Of a DNA stretch of 44,505 nucleotides, positions 1-44,505 are shown in pieces. The DNA is from a virus. The translations under genes were made by a program, and so were the position numbers. How positions within the stretch are numbered: the first letter of the stretch is position 1; every line of letters begins with the position of its first letter. Below the pieces are notes generated by a model. The model had not been told where the DNA came from, made no database searches, and saw only the letters and a program-made list of their open reading frames with translations. Where the stretch lies: positions 1-44,505 of the IMG/VR virus record IMGVR_UViG_3300037324_000041, one strand, 5' to 3'.

Positions 1-75
1 TGTTTTTTTTAGTTCTAAATAACATTCTTTTCTTTTTAAAAGTCTATCAAACATTTCTTTTACTTTTTCGTCCAT
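1..75 (-). CDS. Partial hypothetical gene, runs off the left edge
   Basis: An ATG at 75 reading leftward opens a frame of at least 25 residues starting MDEKVKEMFDRLL, charged and probably helical, still open at base 1. It lies directly downstream (in minus-strand sense) of the hairpin at 115-250. That is the same placement as the short genes that follow hairpins at 33.8-36 kb, so it may be another member of that accessory gene class. Function unknown; too short to classify. Confidence 0.45.
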   Translation of the reverse strand, partial: MDEKVKEMFDRLLKRKECYLELKKT

Positions 76-114
76 TTTGTTTTTAAATTTAATTTAGTGC
101 TGATAAACCGCCCA

Positions 115-250
115 GCCACTAACAGCGGTTTTATTCAATTGCGAATTTTGTAGTTTAATCACGTTCACGTATCGCAATACGTTTTGTTGTGTCGGAAAAA
201 TCTCGGGTACGAACTTCGCAACTGAAATAAAGCCGCAACAACGTTATGTG
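115..250 (-). repeat. Long imperfect hairpin repeat (copy 1, cassette-type)
   Basis: The outer arms contain TAAC (120-123) and GTTA (242-245). The inner arms GCGGTTTTATTCAATTGCGA and TTCGCAACTGAAATAAAGCC are near-complementary. Aligned by eye, about 120 bases match the hairpin at 34042-34190 with about six substitutions and one 2-base gap, including the loop region. Orientation relative to the following ORF (1-75, minus) is the same as in the 34 kb array. See the findings for the attC-like interpretation; a MITE-like element is the alternative. Confidence 0.8.
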
Positions 251-419
251 AGATTATTTTATTTAGATTGTAATTTGTACCGGCATCTTTTTTTAGCACT
301 TATCCAATCAATAGATTTATCTTTGTTAAAGCAATGATTTTTATCTTGTTAAAAATAGCTGCAGAAATAGTATAGTTCAATTAGCATAAATTTTAAATAC
401 CTAATTTTAAAAAATACTT
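251..419. other. Non-coding spacer, possible weak promoter
   Basis: Together with the hairpin this makes a stretch of about 340 bases (76-419) without a gene. It contains a plus-strand TATCTTTG at 318-325, which fits the Bacteroidetes -7 element, but no TTG lies 19-21 bases upstream. It could drive the rightward gene at 420. Nothing else is recognised. Confidence 0.3.
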
Positions 420-785
420 ATGAAAAAATCTACTTCAATTGTTAGAGTGCTTACTGTTTGTGGACATTTAAGCAAACCAGAAGAAATGTATTATCAAATT
501 GATTTTATGACTTTTGAAAAAGCTTTATCTAAAATTAATTCGGGTTATACTTTTGTTGGAGAAAAAATTAAACTTTATCCATACACATGGTATGATTTAC
601 GTTACCTATATGAAATACCTGCCTATTGGTTACTTTTAAAATATTGTGAAAATTCAGAACTTAGATATAGTAGAAAAAAGCATCAAAATATTTCTTTTCA
701 TGTTTTTGCAGCCGAAGTTTTAGCATTAGGAGTTTCGATTAAAAAACTACTAGGTATTTTAACTGGACTGCTGCATCTTTTCTAG
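420..785 (+). pseudogene. Hypothetical protein, probably 3'-truncated
   Basis: A 121-residue frame starting MKKSTSIVRVLTVCGHL; no family recognised. It is rich in Tyr/Leu with a hydrophobic stretch (IPAYWLLLKY) near residues 67-76. The last 9 codons overlap the 3' end of the oppositely oriented small terminase (759-1229) and encode a Leu-rich tail that looks like antisense of that gene. The natural end of this protein has therefore probably been lost at a deletion or recombination junction near 740-760. Codon use in the first 105 residues looks like a real gene. Function unknown. Confidence 0.5.
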
Positions 786-1229
786 TTCCCAAAGTGAATA
801 TTGATTTACCGGACCAGAAGTTTCATTAAGCTTCATGCGATCTTTGAAACTAAATCCAAAATGTTTGGAATAATTATCAATTTCTTTAAGCATTTTTTCG
901 CGCAATGTTACATGACCAGAAACATTGGATGCACCAGAAGTAAAGGTTTGCACTAACCCACCATTATATCCTTTTTCTGCAATTTTTGATTCGGCTTCAA
1001 GCAAATAGGTAACGCTTCTAGATAATTGATGCAAGTGAAGTAAATCTGGAGCGGTTAATTTATTGCTATCTACTAGCAATTGACCGTAATAGTTATACCA
1101 ATAATTCTGATCTTTTGTAAGATTCATTTTTTTCATTGGTGATGGCAATTTTTTAAGGATTGGATAAAGATTTTTATTTTGTGAATTTCCTTCTCCTACT
1201 ACAACCGATAAATGACTATTATTTTTCAT
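759..1229 (-). CDS. terS: Phage terminase small subunit, P27 family
   Basis: This 156-residue protein has the P27 small-terminase layout: a helical region with YWYNYYGQLL near residue 43, LTAPDLLHLHQL near 58, an A-x-x-I-x-x-x-G step near 85, and FGFSFKDRMKL near 125, matching the family pattern FGxxPxxRxKL. Small terminases recognise packaging sites and load the large terminase. The HNH nuclease at 1312 just upstream fits the HNH-TerS pair of cos-packaging phages. The large terminase and portal that should follow to the left are absent: a convergent ORF and a hairpin repeat sit there. Length is normal, so the gene itself looks intact. Confidence 0.75.
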   Translation of the reverse strand: MKNNSHLSVVVGEGNSQNKNLYPILKKLPSPMKKMNLTKDQNYWYNYYGQLLVDSNKLTAPDLLHLHQLSRSVTYLLEAESKIAEKGYNGGLVQTFTSGASNVSGHVTLREKMLKEIDNYSKHFGFSFKDRMKLNETSGPVNQYSLWELEKMQQSS

Positions 1230-1311
1230 AATTAACTAATTTAAAAACACTTAACCCCCCTTACCTATTTATTTTACTTAGTAAAATCCTAACTAATCAG
1301 CGATGTACACC

Positions 1312-1653
1312 CTATTTTCTAACTAGTGATTTTACCCCATATCCCCTTTCTGAACCAGATTTTTTATTGTGGCATTCTTTGCTCATAGATTGTAACTCAT
1401 TGTAATCGTATGCATCCAAATTATTATCTAAAAGGAATTTCAATCCTTTGATATGATCGCAAACTTCGGCTGGCTTTACTTGTTCACTTATGATACATTC
1501 TTTGCATTCACATAAAGGATTCTTAATTCGATACGCAATCGAAACCTTGCGCCATCTTCTTTGATTATAGAACCATGTGAAGTCAATTGGTCTTTCAAAT
1601 GCAATTCGTTCTGCCACATAGTTTCTTGTTATTTTTTCAGGAGCTTTTGCCAT
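1312..1653 (-). CDS. HNH endonuclease, packaging-associated type
   Basis: A 113-residue protein starting MAKAPEKITRNYVA. A longer frame extends to 1731 but runs inside dnaB, so the ATG at 1653, one base past the dnaB stop, is preferred. It shows the phage HNH pattern: WRKVSIAYRIKNPLCECKEC (Cys ligands), then VCDHIKGL with the central His, then a Cys-His-Asn-Lys end (ECHNKKSG). In many cos phages such an HNH protein sits beside TerS and helps the terminase cut DNA. Its position next to the P27 gene supports that role, which is inference from family and context. Confidence 0.75.
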   Translation of the reverse strand: MAKAPEKITRNYVAERIAFERPIDFTWFYNQRRWRKVSIAYRIKNPLCECKECIISEQVKPAEVCDHIKGLKFLLDNNLDAYDYNELQSMSKECHNKKSGSERGYGVKSLVRK

Positions 1654-1654
1654 A

Positions 1655-3178
1655 TTAAAAAGTATTAAAATCATTATTTTCAGGATTACTTTCAAAAGCA
1701 TCGTTAGGATTAATTTTTGGCAGTTCATCAATGCAATTGATCATTTCATTATCAATAATGTTTTGTTGAATTAAGTCTTCTGGATCCATGAATTTTGTTT
1801 TATTTTCATCAAAGAACAACCCTTTTCTATCTAGAGATCCATTACGATGTTTAGCAATTATAAATTCAGCATTAGCACCAATAGCAAGCATATCTTCATC
1901 ATCTTCTAAACCATAATAACTTGCACGATATATAAAGGCAACCATGTCTGCATCTTGTTCAATTGCGCCAGATTCGCGCAAATCTTTTAACATTGGACGT
2001 TTGCTTGAACCACGAGATTCTACATCACGACTTAGTTGTGAAAGCAATACAATAGGTATTTTCAATTCCTTTGCCAATCTTTTTAATGTTCTTGTTATGG
2101 TTGAAATTTCTTGTTCTCTAATTAAATTTTTACCTAATGATTTACAGCTCATTAACTGCAGGTAATCAATGATAACAATCTTAATTCCTAACTTTCTTTT
2201 CCATAATCTAATTTTAGCAGAAACATCTTGAATATCTATAGAAACGTCATCAAAATATGCAGGAAGTATTTCCATTTCTTGCTTTAGATTTCTAAACTGA
2301 TTAAAATATTCTGTTTTTTCAAATCCTGTTCTAAACAATTGGTTTAAATGAAAATGACTATTGCACGCAACCATCCTAGTTATAAGTTGCTGTGTGCTCA
2401 TTTCGCAACTAATAAATCCTGTAGGTATTCCATGCTTAACATTTTCTAACAAAGTTTTCATTACCAAAGAAGTTTTCCCCATTCCTGGTCTTGCTGCAAT
2501 TACAATCAAATCACCATCTTGAAAACCGTTTGTAACTAAGTCTACTTTTTTAAATCCGGTATAACATCCAGAAAGTTCATATTCGCTTTTAGAACTTAAA
2601 ACTTCAATTCGTTTATGAATAAGTTTTAAAGCTTCCAACATTGTTAAGTCGGTTGTTCCAGATAATATTTGTTCGTTGATCTGATCTAAGTTTTTACTTT
2701 GTAAATCAATTAAATCAAAAATGTCTGAATCTGCATCGTAGGCGTTTTCAATAACTTGAGATGCGCTTTTTATCATTTTGCGTTTAACCCATTGTTGCAA
2801 TAAAATTCTACTATGAAATTCTATATGAGAACTAGATGCAACTTTTTGTGTTAGTTGGACCAAATAATAATCTCCGCCAATTCTTTCAAGATTATTTGTA
2901 GTTTTTAATTTATAGGAAACTGTTAACAAATCCACGTTTTCGTTGGCTAATTTTAAACTTTTAATAGCTTCAAATATTAGCTTATGTGAATCTTTGTAAA
3001 AGACATCTGAATCTTTTATAATCATTAAACATTCATCAATGCTTTGCGTATCTATCATAAGCGCACCCAAAACTGCTTCTTCTAAGTCAATTGCTTGCGG
3101 CGGAAGTTTTCCTTTTTCTAAGCTAATAATTGATGACCTATCATTATTTTTCTGACTTAAATTTTTAATTGTTTCCAT
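1655..3178 (-). CDS. dnaB: Replicative DNA helicase, DnaB-like
   Basis: A 507-residue hexameric helicase of normal length. The N-terminal DnaB domain (PPQAIDLEEAVLGALMID near 26-43) is followed by a RecA-like core with Walker A ARPGMGKTS near 230, Walker B KIVIIDYLQLM, and the C-terminal run DLRESGAIEQDADMVAFIYR. It unwinds DNA ahead of the phage fork and binds primase. It starts next to the initiator gene (3179-3865), giving an initiator-helicase pair as in lambda O/P or SPP1 systems. The last 60 residues after DRKGLFFDE are acidic and poorly conserved. Confidence 0.93.
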   Translation of the reverse strand: METIKNLSQKNNDRSSIISLEKGKLPPQAIDLEEAVLGALMIDTQSIDECLMIIKDSDVFYKDSHKLIFEAIKSLKLANENVDLLTVSYKLKTTNNLERIGGDYYLVQLTQKVASSSHIEFHSRILLQQWVKRKMIKSASQVIENAYDADSDIFDLIDLQSKNLDQINEQILSGTTDLTMLEALKLIHKRIEVLSSKSEYELSGCYTGFKKVDLVTNGFQDGDLIVIAARPGMGKTSLVMKTLLENVKHGIPTGFISCEMSTQQLITRMVACNSHFHLNQLFRTGFEKTEYFNQFRNLKQEMEILPAYFDDVSIDIQDVSAKIRLWKRKLGIKIVIIDYLQLMSCKSLGKNLIREQEISTITRTLKRLAKELKIPIVLLSQLSRDVESRGSSKRPMLKDLRESGAIEQDADMVAFIYRASYYGLEDDEDMLAIGANAEFIIAKHRNGSLDRKGLFFDENKTKFMDPEDLIQQNIIDNEMINCIDELPKINPNDAFESNPENNDFNTF

Positions 3179-3865
3179 TTACGATATGTTTTTTTTCATA
3201 TATGCAGGAACAACATCTGCATTAAAATTGTTTTTTGGACTTTCAAACTTATCCTGGTTTCTAATCCAGTTGCCTGCATACTTTTTAAATCTGCCAGAAA
3301 TTACATGTTGTTCGTATGCCAAACCTTCTTGCTCAACTGTTGCTTCAAAACTTTCTACAAAAGCATCCCAAGTTTTAATTTGCTTTTTATATTGCATCAT
3401 TAAAACATCAAATTGAGATGGAAAATTTTCTTTAAAAAAAGAAAGTGAATCTCTTTCTTTATTAATTGTATTATTAATTGTAATACTCTCATATATTGAC
3501 GTGCGTTTTTCCGCAATAGGTGTTGCGTTTTTTGACAATACCTCTTGTGTTTTTCCGCAATAGGTATTGCGCTTTTTCGCAATAGGTATTTTGATGTTTT
3601 GAACTAAGAATATTTTACGAGTATTTCCATTTTTTTTATCTAATTGAGTCCTAATATGATTGCATTTTTCTAGTAAAGAAATCCATCTAGAAATGGTCCA
3701 AACATTAACGTTGTACAAATCTGCGAAATAACTATTTTCTGACCAGCAATAACCCTCTGATGTACACAATGCAGATATTTCACCATAAAGCAATTTCGCA
3801 TTAGGATTTAAATTAACATCGTATCTTACAGACGCAGGAATAACTGCATAATAGTTTGGCTGCAT
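3179..3865 (-). CDS. Phage replication initiator with HTH domain
   Basis: A 228-residue protein. Residues 1-105 form a winged-helix domain of the HTH_36 kind (YYAVIPASVRYDVNLNPNAK, then NSYFADLYNVNVWTISRWIS), as in phage and plasmid initiators. The centre (about 90-125) is Lys-rich and encoded by four 22-bp DNA repeats. The C-terminal part (WDAFVESFEATV through FKKYAGNWIRNQDK) resembles the helicase-loader end of DnaD/lambda O-type proteins. The next gene is dnaB, so it probably binds its own iterons and loads DnaB. The start ATG overlaps the stop of 3865-4305 (TAATG). Confidence 0.7.
   Translation of the reverse strand: MQPNYYAVIPASVRYDVNLNPNAKLLYGEISALCTSEGYCWSENSYFADLYNVNVWTISRWISLLEKCNHIRTQLDKKNGNTRKIFLVQNIKIPIAKKRNTYCGKTQEVLSKNATPIAEKRTSIYESITINNTINKERDSLSFFKENFPSQFDVLMMQYKKQIKTWDAFVESFEATVEQEGLAYEQHVISGRFKKYAGNWIRNQDKFESPKNNFNADVVPAYMKKNIS
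3503..3590. repeat. Four abutting 22-bp iterons, candidate phage origin
   Basis: Units at 3503-3524, 3525-3546, 3547-3568 and 3569-3590. Units 1, 3 and 4 share TTTTTCCGCAATAGGT or a near variant (unit 4 has CTTTTTCGCAATAGGT). Unit 2 keeps GCGTTTTTT but diverges to GACAATACCTCTT. The 22-bp period is not a multiple of three, so the repeat is conserved at DNA level, not as a protein repeat. Iterons inside the initiator gene are the arrangement of the lambda origin in gene O. Confidence 0.7.
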
Positions 3866-4305
3866 TATTTGATATTTAAATATTTAAATCTAACCAACTC
3901 TGATGCTACAACCGCATTACTCAATTTTACCATTGCATCGGCTTTTTTTATATCTATATCGTTTGATCCAGATTCAGACAATAAATTAAAAATTTCTTCT
4001 AACTTATCTGCCATACGGGTTGCTCTGTTGTTTAAATTAACAACGATAGCCTGGTGAACTTGTTCTTCGGGTTTTTGTACAATTGGAAAATTTTTTATAT
4101 TTTCGGATATTGCATTTTTTGTTCTCACGATAGATGCCGAAACTTCTTTAAAAAACTCTTGGTACTCGTTCTCGAAATAAACAAAACTTTTTTTATCAGT
4201 AACTATAACCGCTTTTTGATTTACAATTTTTGCCGATTTTACTATATAAAGATTAGACTTCCAGAAAAACTTTGATTCTTCAAATAAATTAATTGTTTCC
4301 TTCAT
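3865..4305 (-). CDS. Hypothetical phage early protein
   Basis: A 146-residue protein starting MKETINLFEESKFFWKSNLY. No family recognised. The second half is strongly helical (ATRMADKLEEIFNLLSESG, then KKADAMVKLSNAVVASELVR) and could form a coiled coil. It lies in the early operon between a homing-type nuclease and the replication initiator, overlapping both (17 bases upstream, 1 base downstream), so it is probably translationally coupled. A replication accessory role is possible but unsupported. Confidence 0.6.
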   Translation of the reverse strand: MKETINLFEESKFFWKSNLYIVKSAKIVNQKAVIVTDKKSFVYFENEYQEFFKEVSASIVRTKNAISENIKNFPIVQKPEEQVHQAIVVNLNNRATRMADKLEEIFNLLSESGSNDIDIKKADAMVKLSNAVVASELVRFKYLNIK

Positions 4306-5158
4306 GATTTTTAATTTTATGGTTTAATTGTAGGGATTTTCTTTTTAGCTCGATGACATACGGCAGTTGATCAATGACTTCTTTAATTTGCACCGGATCT
4401 TTTACTTTTAAAAACCGCTTTACAATACCAACATCGCTCATAATATTAATTTTCAAACTATCTTGTCGCGATACCAATATTAGATTTGATATTTTAAAAT
4501 TAAATTTATTACCGTCTTTAAATCGCACCTGGTGTTTAGCAGGAATTGGTCCGTATTGGCGCTCGTAAATCATTCTGTGTTTTAATTGAAAATTATCAGT
4601 ACTATTTTCAAAATCGCCAATCTTAACTTCTAAATACCCTTCTGCAGTTACTCTTTTAAAACCAATTGCAACGGTATTGTGCGGAATTATTCCTTTTTTG
4701 AATTGTGTTTTTGCAGATCTTTTAATTTGATCGGCAGTCATATATTCCCATTGTTTTTTATCTTTATTCATGGGTACATGACCTTTCTTAAATCGGGTTT
4801 TAATACCTTGCATTTTCAAAATATTTCCCCCAATTAAAGCCAAATGTTCTTTACTTTTTTTTATATTTATCAAATTAGCTGCACAATACAAACTTTTTAA
4901 ACTACAATTAAATTTTGTAGTCAATTGTATATTTAATGTGTTTGAATAATGTATTTTTAAATAATCTAAATCTTCCTGGTTCCATTTTTTGTGCTTGCCA
5001 AAACCAACAGCTTTAGTTACTTTTAACAAATTGGCGCGACTTCGTATTGCTTTGACACTTCTGGATACAACATATTTTTGCATTTCTTGCAATGGCGTTT
5101 TTGGCCAATATTTTTTTACTAAATTATCTTCTTCTAAAGTCCACTTTTTTTGATGCAT
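4289..5158 (-). CDS. HNH homing-endonuclease-like protein with two Myb/SANT-type repeats
   Basis: A 289-residue protein. Residues 1-50 (KKWTLEEDNLVKKYW) and 58-100 (HKKWNQEDLDYLKIHY) are two SANT/Myb-like DNA-binding units. Around residue 190 lies an HNH_3-like core: LKHRMIYERQYGPIP, then VRFKDGNKFNFKISNLILVS. The usual second His (xxHxDGN) is replaced here (VRFKDGN), so nuclease activity is uncertain. Such genes are frequent free-standing passengers in phage early regions, where they cut related genomes and spread by repair; others act as DNA-binding proteins. Confidence 0.7.
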   Translation of the reverse strand: MHQKKWTLEEDNLVKKYWPKTPLQEMQKYVVSRSVKAIRSRANLLKVTKAVGFGKHKKWNQEDLDYLKIHYSNTLNIQLTTKFNCSLKSLYCAANLINIKKSKEHLALIGGNILKMQGIKTRFKKGHVPMNKDKKQWEYMTADQIKRSAKTQFKKGIIPHNTVAIGFKRVTAEGYLEVKIGDFENSTDNFQLKHRMIYERQYGPIPAKHQVRFKDGNKFNFKISNLILVSRQDSLKINIMSDVGIVKRFLKVKDPVQIKEVIDQLPYVIELKRKSLQLNHKIKNHEGNN

Positions 5159-5160
5159 AA

Positions 5161-5316
5161 TTAAGAATTTAAAGAATCATTATAGTTATCTAATTCTTTT
5201 TGCGCATCATGAATGTCGACCAACGTTAAAATTAATATGTAACCAAAAAAAAGAAGTGCCGTAATTATAATGGCTAAAAAAAGCGATATAAGAATAAGTA
5301 AGATAAAAGTTGCCAT
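5161..5316 (-). CDS. Small membrane protein
   Basis: A 51-residue frame starting MATFILLILISLFLA. Almost all of residues 3-33 is hydrophobic, enough for one long or two short membrane segments, followed by a charged tail (HDAQKELDNYNDS). It sits in the early operon 2 bases upstream of the start of 4289-5158, with the AATTATG junction typical of this operon. Function unknown; it may be an exclusion or host-interaction peptide. Confidence 0.5.
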   Translation of the reverse strand: MATFILLILISLFLAIIITALLFFGYILILTLVDIHDAQKELDNYNDSLNS

Positions 5317-5333
5317 AGTATTAAAATTAGTAG

Positions 5334-5633
5334 TTAATAAATCATTGCTTTAATTTGGGCTGTCATTATGCGATATACCTTGTTTTTATCTTGGTAAAAA
5401 GTATCTTTAGGAAACTTTCCGTTCAAACACCATCTTCTTAAAGTTTCAGAATCGGTGACATTAAAAAATTTGGCAGAAATTATTTCGCTAAGTGTTAATG
5501 ATTTTCTTCTTAATAATTTACCACGAACTATCTCGTTATTCATTTCTAATTCGCCCTGGTTAACAATCACCAAGTTGTTATCTTTTAAATGCTGCATAAA
5601 ATCGGCAACATTTATGTATTGCACGGCACTCAT
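5334..5633 (-). CDS. HTH protein, excisionase/MerR-like
   Basis: A 99-residue protein. The C-terminal half reads SLTLSEIISAKFFNVTDSET followed by LRRWCLNGKFP and YRIM, which is the winged-helix pattern of excisionase-like and helix_turn_helix_17 proteins (sense target, turn, W..NG.fP). It lies four genes from the integrase in the early operon, where an excisionase or Cox-like regulator would be expected. The N-terminal 45 residues are unusual for Xis and unassigned. The stop codon overlap with the upstream gene (5630) is 4 bases (ATGA). Confidence 0.55.
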   Translation of the reverse strand: MSAVQYINVADFMQHLKDNNLVIVNQGELEMNNEIVRGKLLRRKSLTLSEIISAKFFNVTDSETLRRWCLNGKFPKDTFYQDKNKVYRIMTAQIKAMIY

Positions 5634-5818
5634 TTTTTAAATATTTTACGAATTCTTGCTATAAAAATGCAATAATCAATTGCCATAAATACGACAGAAA
5701 AAATCAAAGCAAAAATTGCAAATAAAATTTTATCAAAGCAAAAAAGCAAAAAGCCAATAATTACAGAAAGCCATGCAGCTATTTCGTAGGTAGTTGGAAG
5801 GTATTTCATCTTACTCAA
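5630..5818 (-). CDS. Small two-helix membrane protein
   Basis: A 62-residue protein with two hydrophobic segments (IAAWLSVIIGFLLFCF and ILFAIFALIFSVVFMAIDYC) and a basic C-terminus (ARIRKIFKK). It overlaps both neighbours in the early operon by 4-8 bases, so it is translated with them. Family unknown; possible superinfection-exclusion protein, by position only. Confidence 0.5.
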   Translation of the reverse strand: MSKMKYLPTTYEIAAWLSVIIGFLLFCFDKILFAIFALIFSVVFMAIDYCIFIARIRKIFKK

Positions 5819-6065
5819 TTTTTAGTTTGTCAAATACACTTTCTAAAACTTCAATAATTTCAGAATCAAAAATTCTAATATGCCAAAAATCATAAAGCCG
5901 ATTTTCATCAATTTCTGGATAGTAATTCTGAACAATTGATTTTAAAGCTTCAAAACTTTTAAAACCTTTATCAAAAAAACTTTTTAAAATTTGTGAAGAC
6001 TTTTGAGCCGATATAATTCGGTTTAAGGTTTTCATATCCCTTTGTTTAAGATTTTTTACTTCCAT
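5811..6065 (-). CDS. Hypothetical phage early protein
   Basis: An 84-residue, charged, helical protein starting MEVKNLKQRDMKTLNR. It is the first gene of the leftward early operon, just downstream of a TACATTTG promoter element at 6119-6126. A second in-frame ATG at residue 11 is an alternative start. The motif ENRLYDFWHIRIFDSEI near residue 54 recalls small proteins often first in Bacteroidetes phage early operons, but I cannot name a family. Confidence 0.55.
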   Translation of the reverse strand: MEVKNLKQRDMKTLNRIISAQKSSQILKSFFDKGFKSFEALKSIVQNYYPEIDENRLYDFWHIRIFDSEIIEVLESVFDKLKIE

Positions 6066-6118
6066 AGTGGCACAACTTTTGTATATTTGCTTTTATAATT
6101 CCGTGTAGAACTATGAAA

Positions 6119-6150
6119 CAAATGTAACACTTTTATATCACAAATTACAA
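6119..6150 (-). promoter_or_regulatory. Early promoter of the left phage
   Basis: On the minus strand TACATTTG (6119-6126) fits the Bacteroidetes -7 element TAnnTTTG, with TTG 21 bases upstream (6148-6150). It would drive the leftward early operon from 6065. A plus-strand TATATTTG at 6082-6089 may serve the divergent regulator gene at 6205. The two signals are close together, as in a lysogeny switch region. Confidence 0.5.
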
Positions 6151-6204
6151 TAATTATACAATAAATTTATAAAAATTATTAATAATAAATATAAACATCT
6201 GATT

Positions 6205-6588
6205 ATGTACGGATTAACAAAAAAACAAAAGCTAGATTTTATACTTAAAAAAGTGATAGAATTTGAATTAACCGCTTACGATATTGGGAAGAAAACCAAT
6301 TTAAGCATAACAGGGATAGATAAAATTATAAGTGGCGAATCAAAAAACCCACATGAAAATACCCTAAATACAATTTTGATTTACCTAGAAGAATTGGTTA
6401 TAGGAACCAACTTAAATAATAATTCTGCACAAAACATTGTTTCGGAATCTAAGAATGAAGAATTATTAAATGTAACAAGCAATCCTGAATTTTTAATAAA
6501 ATGTTTATTAGAACAAATAAAGCTAAAAGACGAAATTGCTAGACTTAAATTAATATTGGAAAAAAATAATATTAATTTTAAAGAATAA
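6205..6588 (+). CDS. HTH transcriptional regulator, probable phage repressor
   Basis: A 127-residue protein. Residues 5-60 form a Cro/CI-type HTH (LTAYDIGKKTNLSITGIDKI, then SGESKNPHENTLNTIL). The C-terminal region (IKLKDEIARLKLILEKNN) is a coiled coil likely used for dimerisation. It is transcribed divergently from the early operon and towards the integrase end, the classic position of a lysogeny repressor. There is no LexA-like autocleavage domain, so induction would not be by the simple CI route. Confidence 0.7.
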   Translation: MYGLTKKQKLDFILKKVIEFELTAYDIGKKTNLSITGIDKIISGESKNPHENTLNTILIYLEELVIGTNLNNNSAQNIVSESKNEELLNVTSNPEFLIKCLLEQIKLKDEIARLKLILEKNNINFKE

Positions 6589-6625
6589 ATAGTTTTTGAT
6601 TATTTTAGCATATAAATTTATTATT

Positions 6626-7129
6626 ATGAAAATATTTTACTTTATACTATTTATTTCAATGTCTGTTTTTAGTCAAAAAAAATCAATTCCAGCGGAATTT
6701 TCTGTAACAAATAATAATGCGATCATTTGGACCAAGGTTTACAAAAATAATTCAAGCGAATTAATAAAGGATTTAAGAAATAATTTATCCTTAAAAATAA
6801 ATGAAGATTCAACAGGAACTGCAAATAATTTAAGATTGCGATGCAGTAATTTATCCGGATATACCTTTGCAAATTTTCAGATAAATTTTCAAATAGAATC
6901 TAAAGAATCTGAATATAGAATTAAGGTAAGTAATGTTGTTTTTGATGAAAATATCCAAATTAACCTAGGTTCTGTTCGCACAGAAGGAACATTTAATACT
7001 TTAGAAGATTTTGAATTACGAACTACCGATAATACCCTACGTAAAAATGGCCAATCGGCAAGAAATCTTATTTGCTTAAATGAATTTTTGACTAAAATGT
7101 TTACCGCACAATTACTCGATAAATGGTGA
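6626..7129 (+). CDS. Secreted protein, DUF4468-like, possible lysogenic conversion gene
   Basis: A 167-residue protein starting MKIFYFILFISMSVFSQ, a clear signal peptide with likely cleavage after FSQ. A frame upstream to 6596 opens with TTG and is less likely. The mature part (IIWTKVY... then YRIKVSNVVFDENIQI) resembles the TBP-fold DUF4468 proteins of Bacteroidetes; this is a tentative match. It follows the repressor by 37 bases on the same strand, so it may be expressed in the lysogen. It ends 18 bases inside the convergent integrase. Confidence 0.55.
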   Translation: MKIFYFILFISMSVFSQKKSIPAEFSVTNNNAIIWTKVYKNNSSELIKDLRNNLSLKINEDSTGTANNLRLRCSNLSGYTFANFQINFQIESKESEYRIKVSNVVFDENIQINLGSVRTEGTFNTLEDFELRTTDNTLRKNGQSARNLICLNEFLTKMFTAQLLDKW

Positions 7130-8353
7130 ACGATCTACACATTCAAAACTACTTATAATTTTAAATAACGCTTCATCTCGCATTTTTTCAGGGTATTTAT
7201 CTTTATAATAATTATCAATATCGTTTCTTTCATGGCCCATTAATTCACGTATAACGTCAGTATCCACCAACATATTTTTGGCAATATTAGCAAAGGTATG
7301 GCGAGCCACTTTTACCCCTAAATTTCCGCCAAGCGGTTTTATTTCAATTTCTAATTCGCTTTGTGCTGCAGCAATGTGTCGCCTGTAATTTACTCCAAAA
7401 CTTATATAACTAGCTTTATCTTTTTTAAACGGAAATAAATATTCGTCAGTTCCGCCAGAATATTTATCAAAAATTGCTTTTGCTTTTGGATGTATTTTTA
7501 AATCAATAAGCAATTCGGTACTAGTTTTTATTCTTTCAAAAAATATTCTATTTTTTTTTATATAATGCTTTTTAAAATAATAAACATCTACCAAATCACA
7601 TCCTCCAAGGTAAAATGACAATAGCCAAAAATCTAAATAAAAACGCTGTTTTTTACTAACATTTGCAGTTTCTAAAATATATATATCACTTTTAGAAATA
7701 TACTTTTTTCGGCTATTATAACTTTTAGAAGATAATCCGGCACAAACGCCTTTAAAAGGATTTTTATCTACAAGGGCATATTTCTGAATTCCCTGGTTAT
7801 AGATTGATTGAAGTATTTTTAAATAAATTTGCACCGTACTTTTTTTATTTCCGATGCTTTGTCGGTGATTTTTAAACCGAAATAAAACTTCTGATTCTAA
7901 GGTGTCAAGAAAGCAATTTGGCGCAAATATTTTAAACTGGTTAATTACGGCATTGTACGTTTTTATGTTTCCTAAAATTTTATTTTGCGATCTTAAATCG
8001 TTAATTTTCGCAAAATTATCAGATGTATTTTTCATTTCCTGGACAAGTTTTGTAGCATGATCAATAAATTTCATTTTGTCCATACTTTCAGAAAATAATT
8101 CGTTCATAAGATTATCTACATCTATTGCGCCGTTCAAAATTAATTTTCTAACTTTGATTTTCATATCCAAAATTTTTGGCGCCAAAATATCATAATCGGG
8201 ATGTTTGTCCGTAATCATTTCAGTTTCTAAATTAAAATGCTTTTTGCTGCATTCCCAAATATCTTTTTGCCTTCTTGCATTTTTATGAGCTATTTTTAGG
8301 TATAAAACAGAATTCCTATTTGGTTCTATTCTTAATTTAAAATGATATGTCAT
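7112..8353 (-). CDS. int: Tyrosine-type site-specific integrase
   Basis: A 413-residue phage integrase of the Bacteroidetes type: N-terminal arm-binding region (1-100), SAM-like core-binding domain (about 100-220), and a catalytic domain with ARHTFANIAKN near 352, LMGHERNDIDNYY and the nucleophile Tyr near 384-385. Arg I is not at its usual place (YLGGCDLVDV instead of an Arg-containing motif) and the HxxR His is Lys (KVAR). It faces the repressor convergently and is the outermost gene of the left phage, so attP should lie in 8354-8586. Confidence 0.88.
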   Translation of the reverse strand: MTYHFKLRIEPNRNSVLYLKIAHKNARRQKDIWECSKKHFNLETEMITDKHPDYDILAPKILDMKIKVRKLILNGAIDVDNLMNELFSESMDKMKFIDHATKLVQEMKNTSDNFAKINDLRSQNKILGNIKTYNAVINQFKIFAPNCFLDTLESEVLFRFKNHRQSIGNKKSTVQIYLKILQSIYNQGIQKYALVDKNPFKGVCAGLSSKSYNSRKKYISKSDIYILETANVSKKQRFYLDFWLLSFYLGGCDLVDVYYFKKHYIKKNRIFFERIKTSTELLIDLKIHPKAKAIFDKYSGGTDEYLFPFKKDKASYISFGVNYRRHIAAAQSELEIEIKPLGGNLGVKVARHTFANIAKNMLVDTDVIRELMGHERNDIDNYYKDKYPEKMRDEALFKIISSFECVDRSPFIE

Positions 8354-8364
8354 TTGTGTTTTAT

Positions 8365-8432
8365 TTGCGTTTGATAGGTAAAAAGCGGTAATTTGAGGAG
8401 CAAATTTAGCTTTTTAATTAATACAAACGCAA
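8365..8432. repeat. Inverted repeat overlapping the integrase promoter
   Basis: The left arm TTGCGTTTG...TAAAAAGC (8365-8386) mirrors the right arm GCTTTTTA...CAAACGCAA (8409-8432), 9 and 8 paired bases with an unpaired patch. A minus-strand TAAATTTG (8401-8408) with TTG at 8430-8432 makes a plausible integrase promoter within it. It is a candidate regulator site or recombinase arm site. Confidence 0.55.
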
Positions 8433-8586
8433 TAAAAAATAAGGATATGACTGGTATAGCGATATTTAGAAGAAAAATTTAAATTGCTAATACTTTAACT
8501 AATGCTAAACATTCATAAATTTATAATTATTTGTAAATCAATTATTTAAAAACAAAAACAATATTTCATTTGTTAATTATTTGCTT
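8433..8586. other. AT-rich spacer between two phages, candidate attachment region
   Basis: Roughly 155 very AT-rich bases between the integrase promoter and the last gene of the middle phage's lysis operon. No tRNA fragment, terminator or ORF is evident. By position it should contain the attachment site of the left phage, but the core sequence cannot be identified without the other att junction. Confidence 0.3.
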
Positions 8587-8784
8587 TTAAATACTAAAAG
8601 GAACTACAATTAAAGAATTTATTTCTTTTTTTAAAAACATGATTTCTGACTGTACTTTACCCAACTGGGTAAATAGTTTGTCATTTACTTCGAATAACGA
8701 TTCGATGTTTGCGAATATTCGTGCTTTTTTAAGCAGTAATTCTTGCAGCTTTGTATTTAGTTGCTTTTGAAGAATTGTATCCAT
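8587..8784 (-). CDS. Small coiled-coil protein after the lysis cassette
   Basis: A 65-residue, almost wholly helical protein (LNTKLQELLLKKARIFANIE, then LGKVQSEIMFLKKEINSLIV) with heptad-like spacing. Its ATG lies inside the 3' end of the spanin gene (28-base overlap), so it is probably coupled to it. It is the final gene of the middle phage's leftward late operon. Function unknown. Confidence 0.5.
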   Translation of the reverse strand: MDTILQKQLNTKLQELLLKKARIFANIESLFEVNDKLFTQLGKVQSEIMFLKKEINSLIVVPFSI

Positions 8785-9305
8785 TTTGTTCGATATTTAT
8801 AAATGATAACAGCAATGATTAAAATTAAAAATCCTAAAAAATAAATAATAATCGGAATTCCATATCGGTCCACTTCTTTATTTTTTTCTTTGGCTTTTGT
8901 GGCTACTTTTTTTTCTTCGTTAAATTTTATGTTTAATTCAGAATCAATTTTATTTTGCTCTTGCACTATTTTACTTTCTGCTGTAGTAGTTTTTTTATTT
9001 TTCTTTTTTAGTGTTCCAGAACCTTTATATTTTAAACCACCAAGGCTTTTACCTTTGCTGTCAAATTTTTCTATAATTAAAGAATCACCTGGTTTAATTT
9101 CTACTTCAAATTCATCTTCTTCTACTTCCGATTTTGAATCTGTTGCTTCCGTTTTTTTTTGATCTACCTTTATAATTTCGGTTGTGTTTTGTTCTGTATT
9201 TTTAACCTTATTAGTTTCGGTTTTGCTTTCTTGCTTATTCTTTTTTAAGGAAGAACAGCTTAATAAAAAGAAAGAAAATATTAGTATTATTAATTTTGTT
9301 TTCAT
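8757..9305 (-). CDS. Unimolecular spanin (lipoprotein with C-terminal TM)
   Basis: A 182-residue protein with an N-terminal lipoprotein signal (FSFFLLSCSS, lipobox Cys near 17) and one C-terminal membrane helix (IPIIIYFLGFLILIIAVIIY, about 150-170), separated by a Lys/Glu-rich helical linker. One chain anchored in both outer and inner membranes is the definition of a u-spanin (as T1 gp11), which fuses the membranes in the last lysis step. It follows the endolysin and holin genes directly, which fits. Primary sequence is not conserved among spanins, so the call rests on architecture and position. Confidence 0.75.
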   Translation of the reverse strand: MKTKLIILIFSFFLLSCSSLKKNKQESKTETNKVKNTEQNTTEIIKVDQKKTEATDSKSEVEEDEFEVEIKPGDSLIIEKFDSKGKSLGGLKYKGSGTLKKKNKKTTTAESKIVQEQNKIDSELNIKFNEEKKVATKAKEKNKEVDRYGIPIIIYFLGFLILIIAVIIYKYRTKWIQFFKSN

Positions 9306-9307
9306 AA

Positions 9308-9862
9308 TTATTTAATTTTAGCTTTCCATTTTATCAACTTTAACTTTCTATCTTCAATACCATTCAAACCGCCATTGATTCTTTTTGTTATGGTAATAAT
9401 ATCGTCTTTGTCTGCGTATTCGTTTAATTTGTTTTTTTGCCAAAACCACAAAGCGGAAATTAACGCATTTGCTTCTTGTAATAATAAGTCGGGATTAGTT
9501 AAAAAATCTATTCTTGTGTCTTTTGATAAAACGGTATAATTTGACTTACCTGTAATTTGGATAAAACCTCTTCCACGAAACTTAAAGCCATCTCCACTTG
9601 CTTCATTTCCGTTACCCATTCTACTAGCATAAACTTTGTTTGCAATTTTTTCAGGTTGTCTTGCGAATTTATTTGCTATTTCAATTGTTGGAAAATACTT
9701 TTTGAAAGTTTTACCCAAACCCGAAGCAGAATAATTTAAGTTTTCTGCTATTGGTTTCAAATTACTTTCGTGGTCTAATTGACTAAAAAAATGAGCCAAA
9801 CGTAAAGGCGTATTTATATAGTACGAATTAAGAAGCGTTTTGTATTTTTCAAATAATTCCAT
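9308..9862 (-). CDS. Endolysin, GH19 chitinase-like
   Basis: A 184-residue muralytic enzyme. GH19 features: LRLAHFFSQLDHESN (catalytic Glu in HES, near 35), NLNYSASGLGKTF, the RGRGFIQITGKSNY signature (near 118), and ITKRINGGLNGIEDR. It cuts the glycan backbone of peptidoglycan. The longer frame to 9928 starts with TTG inside the holin gene; the ATG at 9862 (MELFEKYKTLL), 3 bases after the holin stop, is preferred. There is no signal peptide, so release depends on the holin upstream. Confidence 0.85.
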   Translation of the reverse strand: MELFEKYKTLLNSYYINTPLRLAHFFSQLDHESNLKPIAENLNYSASGLGKTFKKYFPTIEIANKFARQPEKIANKVYASRMGNGNEASGDGFKFRGRGFIQITGKSNYTVLSKDTRIDFLTNPDLLLQEANALISALWFWQKNKLNEYADKDDIITITKRINGGLNGIEDRKLKLIKWKAKIK

Positions 9863-9864
9863 AA

Positions 9865-10404
9865 TTAATTGTTTATTTCTTTTTTTACTTCTTTGTAAAA
9901 ACCAATCATTTTTTTTATTCGATGCCAAAGGTTAAAACCGCATTTTGGTAGGTTTTCGTGAAATATTGAAAAGCCTTCGTTTAGGCAAAAAACGATTAAT
10001 GCGATGGTTGCCAATTCAAATTCGGCATGTGAAAAATTTTCGTATCTAAAGTTTTTAAGCATTAAAGTTTTTTGAAATTTTATAAGAAGCAATGTCAATC
10101 CGATGTATGCAATAGCTTTGAATATCATTTTCTTAAATTTATCCGAACTAAATCCTTCGCCTTTTCCAAAAAACCATTTTTCTTTTCTCGTTAAACTTTT
10201 TTTCCATTCAAAATAAGAGGCAAAAAGTCCTGTTACTAAATCTGCCAAAAACATCCAAAAAAGAATATAAGCCACTGACTTGAAGTCAACCACTACATTG
10301 ACCACTACGATTGCAGGAATTGTTGAAAGCATTACTAAAGGCTTTTCAATAAAAATATTTAATAAAGAAAATTTTGGTACTGCGAGTTCTAGGAATGATT
10401 TCAT
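9865..10404 (-). CDS. Phage holin, holin_4/toxin-secretion type
   Basis: A 179-residue membrane protein with hydrophobic segments at about 28-42, 45-62, 98-110 and 128-142 and the family core YILFWMFLADLVTGLFASYF (near 47-66). A basic stretch KKSLTRKEKW follows. It forms the inner-membrane lesion that lets the GH19 endolysin out. It lies between the tail-tip gene and the endolysin. Longer than many small holins but usual for this family. Confidence 0.75.
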   Translation of the reverse strand: MKSFLELAVPKFSLLNIFIEKPLVMLSTIPAIVVVNVVVDFKSVAYILFWMFLADLVTGLFASYFEWKKSLTRKEKWFFGKGEGFSSDKFKKMIFKAIAYIGLTLLLIKFQKTLMLKNFRYENFSHAEFELATIALIVFCLNEGFSIFHENLPKCGFNLWHRIKKMIGFYKEVKKEINN

Positions 10405-10423
10405 TGTTTAATTTTATTTTATT

Positions 10424-11242
10424 TTATACTTGCCTGCCTAAAGATGTTTGAAATGTTTGAATTGCATTATAAAAATTATTTTGTTCGGTGTCTGTTAAAC
10501 CAAAGCCAATTGTTGAAAAAGCGCACTGAAAACTAGAAAATTGCTGGGGTACTTGTGGATTTGTACCTCGATTTGATCCAATTAAAATTGTTGAATTATT
10601 CACACCAGTAGAAGCACTTGATAAATTTTTAACATTAGTATTTTGATAAACATTAAATATATTTGATACAATTCGATTCACCATTAAAAGTCCTATGCTT
10701 ACACTAGAATTGTCGCCATTGAAAGAATATCCATTCGCCTCATTATAAGCCAAAGTCCCGTTTGTACTAGATATATCTAAAGCAGTATTGCTTGGGGTTC
10801 CTCCTCCAGAAGTTCCCATAAGAACTCTATCACTTGATGAAATATTGTTTGTTCGTGAATAATAACTTATATGAATACTATTTCTAAGTAATCCTGCTAA
10901 ATTTGGATTGCAATTTGTATCTGCATAACCATTAGTGCCGTTTGGCAATGCACCATTTGCAGAATGAATCCAACCACCATTAAATATTAATCTATGTGCT
11001 GCATCTAAATCTCTAGGATCTTTTAAATTAAACTTATGCGAAAATAAATTACCTCCTATCATTGGATATATGGCTTTGAATTTTGACCATATAGAATCGT
11101 TTTTTAATTTTATAACTAAATTATTAATTGCGTTTTGTTGCGTTGTATTTGTTATCGATGCGGCTGTAATAAAAGCCTGTGCATCGGCATCTAAAACACC
11201 TCCTTTAACTCTGCCAAAAATGTATTTTTTCAAAGTTCCCAT
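10424..11242 (-). CDS. Tail tip / receptor-binding protein candidate (copy 1)
   Basis: A 272-residue protein. Residues 1-110 hold a conserved start (MGTLKKYIFGRVKGG) and YPMIGGNLFSHKFNLKDPRD; the centre (about 112-225) is a Gly/Ser/Asn-rich region likely to be beta-sandwich (lectin-like), and the end (AFSTIGFGLTDTEQNNFYNA) is conserved. The partial gene at 43850-44505 has nearly the same N- and C-terminal parts but a very different centre. Its place between fiber protein and holin, and the variable core between constant ends, suggest host recognition; this is inference. Confidence 0.6.
   Translation of the reverse strand: MGTLKKYIFGRVKGGVLDADAQAFITAASITNTTQQNAINNLVIKLKNDSIWSKFKAIYPMIGGNLFSHKFNLKDPRDLDAAHRLIFNGGWIHSANGALPNGTNGYADTNCNPNLAGLLRNSIHISYYSRTNNISSSDRVLMGTSGGGTPSNTALDISSTNGTLAYNEANGYSFNGDNSSVSIGLLMVNRIVSNIFNVYQNTNVKNLSSASTGVNNSTILIGSNRGTNPQVPQQFSSFQCAFSTIGFGLTDTEQNNFYNAIQTFQTSLGRQV
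10953..11079. repeat. 127-bp exact repeat, internal copy
   Basis: Bases 10953-11079 equal bases 44379-44505 without a mismatch, inside the two tip-protein genes. The two nearest differences are at 10946/44372 and 10952/44378. The other copy runs to the last base of the window. A length of exactly 127 matches a common maximal assembly k-mer. Confidence 0.95.
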
Positions 11243-11244
11243 AA

Positions 11245-12141
11245 TTAAGAATCTAACAAAATTGTATTAGTATTACCTCTTCTTATAAGGCTAAAGGTCT
11301 TTTTTTCTGTTATAGTAGTTGGTGCAGTTTCAAAAGTAAAAGGAGCGGTAATTGCAATTGTTAAAGTAACCCCAGCCAGAGTTCTGCCGACAAACATAAA
11401 CTGATCTAATAAAGTTGCTGGTATTGTAATTGTGCAACTTGCGGTTACTAATATAGTTTTGCCGTTCCACGCATTGGATACGTTTGTACTGCCGTTTACT
11501 TCAATTTGACTATCCTTTACTTGCTTGGAATCTATTTGAGTTTGTGCGCTACTTGTAAGGTCTAGAAAATTAGCTGTTTTAAATAATGCTAAAGATTGAT
11601 CAAAAAACACCTTAACGTAATTTATTAAATTATCAAATGTTAATTTTTTTCTCTTAGAATCTGCACTATCTAAAATGGTAAAAGAATCTGTTATTATTGG
11701 AACTTCTTTTTCTAAAATTGGTTGAACAAAATCATAAACACCACCGCCACTTACTGCGTTTGTGCTGTTTTCTATAACTTCGGAATCAATAACACCGCCC
11801 GAACTTGAAATTTCAATATTACCACCATTTAATAAGTTTTGACCGTTAATACTAGCTATGTTTACCGTATTTACTAAAGTATTTTGCTTTTCAGCCAACA
11901 AAGCATCAACCTTGCTTTTTAAATACACAATTGGATCTGAATTGTTTGAATCTACCTTAACAGTTCCACTTACTGTAACTTGTGCTTTAACCGCACCGCC
12001 AATTGTTGACTTTTTAGCCTTATAGCTAGAGCCTTGAGGACTTTGCGAAACATCGTTAGGGTCAACAACGTGTATAAATGCGTTGTCAGGTACGCTTAAA
12101 ATCTCTGTTAGTTCGGTTAATTTTTTATCTATTAAAGCCAT
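11245..12141 (-). CDS. Tail fiber-like structural protein
   Basis: A 298-residue protein starting MALIDKKLTELTEIL with an N-terminal segment (PDNAFIHVVDPNDVSQSPQG) typical of Bacteroidetes phage fibers that begin with a list of run-time properties. It is Ser/Thr/Asn/Val-rich throughout with short repeats such as INGQNLLNGGNIEI, the beta-rich pattern of trimeric fibers. The C-terminal portion (TILVTASCTITIPATLL, then ITEKKTFSLIRRG) looks like a beta-sandwich cap. It lies just upstream of the tip protein. Likely virion fiber; precise role unknown. Confidence 0.6.
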   Translation of the reverse strand: MALIDKKLTELTEILSVPDNAFIHVVDPNDVSQSPQGSSYKAKKSTIGGAVKAQVTVSGTVKVDSNNSDPIVYLKSKVDALLAEKQNTLVNTVNIASINGQNLLNGGNIEISSSGGVIDSEVIENSTNAVSGGGVYDFVQPILEKEVPIITDSFTILDSADSKRKKLTFDNLINYVKVFFDQSLALFKTANFLDLTSSAQTQIDSKQVKDSQIEVNGSTNVSNAWNGKTILVTASCTITIPATLLDQFMFVGRTLAGVTLTIAITAPFTFETAPTTITEKKTFSLIRRGNTNTILLDS

Positions 12142-12696
12142 CTATTGAAAAATATAATTGTTATCGTTTTGGAAAATATAGTTTGTACTATCGTTAAAAA
12201 TATAGTTAAATCCGTCAAAAATTATCAAACTTGTATTTATTAAATTATTACAAAAAGGTGCAATGTTTTCTTCTTGCCCACTAAATGAAATGTTATAAGT
12301 TTGGTTTGTGGTTATTGTTAAAGTTTCACTTTCTACTCCGTTTCTAAAACCCATTAAAAAAAAGTTGTCGTTATAATCTTCAACTACTATAAAATAATCT
12401 TTCTTTAAAAGTTTGCTAAAATTAACATTATCAAACGCACTTATTTTACTAAAATTCAAAGATAAACTTTGATTATAAGACTTACCACCGTCTGTAATTT
12501 GTTGCGATTGCGAGAAAGTACTTGCACCAAGCATTTCAAACTTATAAATAAACGTTTGAGGAAAACCAGTTAACTCCACACCATCATAAGCTATGTTTGA
12601 ACGCGTTACTTTTTTGTAAGGCGCTAAATAAACAGACTTAACACCACCAATTGAATTTTTGCATTGCTTATTTCGTCCGTTAGTAATTTCTTTCAT
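12142..12696 (-). CDS. Structural protein, paralogue of 15353-15871
   Basis: A 184-residue protein beginning KEITNGRNKQCKNSIGGVKS, closely matching the start of the protein at 15353 (CDITNGRKKQCKNAIAGTSK). Both continue with VYL, a mid-region with FxYxxxG and SQS, a Thr-rich strand and FxLxGxxxGVE. The pair probably shares a fold used in the virion tail or connector. Its start overlaps the end of 12680-13243 by 17 bases. The C-terminus repeats NYIFxxD three times (YNYIFNDSTNYIFQNDNNYI). Confidence 0.55.
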   Translation of the reverse strand: MKEITNGRNKQCKNSIGGVKSVYLAPYKKVTRSNIAYDGVELTGFPQTFIYKFEMLGASTFSQSQQITDGGKSYNQSLSLNFSKISAFDNVNFSKLLKKDYFIVVEDYNDNFFLMGFRNGVESETLTITTNQTYNISFSGQEENIAPFCNNLINTSLIIFDGFNYIFNDSTNYIFQNDNNYIFQ

Positions 12697-13243
12697 CGTA
12701 AAATCTTCTGTCTAGTCTGTCGCGTCTTATATCTTGATTTCTTGTGCCGCTCATTAGCCAACCGCCCGTTAGTCTAATTTTATCTACCTTATTATCCAAG
12801 TCAATATATTGCAAATACTCTGGTATATTCTTATAAATAAGAAACTTTTGCGCTCTTGCTAGATACATTTGCGCCTTAGTTCTTTGCGTTTGCGCTAAAT
12901 ATTGTACCTCGCTTTTATCTACTATCTGACTATCACTTGGTTGATGCTTAAATATGCCCCCGTTATCAACGCTGTAACTTGCGATTTCAACGTATTCCGC
13001 AAATATTTGATGTCTAAGTATAGGTTTGAGATAATCTTCGTATAAAACAAGGTAATCATTCGCTAAATTGTTGTTTGTAAAGTCTGTTAATAGTCTATTG
13101 TATAGAGGCGTTCCTAGTAAAGGCTCAATTACTGAAATTTGAACATCTAAAATTACGGGTTTTATCTTATCAACGTCAATATTACCGCCTAAAGGAGTAA
13201 ATTCTGTTATTTCTGAAGGTCTAATTAATAGTGTTATAGGCAT
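12680..13243 (-). CDS. Head-tail connector-like protein, DUF6712-type
   Basis: A 187-residue protein. The helical pattern IDVDKIKPVILDVQISVIEP followed by LLGTPLYNRLL is that of DUF6712-like Bacteroidetes phage proteins, thought to be adaptor/connector subunits because they lie after portal genes. The same is true here: it follows the portal gene with a 5-base gap. The basic end (RNQDIRRDRLDRRFYDERNY) is typical. Role by family and position. Confidence 0.6.
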   Translation of the reverse strand: MPITLLIRPSEITEFTPLGGNIDVDKIKPVILDVQISVIEPLLGTPLYNRLLTDFTNNNLANDYLVLYEDYLKPILRHQIFAEYVEIASYSVDNGGIFKHQPSDSQIVDKSEVQYLAQTQRTKAQMYLARAQKFLIYKNIPEYLQYIDLDNKVDKIRLTGGWLMSGTRNQDIRRDRLDRRFYDERNY

Positions 13244-13248
13244 AATTT

Positions 13249-14946
13249 CTAGTTAAATCTTTTATTTGATGGCAAAAATCCATTGAAAGGCATATCTTTT
13301 GGCGCTGTATAAACTAATTTATCATTTGCTGGCAATATTTCGCCCTCTTTTCTTGCTTGTGCTGGCGTTATTTTCTCTGCTAAAGGGCTATTTACGTCTG
13401 ATTTTAGCCTATAAGTTTCCCGAATCCAAGAATGATGGCAGCCTCCACCGCCTTTATAAAGCCAAATATCGTAATTATCAGCACCTTTTGCTCCCCAACC
13501 CGAGTTAACAGACGATTTACTCATTCTGTCTATGTCTTGCTTGCGATATAGCTTGTTTGCCCCTACCATTTTACTGCAAAACTCTCTACTATTTGCATTC
13601 AAACCACTACTATATCTGTAACGGCTCTTAAATAGCTTACCATCTTGCTTTGGGTTTGTAGTTGTATCTTTTGCGTTAGGGTTTGCCGTTCCAGTGCTTG
13701 CAAATTGTATGTTATGACCCGCTATAATCTTGTCTAGTTCGTCTTCGTCCTCATACTCAACTTTTCTACTATCTACTAAATCATAACCTTGCAAATCGCT
13801 TTCTAAACTATCTAAAATCTCATCTAGTGTTGACTTTTTTTTTTCTTCGCTTAGTTGAGTTGGCATTGCAGTATCTTGCACCTCTGAAAGTGGTTTGAAA
13901 TAAAAATCAAATGCCATATTATTAAATGAAATTATCTCATCAATAGCTTCTATAATCGGAAATTGTTTTGGCGCAATAACGCGCTTTAAAAGCTGTGATT
14001 CCGCTTCGTCAAGTTCGTTTGCGTTATTACCTAAACCCGTATTATCTTTAATTCCCGCTAACATTGGAGAAGTTAAAAAATGCCCCGTCATTATTTGTTG
14101 GCGTGCCTCATTGCTTAAAAACTCCCATTGCTTATGCATAGATTCGTTTACAGGAAACGCCGTAATAGTAATTTCTGAATCTTTACTAGCAAAATTTAAA
14201 ACAAATTTACCAGCGTTAGGCGAACCCGTTAATTTAGCTTTTATTTGACGCTCGAAACTATCCTTTTCTTCTGCCGTTAACGTTTGACCGTCTGGCACGT
14301 TTATAAGATAACCAGCTGATAATCCGTTCAGTAAAAAGTTATTATAAAAGTTACTAATTTCCTCCTCTATGTTTGCAAATTGTAATGCGGGCAAGTAACT
14401 TGGATCTGAGAAGTAATTTTTACCCGCTGAGTAAGGTTTGATGCAGTATATTTCCGATTCATCGTTAGAGGTACCAAAAGCGCTAAATTGCTCAGCTAAT
14501 TTTGGTTTAGTCCAATCCTTATTATAAAAATAGTGTTCAATTTCGCCCTCCTCGTTTTCTAAACTAGGAACTACATACTGCTTAGGCAAATGAAATATAC
14601 CCGTTACTTTTTTACGGTCTTTTGATTTAATAACTTGTACGCTAGCCTCTCCGAATAGTTGAAAGTCACTAACTATTTTACGTAAATCTTTGCTATTTAA
14701 TATGGTTTTGAAATTCGCCCATTCAGTTGGCTTGCTACTTGCATTTTTTGCAAACAACCCTTGTCCGTAAATTAAATGAGTGTATGCTGTTATAATAGAA
14801 TGGTTTGTTACGCTTCCATTAAACCTATCTATAATGTATTGGTAAAAACTATTGTTAACGCCGTTTAAAACCCAGTTTTTAGATTTATTTTCTTGCAATA
14901 CGGGTTTAACGTAGTTGTTTAGTTGTATTAATTTTATTTCGCTCAT
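13249..14946 (-). CDS. Portal protein with C-terminal minor-head-like extension
   Basis: A 565-residue protein. Residues 1-380 follow the portal pattern: an N-terminal region with LIYGQGLFAKN (near 64), a wing with LFGEASVQVI and FHLPKQYVVP, and a stem/clip with SNEARQQIMTGHFLTSPMLA. After an acidic linker (380-430), residues 440-510 form a separate unit (RYRYSSGLNANSREFCSKMV, then YDIWLYKGGGGCHHSWIRE) with Cys/His residues that recalls the end domain of phage head-morphogenesis proteins. Portal forms the dodecameric DNA gate. The gene follows the capsid genes rather than the terminase. Confidence 0.72.
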   Translation of the reverse strand: MSEIKLIQLNNYVKPVLQENKSKNWVLNGVNNSFYQYIIDRFNGSVTNHSIITAYTHLIYGQGLFAKNASSKPTEWANFKTILNSKDLRKIVSDFQLFGEASVQVIKSKDRKKVTGIFHLPKQYVVPSLENEEGEIEHYFYNKDWTKPKLAEQFSAFGTSNDESEIYCIKPYSAGKNYFSDPSYLPALQFANIEEEISNFYNNFLLNGLSAGYLINVPDGQTLTAEEKDSFERQIKAKLTGSPNAGKFVLNFASKDSEITITAFPVNESMHKQWEFLSNEARQQIMTGHFLTSPMLAGIKDNTGLGNNANELDEAESQLLKRVIAPKQFPIIEAIDEIISFNNMAFDFYFKPLSEVQDTAMPTQLSEEKKKSTLDEILDSLESDLQGYDLVDSRKVEYEDEDELDKIIAGHNIQFASTGTANPNAKDTTTNPKQDGKLFKSRYRYSSGLNANSREFCSKMVGANKLYRKQDIDRMSKSSVNSGWGAKGADNYDIWLYKGGGGCHHSWIRETYRLKSDVNSPLAEKITPAQARKEGEILPANDKLVYTAPKDMPFNGFLPSNKRFN

Positions 14947-14947
14947 A

Positions 14948-15262
14948 TTAAAAAGTAAAAATATCTTTAGTAATTTTGTATTCTTGCGTTTCGTTTGACT
15001 GGTCTGTTATAAATAGTTTACCTCTGTAAATTATTTCGTTTGTAGATTCCTCAAATACTGTTATTTGGTAATTTGAGTTATTTATAAACGATTGACTAAA
15101 AGCAATATACATATAACCGTCAACCGTTAATTGATTTGTGGTATATTCTAAAAACTCGTTATTTTCTTCGTTTTGTAATCTTAATAAAATACTGCCGTCA
15201 ATATACTTTCTAGGTATTATAACTATTTCGTGATTGACCGCTAAAGGCGAAAGTATTTTCAT
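14948..15262 (-). CDS. Hypothetical virion-region protein
   Basis: A 104-residue protein starting MKILSPLAVNHEIVIIPRKY, predicted mostly beta (YMYIAFSQSF, YQITVFEEST, IIYRGKLFIT). It sits between the terminator at 15303-15331 and the portal gene, whose ATG is one base from its stop. Similar small beta proteins occur beside portal genes in Bacteroidetes phages, but I cannot name the family. Possibly a tail or head-completion protein. Confidence 0.5.
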   Translation of the reverse strand: MKILSPLAVNHEIVIIPRKYIDGSILLRLQNEENNEFLEYTTNQLTVDGYMYIAFSQSFINNSNYQITVFEESTNEIIYRGKLFITDQSNETQEYKITKDIFTF

Positions 15263-15301
15263 ATTTATTAAACGATAAAATAGTGATTTTGTAACAAAAG
15301 C

Positions 15302-15336
15302 AAAAAACCCGCTAGTTATAAATTAGCGGGTTTTTA
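15302..15336. terminator. Bidirectional intrinsic terminator
   Basis: Stem ACCCGCTA / TAGCGGGT (15307-15314 with 15324-15331), a nine-base loop, T-runs on both sides. On the minus strand it lies between the 15353 gene and the portal block, so it would lower transcription reaching the portal genes relative to capsid genes. Confidence 0.75.
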
Positions 15337-15352
15337 ACAATAAAAAAAAAGA

Positions 15353-15871
15353 TTATGTCGTTGGGTTTACTACTGCTAAAAATGCTGTAATAGTCGCGCT
15401 ATCTAGTAAAGGCGCTAATTCTGTTTCAATAGAAGTACCTGTTAAGTTATAACCGTTGAAGTCTGCTTTTGCGCCTCCCGTAGTTGGTGCAACTAAAAAA
15501 TCAATTCCTTCTTTCAAACCTACTAAATGATAGTTTCCAGCTTTGTCTTGAACAACCGCTTTAGGGTATCCATAGGCTAATAAATTCAATTGGTGGTTGT
15601 CCTCTTTAGTTGTTTTTGGCAAAACTAAAGTTAATGTTTGGGTGTTTGTAGTTGTACCAGCGTTTCTGTCAGATGCTAATGACTGAGCAAAAATGTTTCC
15701 ATCGCCTATTAAATCATATTGAAATACGTCTACTAAAAGCGGATTCATTGCCGTAGCTACGCCGTTTAAAATTGTGAAAGGATTTTCAATGTCGTTAAAT
15801 AGATACACCTTTGAAGTACCCGCTATCGCATTTTTACATTGCTTTTTACGACCGTTCGTTATATCGCACAT
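15353..15871 (-). CDS. Structural protein, paralogue of 12142-12696
   Basis: A 172-residue protein immediately after the major capsid gene. The N-terminus shares TNGRxKQCKNxIxG with the 12142 protein. The mid-part has YDLIGDGNIFAQSLASDRN and LTLVLPKTTKEDNHQLNLLA; the end is Thr/Ala-rich. Placed directly behind the capsid gene and flanked by terminators, it is probably an abundant virion protein such as a tail tube or capsid accessory subunit; the sequence does not settle which. Confidence 0.55.
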   Translation of the reverse strand: MCDITNGRKKQCKNAIAGTSKVYLFNDIENPFTILNGVATAMNPLLVDVFQYDLIGDGNIFAQSLASDRNAGTTTNTQTLTLVLPKTTKEDNHQLNLLAYGYPKAVVQDKAGNYHLVGLKEGIDFLVAPTTGGAKADFNGYNLTGTSIETELAPLLDSATITAFLAVVNPTT

Positions 15872-15886
15872 ATATTATTTTGTGTT

Positions 15887-15914
15887 AAAAAAGGGCGATA
15901 TTTTCAACCGCCCT
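15887..15914 (-). terminator. Intrinsic terminator after the major capsid gene
   Basis: On the minus strand AGGGCG pairs with CGCCCT (15909-15914 with 15892-15897), followed by six Ts. It lies between the capsid gene (ends 15923) and the next gene (starts 15871), so it likely attenuates readthrough and sets capsid expression apart. Confidence 0.7.
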
Positions 15915-15922
15915 ATTATTAA

Positions 15923-16921
15923 TTATACGTATAAAACGTTGAATTTCTGATTTACTACGTGAGCAAAAATAGTAAAGATAACGTCGTAGAAGTAATCCTT
16001 TCTTGGTGCTGGGTATGGAGCAATTTGAATGTCAGAATAGTCATCTAACAAGTCCGTACACCACATAAAGTTCATAGGTACACCAGCCAACATTACGTTA
16101 GGTGCTAAAGGTACAAATACAATTTCTACGTCTAAGTAAAAATATTTGTTAGTAGCTAAATCTACTGTGAAAGTATCTCTGAAATCTTGCGCTTTGTTAA
16201 AATTGTTAATTAATTTCTTAACGCTTCTTGAAGCATAAATATAAGGCTTGTCGTTGCCAGATAAAACCTCATCAGGAATTGCGTTGTAAATTTTGCCAAC
16301 TTCTGCTCCAATATTTGCAGAATCCAAAACCGTACCGCCAACTTTAATTCTTTTACCTACTGCACCTTTGTTGTAGATTATTTTAGTAGTTAATGAATCA
16401 AACAATGTAGTTGGCATTGCAGCAACTAACGCTTTTTCATTTGCAGAAACTTGTGTTTGTAAAGCTCCAGCCGTTAGTAAAGCTACTGCCGTTTTTGTTG
16501 ATGCTAAAGCACCATTCCAATACTTGTTTTCTGAATCGTTTGAAATTAAAGGTGCTACACCGTTTAAAACCAATCTGTTAAATTCGTCGGATACGTCGTT
16601 AATTGCACCAGGTGCCATATCTCTATTGAATCTAGTAGATCGCAAATCGTCTGGAGTAAATTTGTCGATATACTCAACTTTTACAGGGAATACTGTTGTA
16701 TCTTCTAAACCAATACTACCAGCTTCAGAACCTGTTGGGTTAACGCTCCAAGGTTGCATTGTTACCGAATTAATATTTTCAGTAATTACGCGACCAGCTT
16801 TAATGCCAGTTTCAAACATTACCAAACCATCTTCAACGGTTGCATTTTTGAATAAAATTTCGGCTATAATGTCCGCTTTAAAATCTGTGGGAATTACCGC
16901 CCCCGTGTATGCTATTGCCAT
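15923..16921 (-). CDS. Major capsid protein
   Basis: A 332-residue protein right after the protease/scaffold gene, the standard place for a major capsid protein. Features: FKADIIAEILFKNATVEDGL near the N-terminus, a E-loop-like segment (VNPTGSEAGSIGLEDTTVFP), DDLRSTRFNRDMAPGAINDV, and a C-terminal beta region (VEIVFVPLAPNVMLAGVPMN). It lacks the long N-terminal delta domain of HK97 gp5, as the scaffold appears to be on the protease gene. Fold assumed HK97-like. Confidence 0.75.
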   Translation of the reverse strand: MAIAYTGAVIPTDFKADIIAEILFKNATVEDGLVMFETGIKAGRVITENINSVTMQPWSVNPTGSEAGSIGLEDTTVFPVKVEYIDKFTPDDLRSTRFNRDMAPGAINDVSDEFNRLVLNGVAPLISNDSENKYWNGALASTKTAVALLTAGALQTQVSANEKALVAAMPTTLFDSLTTKIIYNKGAVGKRIKVGGTVLDSANIGAEVGKIYNAIPDEVLSGNDKPYIYASRSVKKLINNFNKAQDFRDTFTVDLATNKYFYLDVEIVFVPLAPNVMLAGVPMNFMWCTDLLDDYSDIQIAPYPAPRKDYFYDVIFTIFAHVVNQKFNVLYV

Positions 16922-16932
16922 ATTATATAAAT

Positions 16933-18036
16933 TTAATTAAATTTGTTTTTGTGTTCAATAAATTTTTGGTATGCTGTTTGCGCCCCTAATTGCGTTGGTA
17001 CTGAAACCTTTGGCTTTGTTGCTGGTTGCGCACTTAAAGCAACTATTTCCGCTTTTAAAACTACGTTTGCATCTGTAACCGCTTTTAATTTTGCGTTAAA
17101 TTCTTCTGCGTATTTAATCATAATCGATTTAATCGCATTTTCAACCGCCGTTGCTTGGTCTGTTGCACTTGGAACATTTGGCTCTGAAAGTGGCGCATCT
17201 ACATTTTCTGCTGCTGGCGCTTCCATTGCTTTCATCGAACCAATTTTACCTTCTTCTGTAACTGATAAAATCATACCATCTTCCAACTCGTAATCTCCAA
17301 CTGGTAAAGGAACTTGTGTACCATCTTCTGCAACTACGAAAACTGCACCGCCTTCCATCATCATATCGCCCTCGTATTCGATAACCACCGAACCGTCAGC
17401 GCTTTTTACACTACCCAACTTAATATCTACTTTAGGCTTTAATGCCAAAGCAATACTAGTAGGTAGGTTTTTCAACATCTCAATTATTTCTACACTCATA
17501 TTTATTTCTGATTTTAAATTTACTTCTTCTAGTGATAGCATTGCGTCAATACTAAAACCTTTTACTTTGCCCGTCTTAACAAACTCACTCCAAACATTAT
17601 CGTTGTCAACTTTCATAGTTGCAATCCAACTACCTTTAGGATAGCTTAACCCTAACGCGTTTGATTTATCATTTTTGCTATCTTCTACTATCCAACTTTC
17701 AACAAAGGTAACACCTTCGATTTTTTGGCTCTCATCGTGTTCTATTGTGCTGTTTTTTTGGTGGTTATTTTTAAAGAAACCGTAAGATAATTCTTTAATG
17801 GTATTTTCTGAAAATGTTATATTGAACTCTTCGCCGTTTTGATTGCGATAAATTGGCTTGTTTGGCTCTAGTACTAAACCAACCAAAATGCGTTGTTCGC
17901 TATCTATTTCTTTAAGTTGCAAAGACTGCGCTTTTAAGGCTATGAAGTCGCCCTCCATCGCTGGATTAAGTACAAGCGAAACCGCAAAAACTCCTTTATT
18001 TTCTTCGGGATTATAAAAAGCCTCGTATGTCTTCAT
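16933..18036 (-). CDS. Prohead protease fused to scaffold, XkdF/S78-like
   Basis: A 367-residue protein. Residues 1-165 match XkdF-type serine proteases: EAFYNPEENKGVFAVSLVLN at the start, FFKNNHQKNSTIEHDES (catalytic His near 97), and KTGKVKGFSIDAML (nucleophile Ser near 157). Residues 200-265 form an acidic Gly-rich part, and 290-367 a coiled coil (AVENAIKSIMIKYAEEFNAK, then LKAVTDANVVLKAEI) typical of internal scaffolds that the protease later destroys. It lies 12 bases upstream of the capsid gene. Confidence 0.8.
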   Translation of the reverse strand: MKTYEAFYNPEENKGVFAVSLVLNPAMEGDFIALKAQSLQLKEIDSEQRILVGLVLEPNKPIYRNQNGEEFNITFSENTIKELSYGFFKNNHQKNSTIEHDESQKIEGVTFVESWIVEDSKNDKSNALGLSYPKGSWIATMKVDNDNVWSEFVKTGKVKGFSIDAMLSLEEVNLKSEINMSVEIIEMLKNLPTSIALALKPKVDIKLGSVKSADGSVVIEYEGDMMMEGGAVFVVAEDGTQVPLPVGDYELEDGMILSVTEEGKIGSMKAMEAPAAENVDAPLSEPNVPSATDQATAVENAIKSIMIKYAEEFNAKLKAVTDANVVLKAEIVALSAQPATKPKVSVPTQLGAQTAYQKFIEHKNKFN

Positions 18037-18092
18037 AATTTATAAACGTAATTAATGTTAAATTGTAACATAAAAAGATTTACATAAAAGTA

Positions 18093-18122
18093 TTGTTTAA
18101 TTAAATAATAGTTATATCTTTG
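18093..18122 (+). promoter_or_regulatory. Rightward promoter with extended -33 motif
   Basis: AAAGTATTGTTTAATT with TTG at 18093-18095, a 19-base spacer, and TATCTTTG at 18115-18122. It drives the two rightward genes at 18145 and 18546, against the direction of the surrounding late operon. The same extended -33 block occurs at several leftward early promoters. Confidence 0.8.
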
Positions 18123-18144
18123 TAGAAACCAAAAAACAAATATT

Positions 18145-18543
18145 ATGACTACTAAAGAAAAAGAAGCCATTTACCAAAAACAATATCGGTTAGATAACAA
18201 GGAAGGACTAGCAAAACAAAAAAAACAATATTACCTAGATAACAAGGAGGAAATATTAAAAAAAGCAAAACAATATGGCTTAGAAAATAAGCAAGAAATA
18301 GCAAAACAAAAAAAACAATATCGTTTTAATAACAAGGAAGAACAATCCATTTATCAAAAACAATATCGTTTTAATAACAAGGAAGAACTTAAAGAAAAAT
18401 ATAATTTACTACCTGATTTTGTTTTAAGACTATCTATAAAACGAAGCTTAAAAAACAAAGGTTTAGAAATCACCCAAGAAATGATGGATATTAAAAAATT
18501 AACAATATTATTAAAAAGAGAATTAAAACAATTAAATAATTAA
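18145..18543 (+). CDS. Repeat protein with KKQYRxxNKEE units
   Basis: A 132-residue protein made of about six repeats of a 10-18-residue basic helix unit (IYQKQYRLDNKEG, KKQYYLDNKEEI, KKQYRFNNKEEQ), then a distinct end (LLPDFVLRLSIKRSLKNKG, then MMDIKKLTILLKRELKQL). The repeats resemble the leader regions of phage HNH proteins, but no HNH core follows. The end module is found on many small phage proteins and may bind nucleic acid. It has its own promoter and lies opposite to the late genes, between tape measure and protease. Confidence 0.6.
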   Translation: MTTKEKEAIYQKQYRLDNKEGLAKQKKQYYLDNKEEILKKAKQYGLENKQEIAKQKKQYRFNNKEEQSIYQKQYRFNNKEELKEKYNLLPDFVLRLSIKRSLKNKGLEITQEMMDIKKLTILLKRELKQLNN

Positions 18544-18545
18544 TT

Positions 18546-18782
18546 ATGGAAGCAAAGAGAAATTTAGACTTTGAGGTAAAAACTTCAAGCGATTTAGTAA
18601 AGATGTTATGCGGTTCTTTAATGGATGTAAGACGCGGTAATTTAGACTTTGAAACGGTAAAGGCTATTACTTTAATAGCTGATAAAATTAACAAAGCTAT
18701 GGTAAACGATTTGGTTTATAAAGGATTGACTAGGCACAAAAACGATTTAGAATTTTTTGAAGAGCCTTTATTATTAGAATAA
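18546..18782 (+). CDS. Hypothetical protein, second gene of rightward pair
   Basis: A 78-residue protein starting MEAKRNLDFEVKTSSDLVKM. It holds DVRRGNLDFETVKAITLIAD followed by KINKAMVNDLVY, a short two-helix pattern seen in small Bacteroidetes phage proteins that follow the repeat-type gene. It begins 2 bases after 18543 and ends just before a shared terminator. Possibly a DNA-binding or regulatory partner of the upstream repeat protein. Function not known. Confidence 0.55.
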   Translation: MEAKRNLDFEVKTSSDLVKMLCGSLMDVRRGNLDFETVKAITLIADKINKAMVNDLVYKGLTRHKNDLEFFEEPLLLE

Positions 18783-18787
18783 AAAAC

Positions 18788-18820
18788 AAAACCCGATAAC
18801 ATTAAGCTATCGGGTTTTTT
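18788..18820. terminator. Bidirectional terminator between convergent units
   Basis: Stem AAACCCGATA / TATCGGGTTT (18788-18797 with 18808-18817), a ten-base loop, T-rich on both sides. It ends the rightward pair 18145-18782 and the leftward tail operon that finishes with the tape measure. Confidence 0.85.
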
Positions 18821-18821
18821 A

Positions 18822-20456
18822 TTAAAATTTACTATTTGATATTATATTACGCTCTAACGCTTGAGCGGTGGTAACATTTGAACTAACCACAAACGCTTGT
18901 ATTGGTTGGTTTTGACCTCCTAAACTAGACGCTATTTGATTTGCTCCCGTTCCTTGAACTAAATTAAAAGACGGTGCAGATGGTGCTTGTTGACCGCCGC
19001 CGCCGCCAGTATTTGAACTTGGTGGAGTTGAGCCGCCAGCCTTGGTACTTAATATTTTTTTAATTTGTATTGCAGAAAACGCCCCAGCAAGACCAGCTTG
19101 AATTAATGGATAAGCGGGAAATAAAGTAGTGATAGGAGATTTTTGTGCTGTTGTATAAGCATTTTGCACACCCTCGTAACCCGCAATAGTTGCTTGTGCC
19201 ACTGCTGTTGCTTTTCCTATTTTAGAACCTCTTCCAGCAAGTTCTCCGATTAGATTTAAAGTGTTGTTTGCCAAACCTATTTTAGCATCTTTAACCGCTG
19301 TCGCTCTAATTATTTCGTCCGCAGCCGCCTTGTCATCTATTGCTTTTTTATCTGCTGCAGCCTTATCGTCAATTATTTTTTTATCCGCAATTTCCTTATC
19401 TTTAATTTCTTTTTTATTTCTAGCAAATTGCGCTTCTAGTTCTACTGTTGAAACATTATTATCTACTAATATTTTTCTTTCTTGCTCAAACTTTGCCGTT
19501 AAATTTTGTAACGCGGTTCTTGTTTTTTGCAAGTTATCTTCTCTCGCATCGTCCTCAATTTTATTTGCTTTATCTAAAGCGGCTTTTCTTGCGTCCTCAA
19601 TTGCTTTTCTTTTTGCTTTTGCTATTGCATCTGCTTTCTCTTGTAATGCCTTTCTTTTATCGTTTATAGACTTATTGTCAGCGTCTATTTTATCTTGCGC
19701 TTCTTTGTTATCTTTTACTTTTTTATCGTTTCTCTGTTTGTCTATAGCAATTAAATCTCTGTTTAATCTTTTAGCTAATTCATTTCTTTTTTCGTCTGTA
19801 ATGTCTTGCTCTAAAACCGCTTCGTTGTATCTGTTTTTAGCTTCTATTTTTTTCTTTGTAAACTCATCTAATAGGTCACCTCTAGTTTGCATATAATCTT
19901 TGTTTAATTTTAAAGATTTTTTTGCACGCTCGTTAAATTTATCTAACTCCCTTTCTGCTTCCGAAGTTATACCTATAAAATCAGTAACCGCATTAGATAC
20001 CGTTCTAAAGAAATCGCCAACTAATTTAAGCCCGGGCAAAAACTTTGTAACAGCATCAGTTATTTTTCCAAAGTTCAAAACTAAAGAAACTAACGCCAAA
20101 ATAATTAAACCAATTCCAGTACCAGCTAGAGCAAGTTTAAAAAGTTTCATTGCTCCCGTAGATGTGCCAACAACAAAACTATAGGCAGATTGTAAAGCGG
20201 TTGCAAGTTTAGATTCTTTAGAAAACAATCCAAGTGCCTCTACTGAATCTTTACCTACTTGAGCGTAACCACCCGTAACTGCATTTAGTAAACCCATTGC
20301 GCCGCCGTTTTCCAAAACCGATACTGAACTTTCCTTCATTCCTTTTGCAACTCCTGACGTGCTTTTTTTCAAGGTGTTTAAAGAATTATCTAGCTTGTCA
20401 ATCTTACGGTTTGCGTCGCTTGTATCTGCTACAACTTTTATTACTTCTGTAATCAT
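18822..20456 (-). CDS. Tail tape measure protein
   Basis: A 544-residue protein. N-terminal IKVVADTSDANRKIDKLDNS and a Gly/Ala-rich region to about 100; one membrane-like segment (FKLALAGTGIGLIILALVSL) near 105-125; a long charged coiled coil (about 170-390) rich in KAxxDxK repeats; a second weakly hydrophobic part (PLIQAGLAGAFSAIQIKKIL); and a flexible Gly/Gln/Pro end. This is the tape-measure pattern: it sets tail length and travels through the tail to the membrane. It is short for a tape measure (lambda gpH 853), suggesting a short siphovirus tail. Confidence 0.85.
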   Translation of the reverse strand: MITEVIKVVADTSDANRKIDKLDNSLNTLKKSTSGVAKGMKESSVSVLENGGAMGLLNAVTGGYAQVGKDSVEALGLFSKESKLATALQSAYSFVVGTSTGAMKLFKLALAGTGIGLIILALVSLVLNFGKITDAVTKFLPGLKLVGDFFRTVSNAVTDFIGITSEAERELDKFNERAKKSLKLNKDYMQTRGDLLDEFTKKKIEAKNRYNEAVLEQDITDEKRNELAKRLNRDLIAIDKQRNDKKVKDNKEAQDKIDADNKSINDKRKALQEKADAIAKAKRKAIEDARKAALDKANKIEDDAREDNLQKTRTALQNLTAKFEQERKILVDNNVSTVELEAQFARNKKEIKDKEIADKKIIDDKAAADKKAIDDKAAADEIIRATAVKDAKIGLANNTLNLIGELAGRGSKIGKATAVAQATIAGYEGVQNAYTTAQKSPITTLFPAYPLIQAGLAGAFSAIQIKKILSTKAGGSTPPSSNTGGGGGQQAPSAPSFNLVQGTGANQIASSLGGQNQPIQAFVVSSNVTTAQALERNIISNSKF

Positions 20457-20605
20457 TTGTATATTTCTTTATAACTACGTTTAATTTGTTCTTTTGCTTT
20501 TTTCCAACTTTTTATAGTTGCAAATTTTCCCTTTGCTATTTCAATACATTCGCCACCGTTATAGTATGGTAACATATTGCACAATTTTATAATTTCTAGT
20601 ATCAT
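20453..20605 (-). CDS. Small protein between tail genes
   Basis: A 50-residue frame starting MILEIIKLCNMLPYYNGGEC with a basic helical end (KSWKKAKEQIKRSYKEIYK). It overlaps its neighbours by ATGA junctions on both sides (upstream 20602-21180, downstream tape measure), which strongly supports translation. Too small to assign; position immediately ahead of the tape measure suggests a tail-assembly role. Confidence 0.6.
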   Translation of the reverse strand: MILEIIKLCNMLPYYNGGECIEIAKGKFATIKSWKKAKEQIKRSYKEIYK

Positions 20606-21180
20606 AATGCTTTGTATACTCTTACTATTTGGTAACTTATATTATAAATACTTGTGTCCCCCGTTAAACTCAATATTTTTGGTAAACCTCCATTTTGCAC
20701 AAAAGTATTTAATGAATACATTGGTGCTACAATTGAAAAAGATTGTTCGGAATTTGCGCCTTTTGCAAATACTTTAGTTTCTTTAAATTCTTGTGCCAAA
20801 GCAACCGAACCTAAATCCATAAAAAAATCAAACACCCCGCTTACGTTATTATTTTTCGCGTTAAATCTTATAGTAGTTATGTAATAATCTCCTATGTTTT
20901 GCGGTGTTATTTTGCTAGTGACTGAATTATAAAGATTAACAAGCCCAATAGGTAGATAGGTATTTAATACCGTACCCGCGTTATTTGGTATAATAGATGT
21001 TATCCCTTCGTTAATTACAAAAGGCGACGCTTCGGTGTATTGCGTGTCTGTATAAACAGCAAACCCTTGGTCGCTGTATAAATCTGCGAAATTTTCATTT
21101 GTCTTATCGAAAGCTACTCTTAAAGCGTCGCCCGTTCCGTCGTTTGGTGTTACTCCTATTCCTATTAATTGCTGTGCCAT
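20602..21180 (-). CDS. Tail fiber/baseplate-type protein with GTPNDGTGD motif
   Basis: A 192-residue protein starting MAQQLIGIGVTPNDGTGDAL, followed by RVAFDKTNENFADLY. This N-terminal motif (PNDGTGDxLRxAFxKxNxNFxxLY) is widespread at the start of tail fiber and tail-tip proteins of many phages. The remainder is beta-rich (YYITTIRFNAKNNNVSGVFD). It likely belongs to the tail tip or a side fiber. It starts 2 bases after the 784-residue tail protein ends. Confidence 0.65.
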   Translation of the reverse strand: MAQQLIGIGVTPNDGTGDALRVAFDKTNENFADLYSDQGFAVYTDTQYTEASPFVINEGITSIIPNNAGTVLNTYLPIGLVNLYNSVTSKITPQNIGDYYITTIRFNAKNNNVSGVFDFFMDLGSVALAQEFKETKVFAKGANSEQSFSIVAPMYSLNTFVQNGGLPKILSLTGDTSIYNISYQIVRVYKAL

Positions 21181-21182
21181 AA

Positions 21183-23537
21183 TTATTGCGCGTCTATTGT
21201 TAATATATTGTTATCTGCCGTTACTTCCGTACTATCTGCTGTTACTATTTTATTGTCTTGATTTACGTATAATTGAAACGATTTTCCCGCTCCATTATTT
21301 ACGTTTATAAATGCATCGCGATTTAATGTTAAAGTATTTTCTGTAAATGTAATTTCTATAAAATTACCGTTTTTAACTGCTGTTATAAATTCAGTTCCAA
21401 AGCCTAAATTTTGAATTGATATATTCATTACGCTAGCATTACTAACATAAACGCTAGTTGTTTGCGCTAAATAGTTTACATAAATTTCTTTACTTGTTGG
21501 CGAAAACAAACCAAAATTAGTTTCAAAATTATTTATTAAATTAAATGTTGCGTCACCCGTTAAAAGGTTTACGTTATAATCATTTATTCTATAATATTTT
21601 TTATTCAATTCTACTATATCGTTCAACTCTATATTTGTCAATAGATATTTTGGTAGTTTAGCCTTGAATTTAAAGTTTCTTTTTTTTATGTTAAATAAAT
21701 TAACAACGTACTTCTGCCAATAATTAGAATATAAAGTATTATTTATTAACGCACCATTCCAAGTGCTAAATTCATTGCTCCAAATTAAACTATTACTAAC
21801 GTTATCTAATCCTAGAGTATTACTAGGCGTGTTTAAAGTTGTGTTTAAAGGCGTTTGCAATCTAAACATTTTAACTTTTGTCGTACCTAATTGAACCACG
21901 TTATTATAAAATAAAATAGGTTTAGGAACTACTTGGTTTCCAGATAAATCTCTACTCAAACCGTACTGTATATTAACTAAATTATTTGTAGCTACATCTT
22001 TTAATCTCTCAAACAATAAAGTTTCAAAAGGTAGTTCAACGCTTATCACATCGCCATCTAAAGGCTTCAATTCATTATCCTTCAAAGTCAATAAACTATC
22101 GCCGTATGCAACTATATTATTTTGCTTAAATTGTTGGTTTAGGATAGTTGTAGGCGGTTGAAATTTAAAATCTATTTGCCTTGCTAACGTTCCTCTTTCT
22201 GCATCGTAATTTTTTATATCAAAATGTTTTGTTAAGTCAACTACTTTGCCACTCAAATAATAATCATTAGCCGTGTTTAAATAGATAGTACCATTTCTTT
22301 GTGGAATAGCTACCAACTTGAAAATCTTAAACAAACCGCTTAAAAATTCTATTATCTTTAATTTAGGTAAATTTGCTGATACGTTTACAAGTGCCTCGCT
22401 ACCTTGTGAAATGCCTCCGCTTGTTTCTTCTGGTGTTGGAATCCAACTAGAGCCGTTCCAACTTTCTGATCTACATACAACGGTTGCAGAATCAATTGGT
22501 ATGTTAATTTGAAACTGATATTTATTGTTTACTACATCGTTTGTATTAATTGTAAACTCTCTCTCAAAAGTTGGTGTTTGGTCCTGTATTAAAGCAACTT
22601 GTACTCCATTGTTAAATATAGCAAAATCGATAGGTAAAGTATCATTATCATTGTTTATTATTGGGTTTAATATTGTTATTTTAAAGTAAAATCTTTTTTT
22701 ATCGTTTACGCTATTTACAAAAGTTGTAAAGTTTAGGCTGTCTGTTGCTAAATTCATAAACGTACCGCCACCTGTTGTGAAGTTTATAAACGAAGTTCTT
22801 AGTATTTTGTTTACGGTGTTGTTACAAGCCCACATATAAGCCTCTTTAAACTCTGTTCTATTTGTAAATTCATTACTAAAAGTCAAACCATACTTAGTGC
22901 TAATCGCTTCTAGTATTTTTGATATTCTAACAGATGGAAACAAATCCAAGTCATCTACGCCCTCGCCAAATGGTTTAGTAGTACCTACGTTTGTTGTTAG
23001 CAATTGTAAAGGGTTACTGTAATTTGGTGTTGAATTATAAAAGAATTGCTTTCTAGTATTTATTAAATTATAAACTATATCTCTGTTAAACAAGCCTTGC
23101 TCCAATCCTATCTGAATACTTTGAACACTCGGAGAATGATCCAACGCTTGCAAGTCTAAAGAGGTTAGTTCATCTTCGCCTATTAAGTCTTTTATATTAA
23201 CTAAATCACCAAAAAAATTAATTGTATAATTTGCTGGTTTGCCATCTTTAACGCTAACTTTCTCTAGTCTAAATTTGCCAATTCTAAAAGGGAAACCTGA
23301 TATTTTAATTTCGCCCTTAACCTTAGTTCGTGCGTCAAAAGTATTGTCTATGTCAGCATCGTAATAATGTTTGAATAAAAAGTTATTTCGGTCGCTTGCT
23401 GGTACCGTAAAACTTTTAGTAAAGTCAGTATTGATTTTAGTTATATCATCGGTGTTTGCAACCGAACTATTAAAATCAATATTTTCATCTTTTGATAAAT
23501 CAACCTTTGTATTTCCTATAAATATTTCTGTAACCAT
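21183..23537 (-). CDS. Large tail-tip protein
   Basis: A 784-residue protein, the largest here. The N-terminal segment (IFIGNTKVDLSKDENIDFNS, then DFTKSFTVPASDRNNFLFKH) is characteristic of large Bacteroidetes phage tail proteins. The middle carries LFKIFKLVAIPQRNGTIYLN followed by a beta region, and the C-terminal 90 residues look like a beta-sandwich (YVNYLAQTTSVYVSNASVMN, ITFTENTLTLNRDAFINV) that may bind carbohydrate. By size and place among tail genes it is likely the central tail-tip (Tal or gpJ-like) component. Confidence 0.6.
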   Translation of the reverse strand: MVTEIFIGNTKVDLSKDENIDFNSSVANTDDITKINTDFTKSFTVPASDRNNFLFKHYYDADIDNTFDARTKVKGEIKISGFPFRIGKFRLEKVSVKDGKPANYTINFFGDLVNIKDLIGEDELTSLDLQALDHSPSVQSIQIGLEQGLFNRDIVYNLINTRKQFFYNSTPNYSNPLQLLTTNVGTTKPFGEGVDDLDLFPSVRISKILEAISTKYGLTFSNEFTNRTEFKEAYMWACNNTVNKILRTSFINFTTGGGTFMNLATDSLNFTTFVNSVNDKKRFYFKITILNPIINNDNDTLPIDFAIFNNGVQVALIQDQTPTFEREFTINTNDVVNNKYQFQINIPIDSATVVCRSESWNGSSWIPTPEETSGGISQGSEALVNVSANLPKLKIIEFLSGLFKIFKLVAIPQRNGTIYLNTANDYYLSGKVVDLTKHFDIKNYDAERGTLARQIDFKFQPPTTILNQQFKQNNIVAYGDSLLTLKDNELKPLDGDVISVELPFETLLFERLKDVATNNLVNIQYGLSRDLSGNQVVPKPILFYNNVVQLGTTKVKMFRLQTPLNTTLNTPSNTLGLDNVSNSLIWSNEFSTWNGALINNTLYSNYWQKYVVNLFNIKKRNFKFKAKLPKYLLTNIELNDIVELNKKYYRINDYNVNLLTGDATFNLINNFETNFGLFSPTSKEIYVNYLAQTTSVYVSNASVMNISIQNLGFGTEFITAVKNGNFIEITFTENTLTLNRDAFINVNNGAGKSFQLYVNQDNKIVTADSTEVTADNNILTIDAQ

Positions 23538-24103
23538 TATACATTGTTAATATCGTTAAACGCGTACTCAAATTCCAAACTATAATTTATCAATCTGTCA
23601 TTTTGTCTAGTCTTAAATTCTTGGCTCTTGCTAGATACGCTAATTGGTATAGCTTGTCCACCCTCTAACACCCAAACTTTTTCACTAAGTAATAATTGCT
23701 TAACTGCTTCATTTTTATCTTCGGTTACAAAGCCGCTATTAATTGTAAATTTGCTCCTAGATTGTACGTTAAACGTGTTGAATTGATGCTTACCTAAAGG
23801 CGCGCCACCCTCGAAACTATCGGCAGTTACCGAAATGGTATCTTTACGGACTTTAAACATAGTGAATATCTGACTTGCACCCTCTTTATTTTGAAAAACT
23901 ATATCAATTGGCGTGTATCTACACTCATCTGTTATTAACAAAGTCTTAACTATTCCGTTGTAAGTGATTTCTACGTACTCATCGGTGGTGGTTTGGCTTA
24001 AATCTACCCATAAATACTTAATCAACTCACCGCTAAACGTTGAACTAGGCGTTTGAATAGTGTAATTTATCTCTCCAAGTGGATAACTGCGTACTGCGAT
24101 CAT
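23537..24103 (-). CDS. Tail protein, possible distal-tail component
   Basis: A 188-residue protein starting MIAVRSYPLGEINYTIQTPS, mostly beta strand by eye, ending YSLEFEYAFNDINNV. It shares one base with the next gene (large tip protein), so the two are coupled. The late motif (RLINYSLEFEYAF) and its location just ahead of the tip gene fit a Dit-like adaptor, but I have no sequence proof of the family. Confidence 0.5.
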   Translation of the reverse strand: MIAVRSYPLGEINYTIQTPSSTFSGELIKYLWVDLSQTTTDEYVEITYNGIVKTLLITDECRYTPIDIVFQNKEGASQIFTMFKVRKDTISVTADSFEGGAPLGKHQFNTFNVQSRSKFTINSGFVTEDKNEAVKQLLLSEKVWVLEGGQAIPISVSSKSQEFKTRQNDRLINYSLEFEYAFNDINNV

Positions 24104-24105
24104 AA

Positions 24106-24540
24106 TTAAAAGGGTAAAAGTGCATAGTCGAATGATATATTTTGTACTTCTGAGTCTACTTCTCGTAAAGCTAGCTTAAAAGAAGTGCTTGTTTTTTCCC
24201 TAATGCTAAAAATTACATCATTGTTTGCGCCAAAAACTCCCGAAACGTGAACTAACGAACCTAACACTTCATATTGGTCAGTTCCCACATTTGGAAATGT
24301 AACCGTTTTAAGAACGTCAGAGCCTCCAACATCACCAATATAATAGTTTGCTATTCTTAAGAAAGGACTTGCTGCTGGGGCTGCTTGTATTGCGTTAATT
24401 TGTGTTTGCAAACTAGCAACCTCTTGTGCTATAAAATTCAATATAGCCGTTTCAACTACTCTATGTTCGGTTGCTGTTATATCGCTTTGACTAGCTAAAT
24501 TTAAATCTATAATTGCTTGTACTTCTGCTTGTGTTGCCAT
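24106..24540 (-). CDS. Putative tail-associated protein
   Basis: A 144-residue protein. The first 55 residues form a helix/coiled coil (AEVQAIIDLNLASQSDITAT, then FIAQEVASLQTQINAIQAAP), and the rest is a small beta domain (YYIGDVGGSDVLKTVTFPNV). A trimeric coiled-coil stalk plus beta head is a fiber design. It stands between two tail genes with 2- and 4-base gaps. Function inferred. Confidence 0.5.
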   Translation of the reverse strand: MATQAEVQAIIDLNLASQSDITATEHRVVETAILNFIAQEVASLQTQINAIQAAPAASPFLRIANYYIGDVGGSDVLKTVTFPNVGTDQYEVLGSLVHVSGVFGANNDVIFSIREKTSTSFKLALREVDSEVQNISFDYALLPF

Positions 24541-24544
24541 AATG

Positions 24545-25072
24545 TTAAACTATAAAATAATCGATTGTGTAGTCGTCTGCATTGTAATCTGGTGTAATAG
24601 ATTGCTCCACTTTGATAGGTAATATAAATAACCCATTACGGTCCACCTTGTATTCGTCTTGTGTTACTAATATTTTGTTAGTTGGTATAGTTGGATTTGC
24701 TCCCTCTTGAAAATAACCGTAACCCTTTATCGCTAAATTTGTTTGCTGCAATTGTATTACAGTTGGATCTACATCGTAGATAACATGGAATCGAACCCAC
24801 GCTTGGTTGTCGCTATCGTATAAACCCGCAAAAGTTGGTATGGTAATATCAAAATCTATAAAGTCATTTACTATTCTTCCAATCTCAACTCGGTCTATTG
24901 CGTTTGATCCCGTTGGGTTAAACCTTGTTTTTTGATACGAGGACTGACTAGGTACTGCCGTTATGTTACCTTGCCAAATGAATATCTGCACCGTGTAAGA
25001 AGTGCAAACAAGCGAATTGCTAGGACTGGTTAACGGAATATCAATATAATATGGCGATAATGTTTTAATCAT
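24545..25072 (-). CDS. Putative tail structural protein
   Basis: A 175-residue protein starting MIKTLSPYYIDIPLTSPSNS, beta-rich, with YTVQIFIWQGNITAVPSQSS and QAWVRFHVIYDVDP. It starts 4 bases inside the end of the gp10-like gene. Proteins with the N-terminal pattern LSPYYIxxPxxSPxxxxxCxxYTLxIxIWxG are common in Bacteroidetes phage tail operons. Exact function not established. Confidence 0.5.
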   Translation of the reverse strand: MIKTLSPYYIDIPLTSPSNSLVCTSYTVQIFIWQGNITAVPSQSSYQKTRFNPTGSNAIDRVEIGRIVNDFIDFDITIPTFAGLYDSDNQAWVRFHVIYDVDPTVIQLQQTNLAIKGYGYFQEGANPTIPTNKILVTQDEYKVDRNGLFILPIKVEQSITPDYNADDYTIDYFIV

Positions 25073-25590
25073 TTATTATTTTTTAAACTTGTTTTTAATA
25101 AATCTCTCATATCTAAACCGTACGCCTCTATTAATTCTTTAGGTAGTCTTCTCATTTCTTTGTTAAAAGCATCTGTTAAAAATCTAGTAGGCTTTTTACC
25201 TTTGTTGTAAATTGACCTTGCAATTAATAAAGCTGTTTGTTTGTAGCTTAAAAACTTGCCGCTTTTTTCATTTTTAAATTGAAATCTTTTTCTGCCAACC
25301 CAACCTATTAATGCTTTAGTTAAACCACCATTACCACTTCCAAAAGATTTTCCGTATTTGAATGGACTGTAAGGCGCTAAAGCATCGCTCTTGAATCCTT
25401 TTACTCCTTGGTCTACAAAAGAAGCGTAATCTAATGCCTCTAATGTAAATTCAATACTATTCTTTGATACTTTAATATTGTACTTTAAACTATTTCCTAA
25501 ATCTCCCGTGTCGCTTTTTCTTGCTATGTTTGCTTTGGCTCTGTTTATTATTTGAGTGCCAAAATTATCTAAGGCTTTTTTAACTAACAT
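25069..25590 (-). CDS. HK97 gp10-like tail completion protein
   Basis: A 173-residue protein. The pattern LDNFGTQIINRAKANIARKS, SLKYNIKVS and FTLEALDYASFVDQGVKGF matches the HK97_gp10/neck family, where small subunits close the head-tail joint or complete the tail end. The C-terminal half (SKGKKPTRFLTDAFNKEM-like, about 137-152) is helical and basic. It overlaps the next upstream gene by 7 bases and the downstream one by 4. Confidence 0.7.
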   Translation of the reverse strand: MLVKKALDNFGTQIINRAKANIARKSDTGDLGNSLKYNIKVSKNSIEFTLEALDYASFVDQGVKGFKSDALAPYSPFKYGKSFGSGNGGLTKALIGWVGRKRFQFKNEKSGKFLSYKQTALLIARSIYNKGKKPTRFLTDAFNKEMRRLPKELIEAYGLDMRDLLKTSLKNNK

Positions 25591-26042
25591 AATGAAACCA
25601 AAACGTTTGGCACGTCAATTGTAAATGTCATAACCCAACCATCTAATAAGTTCTTTTTACTCTCGCTCATCTGTTCGAGAGTAGGATTTTCGCTTGCGGT
25701 TATATCATTCTCCTCGAAATCTTTAAGCATCAACAACCATAATCGGTTTATAACCGATAAAGTTTCGTTTAGATTATCTATTTCGTTATCGTTATCGTAA
25801 AATTTATCTGTTGTTATCTCTTTGTTAATATCTCTTATATCCATCGCACCAATTTGGCAGTCAAACCTTATGACACTATCGCTAGGAAAAGAACAGTTAC
25901 CAATGCTAATATGTAAAAGAGGAAATATATTTTTCTTACTAATATCAACGTCTTCAAAATCGCCTTGTGTTATTGTGTTAATAAAATAATCCTGCTCGGC
26001 TAGAGTCTTAATGTATCGTAAAATTTCGCTGTATCCGTTCAT
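25584..26042 (-). CDS. Putative tail terminator-like protein
   Basis: A 152-residue protein starting MNGYSEILRYIKTLAEQDYF. The text INTITQGDFEDVDISKKNIF, then PLLHISIGNCSF and FDCQIGAMDIRD, and the final MTFTIDVPN are typical of a Bacteroidetes tail gene that precedes the gp10-like gene; by position it matches tail terminators. It is the first gene after the terminator at 26081-26108. Confidence 0.55.
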   Translation of the reverse strand: MNGYSEILRYIKTLAEQDYFINTITQGDFEDVDISKKNIFPLLHISIGNCSFPSDSVIRFDCQIGAMDIRDINKEITTDKFYDNDNEIDNLNETLSVINRLWLLMLKDFEENDITASENPTLEQMSESKKNLLDGWVMTFTIDVPNVLVSLC

Positions 26043-26080
26043 ATTTATAAAACGATAAGATTGCTAATATGTAACAAAAG

Positions 26081-26108
26081 AAAAAACCCTACTCGAATGA
26101 ATAGGGTT
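26081..26108 (-). terminator. Intrinsic terminator after the accessory pair
   Basis: On the minus strand AACCCTA pairs with TAGGGTT (26102-26108 with 26085-26091), then a run of Ts. It ends the two-gene unit 26672-26150. Confidence 0.75.
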
Positions 26109-26149
26109 GTATTAGTATTATTACGTTTTGTCTTTGCATGGTAAATAAA

Positions 26150-26473
26150 TTAAATAATTGTTACGTCTGAAAAATTCAACCAATGTTTCCAACATATTGT
26201 TTTGCTTCCGTCATTAACTCCTACGCATCTTATTAATTCATCTTTTACGACTACTTTTATAACTTCTAATTTGTAATCTTTCCAAAAAACAATATCTCCA
26301 ACTACAAATTTATACACTGGTTTCCATCTTTCCATACAAGTGGATATTGAATAAGTGTTTGTAGTAGAATTAGGATTTACATTATATCTTGGAGTTTTAT
26401 CGGCAGACAAATATTTTGAAATAGTTGCTACTTTTACACCTTGTGAATTTTGAAAATAAATTGGATATTTCAT
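26150..26473 (-). CDS. Hypothetical accessory protein
   Basis: A 107-residue protein starting MKYPIYFQNSQGVKVATISK, beta-rich, with paired aromatic residues (CMERWKPVYKFVVGDIVFWK). No family recognised. It is the second gene of a unit that has its own early-type promoter (26700-26729) and its own terminator (26081-26108), inserted between tail chaperone and tail genes. This isolates it from late control and suggests an accessory (moron) role. Confidence 0.5.
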   Translation of the reverse strand: MKYPIYFQNSQGVKVATISKYLSADKTPRYNVNPNSTTNTYSISTCMERWKPVYKFVVGDIVFWKDYKLEVIKVVVKDELIRCVGVNDGSKTICWKHWLNFSDVTII

Positions 26474-26495
26474 TTTATAAATTTATACTTCGGAA

Positions 26496-26672
26496 TTAAA
26501 CTCCGAAGTATGTTTTTAATTCTTGACTTAGTCTAATTCCTTTTTTAGTTATTTTACCACTATCTAATATTATAAAATAACCTCTTTGTCTGATTTCTAA
26601 AGTCATTCTATCTTTTTTTACTTCTGTAATTATTGGGTTAACTTTGTTGAATTTTTGCATTTGAGTTGTCAT
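26496..26672 (-). CDS. Small hypothetical accessory protein
   Basis: A 58-residue protein starting MTTQMQKFNKVNPIITEVKK. A longer frame to 26729 opens with TTG and overlaps the promoter, so the ATG at 26672 is chosen. It is basic, with a beta hairpin and a helix (IILDSGKITKKGIRLSQELK). It is first in the accessory unit with 26150-26473. Function unknown. Confidence 0.5.
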   Translation of the reverse strand: MTTQMQKFNKVNPIITEVKKDRMTLEIRQRGYFIILDSGKITKKGIRLSQELKTYFGV

Positions 26673-26699
26673 AATTTCTATTTGTTTGTTTCTATGGTG

Positions 26700-26729
26700 T
26701 AAAGATACAACCAACATTTGAATAAACAA
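26700..26729 (-). promoter_or_regulatory. Leftward promoter with extended -33 motif
   Basis: Minus strand: AAAGTATTGTTTATT with TTG at 26727-26729, a 19-base spacer, TATCTTTA at 26700-26707. It lies just after the terminator of the G/GT unit and serves 26672-26150. Confidence 0.75.
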
Positions 26730-26762
26730 TACTTTATTTAAAAAACTTTTAATTTATTTTAG

Positions 26763-26804
26763 AAAAAACCGCCTAAGTGTGCATTGTTAAGAGGCAAAGG
26801 CGGT
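26763..26804 (-). terminator. Intrinsic terminator after the tail chaperone genes
   Basis: On the minus strand ACCGCCT pairs with AGGCGGT (26798-26804 with 26768-26774) across a 23-base loop, followed by T-rich sequence. It ends the terminase and chaperone transcript and isolates the next two genes. Confidence 0.65.
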
Positions 26805-26824
26805 GTATTAAACAATAGTTTATT

Positions 26825-27576
26825 TTACAATTCGGTTATTTGCTTACCGTTAGATTTATTCTGAGCACTTATGATTGCTTTATTTTCCACCACCTCGCAA
26901 CTCAAAAATAACAAACATTTATGCAAACTTAGTTGAGTTACTTTATCAATCGCAAAGATATCGTCTTTAGCTAACTTCTTAATAGTAGGATACCATCCCC
27001 AATCTTTAAAGTAATTTGCCATTTCATCTCCCTCGCTTATTCCACGTTCAAATATTTCAGGGTATAATCCTCTAACTCGTTGGCTAAATTCAAAAAAAAA
27101 ACCAGCGCGCCATTAGCAATATTTAAAGGCATCGATTTCATTCGTTCTGCATATTCCGCAGTACCTTTGTAACTTTCTATTTCATACCTACCGTGTGCTT
27201 TATTTCTTATCGGTCGGAATAGTATAGCCATTAGATTATGTAAATCATTTTGGCTTGTTTGGTATTTCTCTAGGTCTGCAAACTCTCCTAAACTTATTTC
27301 CTCAAAGTCATTTATAAATCCAAATTCTAAACCATCTAATTTAAAGGTAGCTTGAAATTTTGCATCTGTATTTAACGCAATATCTACTTGCTTACTTATA
27401 CGCTCAAAGTCAATAGCTTTTAAGCTGCCTAAATCTTTGTGAGGTATGTTTGTAAAGATTGATACTTTACGTTTGTTAAAATTCATTATATCCAAGTCGC
27501 GCTCTAGTAATTCCATATACTTTTGAAACTGCCCTAATGTAACCTCGCTAATATTTTCTGGTATGTTTATTTTCAT
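26825..27576 (-). CDS. Tail assembly chaperone GT, made by -1 frameshift
   Basis: A ten-T run on the minus strand (27092-27101) near the end of gene G allows the T TTT TTT slip. After a -1 shift the frame stays open for about 90 codons through FEFSQRVRGLYPEIFERGIS, then NYFKDWGWYPTIKKLAKDDI and IDKVTQLSLHKCLLFLSCE, stopping at 26825. The product is about 250 residues. The T extension with WGWY..I..LA is a recurring signature of tail chaperone C-termini. The isolated frame 26825-27022 also has its own ATG, but the uninterrupted -1 frame favours frameshift expression. In lambda, GT recruits the tape measure. Confidence 0.8.
27037..27576 (-). CDS. Tail assembly chaperone G
   Basis: A 179-residue protein starting MKINIPENISEVTLGQFQKY, helical, with FINDFEEISLGEFADLEKYQ near 110 and HNLMAILFRPIRNKAHGRYE near 132, ending ALVFFLNLANELEDYTLKYL. 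This is the pattern of Bacteroidetes phage G-type chaperones that keep the tape measure soluble. It lies immediately after TerL, apart from the main tail block. The slippery T-run is 55 bases before its stop. Confidence 0.72.
   Translation of the reverse strand: MKINIPENISEVTLGQFQKYMELLERDLDIMNFNKRKVSIFTNIPHKDLGSLKAIDFERISKQVDIALNTDAKFQATFKLDGLEFGFINDFEEISLGEFADLEKYQTSQNDLHNLMAILFRPIRNKAHGRYEIESYKGTAEYAERMKSMPLNIANGALVFFLNLANELEDYTLKYLNVE
27092..27101 (-). promoter_or_regulatory. Programmed -1 frameshift site (poly-T)
   Basis: Ten consecutive Ts on the minus strand, read GTT TTT TTT TTG in frame 0. Any T TTT TTT heptamer there can slip -1, and the -1 frame has no stop until 26825. A G/GT pair joined by a slip near the end of the first frame is conserved in dsDNA phage tails. 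Confidence 0.8.
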
Positions 27577-27578
27577 AA

Positions 27579-28790
27579 TTATCTTATATCAAATTTTCCT
27601 CTATGTGGGTTACTTAAATGAAAGAACACATTGTATCTTATTGCGTCGATTGCGTGATTCCAATTATCCACAAACAAACTACTTGCTTTATCGCTGTATA
27701 CGTAGTTGTTTAACTCCTTAGCTACATTAACGCTTTCTTTATCTATTACTAACTGATAGTCACGCATTAGCTCAATACCAGCCTTAATACTTCCAGCACC
27801 TTTTTCGGTTGCCTGTATGTTAAATCCGTATCGTTGTATTTCTTCTATTAATCTAGGCTCTGCACTATCCGCAATTATTAATTCTTTGCCCGATACATTT
27901 TGTTTGTAGATCATTGCCAACTCGCTTGTTGTTAACTTTGGCTTGTATAACAATTCTTTAACGTATATTATTTTTAACTTACGATCTATTGCTACTTTAA
28001 CTAATGTGCTAGGGTCAATACTAAATCCAAAATCCGCACCAAAGGAATAAGGTAGAGTAGTATCAAACTCTCCAAACTTCCAATTTGTAAATACAACACC
28101 TTCCGCTTTGTCTAACCAGCCACCTAGTATTTGATGTTCGTACTTCTTAGGGTTGTTTTCTTTGATTAATTCTATTTCGTTAATAAAATCTGTATTAAGA
28201 TTATCTAAGTTGTTTAGGTACGTTGTATGTATGTAGGTCGTGTTACCTTTAACGCCGTTAAATCCTTCCGTTACTCCAGCCTCTTCAAAAAACTTTCTAT
28301 AAATCCAATGCTCTTTTGTTGCTGGATTAAGTATAAGTATAATTCTATTCTGTTTATTTTTAATTCTGATAGATAAATTTATCTTATCAAAAGTACTTTC
28401 ATCTGTCAACTCTTCTGCTTCATCTAACACCCAAGTGGTAACGCCCGTAATCGATTTTAAGTTAGCCGTCTGGTCCCCCGAACTTGTTTTAATACCTCTA
28501 AAGATTATCTCGCTGTTTGTTTGCTTATTCTTTATTTCTGTTTTATTTACGTCAAAAACATAATTCATTTCAAGTAAGTCTATTTTCTCTTGAAACTCTG
28601 GTATAACTGACAAGTGCGCAGAAGTCATTGTTTGTCTAGTGTATAGTATTTTATGCCCTGACTCAAAAGATAGTAGACTTGTAAACCTACCTACTTCAAA
28701 TGACTTGCCAGAACCACGCCCACCAGTAACAACAAAGTATCTAGTATCATTACTTAAACTATTCCAAATCGGTTTTTGTTTGGCTATCAT
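27579..28790 (-). CDS. terL: Terminase large subunit, PBSX type
   Basis: A 403-residue packaging ATPase-nuclease. Walker A GRGSGKS at 24-30; the motor Arg region ILYTRQTMTSAHLSVIPEFQ; Walker B TWVLDEAEEL near 117-126; coupling motif IILILNPATKEHWIYRKFF; nuclease acidic residues FGADFGFSIDPSTLV (near 250), LIIADSAEPRLI, and a final NHAIDAIRYNVF. It belongs to the PBSX/phage_term_2 group. Its ATG overlaps the end of TerS by 32 bases. It converts ATP energy into DNA packaging and cuts the concatemer. Confidence 0.92.
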   Translation of the reverse strand: MIAKQKPIWNSLSNDTRYFVVTGGRGSGKSFEVGRFTSLLSFESGHKILYTRQTMTSAHLSVIPEFQEKIDLLEMNYVFDVNKTEIKNKQTNSEIIFRGIKTSSGDQTANLKSITGVTTWVLDEAEELTDESTFDKINLSIRIKNKQNRIILILNPATKEHWIYRKFFEEAGVTEGFNGVKGNTTYIHTTYLNNLDNLNTDFINEIELIKENNPKKYEHQILGGWLDKAEGVVFTNWKFGEFDTTLPYSFGADFGFSIDPSTLVKVAIDRKLKIIYVKELLYKPKLTTSELAMIYKQNVSGKELIIADSAEPRLIEEIQRYGFNIQATEKGAGSIKAGIELMRDYQLVIDKESVNVAKELNNYVYSDKASSLFVDNWNHAIDAIRYNVFFHLSNPHRGKFDIR

Positions 28791-29031
28791 ATAAATCTTT
28801 TATACTAAAATCATTAACCTCGTGCGTGTTGTGTTGGTCGATTACTTGCTTAGGCATACCAAAGTTATACTGAAAGAATAATTTAACCGCCCAATCTTTG
28901 CCATCTTCTAACGCTGATTGTAGTGCAGCAAATGCTAAAGGCTCAAGTGGTGTTAATTTTTCAATTAAACTTTGTTCTTCTGCTTTACTCTTGCGACCTG
29001 CGTTTTCTCTTGCTCCTCCAGCCTTACCCAT
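28759..29031 (-). CDS. terS: Terminase small subunit
   Basis: A 90-residue protein starting MGKAGGARENAGRKSKAEEQ, then a helical part LEPLAFAALQSALEDGKDWA and a C-terminal tail VNDFSIKDLYDSQTKTD. The GGARxNAGRKxK start and a helical centre with VKLFFQYNFGMPK are typical of small terminases in Bacteroidetes phages. It overlaps TerL, which supports the assignment. It differs from the P27 protein at 759-1229, so two phages are represented. Confidence 0.75.
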   Translation of the reverse strand: MGKAGGARENAGRKSKAEEQSLIEKLTPLEPLAFAALQSALEDGKDWAVKLFFQYNFGMPKQVIDQHNTHEVNDFSIKDLYDSQTKTDLE

Positions 29032-29068
29032 TTTGATATATTTTGATTATTCAATTAATTTATAGTTG

Positions 29069-29141
29069 CATACGGTGTATGAATCGAACCTACCCACTCA
29101 GTGTTGGAGACCAAGTCGCCTACCTTTGAACATTACCGCAT
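29069..29141 (-). tRNA. tRNA-Trp (CCA), phage-borne
   Basis: Read on the minus strand: acceptor ATGCGGT pairs with ACCGTAT (7 pairs, one G-U); anticodon stem TTGGT/ACTGA with loop CTCCAAC, anticodon CCA; T-arm GTAGG TTCGATT CATAC with a normal T-loop and one mismatch; D-loop with AAAGGTAGG. Length 73 without encoded CCA (the next bases are CAA). The weak D stem (3 pairs) and wobble-rich anticodon stem suggest a diverged phage tRNA. It lies 38 bases before TerS in the late operon. Confidence 0.75.
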
Positions 29142-29251
29142 TTCTAATTCATGCAAAAACTACACATTAATAACGATGAATATTTAATATTGTAACTTAT
29201 TGGAAGAAAGTATTGCCTAAACACGCTTTTATGTATTCTTAGTTTCATTAA

Positions 29252-29455
29252 TTACCAATTTTTACCAGTAAACCAATTGTTTTTTGATTTATACTCCGAT
29301 AGCAAAACAATTATTAACCATATAGTTCCGAAAAAAGGAATAAACCAAATACTAGGAACTATGTCATCTTCGTCATAATCTATTTTATAAATTATTTTAT
29401 TTAACCATCTGTTAAAAAATATACTTATAATGTATACTATAATTAGTGCTATCAT
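29252..29455 (-). CDS. Small two-TM membrane protein
   Basis: A 67-residue protein with two hydrophobic segments (ALIIVYIISIFF at the start and IWFIPFFGTIWLIIVLLSEY near 38-57) separated by an acidic loop (YKIDYDEDDIV). It overlaps the sigma-like gene by 4 bases (ATGA). It may be an exclusion or lysis-timing protein; no family recognised. Confidence 0.5.
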   Translation of the reverse strand: MIALIIVYIISIFFNRWLNKIIYKIDYDEDDIVPSIWFIPFFGTIWLIIVLLSEYKSKNNWFTGKNW

Positions 29456-29868
29456 AATTTTTTATTTGCTTTTATCTTTGCCTTCTTCTCTATCCTGCTA
29501 ACGGTCATAAAATTTATCTTATAGCGCCTTTCTATTTCCCTTAGTGAGTTATCGTATCTAAGTATTAATATCTTTCGCTCTTTCCAAGTTAAGCAATCAG
29601 GAACTTTATAAATAGTATCTTGTTCTTCTTCTTCGGTCGCTAGGTTTGCGCTTAGTTCGCAGTGCATACGTTTGTTCTCAGACTTTAACCAATCCAACCA
29701 AACAGACTTTAATGTGAAATAAATATAAAAATCGTTTAGTTCTTTGTCGTAGTCTTTTAACTTAAGATACATTTCGCTTACTATGTCATCAGCTAAAAAT
29801 TGGTCTTTGCAAATACCTCTAGCCATCTTCACCCACAAATCGTGTTTTAAACAAAGAATTTCTAACAT
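29452..29868 (-). CDS. Sigma-70-like factor, probable late-gene regulator
   Basis: A 138-residue protein. Residues 1-60 resemble sigma region 2 (KHDLWVKMARGICKDQFLAD, then DIVSEMYLKLKDYD), and residues 93-135 region 4 with an HTH (LTWKERKILILRYDNSLREI, then YKINFMTVSRIEKKAK). It is small, like ECF/phage sigma factors. It lies right before TerS/TerL and the virion genes, after the early genes, so it could switch on late transcription. A TATATTTG at 29889-29896 lies upstream, without an obvious TTG box. Confidence 0.7.
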   Translation of the reverse strand: MLEILCLKHDLWVKMARGICKDQFLADDIVSEMYLKLKDYDKELNDFYIYFTLKSVWLDWLKSENKRMHCELSANLATEEEEQDTIYKVPDCLTWKERKILILRYDNSLREIERRYKINFMTVSRIEKKAKIKANKKL

Positions 29869-29930
29869 ATTAATAAAATTAAGTTATACAAATATAATTT
29901 AAAAATGTTAATATGTTAGAAATATGATTT

Positions 29931-30332
29931 TTACTTTATTATTTCAAACTTGTAACCGATAATATCTTCTGCTTGTTGTTGGGTTAGTTTTATTTTTCTA
30001 TTGTCTGTAATAAATCCAGATTTCGATTCAGAATAACTTTCTGAACAAAAGCTCCATCTTAAATTCTCAAAATCGCTACCTTTTAATAGTTCTTTTACCG
30101 TTTTCTTTTTTGGTTCTTTGTAACTAAGTATTTCTGCAAAAGTACATTCATCTGCAATTTTTATATTATTTACTGAAACTTCCGCATCTATCCAATACCC
30201 GCCTGGCCATTCGTGTATATCTCTAATGATTTTAATCTTAGTCAAGTCGTAAATTCTATTGCTAGATAAACATTTAACTTCTTTAGCATTCTTAAAATGT
30301 TCTTTGACTTCTTCTAAAGTTGGTGTTTTCAT
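29931..30332 (-). CDS. Hypothetical phage protein
   Basis: A 133-residue protein starting MKTPTLEEVKEHFKNAKEVK. It contains KIIRDIHEWPGGYWIDAEVS and a closing HTQ-free helix (KIKLTQQQAEDIIGYKFEII). The N-terminal pattern TPTLEEVKEHFKNAKEV is common in Bacteroidetes mobile elements, often with no known role. It is followed by the sigma-like gene and preceded by a 25-codon frame that overlaps its start. Confidence 0.5.
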   Translation of the reverse strand: MKTPTLEEVKEHFKNAKEVKCLSSNRIYDLTKIKIIRDIHEWPGGYWIDAEVSVNNIKIADECTFAEILSYKEPKKKTVKELLKGSDFENLRWSFCSESYSESKSGFITDNRKIKLTQQQAEDIIGYKFEIIK

Positions 30333-30406
30333 AATTTTATTTTTAAGTTTAATTTTTCAATCCATTTTGCATAATCGTTTCTAAATTTTAATATAGCTTT
30401 TATCAT
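30329..30406 (-). CDS. 25-residue microprotein with ATGA junctions
   Basis: ATG at 30406 overlaps the TGA stop of 30403-30660, and its own TGA overlaps the ATG at 30332 (ATGA on both sides). The product MIKAILKFRNDYAKWIEKLN plus five residues is a basic amphipathic helix. Two perfect overlaps are the only evidence for translation. It could be a coupling leader rather than a functional peptide. Confidence 0.4.
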   Translation of the reverse strand: MIKAILKFRNDYAKWIEKLNLKIKL

Positions 30407-30660
30407 AATTGATCGAGAGTTAAAAAGTTTAGTTTGCTTTGTAGTATTGTTGTTTGCCTTGTTACATAAACAATATGATGACTTGTAACAAAAGGATTAT
30501 TTTTATAAAGCCTTATTTCGTTTACTTGATTATCGTTGTACATTCGTCCTAGCTTAAACTGCTTTTCTACGTGTTCTAAGTTTAGATATTTAACTCTTGA
30601 CCTTACGGTTTCATAACCTATATTTAAGAAGTCTGCTATTTGTTTTTTGTTGCGTAACAT
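30403..30660 (-). CDS. HTH-type DNA-binding protein
   Basis: An 85-residue protein starting MLRNKKQIADFLNIGYETVR. Residues 3-35 form a helix-turn-helix (KKQIADFLNIGYETVRSRVK), followed by a charged part (NDNQVNEIRLYKN). The frame extends to 30714, but the ATG at 30660 overlaps the preceding stop (TAATG) and is preferred. Likely a small regulator of the middle/late switch, close to the sigma-like gene. Confidence 0.55.
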   Translation of the reverse strand: MLRNKKQIADFLNIGYETVRSRVKYLNLEHVEKQFKLGRMYNDNQVNEIRLYKNNPFVTSHHIVYVTRQTTILQSKLNFLTLDQL

Positions 30661-30812
30661 TATAAATGTTTTTTTTCGTAATCCTTGCAGATAACATTCA
30701 AAGCCTCTATACATTCTCTAAACATTTCTAAAGGCACTTTCTTTTGTAGGTTTTTTTGCTTGTAAGTCTTACTAGGTCTGCCCGCTCCTTTTGGATTTTT
30801 TTCTGTTTTCAT
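30660..30812 (-). CDS. Small basic phage protein
   Basis: A 50-residue protein starting MKTEKNPKGAGRPSKTYKQK, with an N-terminal PKGAGRP motif (an AT-hook-like GRP) followed by KVPLEMFRECIEALNVICKD. Small proteins with N-terminal PKGAGRPxK are frequent in Bacteroidetes phages. It is first in the operon driven by the promoter at 30831-30860. May bind DNA; unproven. Confidence 0.55.
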   Translation of the reverse strand: MKTEKNPKGAGRPSKTYKQKNLQKKVPLEMFRECIEALNVICKDYEKKHL

Positions 30813-30830
30813 AATTTATATTTGTTTTTA

Positions 30831-30860
30831 CAAAGATACAACACTTTTACTATTAAACAA
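30831..30860 (-). promoter_or_regulatory. Leftward promoter with extended -33 motif
   Basis: Minus strand: AAAGTATTGTTTAAT with TTG at 30858-30860, a 19-base spacer, TATCTTTG at 30831-30838. It starts the unit of small regulators that runs towards the sigma-like gene. Confidence 0.85.
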
Positions 30861-30931
30861 TACTTTTATTAAAATTAATTTGATACGCTCTATAAATATA
30901 ATATTTAGACTTTGGCAACTATTTAAAATTT

Positions 30932-31477
30932 TCAATAGTCATTACCTTCTTTATATCTCAAATCGTATTGCATTTTTTTAGCTATTAAATCGGCTTTAGT
31001 GTATTTGTGTTGACGTGTTTCGTTTGCTAATTGTTCAATCTTATCAGCGTAGCTTAAAGAATATCTATTTATCAAACCAAGTCTATAATTTAATTCGTTG
31101 CCGTTTTGAAATCTGTTGCATTTTCTACATTGGCTGTGGCAATTCATTTCGTTAAATATAACACCGCTGTATATCTCTGCTTTCTTGAAGTGTCCGCCAT
31201 CCATTTCATCTGTAAGTTTACCGCAACTAATGCAAGGCTTGTCTTTATCTCTCAACCTTATCCACTTTTGGAATGATTTTTTTGCTTCGGCTTCGTATTG
31301 ACCTAGAGTTTTTAATTTATCTTTTAAGACTTTTTTTTCTGCATTCCACTCTCTAGTATCTTTTAACCTTTTAAGTTCTTTAGCGTGTATTATAGCGCAC
31401 TTATAACCGCAGCAAATTTGAGCAAATTGTCTAGGCTCAAAACTTTCTTTACAAACTTTACATTTTTTTAGTTTCAT
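30932..31477 (-). CDS. ninG: NinG/Rap recombination nuclease
   Basis: A 181-residue protein of the NinG family. An N-terminal zinc knuckle (KKCKVCKESFEPRQFAQICC), a helical linker (AEAKKSFQKWIRLRDKDK), and a second Cys/His nuclease-like region (CISCGKLTDEMDGGHFKKAE, then MNCHSQCRKCNRFQNGNELN). In lambda, Rap cleaves branched recombination intermediates and aids Red recombination. Here it sits with an ERF annealing protein and an ATPase, so the phage has its own recombination set. Confidence 0.88.
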   Translation of the reverse strand: MKLKKCKVCKESFEPRQFAQICCGYKCAIIHAKELKRLKDTREWNAEKKVLKDKLKTLGQYEAEAKKSFQKWIRLRDKDKPCISCGKLTDEMDGGHFKKAEIYSGVIFNEMNCHSQCRKCNRFQNGNELNYRLGLINRYSLSYADKIEQLANETRQHKYTKADLIAKKMQYDLRYKEGNDY

Positions 31478-31524
31478 AGTTAATCCCTTTATTTTATGTT
31501 TTCAAACTTTTCCTTAAAACATTG

Positions 31525-31941
31525 TTAGTTGTATTTTCTTAATTGTTTCCCATCGCATTTTACACAAATGAATTTTACATTTAAATAATTTTCTTTTTCG
31601 TAACCTAGATAATGGTCGGCTCTTAATCCTGTTCTACCATCTTTTAAAGTAATGTCTTTTATCTTACAAATATCGCAACATTCTGATCGTTTTAATATAC
31701 CGTTTATTAATGCAGAATTAACAGCTTGTCTAGCCTTGTTTTTAGCTTTTACTTCTGGTCTTTTTCGATATTCTCTTTGATATAACATTTCTTTTTCTAA
31801 AGATTCTGGTCTTTTTCTTAACTCTTTGCGACGTTCTTTTGTTTCTTCGCTGTTTTTAGAAAGCCTTACTCTTTGAGCATATTCAGAGTTATCAATTCTT
31901 TGCTCTTTTTTCCAATTATTTTGATATTCTTTTTTATCCAT
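31525..31941 (-). CDS. HNH-like zinc protein with repeat leader
   Basis: A 138-residue protein starting MDKKEYQNNWKKEQRIDNSE. The first 75 residues are basic and repeat-like (YQREYRKRPEVKAKNKARQA). Residues 85-135 hold CCDICK, RADHYLGYEKENYLNVKFIC and CDGKQ, an HNH arrangement with two CxxC pairs. The frame to 31956 begins with TTG within a TATATTTG element (31941-31955 region), so the ATG at 31941 is used; the transcript could be almost leaderless. Possible free-standing homing nuclease. Confidence 0.65.
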   Translation of the reverse strand: MDKKEYQNNWKKEQRIDNSEYAQRVRLSKNSEETKERRKELRKRPESLEKEMLYQREYRKRPEVKAKNKARQAVNSALINGILKRSECCDICKIKDITLKDGRTGLRADHYLGYEKENYLNVKFICVKCDGKQLRKYN

Positions 31942-31989
31942 AAAACAAATATACAAAAAATAACCTTACGAACGTAATGTTTATCATAA

Positions 31990-32403
31990 TTAAAAGTATT
32001 GTAAAATTTGTTCTTCAATTGTTTCGTTATCTATTCCTAGCCACTTGCTTATTATTCCTTTAGTATCCTCGTAAAGTTGGTTAAACTCGTTTTCGTCCAT
32101 ACTTACAAAACTTATTGAGTTAGCTAATTTATAAACCTCGCCAGTAATTTTGTTTACTATTTCGTCGTATCTGCCTGATGTTATTATTAAATCGCGTCGC
32201 ATATCTTCTAACAGCCTATAATCGCTTTGATTCTCAAAACATAGTTTAAGCAAAGCAAAGTATTTTTTATGAAAAGATAGGTTTCTGCGCTTAGTGTAGC
32301 TAATTTCTATCTGTTCCCCTATTGGTATTTTAGCGAAATTTTCGTAGTCGGAATCATAACAAGGCTTTAGACTACCGTTTATCTTTATTACTAGTATTTT
32401 CAT
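31990..32403 (-). CDS. DUF1367-like phage protein
   Basis: A 137-residue protein: KINGSLKPCYDSDYENFAKI, then IGEQIEISYTKRRNLSFHKK and YFALLKLCFENQ, which is the core of the DUF1367 family found in nin regions of lambdoid phages. The family is usually near NinG-type genes, as here. No activity is known for it. A C-terminal helix (NEFNQLYEDTKGIISKWLGI) completes the protein. Confidence 0.7.
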   Translation of the reverse strand: MKILVIKINGSLKPCYDSDYENFAKIPIGEQIEISYTKRRNLSFHKKYFALLKLCFENQSDYRLLEDMRRDLIITSGRYDEIVNKITGEVYKLANSISFVSMDENEFNQLYEDTKGIISKWLGIDNETIEEQILQYF

Positions 32404-32405
32404 AT

Positions 32406-32510
32406 TTATTTTAAAAGTTTTCTGTAAATAGCGTTGGTTTTCTCGCAGTTTTGCCCTCGCAAATATTGCTTTAGAATAAGTTTTTTGATTGTTTCTATTG
32501 TGTGTGTCAT
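32406..32510 (-). CDS. 34-residue small protein
   Basis: A short frame starting MTHTIETIKKLILKQYLRGQ, basic and helical, tucked between 32514-32861 (3-base gap) and 31990-32403 (2-base gap) on the same strand with the operon's usual AATTATG start context. It is likely translated, but its function is unknown. Confidence 0.45.
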   Translation of the reverse strand: MTHTIETIKKLILKQYLRGQNCEKTNAIYRKLLK

Positions 32511-32513
32511 AAT

Positions 32514-32861
32514 TTATTTAGTTTTAATAATGGTTTTGTAATTAAAAGGCGTTCCCATCCACATAGAGTGTGTTATATTTCTATAAAGTATTTTTGAATC
32601 CATTTGATATTTGTTTTGTGAATTAAAACTAATTGGGTTTAGGTTTTGAGTAGGTGTTGAATACCGCTTTACTGTAAAATCGTACTTACCGCCTTTGTCT
32701 TCTACGCAATTTTTTAAATAATAATCAAACGATGGTAATTGATTTCTTGCGTTTCCAAGCCATCTATTTGGGTCATTTGCTATAATGTCGCATCTGTAAC
32801 TCAAATACTTTTTATAATACTCAATTCTTTTATAAATATAATTTATTTCGTTTGCTTTCAT
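32514..32861 (-). CDS. Hypothetical phage protein
   Basis: A 115-residue protein starting MKANEINYIYKRIEYYKKYL, rich in Tyr, Lys and Asn. The text DPNRWLGNARNQLPSFDYYL and YDFTVKRYSTPTQNLNP gives no family match that I can name. It starts 2 bases after the RecA-like ATPase and is likely a replication/recombination-operon accessory. Confidence 0.5.
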   Translation of the reverse strand: MKANEINYIYKRIEYYKKYLSYRCDIIANDPNRWLGNARNQLPSFDYYLKNCVEDKGGKYDFTVKRYSTPTQNLNPISFNSQNKYQMDSKILYRNITHSMWMGTPFNYKTIIKTK

Positions 32862-32863
32862 AA

Positions 32864-33697
32864 CTATTGTACTAAGTAAGGTAATGCATTTTTGTTTACG
32901 TCAAATGAAAACTCCTCAAATTGGTAGCCTCTACTATAAGGATTAGTTACTTTAATTTGGCCTAAATCGTCTTTCTCTAAATCCATAACAGTTTCTGCTT
33001 TCTTTAATACAAATGTACCTAAATGCCCTAAAGGTTTGTTTGTGCCGCTTGCTTTGTGAATTACCGTGCAAATGTGTATATTGTATTGCGAAGTCCACCT
33101 TAACAAATAATCTGCAACTTCCTTACTCATTACTAGATCGTTAGTGTTTTCTACTAAATCAGCAACGCCGTCAATAAACAATAGTTTTACTTTTTCTTTA
33201 CAAAATTTAGCTTGGTTTATTAAAAGTTCATCAGTAAACTTTAATCTTTCTGGAGTACTTAAATGCCGCGTTGCAAAGCTATGGTAATTTTGATAATTAC
33301 CGCCAACCATTTCAATAGGTCGCCTAAATGTTCTTTGCGCATAATAGTTACCTTGTTCCGTGTCTATGTCGATAATGCCGTAATCCTTTGTTCTATGACC
33401 TTTAATGTTTGGGAATAGGTTGTTTGCGTTTCCACCAATATACGACGCGCAAAGAGCCGATTTTAAAAAACTCTTTTTACTTTTTGATTGCCCTACTATT
33501 GCGGAAAACTCGCCAGCGGTACATACGGCTGTATCATAAAAATTGCCTTTATACTCGTGCGTTCCGATAGAAATTAATATTTCTGGTTTAGGAATCTCTA
33601 TTGATAAATCAACAAAGCAACTGTTAAATGTTTTATCAAAATCAAAAGTTTGTTCTTCTTGTAATGCATTTTCTAAATCTTCAAAATTTAAGTTCAT
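32864..33697 (-). CDS. RecA-like ATPase, AAA_25/RepA-type
   Basis: A 277-residue P-loop ATPase. Walker A is AIVGQSKSKKSFLKSALCAS (near 64), with Lys where the second Gly is usual. A switch region DYGIIDIDTEQGNYYAQRTF, Walker B VKLLFIDGVADLVEN (near 170), and IHICTVIHKASGTNKPLGHL complete a RecA/RepA core. Related phage proteins act as replicative helicase or loader. Since no DnaB is present in this phage, it may fill that role; this is inference. Confidence 0.75.
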   Translation of the reverse strand: MNLNFEDLENALQEEQTFDFDKTFNSCFVDLSIEIPKPEILISIGTHEYKGNFYDTAVCTAGEFSAIVGQSKSKKSFLKSALCASYIGGNANNLFPNIKGHRTKDYGIIDIDTEQGNYYAQRTFRRPIEMVGGNYQNYHSFATRHLSTPERLKFTDELLINQAKFCKEKVKLLFIDGVADLVENTNDLVMSKEVADYLLRWTSQYNIHICTVIHKASGTNKPLGHLGTFVLKKAETVMDLEKDDLGQIKVTNPYSRGYQFEEFSFDVNKNALPYLVQ

Positions 33698-33761
33698 AAT
33701 TTATTTTTTTAGCGCAATTGGTTTAATTTTTAATTGTTTGGTTATTAGTGTTTTAAAAATG

Positions 33762-33797
33762 TAGGTTCGTATATATACAAGTTATAAGAAATAGCTA
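33762..33797 (-). repeat. Half-site of the hairpin repeat, after 33795 gene
   Basis: Minus strand: TAGCTATTTCTTATAAC (33781-33797) starts at the stop codon of 33795-34019 and equals the corresponding arm of the 34042-34190 hairpin save for one or two bases. The matching GTTA arm is missing, so this is a one-armed or eroded copy. Confidence 0.6.
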
Positions 33798-34019
33798 CAT
33801 TTCGTTTTCAAAATAACGATTTTTATCAGCAATCATTTCTAATTGTTGTTTATTATATTCTTCTTCAAAATTTTCTTGTTCTATAATACATTTTGCGGTC
33901 TCAATAGCCCATAATAAACCACTTTTGAATCCTTCGGCTTTTGCACTTGTTATTTGGTCTTTTTTATTACCTATAAAGGCATCGTGTTTATCTTGTAAAC
34001 TTTTTATTAATCTTTCCAT
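33795..34019 (-). CDS. Accessory array gene 6
   Basis: A 74-residue helical acidic protein starting MERLIKSLQDKHDAFIGNKK, ending KNRYFENEM. The last eight codons and stop (GAAAACGAAATGTAG) closely match the end of the neighbouring gene 34190-34396, because both run into the same hairpin arm. It is preceded by the hairpin at 34042-34190. No family named; it belongs to the array of promoterless accessory genes. Confidence 0.55.
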   Translation of the reverse strand: MERLIKSLQDKHDAFIGNKKDQITSAKAEGFKSGLLWAIETAKCIIEQENFEEEYNKQQLEMIADKNRYFENEM

Positions 34020-34041
34020 AATTATTTTATTTTAAATTATC

Positions 34042-34190
34042 CGCTACTTCTTATAACAGCGGTTTTATTCAATTGCGAATTTTGTAGTAAAATCACGTTC
34101 ACTTTTCGCATTACGTTTTGTTGTGGCGGAAAAATCTCGGGTACGAACTTCGCAACTGAAATAAAGCCGCAAAACGTTATAAGAAATAGC
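34042..34190 (-). repeat. Long hairpin repeat E (attC-like)
   Basis: 149 bases. Outer arms GCTACTTCTTATAAC (34043-34057) and GTTATAAGAAATAGC (34176-34190) pair with one mismatch. Inner arms GCGGTTTTATTCAATTGCGA and TTCGCAACTGAAATAAAGCC nearly pair. The right outer arm includes the TAG stop of 34190-34396 (minus strand). About 94% identical over 120 bases to the copy at 115-250. Confidence 0.85.
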
Positions 34191-34396
34191 TATATTTCGT
34201 TTTCGGAATAACTATTCCTCTCGTCCTGTAATATTTGCAATAATCTTTCTGGAGTTAAAATATAGCCAGTTAATGCTTCGTGTGCGCCAAATTTTCCACA
34301 ATCAGAATAGAAATCAATTATTATTCTTTTATCTTCTAAAATTTCTATTGAAGCTTCAATTATTTGTTCTTCTTTTGGTTTGTATAGTAAACTCAT
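34190..34396 (-). CDS. Accessory array gene 5
   Basis: A 68-residue protein starting MSLLYKPKEEQIIEASIEIL, then KRIIIDFYSDCGKFGAHEAL, ending RNSYSENEI. The stop TAG is the first codon of the hairpin arm at 34176-34192. Its start follows the 41-residue membrane peptide by 4 bases, so the two form one cassette-like unit between hairpins D and E. Function unknown. Confidence 0.55.
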   Translation of the reverse strand: MSLLYKPKEEQIIEASIEILEDKRIIIDFYSDCGKFGAHEALTGYILTPERLLQILQDERNSYSENEI

Positions 34397-34400
34397 TTTT

Positions 34401-34526
34401 TTATTTTTTAATTAATGCTACTTTTATAATCGTATCAGAAACTAGATTGAAAAAGTAAATAGTCAAAATTGCTATTACAAATCCAATTAATAATGGTTCT
34501 AAATTCTTTAAAATATATTTTTTCAT
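34401..34526 (-). CDS. 41-residue membrane peptide in the array
   Basis: ATG at 34526; MKKYILKNLEPLLIGFVIAI then LTIYFFNLVSDTIIKVALIK. It has one membrane helix (about 11-27) with a positive N-terminus. It begins 15 bases after hairpin D and ends 4 bases before 34190-34396, so both are bounded by the same two hairpins. Too small to assign; possible toxin-like or exclusion peptide. Confidence 0.5.
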   Translation of the reverse strand: MKKYILKNLEPLLIGFVIAILTIYFFNLVSDTIIKVALIKK

Positions 34527-34540
34527 AATTACTATTAGTT

Positions 34541-34645
34541 TAAATTACCCGCTACTTCTTATAACAAGTGTTTGTAAATACCAGCCGAATTTATGTTGGT
34601 GCGTAGGCTGGCATCTACAAGCACCAAGACGTTAGCGGTAATTTA
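34541..34645 (-). repeat. Long hairpin repeat D (mosaic arms)
   Basis: About 105 bases. The outer arm TAAATTACCCGCTA (34541-34554) pairs with TAGCGGTAATTTA (34633-34645). The inner arm GTGTTTGTAAATACCAGCC pairs with GGCTGGCATCTACAAGCAC at 16 of 19 positions. The left arm also carries the CTTCTTATAAC of hairpin E, which has no partner on the right. The TAA stop of 34632-35006 lies within the right arm (34632-34634). Confidence 0.8.
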
Positions 34646-35006
34646 TTTCGACCTCGTACCCAAGCTCACCTAAAACTGCTTTAAGTGCGTTTTTTGAATC
34701 TTCCGCATATTGCTCGTCTAATTTTTTACCATTTAAATAAATGTCTGTACCGTAAATATCACAACATTTATCTCCACATTGGTAGTGCCAATCTTCTAAA
34801 TCAATATTTAACTTAACATACGCTTTTTTGTGTTGCAAAACCCACGCTTCTAAATGTTCGTTAATTCTATCAATATTGTATTCTAAATTTGTCATTCCGT
34901 TTCTACACCAATCGGCAAATCCAATCATATCCTGAGTAGTAAAACTACCGCTAACATCGGTTTTGACTAATGCCGAATCCTGTGATATATTCATATTTTC
35001 GTTCAT
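34632..35006 (-). CDS. Accessory array gene 4
   Basis: A 124-residue protein starting MNENMNISQDSALVKTDVSG, with TTQDMIGFADWCRNGMTNLE and a Cys-rich centre (YQCGDKCCDIYGTDIYLNGK). Its last codons read GAA ATA AAT TAC CGC TAA, and the stop is part of the CGCTAACG hairpin arm. No family recognised; the cysteines may bind metal. It belongs to the promoterless array. Confidence 0.55.
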   Translation of the reverse strand: MNENMNISQDSALVKTDVSGSFTTQDMIGFADWCRNGMTNLEYNIDRINEHLEAWVLQHKKAYVKLNIDLEDWHYQCGDKCCDIYGTDIYLNGKKLDEQYAEDSKNALKAVLGELGYEVEINYR

Positions 35007-35040
35007 AATTACGTTTTGTTTAAAATTAAAATCTATTTTT

Positions 35041-35083
35041 CATAAGTTAGGCACTAGACAAAGCCGAGAACCGTTAGTGGCAA
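35041..35083 (-). repeat. Short hairpin-type repeat C
   Basis: Minus strand: CCACTAACGGTTCTCGGC then TTTGTCTAGTGCC. CACTA pairs with TAGTG only, so it is a short or eroded version. The TAA in CACTAACGG is the stop codon of 35074-35424. The sequence after it (ATAGATTTTAATTTTAAACA) resembles that after repeat A. Confidence 0.6.
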
Positions 35084-35424
35084 CCGTGATTTAGAGACTG
35101 CAAAAACCCCTTTTTTAACGGTTTTGTTTCTTTAATTAATTTTTGAAGTTTTTTGTTTGGTGTCTTTTTTTCTCCATACTTTTCCAATAAAAACTTATAA
35201 TAAAGCTCGGTATTTGTAGATGGTTTTTCAATTCTGTATTGTTCGGTTATTCCTAATTCGTCAAGTATTTCATCCACGAAAGTAATTGTGCTTAATTTAA
35301 AGTAAATTGAAATTAGATTTTTTTGCAATTTCATTCCGATTAAATGTTCAACCGTATAATCTTTGTATTTTCCAAATTTTAAAGTTGATTTTTTAGTCAA
35401 CTTTCTTAATAATATTGAAGCCAT
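35074..35424 (-). CDS. Accessory array gene 3
   Basis: A 116-residue protein starting MASILLRKLTKKSTLKFGKY, then KDYTVEHLIGMK and FVDEILDELGI. I recognise this as a small protein scattered in Flavobacterium accessory regions; no activity is known. Its final codons CAC GGT TGC CAC TAA merge into the CCACTAACGG arm, so the stop is supplied by the repeat. Hairpin B precedes it. Confidence 0.6.
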   Translation of the reverse strand: MASILLRKLTKKSTLKFGKYKDYTVEHLIGMKLQKNLISIYFKLSTITFVDEILDELGITEQYRIEKPSTNTELYYKFLLEKYGEKKTPNKKLQKLIKETKPLKKGFLQSLNHGCH

Positions 35425-35448
35425 AATTTTACTTTTTTACGTGGTATG

Positions 35449-35585
35449 CCACTAACACTCGTTTTGAGCTATTACGGCAATTGTGGTTAAATTAAATTTT
35501 GTTGTTACGTTCACGTTTTAGGTAGCCGAAAATTTATCGTTTCGCAAAGTGCCGCAACAGACACAAAGCGAGAAACCGTTAGTGG
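35449..35585 (-). repeat. Long hairpin repeat B (attC-like)
   Basis: 137 bases. Outer arms CCACTAAC (35449-35456) and GTTAGTGG (35578-35585) pair perfectly, and the next pairing block CTCGTTTT faces AAAGCGAG. The internal sequence shares ACGTTCACG, CCGAAAAT and TTCGCAA with hairpins E and 115-250. The stop of 35579-36016 is the TAA in the CACTAACGG arm. Confidence 0.8.
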
Positions 35586-36016
35586 TCAGTTAAAGAACTA
35601 ATCTGCAATTCTTCACTATTCCGAAAAAAGAATATATTTTGCAAGTGGTGTAGCCCTTTGATTTCAACTCTTGAAACGTATTCAATCCATAGTCCATTAA
35701 TGAAATTAATTTGCATTCCAAATAAATTAAAACTTGGAAAATCTTTAAAATCTAACTTTACAGCATTTAATTTTAAAAGCAATTCTTCTGAAATTGGTAT
35801 CGATTCAAATTCAGAGTGTTCGGTATAATCAAACGTAATTTCATCAATGTATAAGTATTCAGAATCTACACCAATAACTGTACTATATTTTCTTTGTCCG
35901 TAAATTAATTTTACAATATTTCCAATACGTATTTCGGTTGGTAAAATAGCCGAACCGCTGACAACGTTTTGGCAAGATTGCTGATTTTGTGGTTCAATCA
36001 TATTTTTATTTCGCAT
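35579..36016 (-). CDS. Accessory array gene 2, common Bacteroidetes mobile-element protein
   Basis: A 145-residue protein. LPTEIRIGNIVKLIYGQRKY, then IPISEELLLKLNA, and near the end IKGLHHLQNIFFFRNSEELQ follow a pattern (RIGNxV ... PIxLtxexLxxxxF ... HxLQNxxFxxxxxEL) that is very frequent in Bacteroidetes accessory regions; its activity is unknown. The stop TAA is in the hairpin arm (CACTAACGG). It is the first gene after the promoter at 36108-36136. Confidence 0.65.
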   Translation of the reverse strand: MRNKNMIEPQNQQSCQNVVSGSAILPTEIRIGNIVKLIYGQRKYSTVIGVDSEYLYIDEITFDYTEHSEFESIPISEELLLKLNAVKLDFKDFPSFNLFGMQINFINGLWIEYVSRVEIKGLHHLQNIFFFRNSEELQISSLTDH

Positions 36017-36048
36017 AATATTTTGTTTAAAATTGATAATTTATTTTT

Positions 36049-36090
36049 CCGTACTCAGCAACTTCGCCAAGACGCAAACCGTTAGAAGTA
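36049..36090 (-). repeat. Short hairpin-type repeat A at the array start
   Basis: Minus strand: TACTTCTAACGG then TTTGCGTCTTGGCGAAGTTG. It has the TAACGG core of the other sites but only a weak partner arm. It lies between the promoter at 36108-36136 and the first array gene, where an integron would have its attI-like point. Confidence 0.5.
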
Positions 36091-36107
36091 ATTATTTATT
36101 GCTTATA

Positions 36108-36136
36108 CAAATATAAAAAATAAATCAAATAAACAA
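36108..36136 (-). promoter_or_regulatory. Promoter reading into the gene array
   Basis: Minus strand: AAAGTATTGTTTATTT with TTG at 36134-36136, an 18-base spacer, TATATTTG at 36108-36115. It is the only clear promoter before the array 36016-33795; the genes inside the array have none, so they depend on it. Confidence 0.8.
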
Positions 36137-36169
36137 TACTTTTTTTAATTTATTTTTAAAATTTAACAT

Positions 36170-36667
36170 TTACTTGTAATTTTCTATATCTTTTATAATT
36201 TGATTCGCAGACTTATAGAAACTTTTTTCAACATCTTCTACGCTCCAACTTTTTAAAACTTTCTTACTAATTTCTTGCTGGTTATCGCTAATTATTTGTT
36301 TATTTTTTTCCCACTCCTCTAAAGTGTTGTATTTTTCAATTCCAATGCTTTTAAAATAATTTTCTAACTCGTGGTTGTTCAAATCAAAAGTTAACAAGTT
36401 TATATTAAATTCTACTGTATTTCTCAAATCTCTTTGAACTGCTTTTATAGCCAGTCCAATATCTTTAAAATAGATTATATTTTGCCGTAATTGTACAGAA
36501 AGTAACTTTGCAAAGAGTATATTATCATTGACTAGCGTTTTTTCGCGTTCTAACAGGGCTTCATTGATTAGTTTTAGTGCTTCTATATCTTCCTTATAGA
36601 TATTATTTTTATTGCGCTTAAACGCGTTAAAAATGCGATTTACAGAATTTTGTATAATCCAACTCAT
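36170..36667 (-). CDS. Hypothetical helical phage protein
   Basis: A 165-residue, strongly helical protein (IEALKLINEALLEREKTLVN, then ELENYFKSIGIEKYNTLEEW) with charged heptads. It begins inside the end of 36664-36960 (4-base overlap) and is last in the replication-organiser operon. No family recognised; a helicase-loader-like or recombination accessory role is possible. Confidence 0.5.
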   Translation of the reverse strand: MSWIIQNSVNRIFNAFKRNKNNIYKEDIEALKLINEALLEREKTLVNDNILFAKLLSVQLRQNIIYFKDIGLAIKAVQRDLRNTVEFNINLLTFDLNNHELENYFKSIGIEKYNTLEEWEKNKQIISDNQQEISKKVLKSWSVEDVEKSFYKSANQIIKDIENYK

Positions 36668-36960
36668 AACTTTAGTCTTTTAGATTCTTTTTCTTTAAGG
36701 TAACTGTAAATCCAGAAACATACTTCTTGAGTAGAAAGTTTATAGCTTCTACCGTACTTTCCTAAAGCCCCGTTTTTCATTGCTTTTAAAATTTCATTTT
36801 CTTGAACGTAACCAAAGTTTGATTTAACTTCTGCTATAATTTTAGTAAAATCGAATACTTCTACGTTTAACCTATCAAATGCAATTAGCATTGATGCGGA
36901 TAGTTTACAATCTACTATCTGAATTTCGGAGTTGTTCGGCAATCTTTGTAAGTGTGTCAT
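36664..36960 (-). CDS. Hypothetical phage replication-region protein
   Basis: A 98-residue protein starting MTHLQRLPNNSEIQIVDCKL, with FDFTKIIAEVKSNFGYVQEN and YKLSTQEVCFWIYSYLKEKE. It resembles small helical proteins that accompany replisome organisers. It overlaps the previous gene by 56 bases, an unusually long overlap, and the following one by 4, implying coupled synthesis. Function unknown. Confidence 0.5.
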   Translation of the reverse strand: MTHLQRLPNNSEIQIVDCKLSASMLIAFDRLNVEVFDFTKIIAEVKSNFGYVQENEILKAMKNGALGKYGRSYKLSTQEVCFWIYSYLKEKESKRLKL

Positions 36961-37705
36961 TTTCTTGTGTTTTAAAATTAGTTGTTATTTCGTCTTTGTA
37001 GCGCTCTTGGCTTAAGTAAGTGGTCGCGTGTGGGTAATTATATTCTTTAAAAGGTTTGTTAGCTATAAACAACGGTAAATGATATTCTACTAAATCTTTT
37101 TGTTCTTTAGTTAGTTTGTTAAATTTAACCTCGGCTAGTTTCTTATTTGTTTTATTTGGATAAACCTCCCAAAAGTCCGTAAAAGAATATTCAATGATTT
37201 CTGTTTCAAAAATTTCTAAATCTAAAACATCAAAAATTTCAATTTCATCTTTATCTTTAGCTTCATCTTTAGGTTCAACTTTAGCTTCATCTTTCCGAAC
37301 CATTCCGAACCCTTTGCAAAGGGTTTCAAAGCCTTCGTCTGTTTTTTCTAAAGTATTGATTCCTAATATTTTAATATCGTCAGGTAGAGAGTTGTAAACA
37401 TCTACTGCTGATTTTTTCATATTTGGGTTAAATTTTTGATGTTTTATGTAATTAACCAAAATTATATGATTATTAACATATCTAACTTTACAAAGAAGTT
37501 CAAATTTTTTTAAAGAACTATTTATTATTTCTGAATTTAAACCAGTATCAAAAGAAATTTTCTTAATAGATACCTCGTAAATTCCTAACATATTTGTTTT
37601 ATCGTTAGTTATAAAATAGAGAAACAATAATTTTTCATTTGCTGACAAATCCTCAATAAAAGGATCGCTCCAAAATGCGGTGGATACGCTTCTAAGTTTA
37701 GACAT
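36905..37705 (-). CDS. Replisome organiser-like protein (DnaD/phage type)
   Basis: A 266-residue protein starting MSKLRSVSTAFWSDPFIEDL; the GTG four codons upstream is rejected. Residues 1-110 follow the phage replisome-organiser N-domain (NEKLLFLYFITNDKTNMLGI, then YEVSIKKISFDTGL). Residues 130-165 are acidic with two KDEAK units. The end (FTDFWEVYPNKTNKKLAEVK, then YPHATTYLSQERYKDE) is the DnaB-loader-like tail often seen in such proteins. It likely recruits the helicase at this phage's origin. Confidence 0.7.
   Translation of the reverse strand: MSKLRSVSTAFWSDPFIEDLSANEKLLFLYFITNDKTNMLGIYEVSIKKISFDTGLNSEIINSSLKKFELLCKVRYVNNHIILVNYIKHQKFNPNMKKSAVDVYNSLPDDIKILGINTLEKTDEGFETLCKGFGMVRKDEAKVEPKDEAKDKDEIEIFDVLDLEIFETEIIEYSFTDFWEVYPNKTNKKLAEVKFNKLTKEQKDLVEYHLPLFIANKPFKEYNYPHATTYLSQERYKDEITTNFKTQENDTLTKIAEQLRNSDSRL
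37250..37325. repeat. Short repeats in the replisome organiser gene, possible origin
   Basis: CTTTAGCTTCATCTTT occurs at 37255-37270 and 37279-37294 (24-base period, in frame). CCGAACC occurs at 37295-37301 and 37305-37311, next to the palindrome CCCTTTGCAAAGGG (37310-37323). This could be the origin of the middle phage, but the in-frame period means protein repeats are an equal explanation. Confidence 0.35.
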
Positions 37706-37928
37706 TTTTGTCCTCACTTTCTGTAATCTTGTTTATTTCTGTTCGAAGTGTTTTTGCGAATTTAATCGCAGTAGATTTATCTAATGTTATATCTCTAAAA
37801 AAAACACCTTCTTTTAAAGTTATAATAATTTCATTTTTAAGTTTTTCAACTTTAATAAAATCTTTAAAATAAGAATCAAAAAATTTTAATTCAAAATTCG
37901 CCATAATAATAAAGGTTTTAAGTTCCAA
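37698..37928 (-). CDS. Hypothetical early protein
   Basis: A 76-residue protein. A likelier start is the Met at residue 9 (MANFELKFFDSYFKDFIKVE) since the sequence before it looks like leader. It is a mixed alpha/beta charged protein ending in TESEDKNV, overlapping the replisome organiser by 8 bases. Behind a promoter and a leader with an inverted repeat. Unknown function. Confidence 0.5.
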   Translation of the reverse strand: MELKTFIIMANFELKFFDSYFKDFIKVEKLKNEIIITLKEGVFFRDITLDKSTAIKFAKTLRTEINKITESEDKNV

Positions 37929-37967
37929 TAAACTATTAAATAAAAAATCCTCTCTTATACTTTCAGA

Positions 37968-38048
37968 ACTGGTACTTCTGATTTCTAAAAAAGGATTGCT
38001 TTTATATGTCTTTTAACGAGTACCAGTCGTTTTGATTTAACAAAGATA
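37968..38048 (-). promoter_or_regulatory. Promoter and structured leader of the replisome operon
   Basis: Minus strand TATCTTTG at 38041-38048; the transcript would begin near 38034 and within 10 bases enter ACTGGTACT (38019-38027), which is the perfect complement of AGTACCAGT (37968-37976), 42 bases apart. The rest of the 5' leader (to 37928) is AT-rich with a possible competing stem (AATCC with GGATT). A TTG box at the usual spacing is not obvious. Confidence 0.55.
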
Positions 38049-38091
38049 AACTAATATTCCATTATAAAAGTTAAATTATGTTAAAAGATAT

Positions 38092-38126
38092 AAAAAAATC
38101 CTATAAAATTAATTATAGGATTTTGT
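38092..38126 (-). terminator. Intrinsic terminator after the DUF3127 gene
   Basis: Minus strand stem AATCCTATAA / TTATAGGATT (38113-38122 with 38097-38106), six-base loop, followed by seven Ts. It ends the ERF/DUF3127 operon. Confidence 0.8.
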
Positions 38127-38141
38127 AACATTATTTTTAAT

Positions 38142-38489
38142 TTAAAAAGGCATTTCATCTTCAACAACTTGTTTAGGCGCATTTACGGTTTGTTTCTCTG
38201 GCTTTAAATTAGCCGTGTTACTTTGGTCTAAAAAATCTATTTTCCAGCCTTGTAAGCTAACGTAATACTTACCGTTGTATTCGTTACCTCTAATGTTAAT
38301 ACCGACCTTTACGTTATGCCCTACGGTGTATTTGTCTAGCATTTCGCATTTATCTTGTACAAAGTCAATAGCTACCTTTTGCGGGTATTGCTCTTCGGTT
38401 TCTACTACTAATGTACGCTTTTTAAATGTTTGCGCACTTCCAACTGTTTCTGTATTTCCTAAAACGATAATCTTTCCTAAAATTTCCAT
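38142..38489 (-). CDS. SSB-like OB-fold protein, DUF3127
   Basis: A 115-residue protein. GKIIVLGNTETVGSAQTFKK, RTLVVETEEQYPQKVAIDFV, QDKCEMLDKYTVGHNVKVGI and NIRGNEYNGKYYVSLQGWKI follow the DUF3127 pattern almost residue by residue. The C-terminus DEMPF copies the acidic-Phe tail by which SSB proteins recruit partners. It is the likely single-strand binding protein of this phage, encoded just after ERF. Confidence 0.88.
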   Translation of the reverse strand: MEILGKIIVLGNTETVGSAQTFKKRTLVVETEEQYPQKVAIDFVQDKCEMLDKYTVGHNVKVGINIRGNEYNGKYYVSLQGWKIDFLDQSNTANLKPEKQTVNAPKQVVEDEMPF

Positions 38490-38491
38490 AA

Positions 38492-38746
38492 TTACTTTTT
38501 TAAATTGTTTCTTAAATTCTCTCTTTTTTTCTCTCTTAAATCGTATGCTCTTTGCTCTAAATTTTGCTTAACCTTTTTACTAGCGTAATACAATACGCTG
38601 TAATGTTCATCTTGCATCAACTCGCTCCAATCGTTTAACTCTGGTGTTACCATTTTACTGCTAAGATAACTTTGGCGAATATCTGGTGGTATTCTGTAAA
38701 ACTCCTCTTCGCTCATTCTAATCATTAATTCGCTATTTGCTCCCAT
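38492..38746 (-). CDS. Hypothetical protein in the recombination operon
   Basis: An 84-residue protein starting MGANSELMIRMSEEEFYRIP, then PDIRQSYLSSKMVTPELNDW and a basic helical end (NLEQRAYDLREKKRENLRNN). It lies between the ERF block and the SSB-like gene with 2-base gaps. Unknown; the basic tail may bind DNA. Confidence 0.5.
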   Translation of the reverse strand: MGANSELMIRMSEEEFYRIPPDIRQSYLSSKMVTPELNDWSELMQDEHYSVLYYASKKVKQNLEQRAYDLREKKRENLRNNLKK

Positions 38747-38748
38747 AA

Positions 38749-38889
38749 TTAAATATTTTCAATTAATAAATCAGATTCTAAATTTTCCAACATTTCTATA
38801 ACTTCCTGATAAGTGTAAACCATAAAATTTTCAGATTCTATACTAGAAATATATTTTAAAAATATTTCTTTAATTTTTTCATCTTTCAT
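38749..38889 (-). CDS. 46-residue acidic small protein
   Basis: ATG at 38889; MKDEKIKEIFLKYISSIESE continues with MVYTYQEVIEMLENLESDLL. Helical and acidic. It sits between ERF (2-base gap) and 38492-38746 (2-base gap) in the same operon with the same AATTATG start context. Likely real, function unknown. Confidence 0.5.
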   Translation of the reverse strand: MKDEKIKEIFLKYISSIESENFMVYTYQEVIEMLENLESDLLIENI

Positions 38890-38891
38890 AA

Positions 38892-39497
38892 TTAGTAATT
38901 TTTTTCTTGTTCTGCGGTTACTGAATATTTAACTTTCACATCTTCAATAGTGTAATTGCCTAGTTTGGCGTTCTTTAGATTTTCTTCCGTTGCGGGTTGT
39001 TTAACCGCTTTAACTGATTGCTGCGGTTTAGTTGGAACTACTATTTTTGATTCTTCTGGCTTTCTCTTGTCATTGTCTACGTCATCTTCGTCAGTAGCTA
39101 TATGAAAATACTTTAATAAAAAATATCTTTCAGCATAAGTCAATGCAGAACCTAAACCTTTCTCCCAATCATTTTGACCGTTAGCGCCAAATAAATTAAC
39201 GTCGGTTTCTCCGCTTTCTGAATCAATCCAAGTGAAACGCATCATTACCTTAGAAAGTATTTCGCTTTTAGTCTTTTCGTAACTTGTACCTATGCCAGTT
39301 TTATAATCCATACGCTCGTTGTCGATGCTTAAAATCTCTTGTTTAAGTATTAACCCTAACTCATTCATTAAAGGCTTTACGAATCCCAAAAGTTTGTCGC
39401 CTGTAACATATCTGTAATTGTTACTTGCTTTGTCTTTTGCTAATCCGTTTACGCTTTTTTGAATTGTTAGCAACTTTTTGTAAATGCTTTTTTCCAT
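38892..39497 (-). CDS. erf: ERF-family single-strand annealing protein
   Basis: A 201-residue protein: SIYKKLLTIQKSVNGLAKDK, NYRYVTGDKLLGFVKPLMNE, and the family signature GLGSALTYAERYFLLKYFHI followed by ATDEDDVDND (near 113-144). The C-terminal 50 residues are Pro/Lys/Gln-rich linker and a short helix. ERF proteins anneal complementary strands in phage recombination (P22 Erf). It is followed by small genes and the SSB-like protein, a natural partner. Confidence 0.88.
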   Translation of the reverse strand: MEKSIYKKLLTIQKSVNGLAKDKASNNYRYVTGDKLLGFVKPLMNELGLILKQEILSIDNERMDYKTGIGTSYEKTKSEILSKVMMRFTWIDSESGETDVNLFGANGQNDWEKGLGSALTYAERYFLLKYFHIATDEDDVDNDKRKPEESKIVVPTKPQQSVKAVKQPATEENLKNAKLGNYTIEDVKVKYSVTAEQEKNY

Positions 39498-39518
39498 AAT
39501 TTTTGTTTTTTAGTTTCT

Positions 39519-39549
39519 CAAAGATAACTATTTATAATTAATTAAACAA
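39519..39549 (-). promoter_or_regulatory. Leftward promoter of the ERF operon, extended -33 motif
   Basis: Minus strand: AATATTGTTTAATT with TTG at 39547-39549, a 20-base spacer, TATCTTTG at 39519-39526. It reads into ERF at 39497. Confidence 0.85.
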
Positions 39550-39564
39550 TATTTATTTTAATTT

Positions 39565-40845
39565 TTATGCAAACCAATAAGGTATTGCTATTTTTATATT
39601 TTTTGTTTTGTTAATGTTGTAAAAGTTAAATCCAGATTTTGAATTTTTAAAGTTTGTTTTAACCCAGTTTGATGGTGGAGAAAACGCTGGGTAGTTGTAA
39701 TAACTAAAATCATTACTAGTTGTATCGTCGTAAATTGCTTGGTGGCTATCTCCTTTGCTAAACTCTATAAAATTGCCGTTATAAAGTTTATACTGTTTGC
39801 AAAATTGGTCTATTTTTTCCGCTTGTATTGCGTCTAGTTTAGGCTTAAATCCAAATTTTTGCTCTCCTATATCTTTACCGTGCGAAATTACAAAAGTGTG
39901 GTTAAACATGGTATAATGGTCTATGAACTTTTTAATAGTATTTACTTTTATCCTTCCCGAATACCTTGCGTTTATTATTTTTTCAAATGCACTGCTTACA
40001 AAATAGCTAAACAATCCGCTGTGGTTGTCATTAGTAATGTTATTGCAAATTATTTCGTCGTAGTGCAAAGCCAAAGTATCTAACAAGGTAAGTTTAAATT
40101 CTAACGCTAATTCAAACGCTTCTTTGTCATTCATATTTTGTGGCAAGTCGTGACCTTTACGAGTTGTTTGACCGTTCAAACCATCTAAGAAGTCGCCCAA
40201 GTCATCTATAACTAAAATGTTTGATTTTTGAAACTCTAAAACGTGCAAAATCATTAAATTCAACCGCCTTAAAACTTCTACTTTGTCCCAAACCCCGCTG
40301 TATAAACTGTCGCCATCTTTGCCGTTTACGTCCATTGCGATATGAACATCAGTATAAACCAACCTGTCAAAATAATCTAAGTTATTTATTTTATTTGGAT
40401 TTATATCTAAAAATATTGGCTTTATAAATTTACCTATTATAGATTCTAAATTTTCATTTATATTTATAACAGCTTCTTCTTCTTCTGTAAAGAACGCTAT
40501 ATTATAAACCATATGTGACGCGTTATGACTTACAAGTTTAGAACTTTTAACCTTTGATTTTTCAAGTCCGTAAACATCGCAGTACTCCTCAATAGTATAG
40601 AATCTATTTTTTTCTATGCTCCAGGCACTAGGCAAACTAACTTCATTTTGCTTGTATTGGATTGTTTCGGTTTTGGTTTCAATTTCAAAATCTGAATCGA
40701 TATTTTTATTTATTATCTGCGCTATTACACGTCTTAAACTATCGCAAAATTTTAAACGATTTAACTCGCAATACTTTTTTGCGGTTTTTGTTTTGTTACC
40801 ATTTTTTTGATAAATAGCTAGTATTTCTGGTATGTTATATTTCAT
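39565..40845 (-). CDS. Calcineurin-like metallophosphoesterase with N-terminal HTH
   Basis: A 426-residue protein starting MKYNIPEILAIYQKNGNKTK; the TTG further up is rejected. Residues 1-45 look like an HTH (TKTAKKYCELNRL). The phosphoesterase motifs come in order: YTDVHIAM (DxH, near 160), VIDDLGDFLDG (GDxxD), NNITNDNHSG (NH), FVISHGKDIG (H) and FSKGDSHQAIYD (GxxH-like). Such enzymes bind two metals and act on phosphodiesters (SbcD/Mre11-like). It precedes ERF, so a recombination nuclease role is reasonable. Confidence 0.75.
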   Translation of the reverse strand: MKYNIPEILAIYQKNGNKTKTAKKYCELNRLKFCDSLRRVIAQIINKNIDSDFEIETKTETIQYKQNEVSLPSAWSIEKNRFYTIEEYCDVYGLEKSKVKSSKLVSHNASHMVYNIAFFTEEEEAVININENLESIIGKFIKPIFLDINPNKINNLDYFDRLVYTDVHIAMDVNGKDGDSLYSGVWDKVEVLRRLNLMILHVLEFQKSNILVIDDLGDFLDGLNGQTTRKGHDLPQNMNDKEAFELALEFKLTLLDTLALHYDEIICNNITNDNHSGLFSYFVSSAFEKIINARYSGRIKVNTIKKFIDHYTMFNHTFVISHGKDIGEQKFGFKPKLDAIQAEKIDQFCKQYKLYNGNFIEFSKGDSHQAIYDDTTSNDFSYYNYPAFSPPSNWVKTNFKNSKSGFNFYNINKTKNIKIAIPYWFA

Positions 40846-41074
40846 TTTTAAGAGAATTAAATTCTTCAAAAGTTACAACTTCTTTTTTTTCGTCCTTCGT
40901 CATTCTAATATAATAGTCATTATCTGACCGAAATTTAGTAAAGAAACAACTTTCGCCCTCTTTGCGTTCAAGTGCAGCATTATGTTTCCAGATATGCAAG
41001 CCTTTGCAAAGTTTGTAAATTTTCTCTACCGTAAAATTAGTAACGTCTACTTGTGTGTTGTGAATTGTTCTCAT
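40835..41074 (-). CDS. Hypothetical early protein
   Basis: A 79-residue protein starting MRTIHNTQVDVTNFTVEKIY, then KLCKGLHIWKHNAALERKEG and a charged end. It overlaps the phosphoesterase start by 11 bases. No family recognised. Confidence 0.5.
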   Translation of the reverse strand: MRTIHNTQVDVTNFTVEKIYKLCKGLHIWKHNAALERKEGESCFFTKFRSDNDYYIRMTKDEKKEVVTFEEFNSLKNEI

Positions 41075-41076
41075 AA

Positions 41077-41208
41077 TTAATTGTTTTTCAAATCTGTTAG
41101 TATTTCTGATAATATTTCTTTTGCGTCTGAAAGCTTGCGGTCTAGTTCCTTTATCCTTTGCTCTAAAGCTAAAATTCTTTGCGCTTGGTATTCGATTACA
41201 TTTTCCAT
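41077..41208 (-). CDS. 43-residue coiled-coil peptide
   Basis: ATG at 41208; MENVIEYQAQRILALEQRIK followed by ELDRKLSDAKEILSEIL shows clear heptads (Leu/Ile at a/d). It sits 2 bases upstream of 40835-41074 in the first early operon. Probable oligomeric small protein of unknown role. Confidence 0.5.
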   Translation of the reverse strand: MENVIEYQAQRILALEQRIKELDRKLSDAKEILSEILTDLKNN

Positions 41209-41209
41209 T

Positions 41210-41329
41210 TTACTTGGTTTTATTGGTTAAAATTTCTATTATTATTTCTTTTAATTTTGGAGAAACATCTTTAATATTTCTAAAACTATCTTTATTGATA
41301 AATTTTAAAATTTGTTTGTCTGTTATCAT
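41210..41329 (-). CDS. 39-residue small early protein
   Basis: ATG at 41329 overlaps the stop of 41329-41613 (TAATG). MITDKQILKFINKDSFRNIK then DVSPKLKEIIIEILTNKTK; basic and helical. It is linked by tight spacing to both neighbours. Unknown function. Confidence 0.5.
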   Translation of the reverse strand: MITDKQILKFINKDSFRNIKDVSPKLKEIIIEILTNKTK

Positions 41330-41613
41330 TACGCTAGGTTTTTATTGATTATATTTTTTATATTTGTTCTGTCTATTGAATTTTCGTTAGGCATAGAAAT
41401 TATAAATAGGCTATGTAAATCTACTCTAAAATTATCTATTTTTGAATTTTCTTTGCTAGCTACAAAATTAAATTCAATTAGGTTTTCGCCTATCCAAAGT
41501 TCTTGACCGTATTTCACAATCGATTCTCTAAACTCTAAATCTCTAAATTCGTCGTTGTAATCATTTTGTACTTTTTCTTTTAAAAGGTCGCAGATGTTTT
41601 TAATTGCTTTCAT
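41329..41613 (-). CDS. First early gene of the middle phage, hypothetical
   Basis: A 94-residue protein starting MKAIKNICDLLKEKVQNDYN, then IVKYGQELWIGENLIEFNFV. It is the first gene after the strong early promoter at 41643-41672 and so should be made earliest after infection or induction. No family recognised; takeover functions are common at this position in phages, but nothing in the sequence identifies one. Confidence 0.55.
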   Translation of the reverse strand: MKAIKNICDLLKEKVQNDYNDEFRDLEFRESIVKYGQELWIGENLIEFNFVASKENSKIDNFRVDLHSLFIISMPNENSIDRTNIKNIINKNLA

Positions 41614-41642
41614 AATTTTATTTTTAGTGGTTATTTCTTTAG

Positions 41643-41672
41643 CAAATATAAGGTGGTTTTTTAATTAAACAA
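41643..41672 (-). promoter_or_regulatory. Main leftward early promoter, extended -33 motif
   Basis: Minus strand: TAAAGTATTGTTTAATT with TTG at 41670-41672, a 19-base spacer, TATATTTG at 41643-41650. It reads into 41613 and onward. It follows the terminator at 41714-41739 directly, so transcription starts afresh here. Confidence 0.88.
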
Positions 41673-41713
41673 TACTTTAATTCTTATTTAACATTTATTT
41701 AACAAACGCAAAA

Positions 41714-41739
41714 AAACCCGTTAAACTAATAACGGGTTT
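41714..41739 (-). terminator. Terminator ending the right lysis cassette
   Basis: Stem AAACCCGTTA / TAACGGGTTT (41714-41723 with 41730-41739), six-base loop, followed on the minus strand by a run of Ts. It separates the u-spanin gene at 41799 from the early promoter of the middle phage. Confidence 0.88.
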
Positions 41740-41798
41740 CTCAGTTGCTAACCAAAACAAAAAAAATTATGAAAAAACAAATATAAAAAAATAAACTA

Positions 41799-42263
41799 TT
41801 AAAAACTAAAAAATCTACTATAATATTTTTTTACTAAAAACGCTAAAATTATAATTACAAATATAAGTAAAAAATATTTAAAATAACTTTCTTTTCTGTC
41901 TACTTTTTTTTCTTGCAGAACCTCTTTAGTTTTATTAATTTCTTGCTTGTTAGAAACGACTATTTTAACCTCCTTAATTTTACTTGTATCTACTAATATA
42001 ACTTTTGCTTTTTTCTTTGTTAAACGGGTGTTTTTGTAGGTTAAACCATCAACCACTATTTCTTTATCATTGTCGATTGGTTCGTAAATTACAATATCGT
42101 TTTCTTCGGTCTGAATTACATTTTTATTTATAACTAAAACCGCACTATCTTTTTTACTTTCTTTAACCTCTATAAACGTTTCTTTATTTGCTTTTTTGAC
42201 TTCTACTTTTCGAGATCCGCAAGAAAATAGTAAAAGCGATAAAATGATTATTAAATTTTTCAT
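41799..42263 (-). CDS. Second unimolecular spanin
   Basis: A 154-residue protein with a lipoprotein signal (MKNLIIILSLLLFSCGSRKV, lipobox Cys at 15), a Lys/Glu/Val-rich periplasmic segment and a single C-terminal membrane helix (YFKYFLLIFVIIILAFLVKK, about 128-147). This is the u-spanin layout, as at 8757-9305, but the linker is unrelated. It overlaps the GH24 lysozyme by 4 bases and is last in the right lysis operon. Confidence 0.75.
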   Translation of the reverse strand: MKNLIIILSLLLFSCGSRKVEVKKANKETFIEVKESKKDSAVLVINKNVIQTEENDIVIYEPIDNDKEIVVDGLTYKNTRLTKKKAKVILVDTSKIKEVKIVVSNKQEINKTKEVLQEKKVDRKESYFKYFLLIFVIIILAFLVKKYYSRFFSF

Positions 42264-42721
42264 TTTGTAAAGTAGTTTGCAGATTCTTTTATACGTCGGT
42301 TTGTCAATCCTTTAATTTCTGTCAAAACATTGTTTACACGTGCCTTATTCCATCGTAAAAACTGCTTAGCTATGTTTGCATCGTTTGGGTTGTTTATTAC
42401 TAATTTTAATAAAGTAGATGCTTTGAAATTGCCACCTCCAATATTATAAACTAAAGACACTAAACTATTAAATTGGTTTTGCGTTAAATCTCTTTTTACA
42501 TATTTATTTACAATATCTTCAAAAAACTTAACCGTATCCTTTAATAATTCAAAAGCATAATCTTTAGTAATTTCTTTATCTTTTAAAGTTACCCTTTTGC
42601 CATCTGGGTAAAAAGTTGCTCCAAAACCAATAGTAGGCACTCCAGCACTGCATAGATAAGGCTTTAACCTCAAGCCCTCAAAACTTGCAATTAAATCTAA
42701 TCCTTTTTTATCTAATTTCAT
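42260..42721 (-). CDS. Endolysin, GH24 (T4-lysozyme-like)
   Basis: A 153-residue lysozyme. ASFEGLRLKPYLCSAGVPTI carries Glu15, Cys24 and Thr30, the E-8-(D/C)-5-T triad of phage lysozymes in its Cys form. LTQNQFNSLVSLVYNIGGGN and the end LRWNKARVNNVLTEIKGLTN, then RRIKE, are typical. It splits peptidoglycan glycan strands. No signal-arrest segment, so it needs the holin. It differs in fold from the GH19 enzyme of the left cassette. Confidence 0.88.
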   Translation of the reverse strand: MKLDKKGLDLIASFEGLRLKPYLCSAGVPTIGFGATFYPDGKRVTLKDKEITKDYAFELLKDTVKFFEDIVNKYVKRDLTQNQFNSLVSLVYNIGGGNFKASTLLKLVINNPNDANIAKQFLRWNKARVNNVLTEIKGLTNRRIKESANYFTK

Positions 42722-42923
42722 CCTCTTGTTTTTTGTTTATAATTTTGTCAACTACCGTTATACTTAAACTACCTAAAGATAAAACTAAAACCGCATTTAC
42801 CAAAGTATCAGTTTGATAAATTAACATAGAGACTATTAAACTTATAGAGCCTAAAACGCCTACTAATCTTTTGCTGCTTTCTGGAGTATCGCTTTTTAGT
42901 ATGTTTGTTAAAAATTTTATCAT
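42708..42923 (-). CDS. Small holin-like protein
   Basis: A 71-residue protein with two hydrophobic segments (RLVGVLGSISLIVSMLIY and LVNAVLVLSLGSLSITVV) joined by a short polar turn, and a charged tail (KIINKKQEDEIR). It lies between an XhlA-like protein and the lysozyme, overlapping both. By size, topology and position it is the holin of this cassette. Confidence 0.65.
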   Translation of the reverse strand: MIKFLTNILKSDTPESSKRLVGVLGSISLIVSMLIYQTDTLVNAVLVLSLGSLSITVVDKIINKKQEDEIR

Positions 42924-43249
42924 TTTAAAAATATTTCTTTAATTAATAATAGGACGCCCGCAAAAAATAAACCGATTGCAGACTTTCCCCAAAATTGTGT
43001 ATTATCAATGCTTTTCTGTATGCTCGAAAAATCCTTTTCTAATCTTTCAACTTTCAACTCAATTTTATCTAGCAGAAAAACCATTCCTTTATTTCCGTTT
43101 AAATTAGAGCCACCAATTAAATGCACTAAATCATTTGTACTATTTACAATTGCGTCAATGTCTTTTTTCAATTCTTTTCTGTGGCTTTGCTCGCTATCTA
43201 ATTTTTCGTAAACTATTTTCAATTCTCTTGATAATTGCTCGTTAGTCAT
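42920..43249 (-). CDS. XhlA-like membrane-associated protein
   Basis: A 109-residue protein: a long coiled coil (LSRELKIVYEKLDSEQSHRK, then KIELKVERLEKDFSSIQKSI) followed by one C-terminal membrane helix (AIGLFFAGVLLLIKEIF). This is the layout of XhlA-type lysis accessory proteins that work with a small holin. It overlaps the holin start by 4 bases. Confidence 0.55.
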   Translation of the reverse strand: MTNEQLSRELKIVYEKLDSEQSHRKELKKDIDAIVNSTNDLVHLIGGSNLNGNKGMVFLLDKIELKVERLEKDFSSIQKSIDNTQFWGKSAIGLFFAGVLLLIKEIFLK

Positions 43250-43255
43250 TCCATT

Positions 43256-43753
43256 TTATTTATTAAAAGTGTATATTATTCCCAAACCGTTCGATAACTT
43301 CCAATTGTTACCGCCATAATTATAATTCAAATCTGTTCTCCAACTTACGTTTGTTGTTAATAGTATTCCAAAATTATCATTTAGATAATAAACGGTGTGT
43401 AAATTTGCTCCTACCGTCCAATGATTTAACTTAAATCTTTCAATCCAGCCAGCTTCAATAGTTGGCGTAAATTGCAACCTGCCTTTGCCTATTCTTTGCC
43501 CTATTTCAAAAGCGTATTTTCTAAAATCTAAACTATTGAAATTTTCGTAAAGTATTCCAATAGTTAAATTTTCATTTGAAATTACACCCGCTCTAAAAGT
43601 TACATCTAACTCGGGTTTGTTGTTTGTTGCGTTACTTCCTAAAGTTGCGTTTCTTACGTCTGTTGTTATACTTACATATTGCTCCATTCCGTAATGGTCA
43701 TTTTGAGCGTAAGAGATAAAAGAAAATAACGATAATGCGATTAATTTTTTCAT
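43256..43753 (-). CDS. Phage-encoded outer-membrane beta-barrel-like protein
   Basis: A 165-residue protein starting MKKLIALSLFSFISYAQ, a clear signal peptide; the longer frame to 43777 is rejected. The mature part is beta-rich with alternating hydrophobic and aromatic residues (YNYGGNNWKLSNGLGIIYTF) and ends near Phe, as OMPs do. Placed between tip protein and lysis genes. It may change the lysogen surface, e.g. to block superinfection; unproven. A TATCTTTG at 43775-43782 lies just upstream. Confidence 0.6.
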   Translation of the reverse strand: MKKLIALSLFSFISYAQNDHYGMEQYVSITTDVRNATLGSNATNNKPELDVTFRAGVISNENLTIGILYENFNSLDFRKYAFEIGQRIGKGRLQFTPTIEAGWIERFKLNHWTVGANLHTVYYLNDNFGILLTTNVSWRTDLNYNYGGNNWKLSNGLGIIYTFNK

Positions 43754-43774
43754 AATAAATGTTTTAAGTTTCAC

Positions 43775-43796
43775 CAAAGATAATTAAATAAAACAA
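43775..43796 (-). promoter_or_regulatory. Possible promoter of the right lysis cassette
   Basis: Minus strand TTAGTATTGTTTTATTT followed by TATCTTTG (43775-43782). It has the same AGTATTGTTT block as the other promoters, but TTG (43794-43796) is only 11 bases from the -7 element instead of 18-20. It may be weak or the block may act as an operator here. Confidence 0.45.
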
Positions 43797-43849
43797 TACT
43801 AAATTAAAAATTAACATTTATTTTTTCAAATCTTTAATTTTTATTTTTT

Positions 43850-44505
43850 TTATACTTGTCTGCCTAAAGATGTTTGAAATGCTTGAATTGCATTATAAAA
43901 ATTATTTTGTTCGGTGTCTGTTAAACCAAAGCCAATTGTTGAAAATGCACATTGAAAATTTGAAAATTGCTGAGCAATCACAGGTAATGTACCTCTGTTT
44001 GCGCCGAGGAGAATTGTCGAATTGTTAATTGAATTTGTAGATTGTGAAATAGTGGTTTTTGAGTTGTTTACAAAGTAAGAGTAAGATGAATTAATAATTC
44101 TATTTCCAGTTATTAAGCCTAAAGTTGTTGTTAAAGGATGTGCGTTAAAATTATAACCATTAACTTCGATGTAGGTAATTGTACCTGAACTTCCAGAAAT
44201 TAAAAGTGAAGTATTATTTGGTGTTCCAATAGCTGCGGTTCCCATAATAACCTTATTATCCGATGGAATTATTAAACTTTTTGAGTAATAACTTATATGA
44301 ATATCTGAAATACCTAATCCAACCGAAAAAGGATTACAATTTGTATCTGCATAACCATTAGTGCCGTTTGGTAATGCGCCATTTGCAGAATGAATCCAAC
44401 CACCATTAAATATTAATCTATGTGCTGCATCTAAATCTCTAGGATCTTTTAAATTAAACTTATGCGAAAATAAATTACCTCCTATCATTGGATATATGGC
44501 TTTGA
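43850..44505 (-). CDS. Tail tip / receptor-binding protein (copy 2), partial
   Basis: The C-terminal 218 residues of a second tip protein; the frame is open at the right edge of the window. It has the same GNLFSHKFNLKDPRDLDAAH region and the same end (FSTIGFGLTDTEQNNFYNAI) as 10424-11242, with a different middle (for example SVGLGISDIHISYYSKSLII against LAGLLRNSIHISYYSRTNNI). The missing N-terminal part presumably resembles MGTLKKYIFGRVKGG. It precedes the OMP-like gene by 96 bases. Confidence 0.65.
   Translation of the reverse strand, partial: KAIYPMIGGNLFSHKFNLKDPRDLDAAHRLIFNGGWIHSANGALPNGTNGYADTNCNPFSVGLGISDIHISYYSKSLIIPSDNKVIMGTAAIGTPNNTSLLISGSSGTITYIEVNGYNFNAHPLTTTLGLITGNRIINSSYSYFVNNSKTTISQSTNSINNSTILLGANRGTLPVIAQQFSNFQCAFSTIGFGLTDTEQNNFYNAIQAFQTSLGRQV
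44379..44505. repeat. 127-bp exact repeat at the window end
   Basis: Identical to 10953-11079 in all 127 bases and ending exactly at the last base of the window. Upstream of it the two genes differ at 44378 and 44372. Confidence 0.95.

Follow-up and report, generated by a model that had tools for sequence, protein, structure and literature searches.

The window analysed here, a complete IMG/VR record of a metagenomic virus contig (44,505 bases), probably represents two coexisting phages of Bacteroidota joined at a tip gene, with lectin-type tips whose cores and cassettes were swapped by recombination. One of the two, hereafter the S-phage, is an integrase-less, P12024S-like phage that forms a circle of 33,426 bp (10953-44505) and carries the tip protein TipB and lysis cassette B. 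The other, the A-phage, is a second, integrase-bearing phage (1 to about 10952) with TipA and lysis cassette A. The features are listed in Table 1.

The original prediction described a pair of tip genes with constant ends and a divergent centre, each placed directly before a lysis cassette. We observed both: the core (residues 114-232) is 43% identical at the amino-acid level, and the genes that follow are a holin (PF05105) and a GH19 endolysin for TipA and a T4-type lysozyme for TipB. The prediction did not notice that the two copies most likely lie in separate genomes, two different phages having been fused within the tip gene of this contig. An ORF check placed both reading frames on the minus strand, the plus strand being full of stops. 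As TipB runs off the right contig end, the two proteins could be compared only over residues 56-272 (TipA numbering).

Table 1. Features of the window, with their positions, strands and the evidence for them
Feature	Position	Strand	Evidence or remark
Second small terminase, A-phage	759-1229	minus	PF05119, E 2e-5
A-phage replication/packaging region	759-3178	minus	Pfam
DnaB helicase, A-phage	1655-3178	minus	PF03796, E 4e-80
Tyrosine integrase, A-phage	7112-8353	minus	PF13102, PF00589
Lysis cassette A	8757-10404	minus	Pfam
Spanin-like lipoprotein, lysis A	8757-9305	minus	
GH19 endolysin, lysis A	9308-9928	minus	PF00182, E 7e-8
Holin, lysis A	9865-10404	minus	PF05105, E 1.3e-10
Cassette right border, A lineage	10405-10425	.	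L057/L058 homology begins at TipA stop codon, before holin
TipA, distal host-recognition (tip) protein of A-phage	10424-11242	minus	ORF, 272 aa; core aa 114-232
127-nt exact repeat, internal copy (assembly-graph vertex)	10953-11079	.	within TipA N-flank
Tail-fibre gene directly upstream of TipA	11245-12141	minus	aa 1-113 conserved in S-phages
Cassette left border, usual	11790-11811	.	homology ends at 11810/11811 in seven other S-relatives and starts at 11790 in A-type contigs
S-phage head, tail and packaging module	12142-29031	minus	synteny with Nonlabens phage P12024S; Pfam
S-phage portal	13249-14946	minus	Pfam
S-phage large terminase	27579-28790	minus	Pfam
ERF-family (Rad52-like) single-strand annealing recombinase, S-phage	38892-39497	minus	PF04404, E 4.5e-23
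Lysis cassette B	41799-43777	minus	Pfam
Lysis B small genes: 173-aa outer-membrane-like protein, 109-aa and 71-aa proteins	within 41799-43777	minus	
Spanin-like lipoprotein, lysis B	41799-42263	minus	
Phage lysozyme, lysis B	42260-42721	minus	PF00959, E 1.3e-35
Cassette right border, S lineage	43847-43849	.	relatives' homology resumes directly past TipB stop codon
TipB, S-phage tip protein, last 217 residues	43850-44505	minus	open-ended ORF (43850-44503), cut by contig end
127-nt exact repeat, terminal copy	44379-44505	.	reaches last contig base

Two phage backbones probably joined in one contig

The exact repeat between the contig end and the TipA gene stops at 127 nt, the next inner base being a mismatch. 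De Bruijn assemblers break contigs where several paths exist and leave end overlaps of length maxK, and a k of 127 is a usual metaSPAdes value (PMC10914622). Three related records show such ends: the S-type circle G001 (35,794 bases) carries a direct terminal repeat of exactly 127 bases, and in both G002 and G004 the 127 bases at an end recur exactly within the record. Judged from its length, the end match of the window is what an assembly-graph vertex would leave at k=127. Since its last 127 bases equal those at 10953-11079, the right end continues at position 11079, in the tip gene, so that 10953-44505 makes a closed path of 33,426 bases. We infer the place of the join from this overlap length together with the relatives described below. 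Most likely, TipA and TipB stem from separate phages living in the same habitat, which the assembler would have fused because their tip genes have at least 127 identical bases in common. A second repeat (120-247 and 34054-34180; 128 nt, 94.5% identity, with exact runs of 35 and 46 nt) connects the contig end of the A-phage with the S-circle and is another stretch common to both phages.

We scanned IMG/VR with the portal protein and obtained relatives of the S-phage. Lysis B came next in all nine same-backbone relatives that reach past the structural module (L014-L019, L089, L094, L095), and where these are long enough they then carry replication genes; lysis A followed the S backbone in none of the nine. 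An integrase was not found in the S-type records G001 and G002, and was present in part A of the window, G003 and G004. A second scan, with the holin that follows TipA, yielded L057 and L058. L057 is 99.5% identical in nucleotides to window positions 7117-10425, lysis A included. Upstream of lysis A, both records have structural genes unrelated to those of the S-phage, and the structural genes of L057 are linked with the lysis A holin again in L066. As lysis A thus lies behind non-S structural genes and the integrase is missing from the S-types, TipA, lysis A, the integrase, DnaB and the second small terminase belong to another phage. We infer that this A-phage is temperate.

The S-phage resembles the Nonlabens (Persicivirga) phages P12024S/L of the genus Inhavirus in its gene order (portal, small genes, fibre, lysis, ERF, large terminase). 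P12024S, the closest isolate, has 35.7 kb and no annotated integrase; its large terminase is 62% identical in amino acids to that of the S-phage, whereas most other proteins are only 27-49% identical and the lysis genes differ. A homologue of the tip was not detectable in P12024S/L. The similarity to Inhavirus was limited to protein level and synteny, with nucleotide similarity below that of a genus, and we regard the S-phage as a relative of the P12024S group, not as a member of Inhavirus.

Mosaic tip genes and exchange of the recognition cassette

The tip proteins aligned without gaps, and their similarity blocks were far above chance (self-BLAST E = 1e-121). In the N-terminal flank (residues 56-113), TipA and TipB were 100% identical in amino acids and 97.7% in nucleotides, with four synonymous changes and a dS of 0.12; part of this identity follows from the position of the flank at the contig end. 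The core was 52.9% identical in nucleotides, with dS saturated at about 2.4, and the C-terminal flank (residues 233-272) was again 95% identical in amino acids and 94.2% in nucleotides (dS 0.24). Synonymous divergence thus shifted abruptly at both core borders (9 changes at ~61 sites in the flanks versus 61 at ~85 in the core; Fisher p = 4e-12). Protein constraint cannot, over a mere 650 bases, keep synonymous sites similar in the flanks while they reach saturation in the core; the tip gene is therefore a recombination mosaic, its flanks being of recent common ancestry (by transfer or gene conversion) and its cores not. The abrupt rise and fall of dS supports the predicted exchange of cores between coexisting phages by recombination in the constant flanks.

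The prediction had also invoked diversifying selection. In the strict sense this found no support: dN/dS in the core was about 0.23 (0.557/2.43), and the core gave no sign of positive selection in a test that is weak, being of a single pair with saturated dS. Core strands were kept somewhat better than loops (49% versus 38%). Across the tip family, the mean pairwise identity was 57% in the N-terminal part, 22% in the core and 42% in the C-terminal part. A search for further cores between the same flanks had been proposed; IMG/VR yielded no third copy with these flanks at nucleotide level, where exact 29-30-nt patterns of the N- and C-flanks gave no match in a search that may have left out records near the window's own. 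The family occurred in 5 of 395 Bacteroidota genomes, but these members were too far removed to say anything about the flanks.

On a larger scale, the tip is exchanged together with the distal part of the fibre that precedes it. Residues 118-298 of the fibre, its C-terminal two thirds, are the cassette part and match L058 at 93% amino-acid identity. S-relatives are 90-95% identical on either side of this locus and unrelated within it. Seven of nine S-relatives (and likewise L020) have the left border at 11810/11811, while it falls at 11732 in L089 and at 11527 in L014, and the tip stop codon is the right border in both lineages. Between the A-type L057 and the closed S-circle G001, similarity is confined to the recognition cassette, with 902 nt at 94% identity and 432 nt at 89%; outside it, no protein match was found between them at E < 1e-4. 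In L058, the tip begins MGNLKKYIFGR, as against MGTLKKYIFGR in TipA, and then differs, continuing with a Laminin_G_3 lectin domain; as a search query it matched only itself.

At least two cassette types occur at the 11810/11811 border. The cassettes of S-relatives differ from that of the window, with repeat-bearing fibres of 437-753 residues and a 95-aa gene, or a 350-aa fibre (L089). As read from the sequences, more distant relatives of the A-phage holin have other fibres upstream, some with SGNH-hydrolase-like ends, and L067 carries a distant member of the tip family (assigned without a profile). These comparisons show the distal fibre and tip to be a modular host-recognition cassette exchanged between otherwise unrelated backbones; the core swap between TipA and TipB would thus be the same exchange on a finer scale, inside the last gene. 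It is distinctly unlikely that 11810/11811 and the stop codon of the last gene form a preferred or even dedicated exchange point, through which temperate phages and integrase-less ones infecting the same host draw on a common cassette pool.

Several of the fibres (L018 3223-5109, L019 2745-5006, L095 2-2104, L057 7310-9682) contain the short repeats SNFFGTAAGNGATNA and NTTGSNNTANGVSALQS in varying numbers, which suggests that fibre length may vary by repeat gain and loss.

Predicted lectin-type fold and receptor binding

AlphaFold2 predicted a lectin-type jelly roll for both tips (TipA, pLDDT 80, pTM 0.84; TipB, truncated to its last 217 residues, pLDDT 73, pTM 0.76), with the core as the least certain part of either model. 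Both predicted models matched AbnA in its carbohydrate-binding domain (Z 16-18) and, at Z 15-16, the cyanophage Pan3 tailspike, and the lectin-type matches spanned 180-215 residues at Z 15-18. The lectin-like domain of trypanosomal sialidases and the binding domains of clostridial neurotoxins were matched as well, and the best BFVD matches were phage (fibre) proteins with collagen-like or Ig-like parts. A relation to toxins was considered and rejected: neither a sequence relation nor any other toxin part was present, and the neurotoxin matches reflect only the common lectin-type jelly roll, since carbohydrate-binding and phage tailspike domains score equally.

In Pfam, neither TipA nor TipB gave a match, LamG and Laminin_G_3 included, while the replacing tip of L058 did; in PHROGs, TipA alone had matches, only to families of unknown function. 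The tips have the fold of the concanavalin A-like lectin/LamG domains known from phage fibres and spikes, but lie below the Pfam thresholds and belong to a distinct family, whose members begin with a helical segment and have a helix at the C-terminus.

The tip gene is the last of the tail-fibre operon, directly after the fibre and before the lysis genes. This position, the predicted fold and the hypervariability of the locus in phages otherwise about 94% identical agree with the receptor-binding role proposed earlier. Taken with the exchange pattern, the best reading, well supported by context, is that the tips are predicted receptor-binding proteins. Their probable place is the tip of the tail fibre, where they would bind a host-surface glycan or protein, and the family members are candidate lectin-type adhesins of Bacteroidota phages. 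In an uncultured phage (L008, L009, L012) a single protein carries a tandem pair of tip domains. Another family member lies on a Ginsengibacter chromosome (L071 7902-8735), starts with a lipoprotein-type signal peptide and adjoins an esterase-like gene, with no obvious prophage around it.

Alternative explanations and known systems

That the contig is a real molecule, be it one phage with two tips, tandem prophages, or a cointegrate produced by tip-gene recombination of the circular S-phage into the A-phage, would explain why it crosses both loci unbroken, and a single crossover in the shared tip flank gives exactly its order. However, the end match marks an unresolved graph vertex, S runs into lysis B in every one of the nine relatives and the relatives of lysis A carry other structural genes, and we consider this reading very improbable. 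Equally improbable is diversifying selection alone, in which fast point mutation would have altered the core of a duplicated gene without any exchange. The greater variability of the core across the family speaks for it, but selection on the protein would not saturate the synonymous sites of the core and leave the flanks nearly unchanged, and the low core dN/dS also argues against it.

The tip could instead be a virion decoration or a particle-binding lectin, with the upstream fibre recognising the host. A lectin-type fold shows no function by itself, the Ginsengibacter chromosome has a related domain in a predicted lipoprotein, and most S-relatives have a long fibre and the 95-aa gene in place of the tip. 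We nevertheless hold this unlikely, as the tip stands at the end of the fibre operon, is exchanged along with the C-terminal half of the fibre, and is replaced by another lectin domain in L058. Rewriting of the core by a diversity-generating retroelement, to which the variable and constant parts within one adhesin-like protein might point, is scarcely credible: a search with positive controls found no reverse transcriptase (PF00078, RVT_1) in the record, which may be incomplete, no template repeat was found near either tip gene, and the differences extend over about 357 nt with saturated synonymous sites.

The best explanation is two phages and an exchanged cassette. TipA and TipB would be the last genes of host-recognition cassettes in two coexisting Bacteroidota phages, and their constant N- and C-terminal parts may serve as homology arms. 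Recombination would then swap the core or, on the larger scale, the whole distal fibre and tip cassette between backbones. A phage annealing recombinase is a plausible driver, the ERF protein of the S-phage being a candidate; the adsorption function, the ligand and the recombinase involved are all putative. Rad52-like phage recombinases act on diverged DNA and yield mosaics with homologous borders (De Paepe 2014, PMC3945230), and ErfD3 is active on 78% identical substrates (PMC3945230). Here too, traces of homology lie at the borders of the exchanged fragments, and an ERF-family recombinase is encoded.

It has long been known that unrelated phages exchange their host-recognition modules. Transfer of tail-fibre genes among unrelated phages was described for P2 and others (Haggard-Ljungquist 1992, as cited in PMC3945230 and PMC10579305), and horizontal transfer of such genes for the Alteromonas phages A5/V22 (PMC10579305). 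As in those systems, a recognition module is found on unrelated backbones, joined to a backbone-specific N-terminal part of the fibre. The present case differs in that it concerns Bacteroidota phages, has a lectin-type tip instead of a fibre and chaperone pair, is recent (89-94% nucleotide identity), and pairs integrase-bearing with integrase-less backbones. The last point deserves some attention, since among E. coli phages a survey detected no exchange of virulent with temperate phages (PMC3945230), whereas the cassette here is common to integrase-less and integrase-bearing lineages, with lifestyles judged from gene content only. We thus have a natural, recent case of recognition cassettes moving between such lineages in one habitat. 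Shared cassettes also lead metagenome assemblers to join different phages exactly at the receptor-binding gene, and apparent double-tip phages in catalogues therefore need to be checked for k-length end repeats.

Some minor observations concern the S-phage. In the lysozyme of lysis B, identical ends enclose one of two inner segments, FGATFYPDGKRVTLKDKEI or YGNTYYEDKTKVSMSNPAI; their alternation across S-relatives (L089 2821-3282, L095 3495-3956) is another small core swap. Between the head and tail genes lies a small gene on the opposite strand (18145-18543, plus) made of 45-nt repeats (KKQYRLDNKEE...), which is absent from L014 and some other S-relatives. The promoter form of Bacteroidota, TTGTTT-N14-20-TAnnTTTG, has five matches in dispersed AT-rich repeats of the S-phage (18093-18122 on the plus strand; 30831-30860, 36108-36136, 39519-39549 and 41643-41672 on the minus strand), against 0.67 expected; five were reached in 1 of 100 shuffles. 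These matches would fit a Bacteroidota host and likely mark operons of the phage.

Follow-up and report, generated by a model that had tools for sequence, protein, structure and literature searches.

In the 44,505-nt stretch of viral DNA analysed here (IMG/VR virus record IMGVR_UViG_3300037324_000041, positions 1 to 44,505; hereafter the window), a gene directly behind the large terminase gene carries ten consecutive Ts near its end and is followed by a short open reading frame (ORF) in another frame, raising the question of whether the two are expressed as one protein and, if so, whether the ribosome or RNA polymerase slips. The window is a 44.5-kb virus record with a G+C content of 30.7%, in which integrase, large terminase, portal and protease were identified by family search, and by DNA the annotated phages closest to it are those that infect the flavobacteria Nonlabens, Riemerella and Cellulophaga. 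The features of the locus are as follows.

27037–27576, minus strand: G, the frame-0 product, 179 aa, a probable tail assembly chaperone of PHROG 32199 (function unassigned), supported by an AlphaFold model (pLDDT 88) and homologues.
27092–27101, minus strand: T10 slip run with the in-register heptamer T_TTT_TTT; homologous loci have T9–T11 in 341 of 342 cases and T8 in one.
26825–27091, minus strand: T extension, coding in the −1 frame with a WGWY motif, which together with G gives the 250-aa GT; supported by third-position variation and a helical model (pLDDT 80).
26825–27022, minus strand: apparent separate 65-aa ORF from the ORF listing, part of T, with an ATG at 27022 that is not conserved as a start codon in the family.
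27579–28790, minus strand: large terminase subunit, directly upstream of G (PHROG 2, E 2.5e-49).
18822–20456, minus strand: tape-measure-like gene, which matches PHROG 9483 'tail length tape measure protein' over residues 267–495 (E 1.1e-9) and lies ~6.4 kb downstream of T in the same direction.

Specifically, the ten Ts occupy 27101 to 27092 of the minus strand, where frame 0 reads CTG GTT TTT TTT TTG AAT, and the G stop codon (27039–27037) starts 52 nt past the run (55 nt including the stop). From 27112 onward, the −1 frame stays open past the G stop as far as its own stop at 26825–26827, and slipping by −1 on the run yields a 250-aa product of 161 frame-0 codons followed by 89 codons of the −1 frame. 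The run is the only coding-strand run of at least nine Ts inside any gene of the window. These positions bear out the original prediction of a −1 join, which placed ten Ts on the G coding strand 55 bases from the stop, with the −1 frame open through that stop. The WGWY..I..LA motif that it pointed out is present as WGWYPTIKKLA and is typical of the T part in this family.

To assemble homologues, viral contigs and genome contigs were searched with profiles of G only, which are blind to the run, yielding 342 usable loci. Some of these share a contig, and together they comprise 311 different junctions, or 158 clusters when grouped at 80% protein identity. The T part, detected with its own HMM in 343 loci, lies in the −1 frame relative to G in all 343. 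At the junction, 283 of the 342 loci have T9 and 57 have T10, and T11 and T8 occur once each. An independent scan from the T side recovered 80 loci, all of them −1 and all T9. G and T never share a frame or stand in the +1 relation (0/343 from the G side and 0/80 from the T side), indicating that the run does not drift by insertions and deletions. Homologues with a broken T-run and both frames kept were looked for among the 342 loci, and the proposed join of the two ORFs came through strongly supported, as both the −1 relation and the run recur in the 342 homologous junctions. We regard the −1 recoding as real and clade-wide with near certainty.

Frame 0 continues 150–260 nt beyond the run in many relatives. 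In 95% of clusters, the +1 frame is closed by a stop no more than 30 nt past the run, with a median distance of 6 nt; a message lacking one T would accordingly yield a third, short form of G. Furthermore, several BFVD proteins of about 220–267 aa match both the G and the T models, and these are probably in-frame G–T fusions in more distant phages. At one locus (L332), the G frame breaks 16 codons after the start of the match while T is intact, perhaps through a contig error.

The heptamer T_TTT_TTT is in register at every family site, as it must be in any T9 run regardless of phase. When the heptamer is anchored on one and the same Phe codon pair, the Ts before and after it number mostly 1+1 or 1+2, with 2+0 in 23 clusters and 0+2 in 8. 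Across the aligned junctions, Ts absent on one side of T_TTT_TTT are made up on the other, and what is conserved is the total run length, beyond the ribosomal heptamer. In particular, runs of at least nine Ts are found in 157 of 158 clusters; a shorter run occurs in a single cluster, against 25.8 expected with shuffled flanks and a minimum of 16 in 10,000 shuffles. The Leu codon that follows the two Phe codons behaves in the same way, being TTG or TTA in 16 of 16 cases with at most one T before the heptamer and CTN in 6 of 6 cases with at least two. As read from these codons, the same residue is encoded under a different nucleotide need, although the contrast also alters the −1-frame residue (F versus S).

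On the tree, the count of Ts preceding the heptamer changed at least 16 times. Of the six independent, supported pairs that bear on flank compensation, about five are in agreement and no pair points the other way (median p 0.06); the phylogenetic support for compensation is therefore suggestive rather than conclusive. Trade-offs at the protein level ([VLI]FF[YWSCLF] versus FFF[VIL]) could explain part of the compensation, but the Leu codon contrast argues otherwise.

Long runs are scarce elsewhere in these phages. The 30 chance in-register T_TTT_TTT sites found elsewhere in the same contigs have run lengths of 7 (27 sites) or 8 (3 sites) and never 9. Sense ORFs of at least 100 aa contain three runs of at least nine Ts in 496 kb, and in non-overlapping ORFs such T runs number 0 against 5.5 expected, and A runs of at least nine number 5 against 40 expected. 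The window itself has three coding-strand A runs of this length: an A10 at 13835–13844 in the portal gene, an A9 at 7551–7559 in the integrase gene and an A9 at 9152–9160 in the ORF at 8757–9305. These runs, which are of a type strongly depleted in related phages, could give slipped transcripts.

Two machines could read such a run in the −1 frame. Slippage mainly by RNA polymerase is, from the sequence evidence, moderately favoured over slippage by the ribosome, because run length is conserved, the flanks compensate, runs of at least nine Ts are avoided elsewhere, no nested RNA structure accompanies the site and published slippage data point the same way. Nested RNA structure was found neither downstream nor upstream of the run (mean z 0.01 and −0.05, ~157 sequences), in a test that covered nested folds. 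In bacteria, the onset length of selection against A/T runs is commonly nine (PMC1088944), and Escherichia coli polymerase slips at about 5–10% already on T7/T8 (PMC6260861). Weighing against the polymerase is one lineage, L130, with T8. Its run (3470–3486, TTTTTTTTCTCTTTT) is the only T8 in the family and makes it a natural test case for a length threshold.

The serious rival is classical ribosomal −1 frameshifting on T_TTT_TTT, in which a pair of Phe-tRNAs shifts back by one base and pairs again, as happens at known G/GT joints, and in which the extra Ts raise efficiency or follow from protein needs. We rate it as a substantial possibility, though somewhat improbable as the main process. The in-register heptamer is present in every family member, and since every T9 holds it, ribosomal slippage is possible at all sites, which speaks against a polymerase-only reading. 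Furthermore, lambda and many tail chaperones are known to work by ribosomal −1 shifting (PMC5009743), and reporter tests in an HK97-like chaperone cluster gave 6–7% (PMC3711429). This mechanism, however, would not lead one to expect that Ts before the heptamer can stand in for Ts after it, or that runs of 7–8 are nearly absent. It would also have to act without a nested stimulatory structure, a feature that is common though not universal downstream of such sites, and on U_UUU_UUU, at which E. coli ribosomes slip only weakly (PMC5009743). Both polymerase and ribosome may act. The predicted "programmed frameshift" thus holds as recoding at the run; its ribosomal sense fares less well, since what the family conserves is nine or more Ts in total, which points to RNA-polymerase slippage.

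A reading that needs no slippage makes T a separate 65-aa gene started at the ATG at 27022. The ORF does have this ATG, and the related Nonlabens phages are annotated with two genes. However, the T-run is conserved exactly at the junction, an ATG in the −1 frame between the run and WGWY is found in only 20 of 106 loci, and the −1 frame is under selection upstream of the ATG, inside G. Specifically, in the window's close group, 48 of 65 variable sites upstream of the run fall at frame-0 third positions, whereas −1-frame third positions account for 5 of the 7 variable sites within the overlap, for 15 of the 16 beyond the G stop, and for both of the two between the G stop and the ATG. Pairwise codon differences in the overlap are 28 nonsynonymous versus 295 synonymous in the −1 frame and 367 versus 100 in frame 0, and the trend is repeated in a further group of 30 loci whose overlap is longer. 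Judging from these differences, it is at the run that selection changes over to the −1 frame, before the ATG at 27022 is reached. This signature upstream of the ATG, together with the rarity of the ATG, excludes a separate T gene as a general rule and leaves it very improbable here; the second part looks like a separate 65-residue gene, as originally noted, but its start codon is not conserved among homologues.

Phase variation can act through long homopolymers, which are also prone to error. That the run is a sequencing error or a phase-variable switch, with the true gene being one ORF or flipping by replication slippage (both properties of long runs are discussed in PMC3711429), is scarcely credible and is excluded as a general explanation, since no locus from either search has the two parts in another frame relation, the −1 relation is kept despite differences in run length, and the independent isolate genomes of Nonlabens phages P12024S and P12024L show the same arrangement.

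Comparison of homologues establishes the joint, its −1 direction, its conservation and −1-frame selection from the run onward. In the mechanism that we propose, the T-run is a programmed recoding site, at which the majority of messages would yield G (179 aa) and a minority GT (250 aa), with T replacing the final residues of G. Host RNA polymerase copying at least nine Ts would add one U or drop two, and ordinary translation of the slipped message would produce GT. By analogy to lambda G/GT, G would coat the tape-measure protein and T would recruit tail-tube subunits during tail assembly. We give even weight to the broader proposal that, in a large clade of Bacteroidetes tailed phages, the long form of the tail chaperone is made through programmed polymerase slippage on T9–T10, not by the ribosome, such that host transcription would set the G:GT ratio.

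That G and GT are a tail assembly chaperone is quite likely, given the G/GT architecture, the neighbourhood and the analogy to lambda (PMC5009743). G/GT sits directly behind the terminase and upstream of the tape-measure-like gene, with about nine genes in between, and a terminase match lies upstream of G in 299 of 333 loci, so that synteny is conserved. Among 353 solved-structure chains, the HK97 tail assembly chaperone (2ob9) ranks first as a match to the G model, with a Z of only 3.3 over 64 residues; the T model is a small helical domain (pLDDT 80). Searches of G and T against Pfam and NCBIfam gave nothing usable, HK97 gp13 showed no relation to the G profile, and Foldseek against the PDB returned nothing at E <1 for G and nothing for T. 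The T profile had no matches among solved-structure sequences. The "tail chaperones G and GT" of the original prediction are a probable role read from architecture and neighbourhood: no Pfam or NCBIfam family applies, the PHROGs, including PHROG 38404 for the T extension in relatives, are function-unassigned, and the HK97 chaperone fold match is weak.

The G of one homologue (L058) matches PHROG 166 'tail protein' (E 5e-4), and the reading of PHROG 166 as the HK97 family was rejected, the HK97 chaperone not being in it. The G profile against solved-structure sequences gave chance matches only (chitinase-like proteins, E 0.05 or worse).

Several observations concern the surroundings of the locus. 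Just after T, at 26690–26830, an inverted repeat (accgcc...ggcggt) precedes a stretch of Ts and by eye looks like a terminator; after those Ts comes TATCTTTAC, resembling a Bacteroidetes −7 box. A consensus scan called no terminator at this hairpin-plus-T, and a scan for sigma-70 promoters and terminators was uninformative. The proteins encoded at 12142–12696 and 15353–15871, which flank the portal gene on either side, both match PHROG 19091 (function unassigned) and are probable paralogues. Among the relatives, the 33-kb contig IMGVR_UViG_3300037862_000061 has a G gene at both ends (L014 and L019), which suggests that the genome of this close relative is complete and either circularly permuted or circularised.

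The arrangement resembles lambda gpG/gpGT and HK97 gp13/gp14, in which a short and a C-terminally extended protein arise via a −1 joint close to where the first ORF ends, and it appears to share with them a small helical T part and a tail-region neighbourhood. Lambda-type pairs lie between the major tail protein and tape-measure genes, and their G is in excess over GT, both being required for tail assembly and absent from the virion. The present arrangement has no detectable sequence homology to those systems, its gene lies directly after the terminase rather than adjacent to the tape-measure-like gene, and its site is a length-conserved T9–T10 run rather than a bare heptamer. In the latter respect, it resembles transcriptional slippage cassettes (Thermus dnaX A9, insertion-sequence transposases and Shigella mxiE), where a length-conserved A or T run of at least nine joins two frames and runs of at least nine are avoided elsewhere (PMC1088944); it differs from them in having a run of T instead of A, in a phage gene of probable assembly function.

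Homologues with 28% identity, the same post-terminase order and a T9 in the same place are encoded by Nonlabens phages P12024S (genes 38/39) and P12024L (genes 40/41). Both pairs are annotated as two hypothetical proteins with no frameshift noted. In the open literature, to which the search was confined (subscription papers lay outside its scope), no report was found of recoding in this family or of polymerase slippage in a tail chaperone. Vladimirov et al. is cited in the reference list of PRFect.

The locus thus represents G/GT-type recoding in an unannotated family, and this recoding is, from the pattern of the runs, probably transcriptional. Tail-chaperone recoding is usually treated as textbook ribosomal frameshifting; here, an unannotated family in hundreds of phages conserves run length, the hallmark of polymerase slippage. 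A run of at least nine Ts late in the gene that follows the terminase provides an annotation marker for a gene pair that is now filed as two hypothetical proteins. If the polymerase reading is true, one assembly problem would be solved by transcription in one phage clade and by translation in others, as with dnaX in Thermus and E. coli.

Follow-up and report, generated by a model that had tools for sequence, protein, structure and literature searches.

The window, by which we mean the whole stretch of 44,505 nucleotides of viral DNA analysed here, belongs to a Flavobacterium-type phage and, with a probability of about 85%, contains the CALIN-like array, devoid of a recombinase, of a cassette system that is integron-like but independent of IntI. 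We regard this system as an integron variant in which another enzyme stands in place of IntI; the cassette unit, its boundaries, the complementarity of its own ends, its polarity, the linkage to a recombinase, the conserved junctions and the shuffling between relatives are shown by sequence comparison. The preliminary description had proposed the plan of integron cassettes for this region; the cassette array with attC-like hairpins stood, while the ordinary integron did not, the recombinase not being IntI.

The array consists of five cassettes, each built as hairpin, head, ORF(s) and tail, and all features given below lie on the minus strand. Cassette 1 opens with attC-like site 1 (site f, 35962–36080, 119-nt interior), whose right arm overlaps the opening codons of the ORF that terminates at 35579, so that start codon and leader come from the site; this 145-aa ORF (35579–36016) matches phrog_10066 (unknown function, E 6e-8), and the head core of the cassette is altered to GTC. 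Site 2 (site a, 35456–35577, 122-nt interior) is followed by the 116-aa ORF of cassette 2 (35074–35424), which has no match in Pfam or among the PHROGs. The right arm of site 3 (site e, 34955–35072, 118-nt interior) lies within the next ORF (..VSGSF), that of cassette 3 (124 aa, 34632–35006), whose stop is the TAA of TAAC and whose ends are head GTTAGCGGTAGTTTT and tail GTTAGCGGTAATTTA. Two of the window's hairpins provide their gene's start codon and first codons. Site 4 (site b, 34565–34630) is of a short class with a 66-nt interior, and a copy with 85% identity is present in Flavobacterium phage 6H; cassette 4, with head GTTATAAGAAGTAGC and tail GTTATAAGAAATAGC, carries a small ORF of 41 aa that is membrane-like by eye (34401–34526) and one of 68 aa (34190–34396) with a weak match to phrog_38721 (E 0.0015). 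Site 5 (site c, 34057–34175, 119-nt interior) precedes the 74-aa ORF of cassette 5 (33795–34019), whose own head and tail form an 11/11 inverted repeat. The array closes with an attI-like end at 33764–33780 that has no hairpin (..TATAAC|TTGTATATATAC.., or TATATACAAG|TT on the other strand). A sixth, solitary attC-like site (site d, 123–242) has an interior 95% identical to that of site 5; the interior alone is common to the two, and both outer flanks differ. No Rfam family was found in the window at gathering scores, and comparison of the cassette ORFs with Pfam and PHROGs gave nothing firm beyond the two matches mentioned.

The three full hairpins of the preliminary description lie where it had placed them. 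As it had also noted, the ORFs ending at 34632, 35074 and 35579 terminate within TAAC arms, with the TAA of the arm as stop, and those ending at 33795 and 34190 stop with TAG beside an arm. The pattern extends beyond what that description had covered. Two seemingly short sites, near 35030–35090 and 36035–36095, proved to be full-length, with interiors at 35072–34955 and 36080–35962; truncation of sites e and f was rejected, since both run into the next ORF.

The head and tail of each cassette are 15-nt inverted repeats whose sequence varies from cassette to cassette and which share, at position 11, a fixed G/A mismatch. Read from its attI side, a cassette has the form G|TT(N7)A(N4) .. ORF .. 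(N4)C(N7)AAC-hairpin-G, and this pattern was found again in hundreds of cassettes of flavobacterial phages and chromosomes. Perfect (11/11) own inverted repeats numbered 121 in 71 sequences against none in three shuffles of each. With a threshold of at least 10/11, the head/tail test gave five hits in the window by itself, whereas 20 shuffles averaged 0.4 hits and never exceeded 3. Three of the five are cassettes of the array (3, 4 and 5), a fourth is a cross-pair of an end of cassette 4 with one of cassette 5, and the last, in the phage integrase gene, is due to chance. Cassettes 1 and 2, whose ends are altered and recognisable by eye, did not pass the test. Complementarity of a cassette's own head and tail extends to 8.65 of the 14 positions beyond GTT (n=127), against 5.09 for a tail and the adjacent head and 5.12 for shuffled pairs (maximum of 200 shuffles, 5.44). 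With position 11 unconstrained, 274 of 339 strand-wise entries had G/A or A/G there. Fourteen genome stretches contain the 17-mer used in our searches; perfect own-end repeats are present in four (L058, L059, L063 and L066) and a 10/11 repeat in L070, and we ascribed the 9/11 repeat of L069 and the 17-mer alone in the remaining stretches to chance or to a different repeat.

The hairpins, too, stand far above background. At a score of at least 14, the hairpin detector found 157 sites in 56 sequences (55 loci and the window) versus 3 in one Markov-shuffled copy. In cassettes that had been detected without the hairpin, own arms scored 12.4 and swapped arms 5.7; 257 of 342 such cassettes reached a score of at least 10, against 1.9%, and 85 fell short.

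The preliminary description had suggested looking for a tyrosine recombinase linked to such arrays, and one family does adjoin them, in 16 of the 21 phage loci with at least 1.7 kb upstream and in 33 of 39 chromosomal loci (4 of the 33 on a single repeat). The chromosomal count combines 15/20 loci picked among high-scoring hits, most on long contigs, with 18/19 from mostly lower-scoring hits on long contigs, neither set being a random draw; the second set comprised 20 regions, of which L236, from a genome that another region already represented, was left unscored. In two of the five misses of the first set (L184 and L188), the sequence ends about 1 kb or less behind the gene. No array was found beside the window's other integrase in 20 loci. 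Array and recombinase are joined by a conserved attI-like junction, and it is exactly at this junction behind the recombinase gene that the first cassette detected begins in 10 of 15 loci. The junction forms an attI-like platform with the array on one side, its attI function being putative.

In the DNA fetched for the 53 viral loci that the 17-mer had identified, only L022 and L037 contain a relative of the recombinase, with a partial match in L051, and most phage arrays may therefore be without one. The window has no recombinase of the linked type. Its array end resembles junctions beside some chromosomal recombinases, the match being about 10 bases, and is the only own-tail end of this kind among the phage loci scanned; the other 20 TTGTWTA hits in phages had no own head (at most 8/11), and many were within hairpins. 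Five chromosomal loci have the window-type end sequence; an array was detected only in L180, L187 and L194, and two of these three arrays start exactly at that sequence. Since the window lacks the recombinase but has an array end like the chromosomal junctions, its array was probably assembled in trans, by an enzyme of the host or of a co-infecting phage, on which the window phage probably depended.

By its sequence, the linked recombinase is not IntI, because it forms a separate clade (98/91) and lacks the additional domain around patch III that is presented in PMC9668308 as a defining feature of IntI. The spacing between GKGxKDR and HxLRH is 53 residues in 9 of 18 phage enzymes (the other nine were not read by the motif pattern) and 58–59 in 2 of 3 flavobacterial enzymes, as against 100–101 in 14 of 16 IntI. 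Alignment A1 left out L098 and L114, which have stop codons in the given frame, and, by choice, L110 and L112. TIGR02249 scores of the linked enzymes (115–215) are below the cut-off of 265. The best NCBIfam match of those tested is XerA (NF040815), with 208–235 bits for chromosomal and 155–187 bits for phage enzymes; L059 (232), L178 (235), L187 (232) and L195 (222) are above the cut-off of 220 bits, and L075 (215), L192 (208), L083/L037 (187) and L022 (155) are below it. For L059, XerA 5hxy is the nearest solved structure in sequence as well as in fold; prediction of the recombinase fold (pTM 0.53) gave about equal matches to XerA and IntI and did not separate the two. NCBI already calls family NF040815 'site-specific tyrosine recombinase/integron integrase'.

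An ordinary integron cassette array (CALIN) of Bacteroidota flavour, mobilised by canonical IntI, is improbable. The plan is alike in its ORF with hairpin, its G|TT boundary and its attI-like end, and canonical IntI is frequent in the phylum, being over the cut-off in 105 of 395 genomes; moreover, IntI1 moved a site of Polaribacter phage P12002L (Qi et al. 2023, PMC9892861), and this phage carries three own-end repeats of the window-type cassette family. However, among 299 Flavobacteriaceae genomes, none had IntI over the cut-off, while the linked recombinase was matched in 187. An own inverted repeat with G/A was present in 0/20 canonical IntI loci (4.5–20 kb each, stretches that may lack arrays), and the clade and motif spacing described above likewise set the linked recombinase apart. 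Finally, as the preliminary description had conceded, the cores depart from the attC core RYYYAAC/GTTRRRY: agreement with GTTRRRY was limited to 15 of 246 heads and 16 of 259 tails.

Comparison of related phages and chromosomes indicates that ORF and hairpin site are swapped as a unit at G|TT. Breakpoints are at AAC/GTT, and closely related phages differ by one exact unit inserted: cassettes B and C adjoin in phage L045, and in phage L024 a single unit of 468 bases separates them at AAC|. Of 124 pairs in which the same tail has a new neighbour, 99 lose similarity 0–2 bases past AAC. Where homologous cassettes had unlike flanks (81 pairs), similarity averaged 0.87 for the upstream hairpin and 0.70 on the downstream side, and the hairpin as a property of the upstream ORF was rejected for phages on these grounds. 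It had been proposed that each gene ends in its own hairpin; the stop codon is indeed no more than 20 nt from the tail in 180 of 214 phage cassettes, but the phage hairpin goes with the downstream ORF, at that ORF's 5′ side. Nor did we see what the preliminary description had held to speak against cassettes: given these stop positions, the hairpins are not away from ORF ends, no MITE-like target duplication extends beyond the shared TAAC core at the one insertion examined (X), and cassette order varies among closely related phages. The longest array has 42 detected cassettes and spans 68 kb.

It is very unlikely that mobile repeats of MITE or REP type, or terminators, inserted between phage genes account for the hairpins, with the genes shuffled by homologous recombination between the repeats. 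Site d stands alone, with only its interior common to site 5, and hairpins at ORF ends could serve as terminators; at junction M|C in L012, moreover, the hairpin start is unlike that of C elsewhere and the same as the sequence after M in L045, from which it follows that exchange within hairpins also occurs. On the other hand, the 15-nt inverted repeats flank the ORF and not the hairpin and vary between cassettes, the breakpoints at AAC are sharp, and the arrays adjoin one recombinase with constant polarity. Rather than the gene being left behind, hairpin and downstream ORF tend to move jointly.

In eight genomes followed further, the A side faces the recombinase in 121 of 126 inverted repeats. 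ORF calling in eight chromosomal arrays gave 104 cassettes with the ORF directed away from the recombinase, 12 with the ORF toward it and 5 with none; F. fragile has ORFs in both directions (4 and 6). In these eight arrays the hairpin site mostly lies at the 3′ side of the cassette ORF, whereas phage ORFs are turned relative to those of chromosomal arrays and the arrangement is reversed in 214 of 221 phage cassettes. The ORFs of the window face the attI end and are thus readable by the phage's own transcription. That the own-end repeats act in RNA, as a stem closing each transcript, and that arrays are kept by selection for expression and not by recombination, is scarcely credible: the coding-strand hairpin is the more stable strand in 166 of 220 (a modest bias, which bears indirectly on recombination of a folded single strand and which RNA would likewise demand) and the start codon lies within the hairpin in 61 of 214 phage cassettes, but the G/A polarity tracks the recombinase and not the gene, phage and chromosomal ORFs being opposite relative to the recombinase.

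We propose that an integron-like cassette, comprising one ORF (sometimes two) and one hairpin site with complementary 15-nt arms at both ends, would be excised as a circle in which its own ends meet and fold to a long stem on one strand. A XerA-related tyrosine recombinase, which flavobacterial chromosomes and some phages would supply from genes adjoining such arrays, would then insert it at the attI-like site or at another hairpin, with exchange at G|TT. The fixed G/A position leaves one strand with a G-T wobble and its partner with a C-A mismatch, and would direct the recombinase to the proper strand and end.

We found no description of such an integron-like system in the literature searched; it is apparently undescribed, common in flavobacterial genomes and served by another recombinase than known integrons. 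IntegronFinder-type searches, as outlined in PMC9668308, require the IntI domain, so that such platforms would go unreported as complete integrons. The system may be a route of gene trade between flavobacteria and their phages. We consider it likely that this is a second integron class, in which a XerA-like recombinase replaces IntI and own-end pairing replaces a fixed core, that it is the gene-capture platform of most Flavobacteriaceae, and that phages shuttle cassettes, reversed in keeping with phage transcription, between chromosomes, with or without a copy of the recombinase. If so, most Flavobacteriaceae hold an unrecognised platform whose cassettes are traded by phages, small genes of unknown function can be assigned by the hundreds to one defined mobile pool, and a natural experiment on the integron mechanism is at hand, concerning the needed parts of IntI and attC and the choice of strand and polarity.

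The system resembles integrons in its tandem arrays of diverse small ORFs with a hairpin site each and a G|TT boundary, in the attI-like platform adjoining a tyrosine recombinase, in chromosomal ORFs mostly read away from attI, and in arrays that reach superintegron size. The own ends of integron cassettes are complementary too, over a short core; here, in contrast, complementarity extends over 15 nt with a fixed G/A exception, and the core is unlike GTTRRRY. The recombinase, moreover, is of another clade without the IntI-specific domain, and phage ORFs face attI, often with a start codon from the hairpin. Xer enzymes work on dif-like sites, whereas the genes whose best match is XerA (NF040815) sit here at cassette arrays. 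The phage CALINs of Qi et al. 2023 (PMC9892861), 17 among 10,705 phage genomes by IntegronFinder and HattCI, are likewise attC sites in integrase-less phages, P12002L among them; the words Flavobacteri- and Bacteroid- are absent from the main text of that paper, and the passages considered here mention neither a linked non-IntI recombinase nor a rule for own ends. In the Treponema integrons, as portrayed in PMC3607928, the recombinase is transcribed toward attI, as in most chromosomal loci here, but that recombinase is IntI, whereas in the system described here both recombinase geometries occur.

The six small ORFs on the minus strand of the 44,505-base virus record (41-145 aa; 36016-35579, 35424-35074, 35006-34632, 34526-34401, 34396-34190 and 34019-33795) are placed in five cassettes, each composed of a hairpin, a head, one or two ORFs and a tail. 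The alternation of hairpins and small genes proposed in the preliminary description was borne out, the ORFs between 36016 and 33795 being separated much as claimed. A detector of the form TAACG-hairpin-GTT, applied to 55 loci and the window, retrieved 157 sites scoring at least 14, versus 3 in one Markov-shuffled copy. The hairpin interiors mostly belong to two length classes, about 64-68 and 109-125 nt. The attC-like sites at 35072-34955 and 36080-35962 are of full length; that they are short was ruled out, as in each the right arm overlaps the initial codons of the following ORF. A sixth, solitary site is located at 242-123. Because hairpins in the window (34945-35006 and 35950-36016) and in loci L003 and L004 encode in-frame leaders such as ..VSGSF, unrelated proteins have a common N-terminus coded by a recombination site. 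Separately, four 12-base units stand in tandem at 37238-37294, within the replication-protein gene (36905-37717).

The head of a cassette, read from G|TT, and the tail of that cassette, read to AAC, form 15-nt inverted repeats with a single exception at position 11, which is G in the head and A in the reverse-complemented tail. When position 11 was left unconstrained, G/A or A/G accounted for 274 of 339 strand-wise entries. In 127 unique cassettes, own head/tail pairs matched at 8.65 of 14 positions, versus 5.09 for adjacent and 5.12 for shuffled pairs; in 71 sequences, 229 own-end pairs matched at 9/11 or better and 121 were perfect (shuffled sequence gave a mean of 5 and none). Since the repeat sequence varies from cassette to cassette, what stays constant is that the two ends of a cassette pair with each other, as would be expected if a circular cassette were the functional form. 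Hairpins were independent of detection, which relied on the ends alone. Own hairpin arms scored 12.4 versus 5.7 for arms of other cassettes, and a score of 10 was reached by 257 of 342 cassettes (183/213 from phages, 74/129 from chromosomal and other genome loci) versus 1.9% of swaps. The better-folding hairpin strand was the coding strand in 166 of 220. Three cassettes with 15-nt own repeats and no fixed mismatch at position 11 are also present at about 1039-8853 of L175, a canonical IntI locus; judging from these, extended own-end pairing may predate both recombinases.

Homologous cassettes were compared in 145 pairs found at different places, many of them from a few closely related isolates. 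Flanks differed in 81 pairs, in which the hairpin upstream of the head remained similar (mean identity 0.87; 43 pairs above 0.8), more so than the downstream side (0.70; 15 pairs above 0.8). Where a common tail had different neighbours, the first mismatch fell 0, 1 or 2 bases past AAC in 99 of 124 pairs. In closely related Flavobacterium phage isolates, cassette B adjoins C in L045, and one 468-base unit lies between them in L024; all 238 bases of B are identical, and the C hairpin is unchanged over its first 24 bases and differs in length farther along. In L012, L017 and L039 it is cassette M that separates B from C; L045 has a 98.9% copy of M after E. The hairpin at M|C in L012 starts with the sequence that follows M in L045, not that of C; therefore, some exchange occurs within hairpins too.

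The preliminary description had called for a search for a tyrosine recombinase linked to such arrays, and one was found. With the array-adjoining recombinase of L037 as a query, 32 loci were retrieved from viral contigs, 17 with cassettes; of the 21 in which 1.7 kb or more of sequence precedes the recombinase gene, 16 had them. The nearest cassette ends 53-1295 bases ahead of the gene, and in most printed loci a conserved hairpin-free junction, AAC|TACTATATGTA.. or AAC|GTTCCCATTTACTCAACC.., leads from the last tail to the start codon. Three further cassettes lie on the opposite strand in L109 and one downstream of the gene in L114; the phage of L109/L022 carries cassettes of opposite polarity near a single recombinase. 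No array was found at twenty control loci (5-17 kb) of the window's own integrase; three singletons, their heads GTTT, were the only hits.

A profile (A1) built from 16 of the phage recombinases retrieved with the L037 query found matches at E <= 1e-60 in 187 of the 299 Flavobacteriaceae genomes. Canonical IntI (TIGR02249) was found in none of the 299 at E <= 1e-80 or over cut-off, control genomes in that run likewise giving 0; in the phylum at large, 105 of 395 genomes gave a match above the cut-off with the same model. Cassettes were present at 15 of 20 high-scoring chromosomal loci, with 75 of 76 inverted repeats G/A and none upstream of the recombinase gene. At 19 further loci they were downstream in 13, upstream in 5 and absent in 1; 4 of the 33 cassette-positive loci (L187, L194, L231 and L235) depend on a single repeat. 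In eight genomes followed further, 121 of 126 repeats had the expected polarity, all 121 being 3' of the recombinase; 42 cassettes were detected in the longest array, which is 68 kb long. The first detected cassette begins exactly at the junction past the recombinase stop codon in 10 of the 15 cassette-positive high-scoring loci. This junction is in most loci a palindrome of variable sequence, then a few bases, then G|TT; L180, L187, L193, L194 and L195 have TATAWACAAG|TT instead.

Site polarity relative to the attI-like junction is alike in phages and chromosomes. ORF direction is opposite to the chromosomal one in 214 of 221 phage cassettes (268 of 276 with duplicates). In these 214, the start codon lies within the hairpin in 61 and the stop codon within 20 nt of the tail AAC in 180. 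Across eight chromosomal arrays, 104 ORFs point away from the recombinase and 12 toward it, 5 cassettes lacking an ORF of 40 aa. We infer that cassettes occur in both orientations and that phages retain those readable by phage transcription. ORFs in two directions were seen in L059 (Flavobacterium fragile, 1300-7600; 4 and 6) and in genome G477 (L189, L205-L207; 10 and 9), one of the eight; such arrays may be where phage-type and chromosome-type cassettes meet.

No match to two array-linked recombinases was found in the whole window by tblastn at E <= 1. Its integrase (7112-8353; Phage_int_SAM_5, phrog_1) scores 22 bits against the XerA-type model NF040815 (cut-off 220) and has no TIGR02249 match. 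The gene past the array end, not a recombinase, matches AAA_25 weakly (E 2e-4, under cut-off). At this end (33781) the tail TTCTTATAAC is followed by TTGTATATATAC, reading TATATACAAG|TT on the other strand; the latter also stands behind five chromosomal recombinases, with an array detected at three. In the simplest account, the window cassettes would have been captured in trans at an attI-like site, a claim weaker than the rest because this own-tail end is the only one of its kind among the phage loci scanned.

Among papers listed in searches of mostly open-access literature, bioRxiv preprints excluded, no description of such a system was seen, as judged from titles and abstract openings. Qi et al. 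2023 (PMC9892861) report 17 CALINs (arrays without a recombinase) in 10,705 phage genomes, Polaribacter phage P12002L among them, one site of which recombined with IntI1. Three own-end repeats of the type described here are present in P12002L, and that site may or may not be among them. The 17-mer GTTATAAGAAGTAGCGG, repeated in L062, L064 and L060 every 126-378 bases (mostly 126 or 252), is another repeat family of these non-flavobacterial MAGs.

As the preliminary description had noted, the cores depart from RYYYAAC/GTTRRRY: GTTRRRY fits only 15 of 246 heads. G/A own repeats were found at none of 20 canonical IntI loci, the stretches of which may not all hold an array. In a tree of 40 sequences, whose long branches were flagged by the program, the phage enzymes, the flavobacterial enzymes, IntI and Xer separate at 100/97-99, and the first two group together at 98/91. 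The IntI insert is given as the definition of IntI in PMC9668308 and PMC8138268, the latter describing it as incompletely conserved within an integron-like subgroup. GKGxKDR-HxLRH spacing is 53 residues in 9 of 18 phage enzymes (the pattern recognised the motifs in these nine), 58-59 in 2 of 3 flavobacterial enzymes, 64-68 in three Xer and 100-101 in 14 of 16 IntI. The integron-cassette plan first proposed stands in part: the cassette system, as judged from sequence, works like an integron, and with 53-59 residues versus the 100-101 of IntI it is not one by the defining protein feature.
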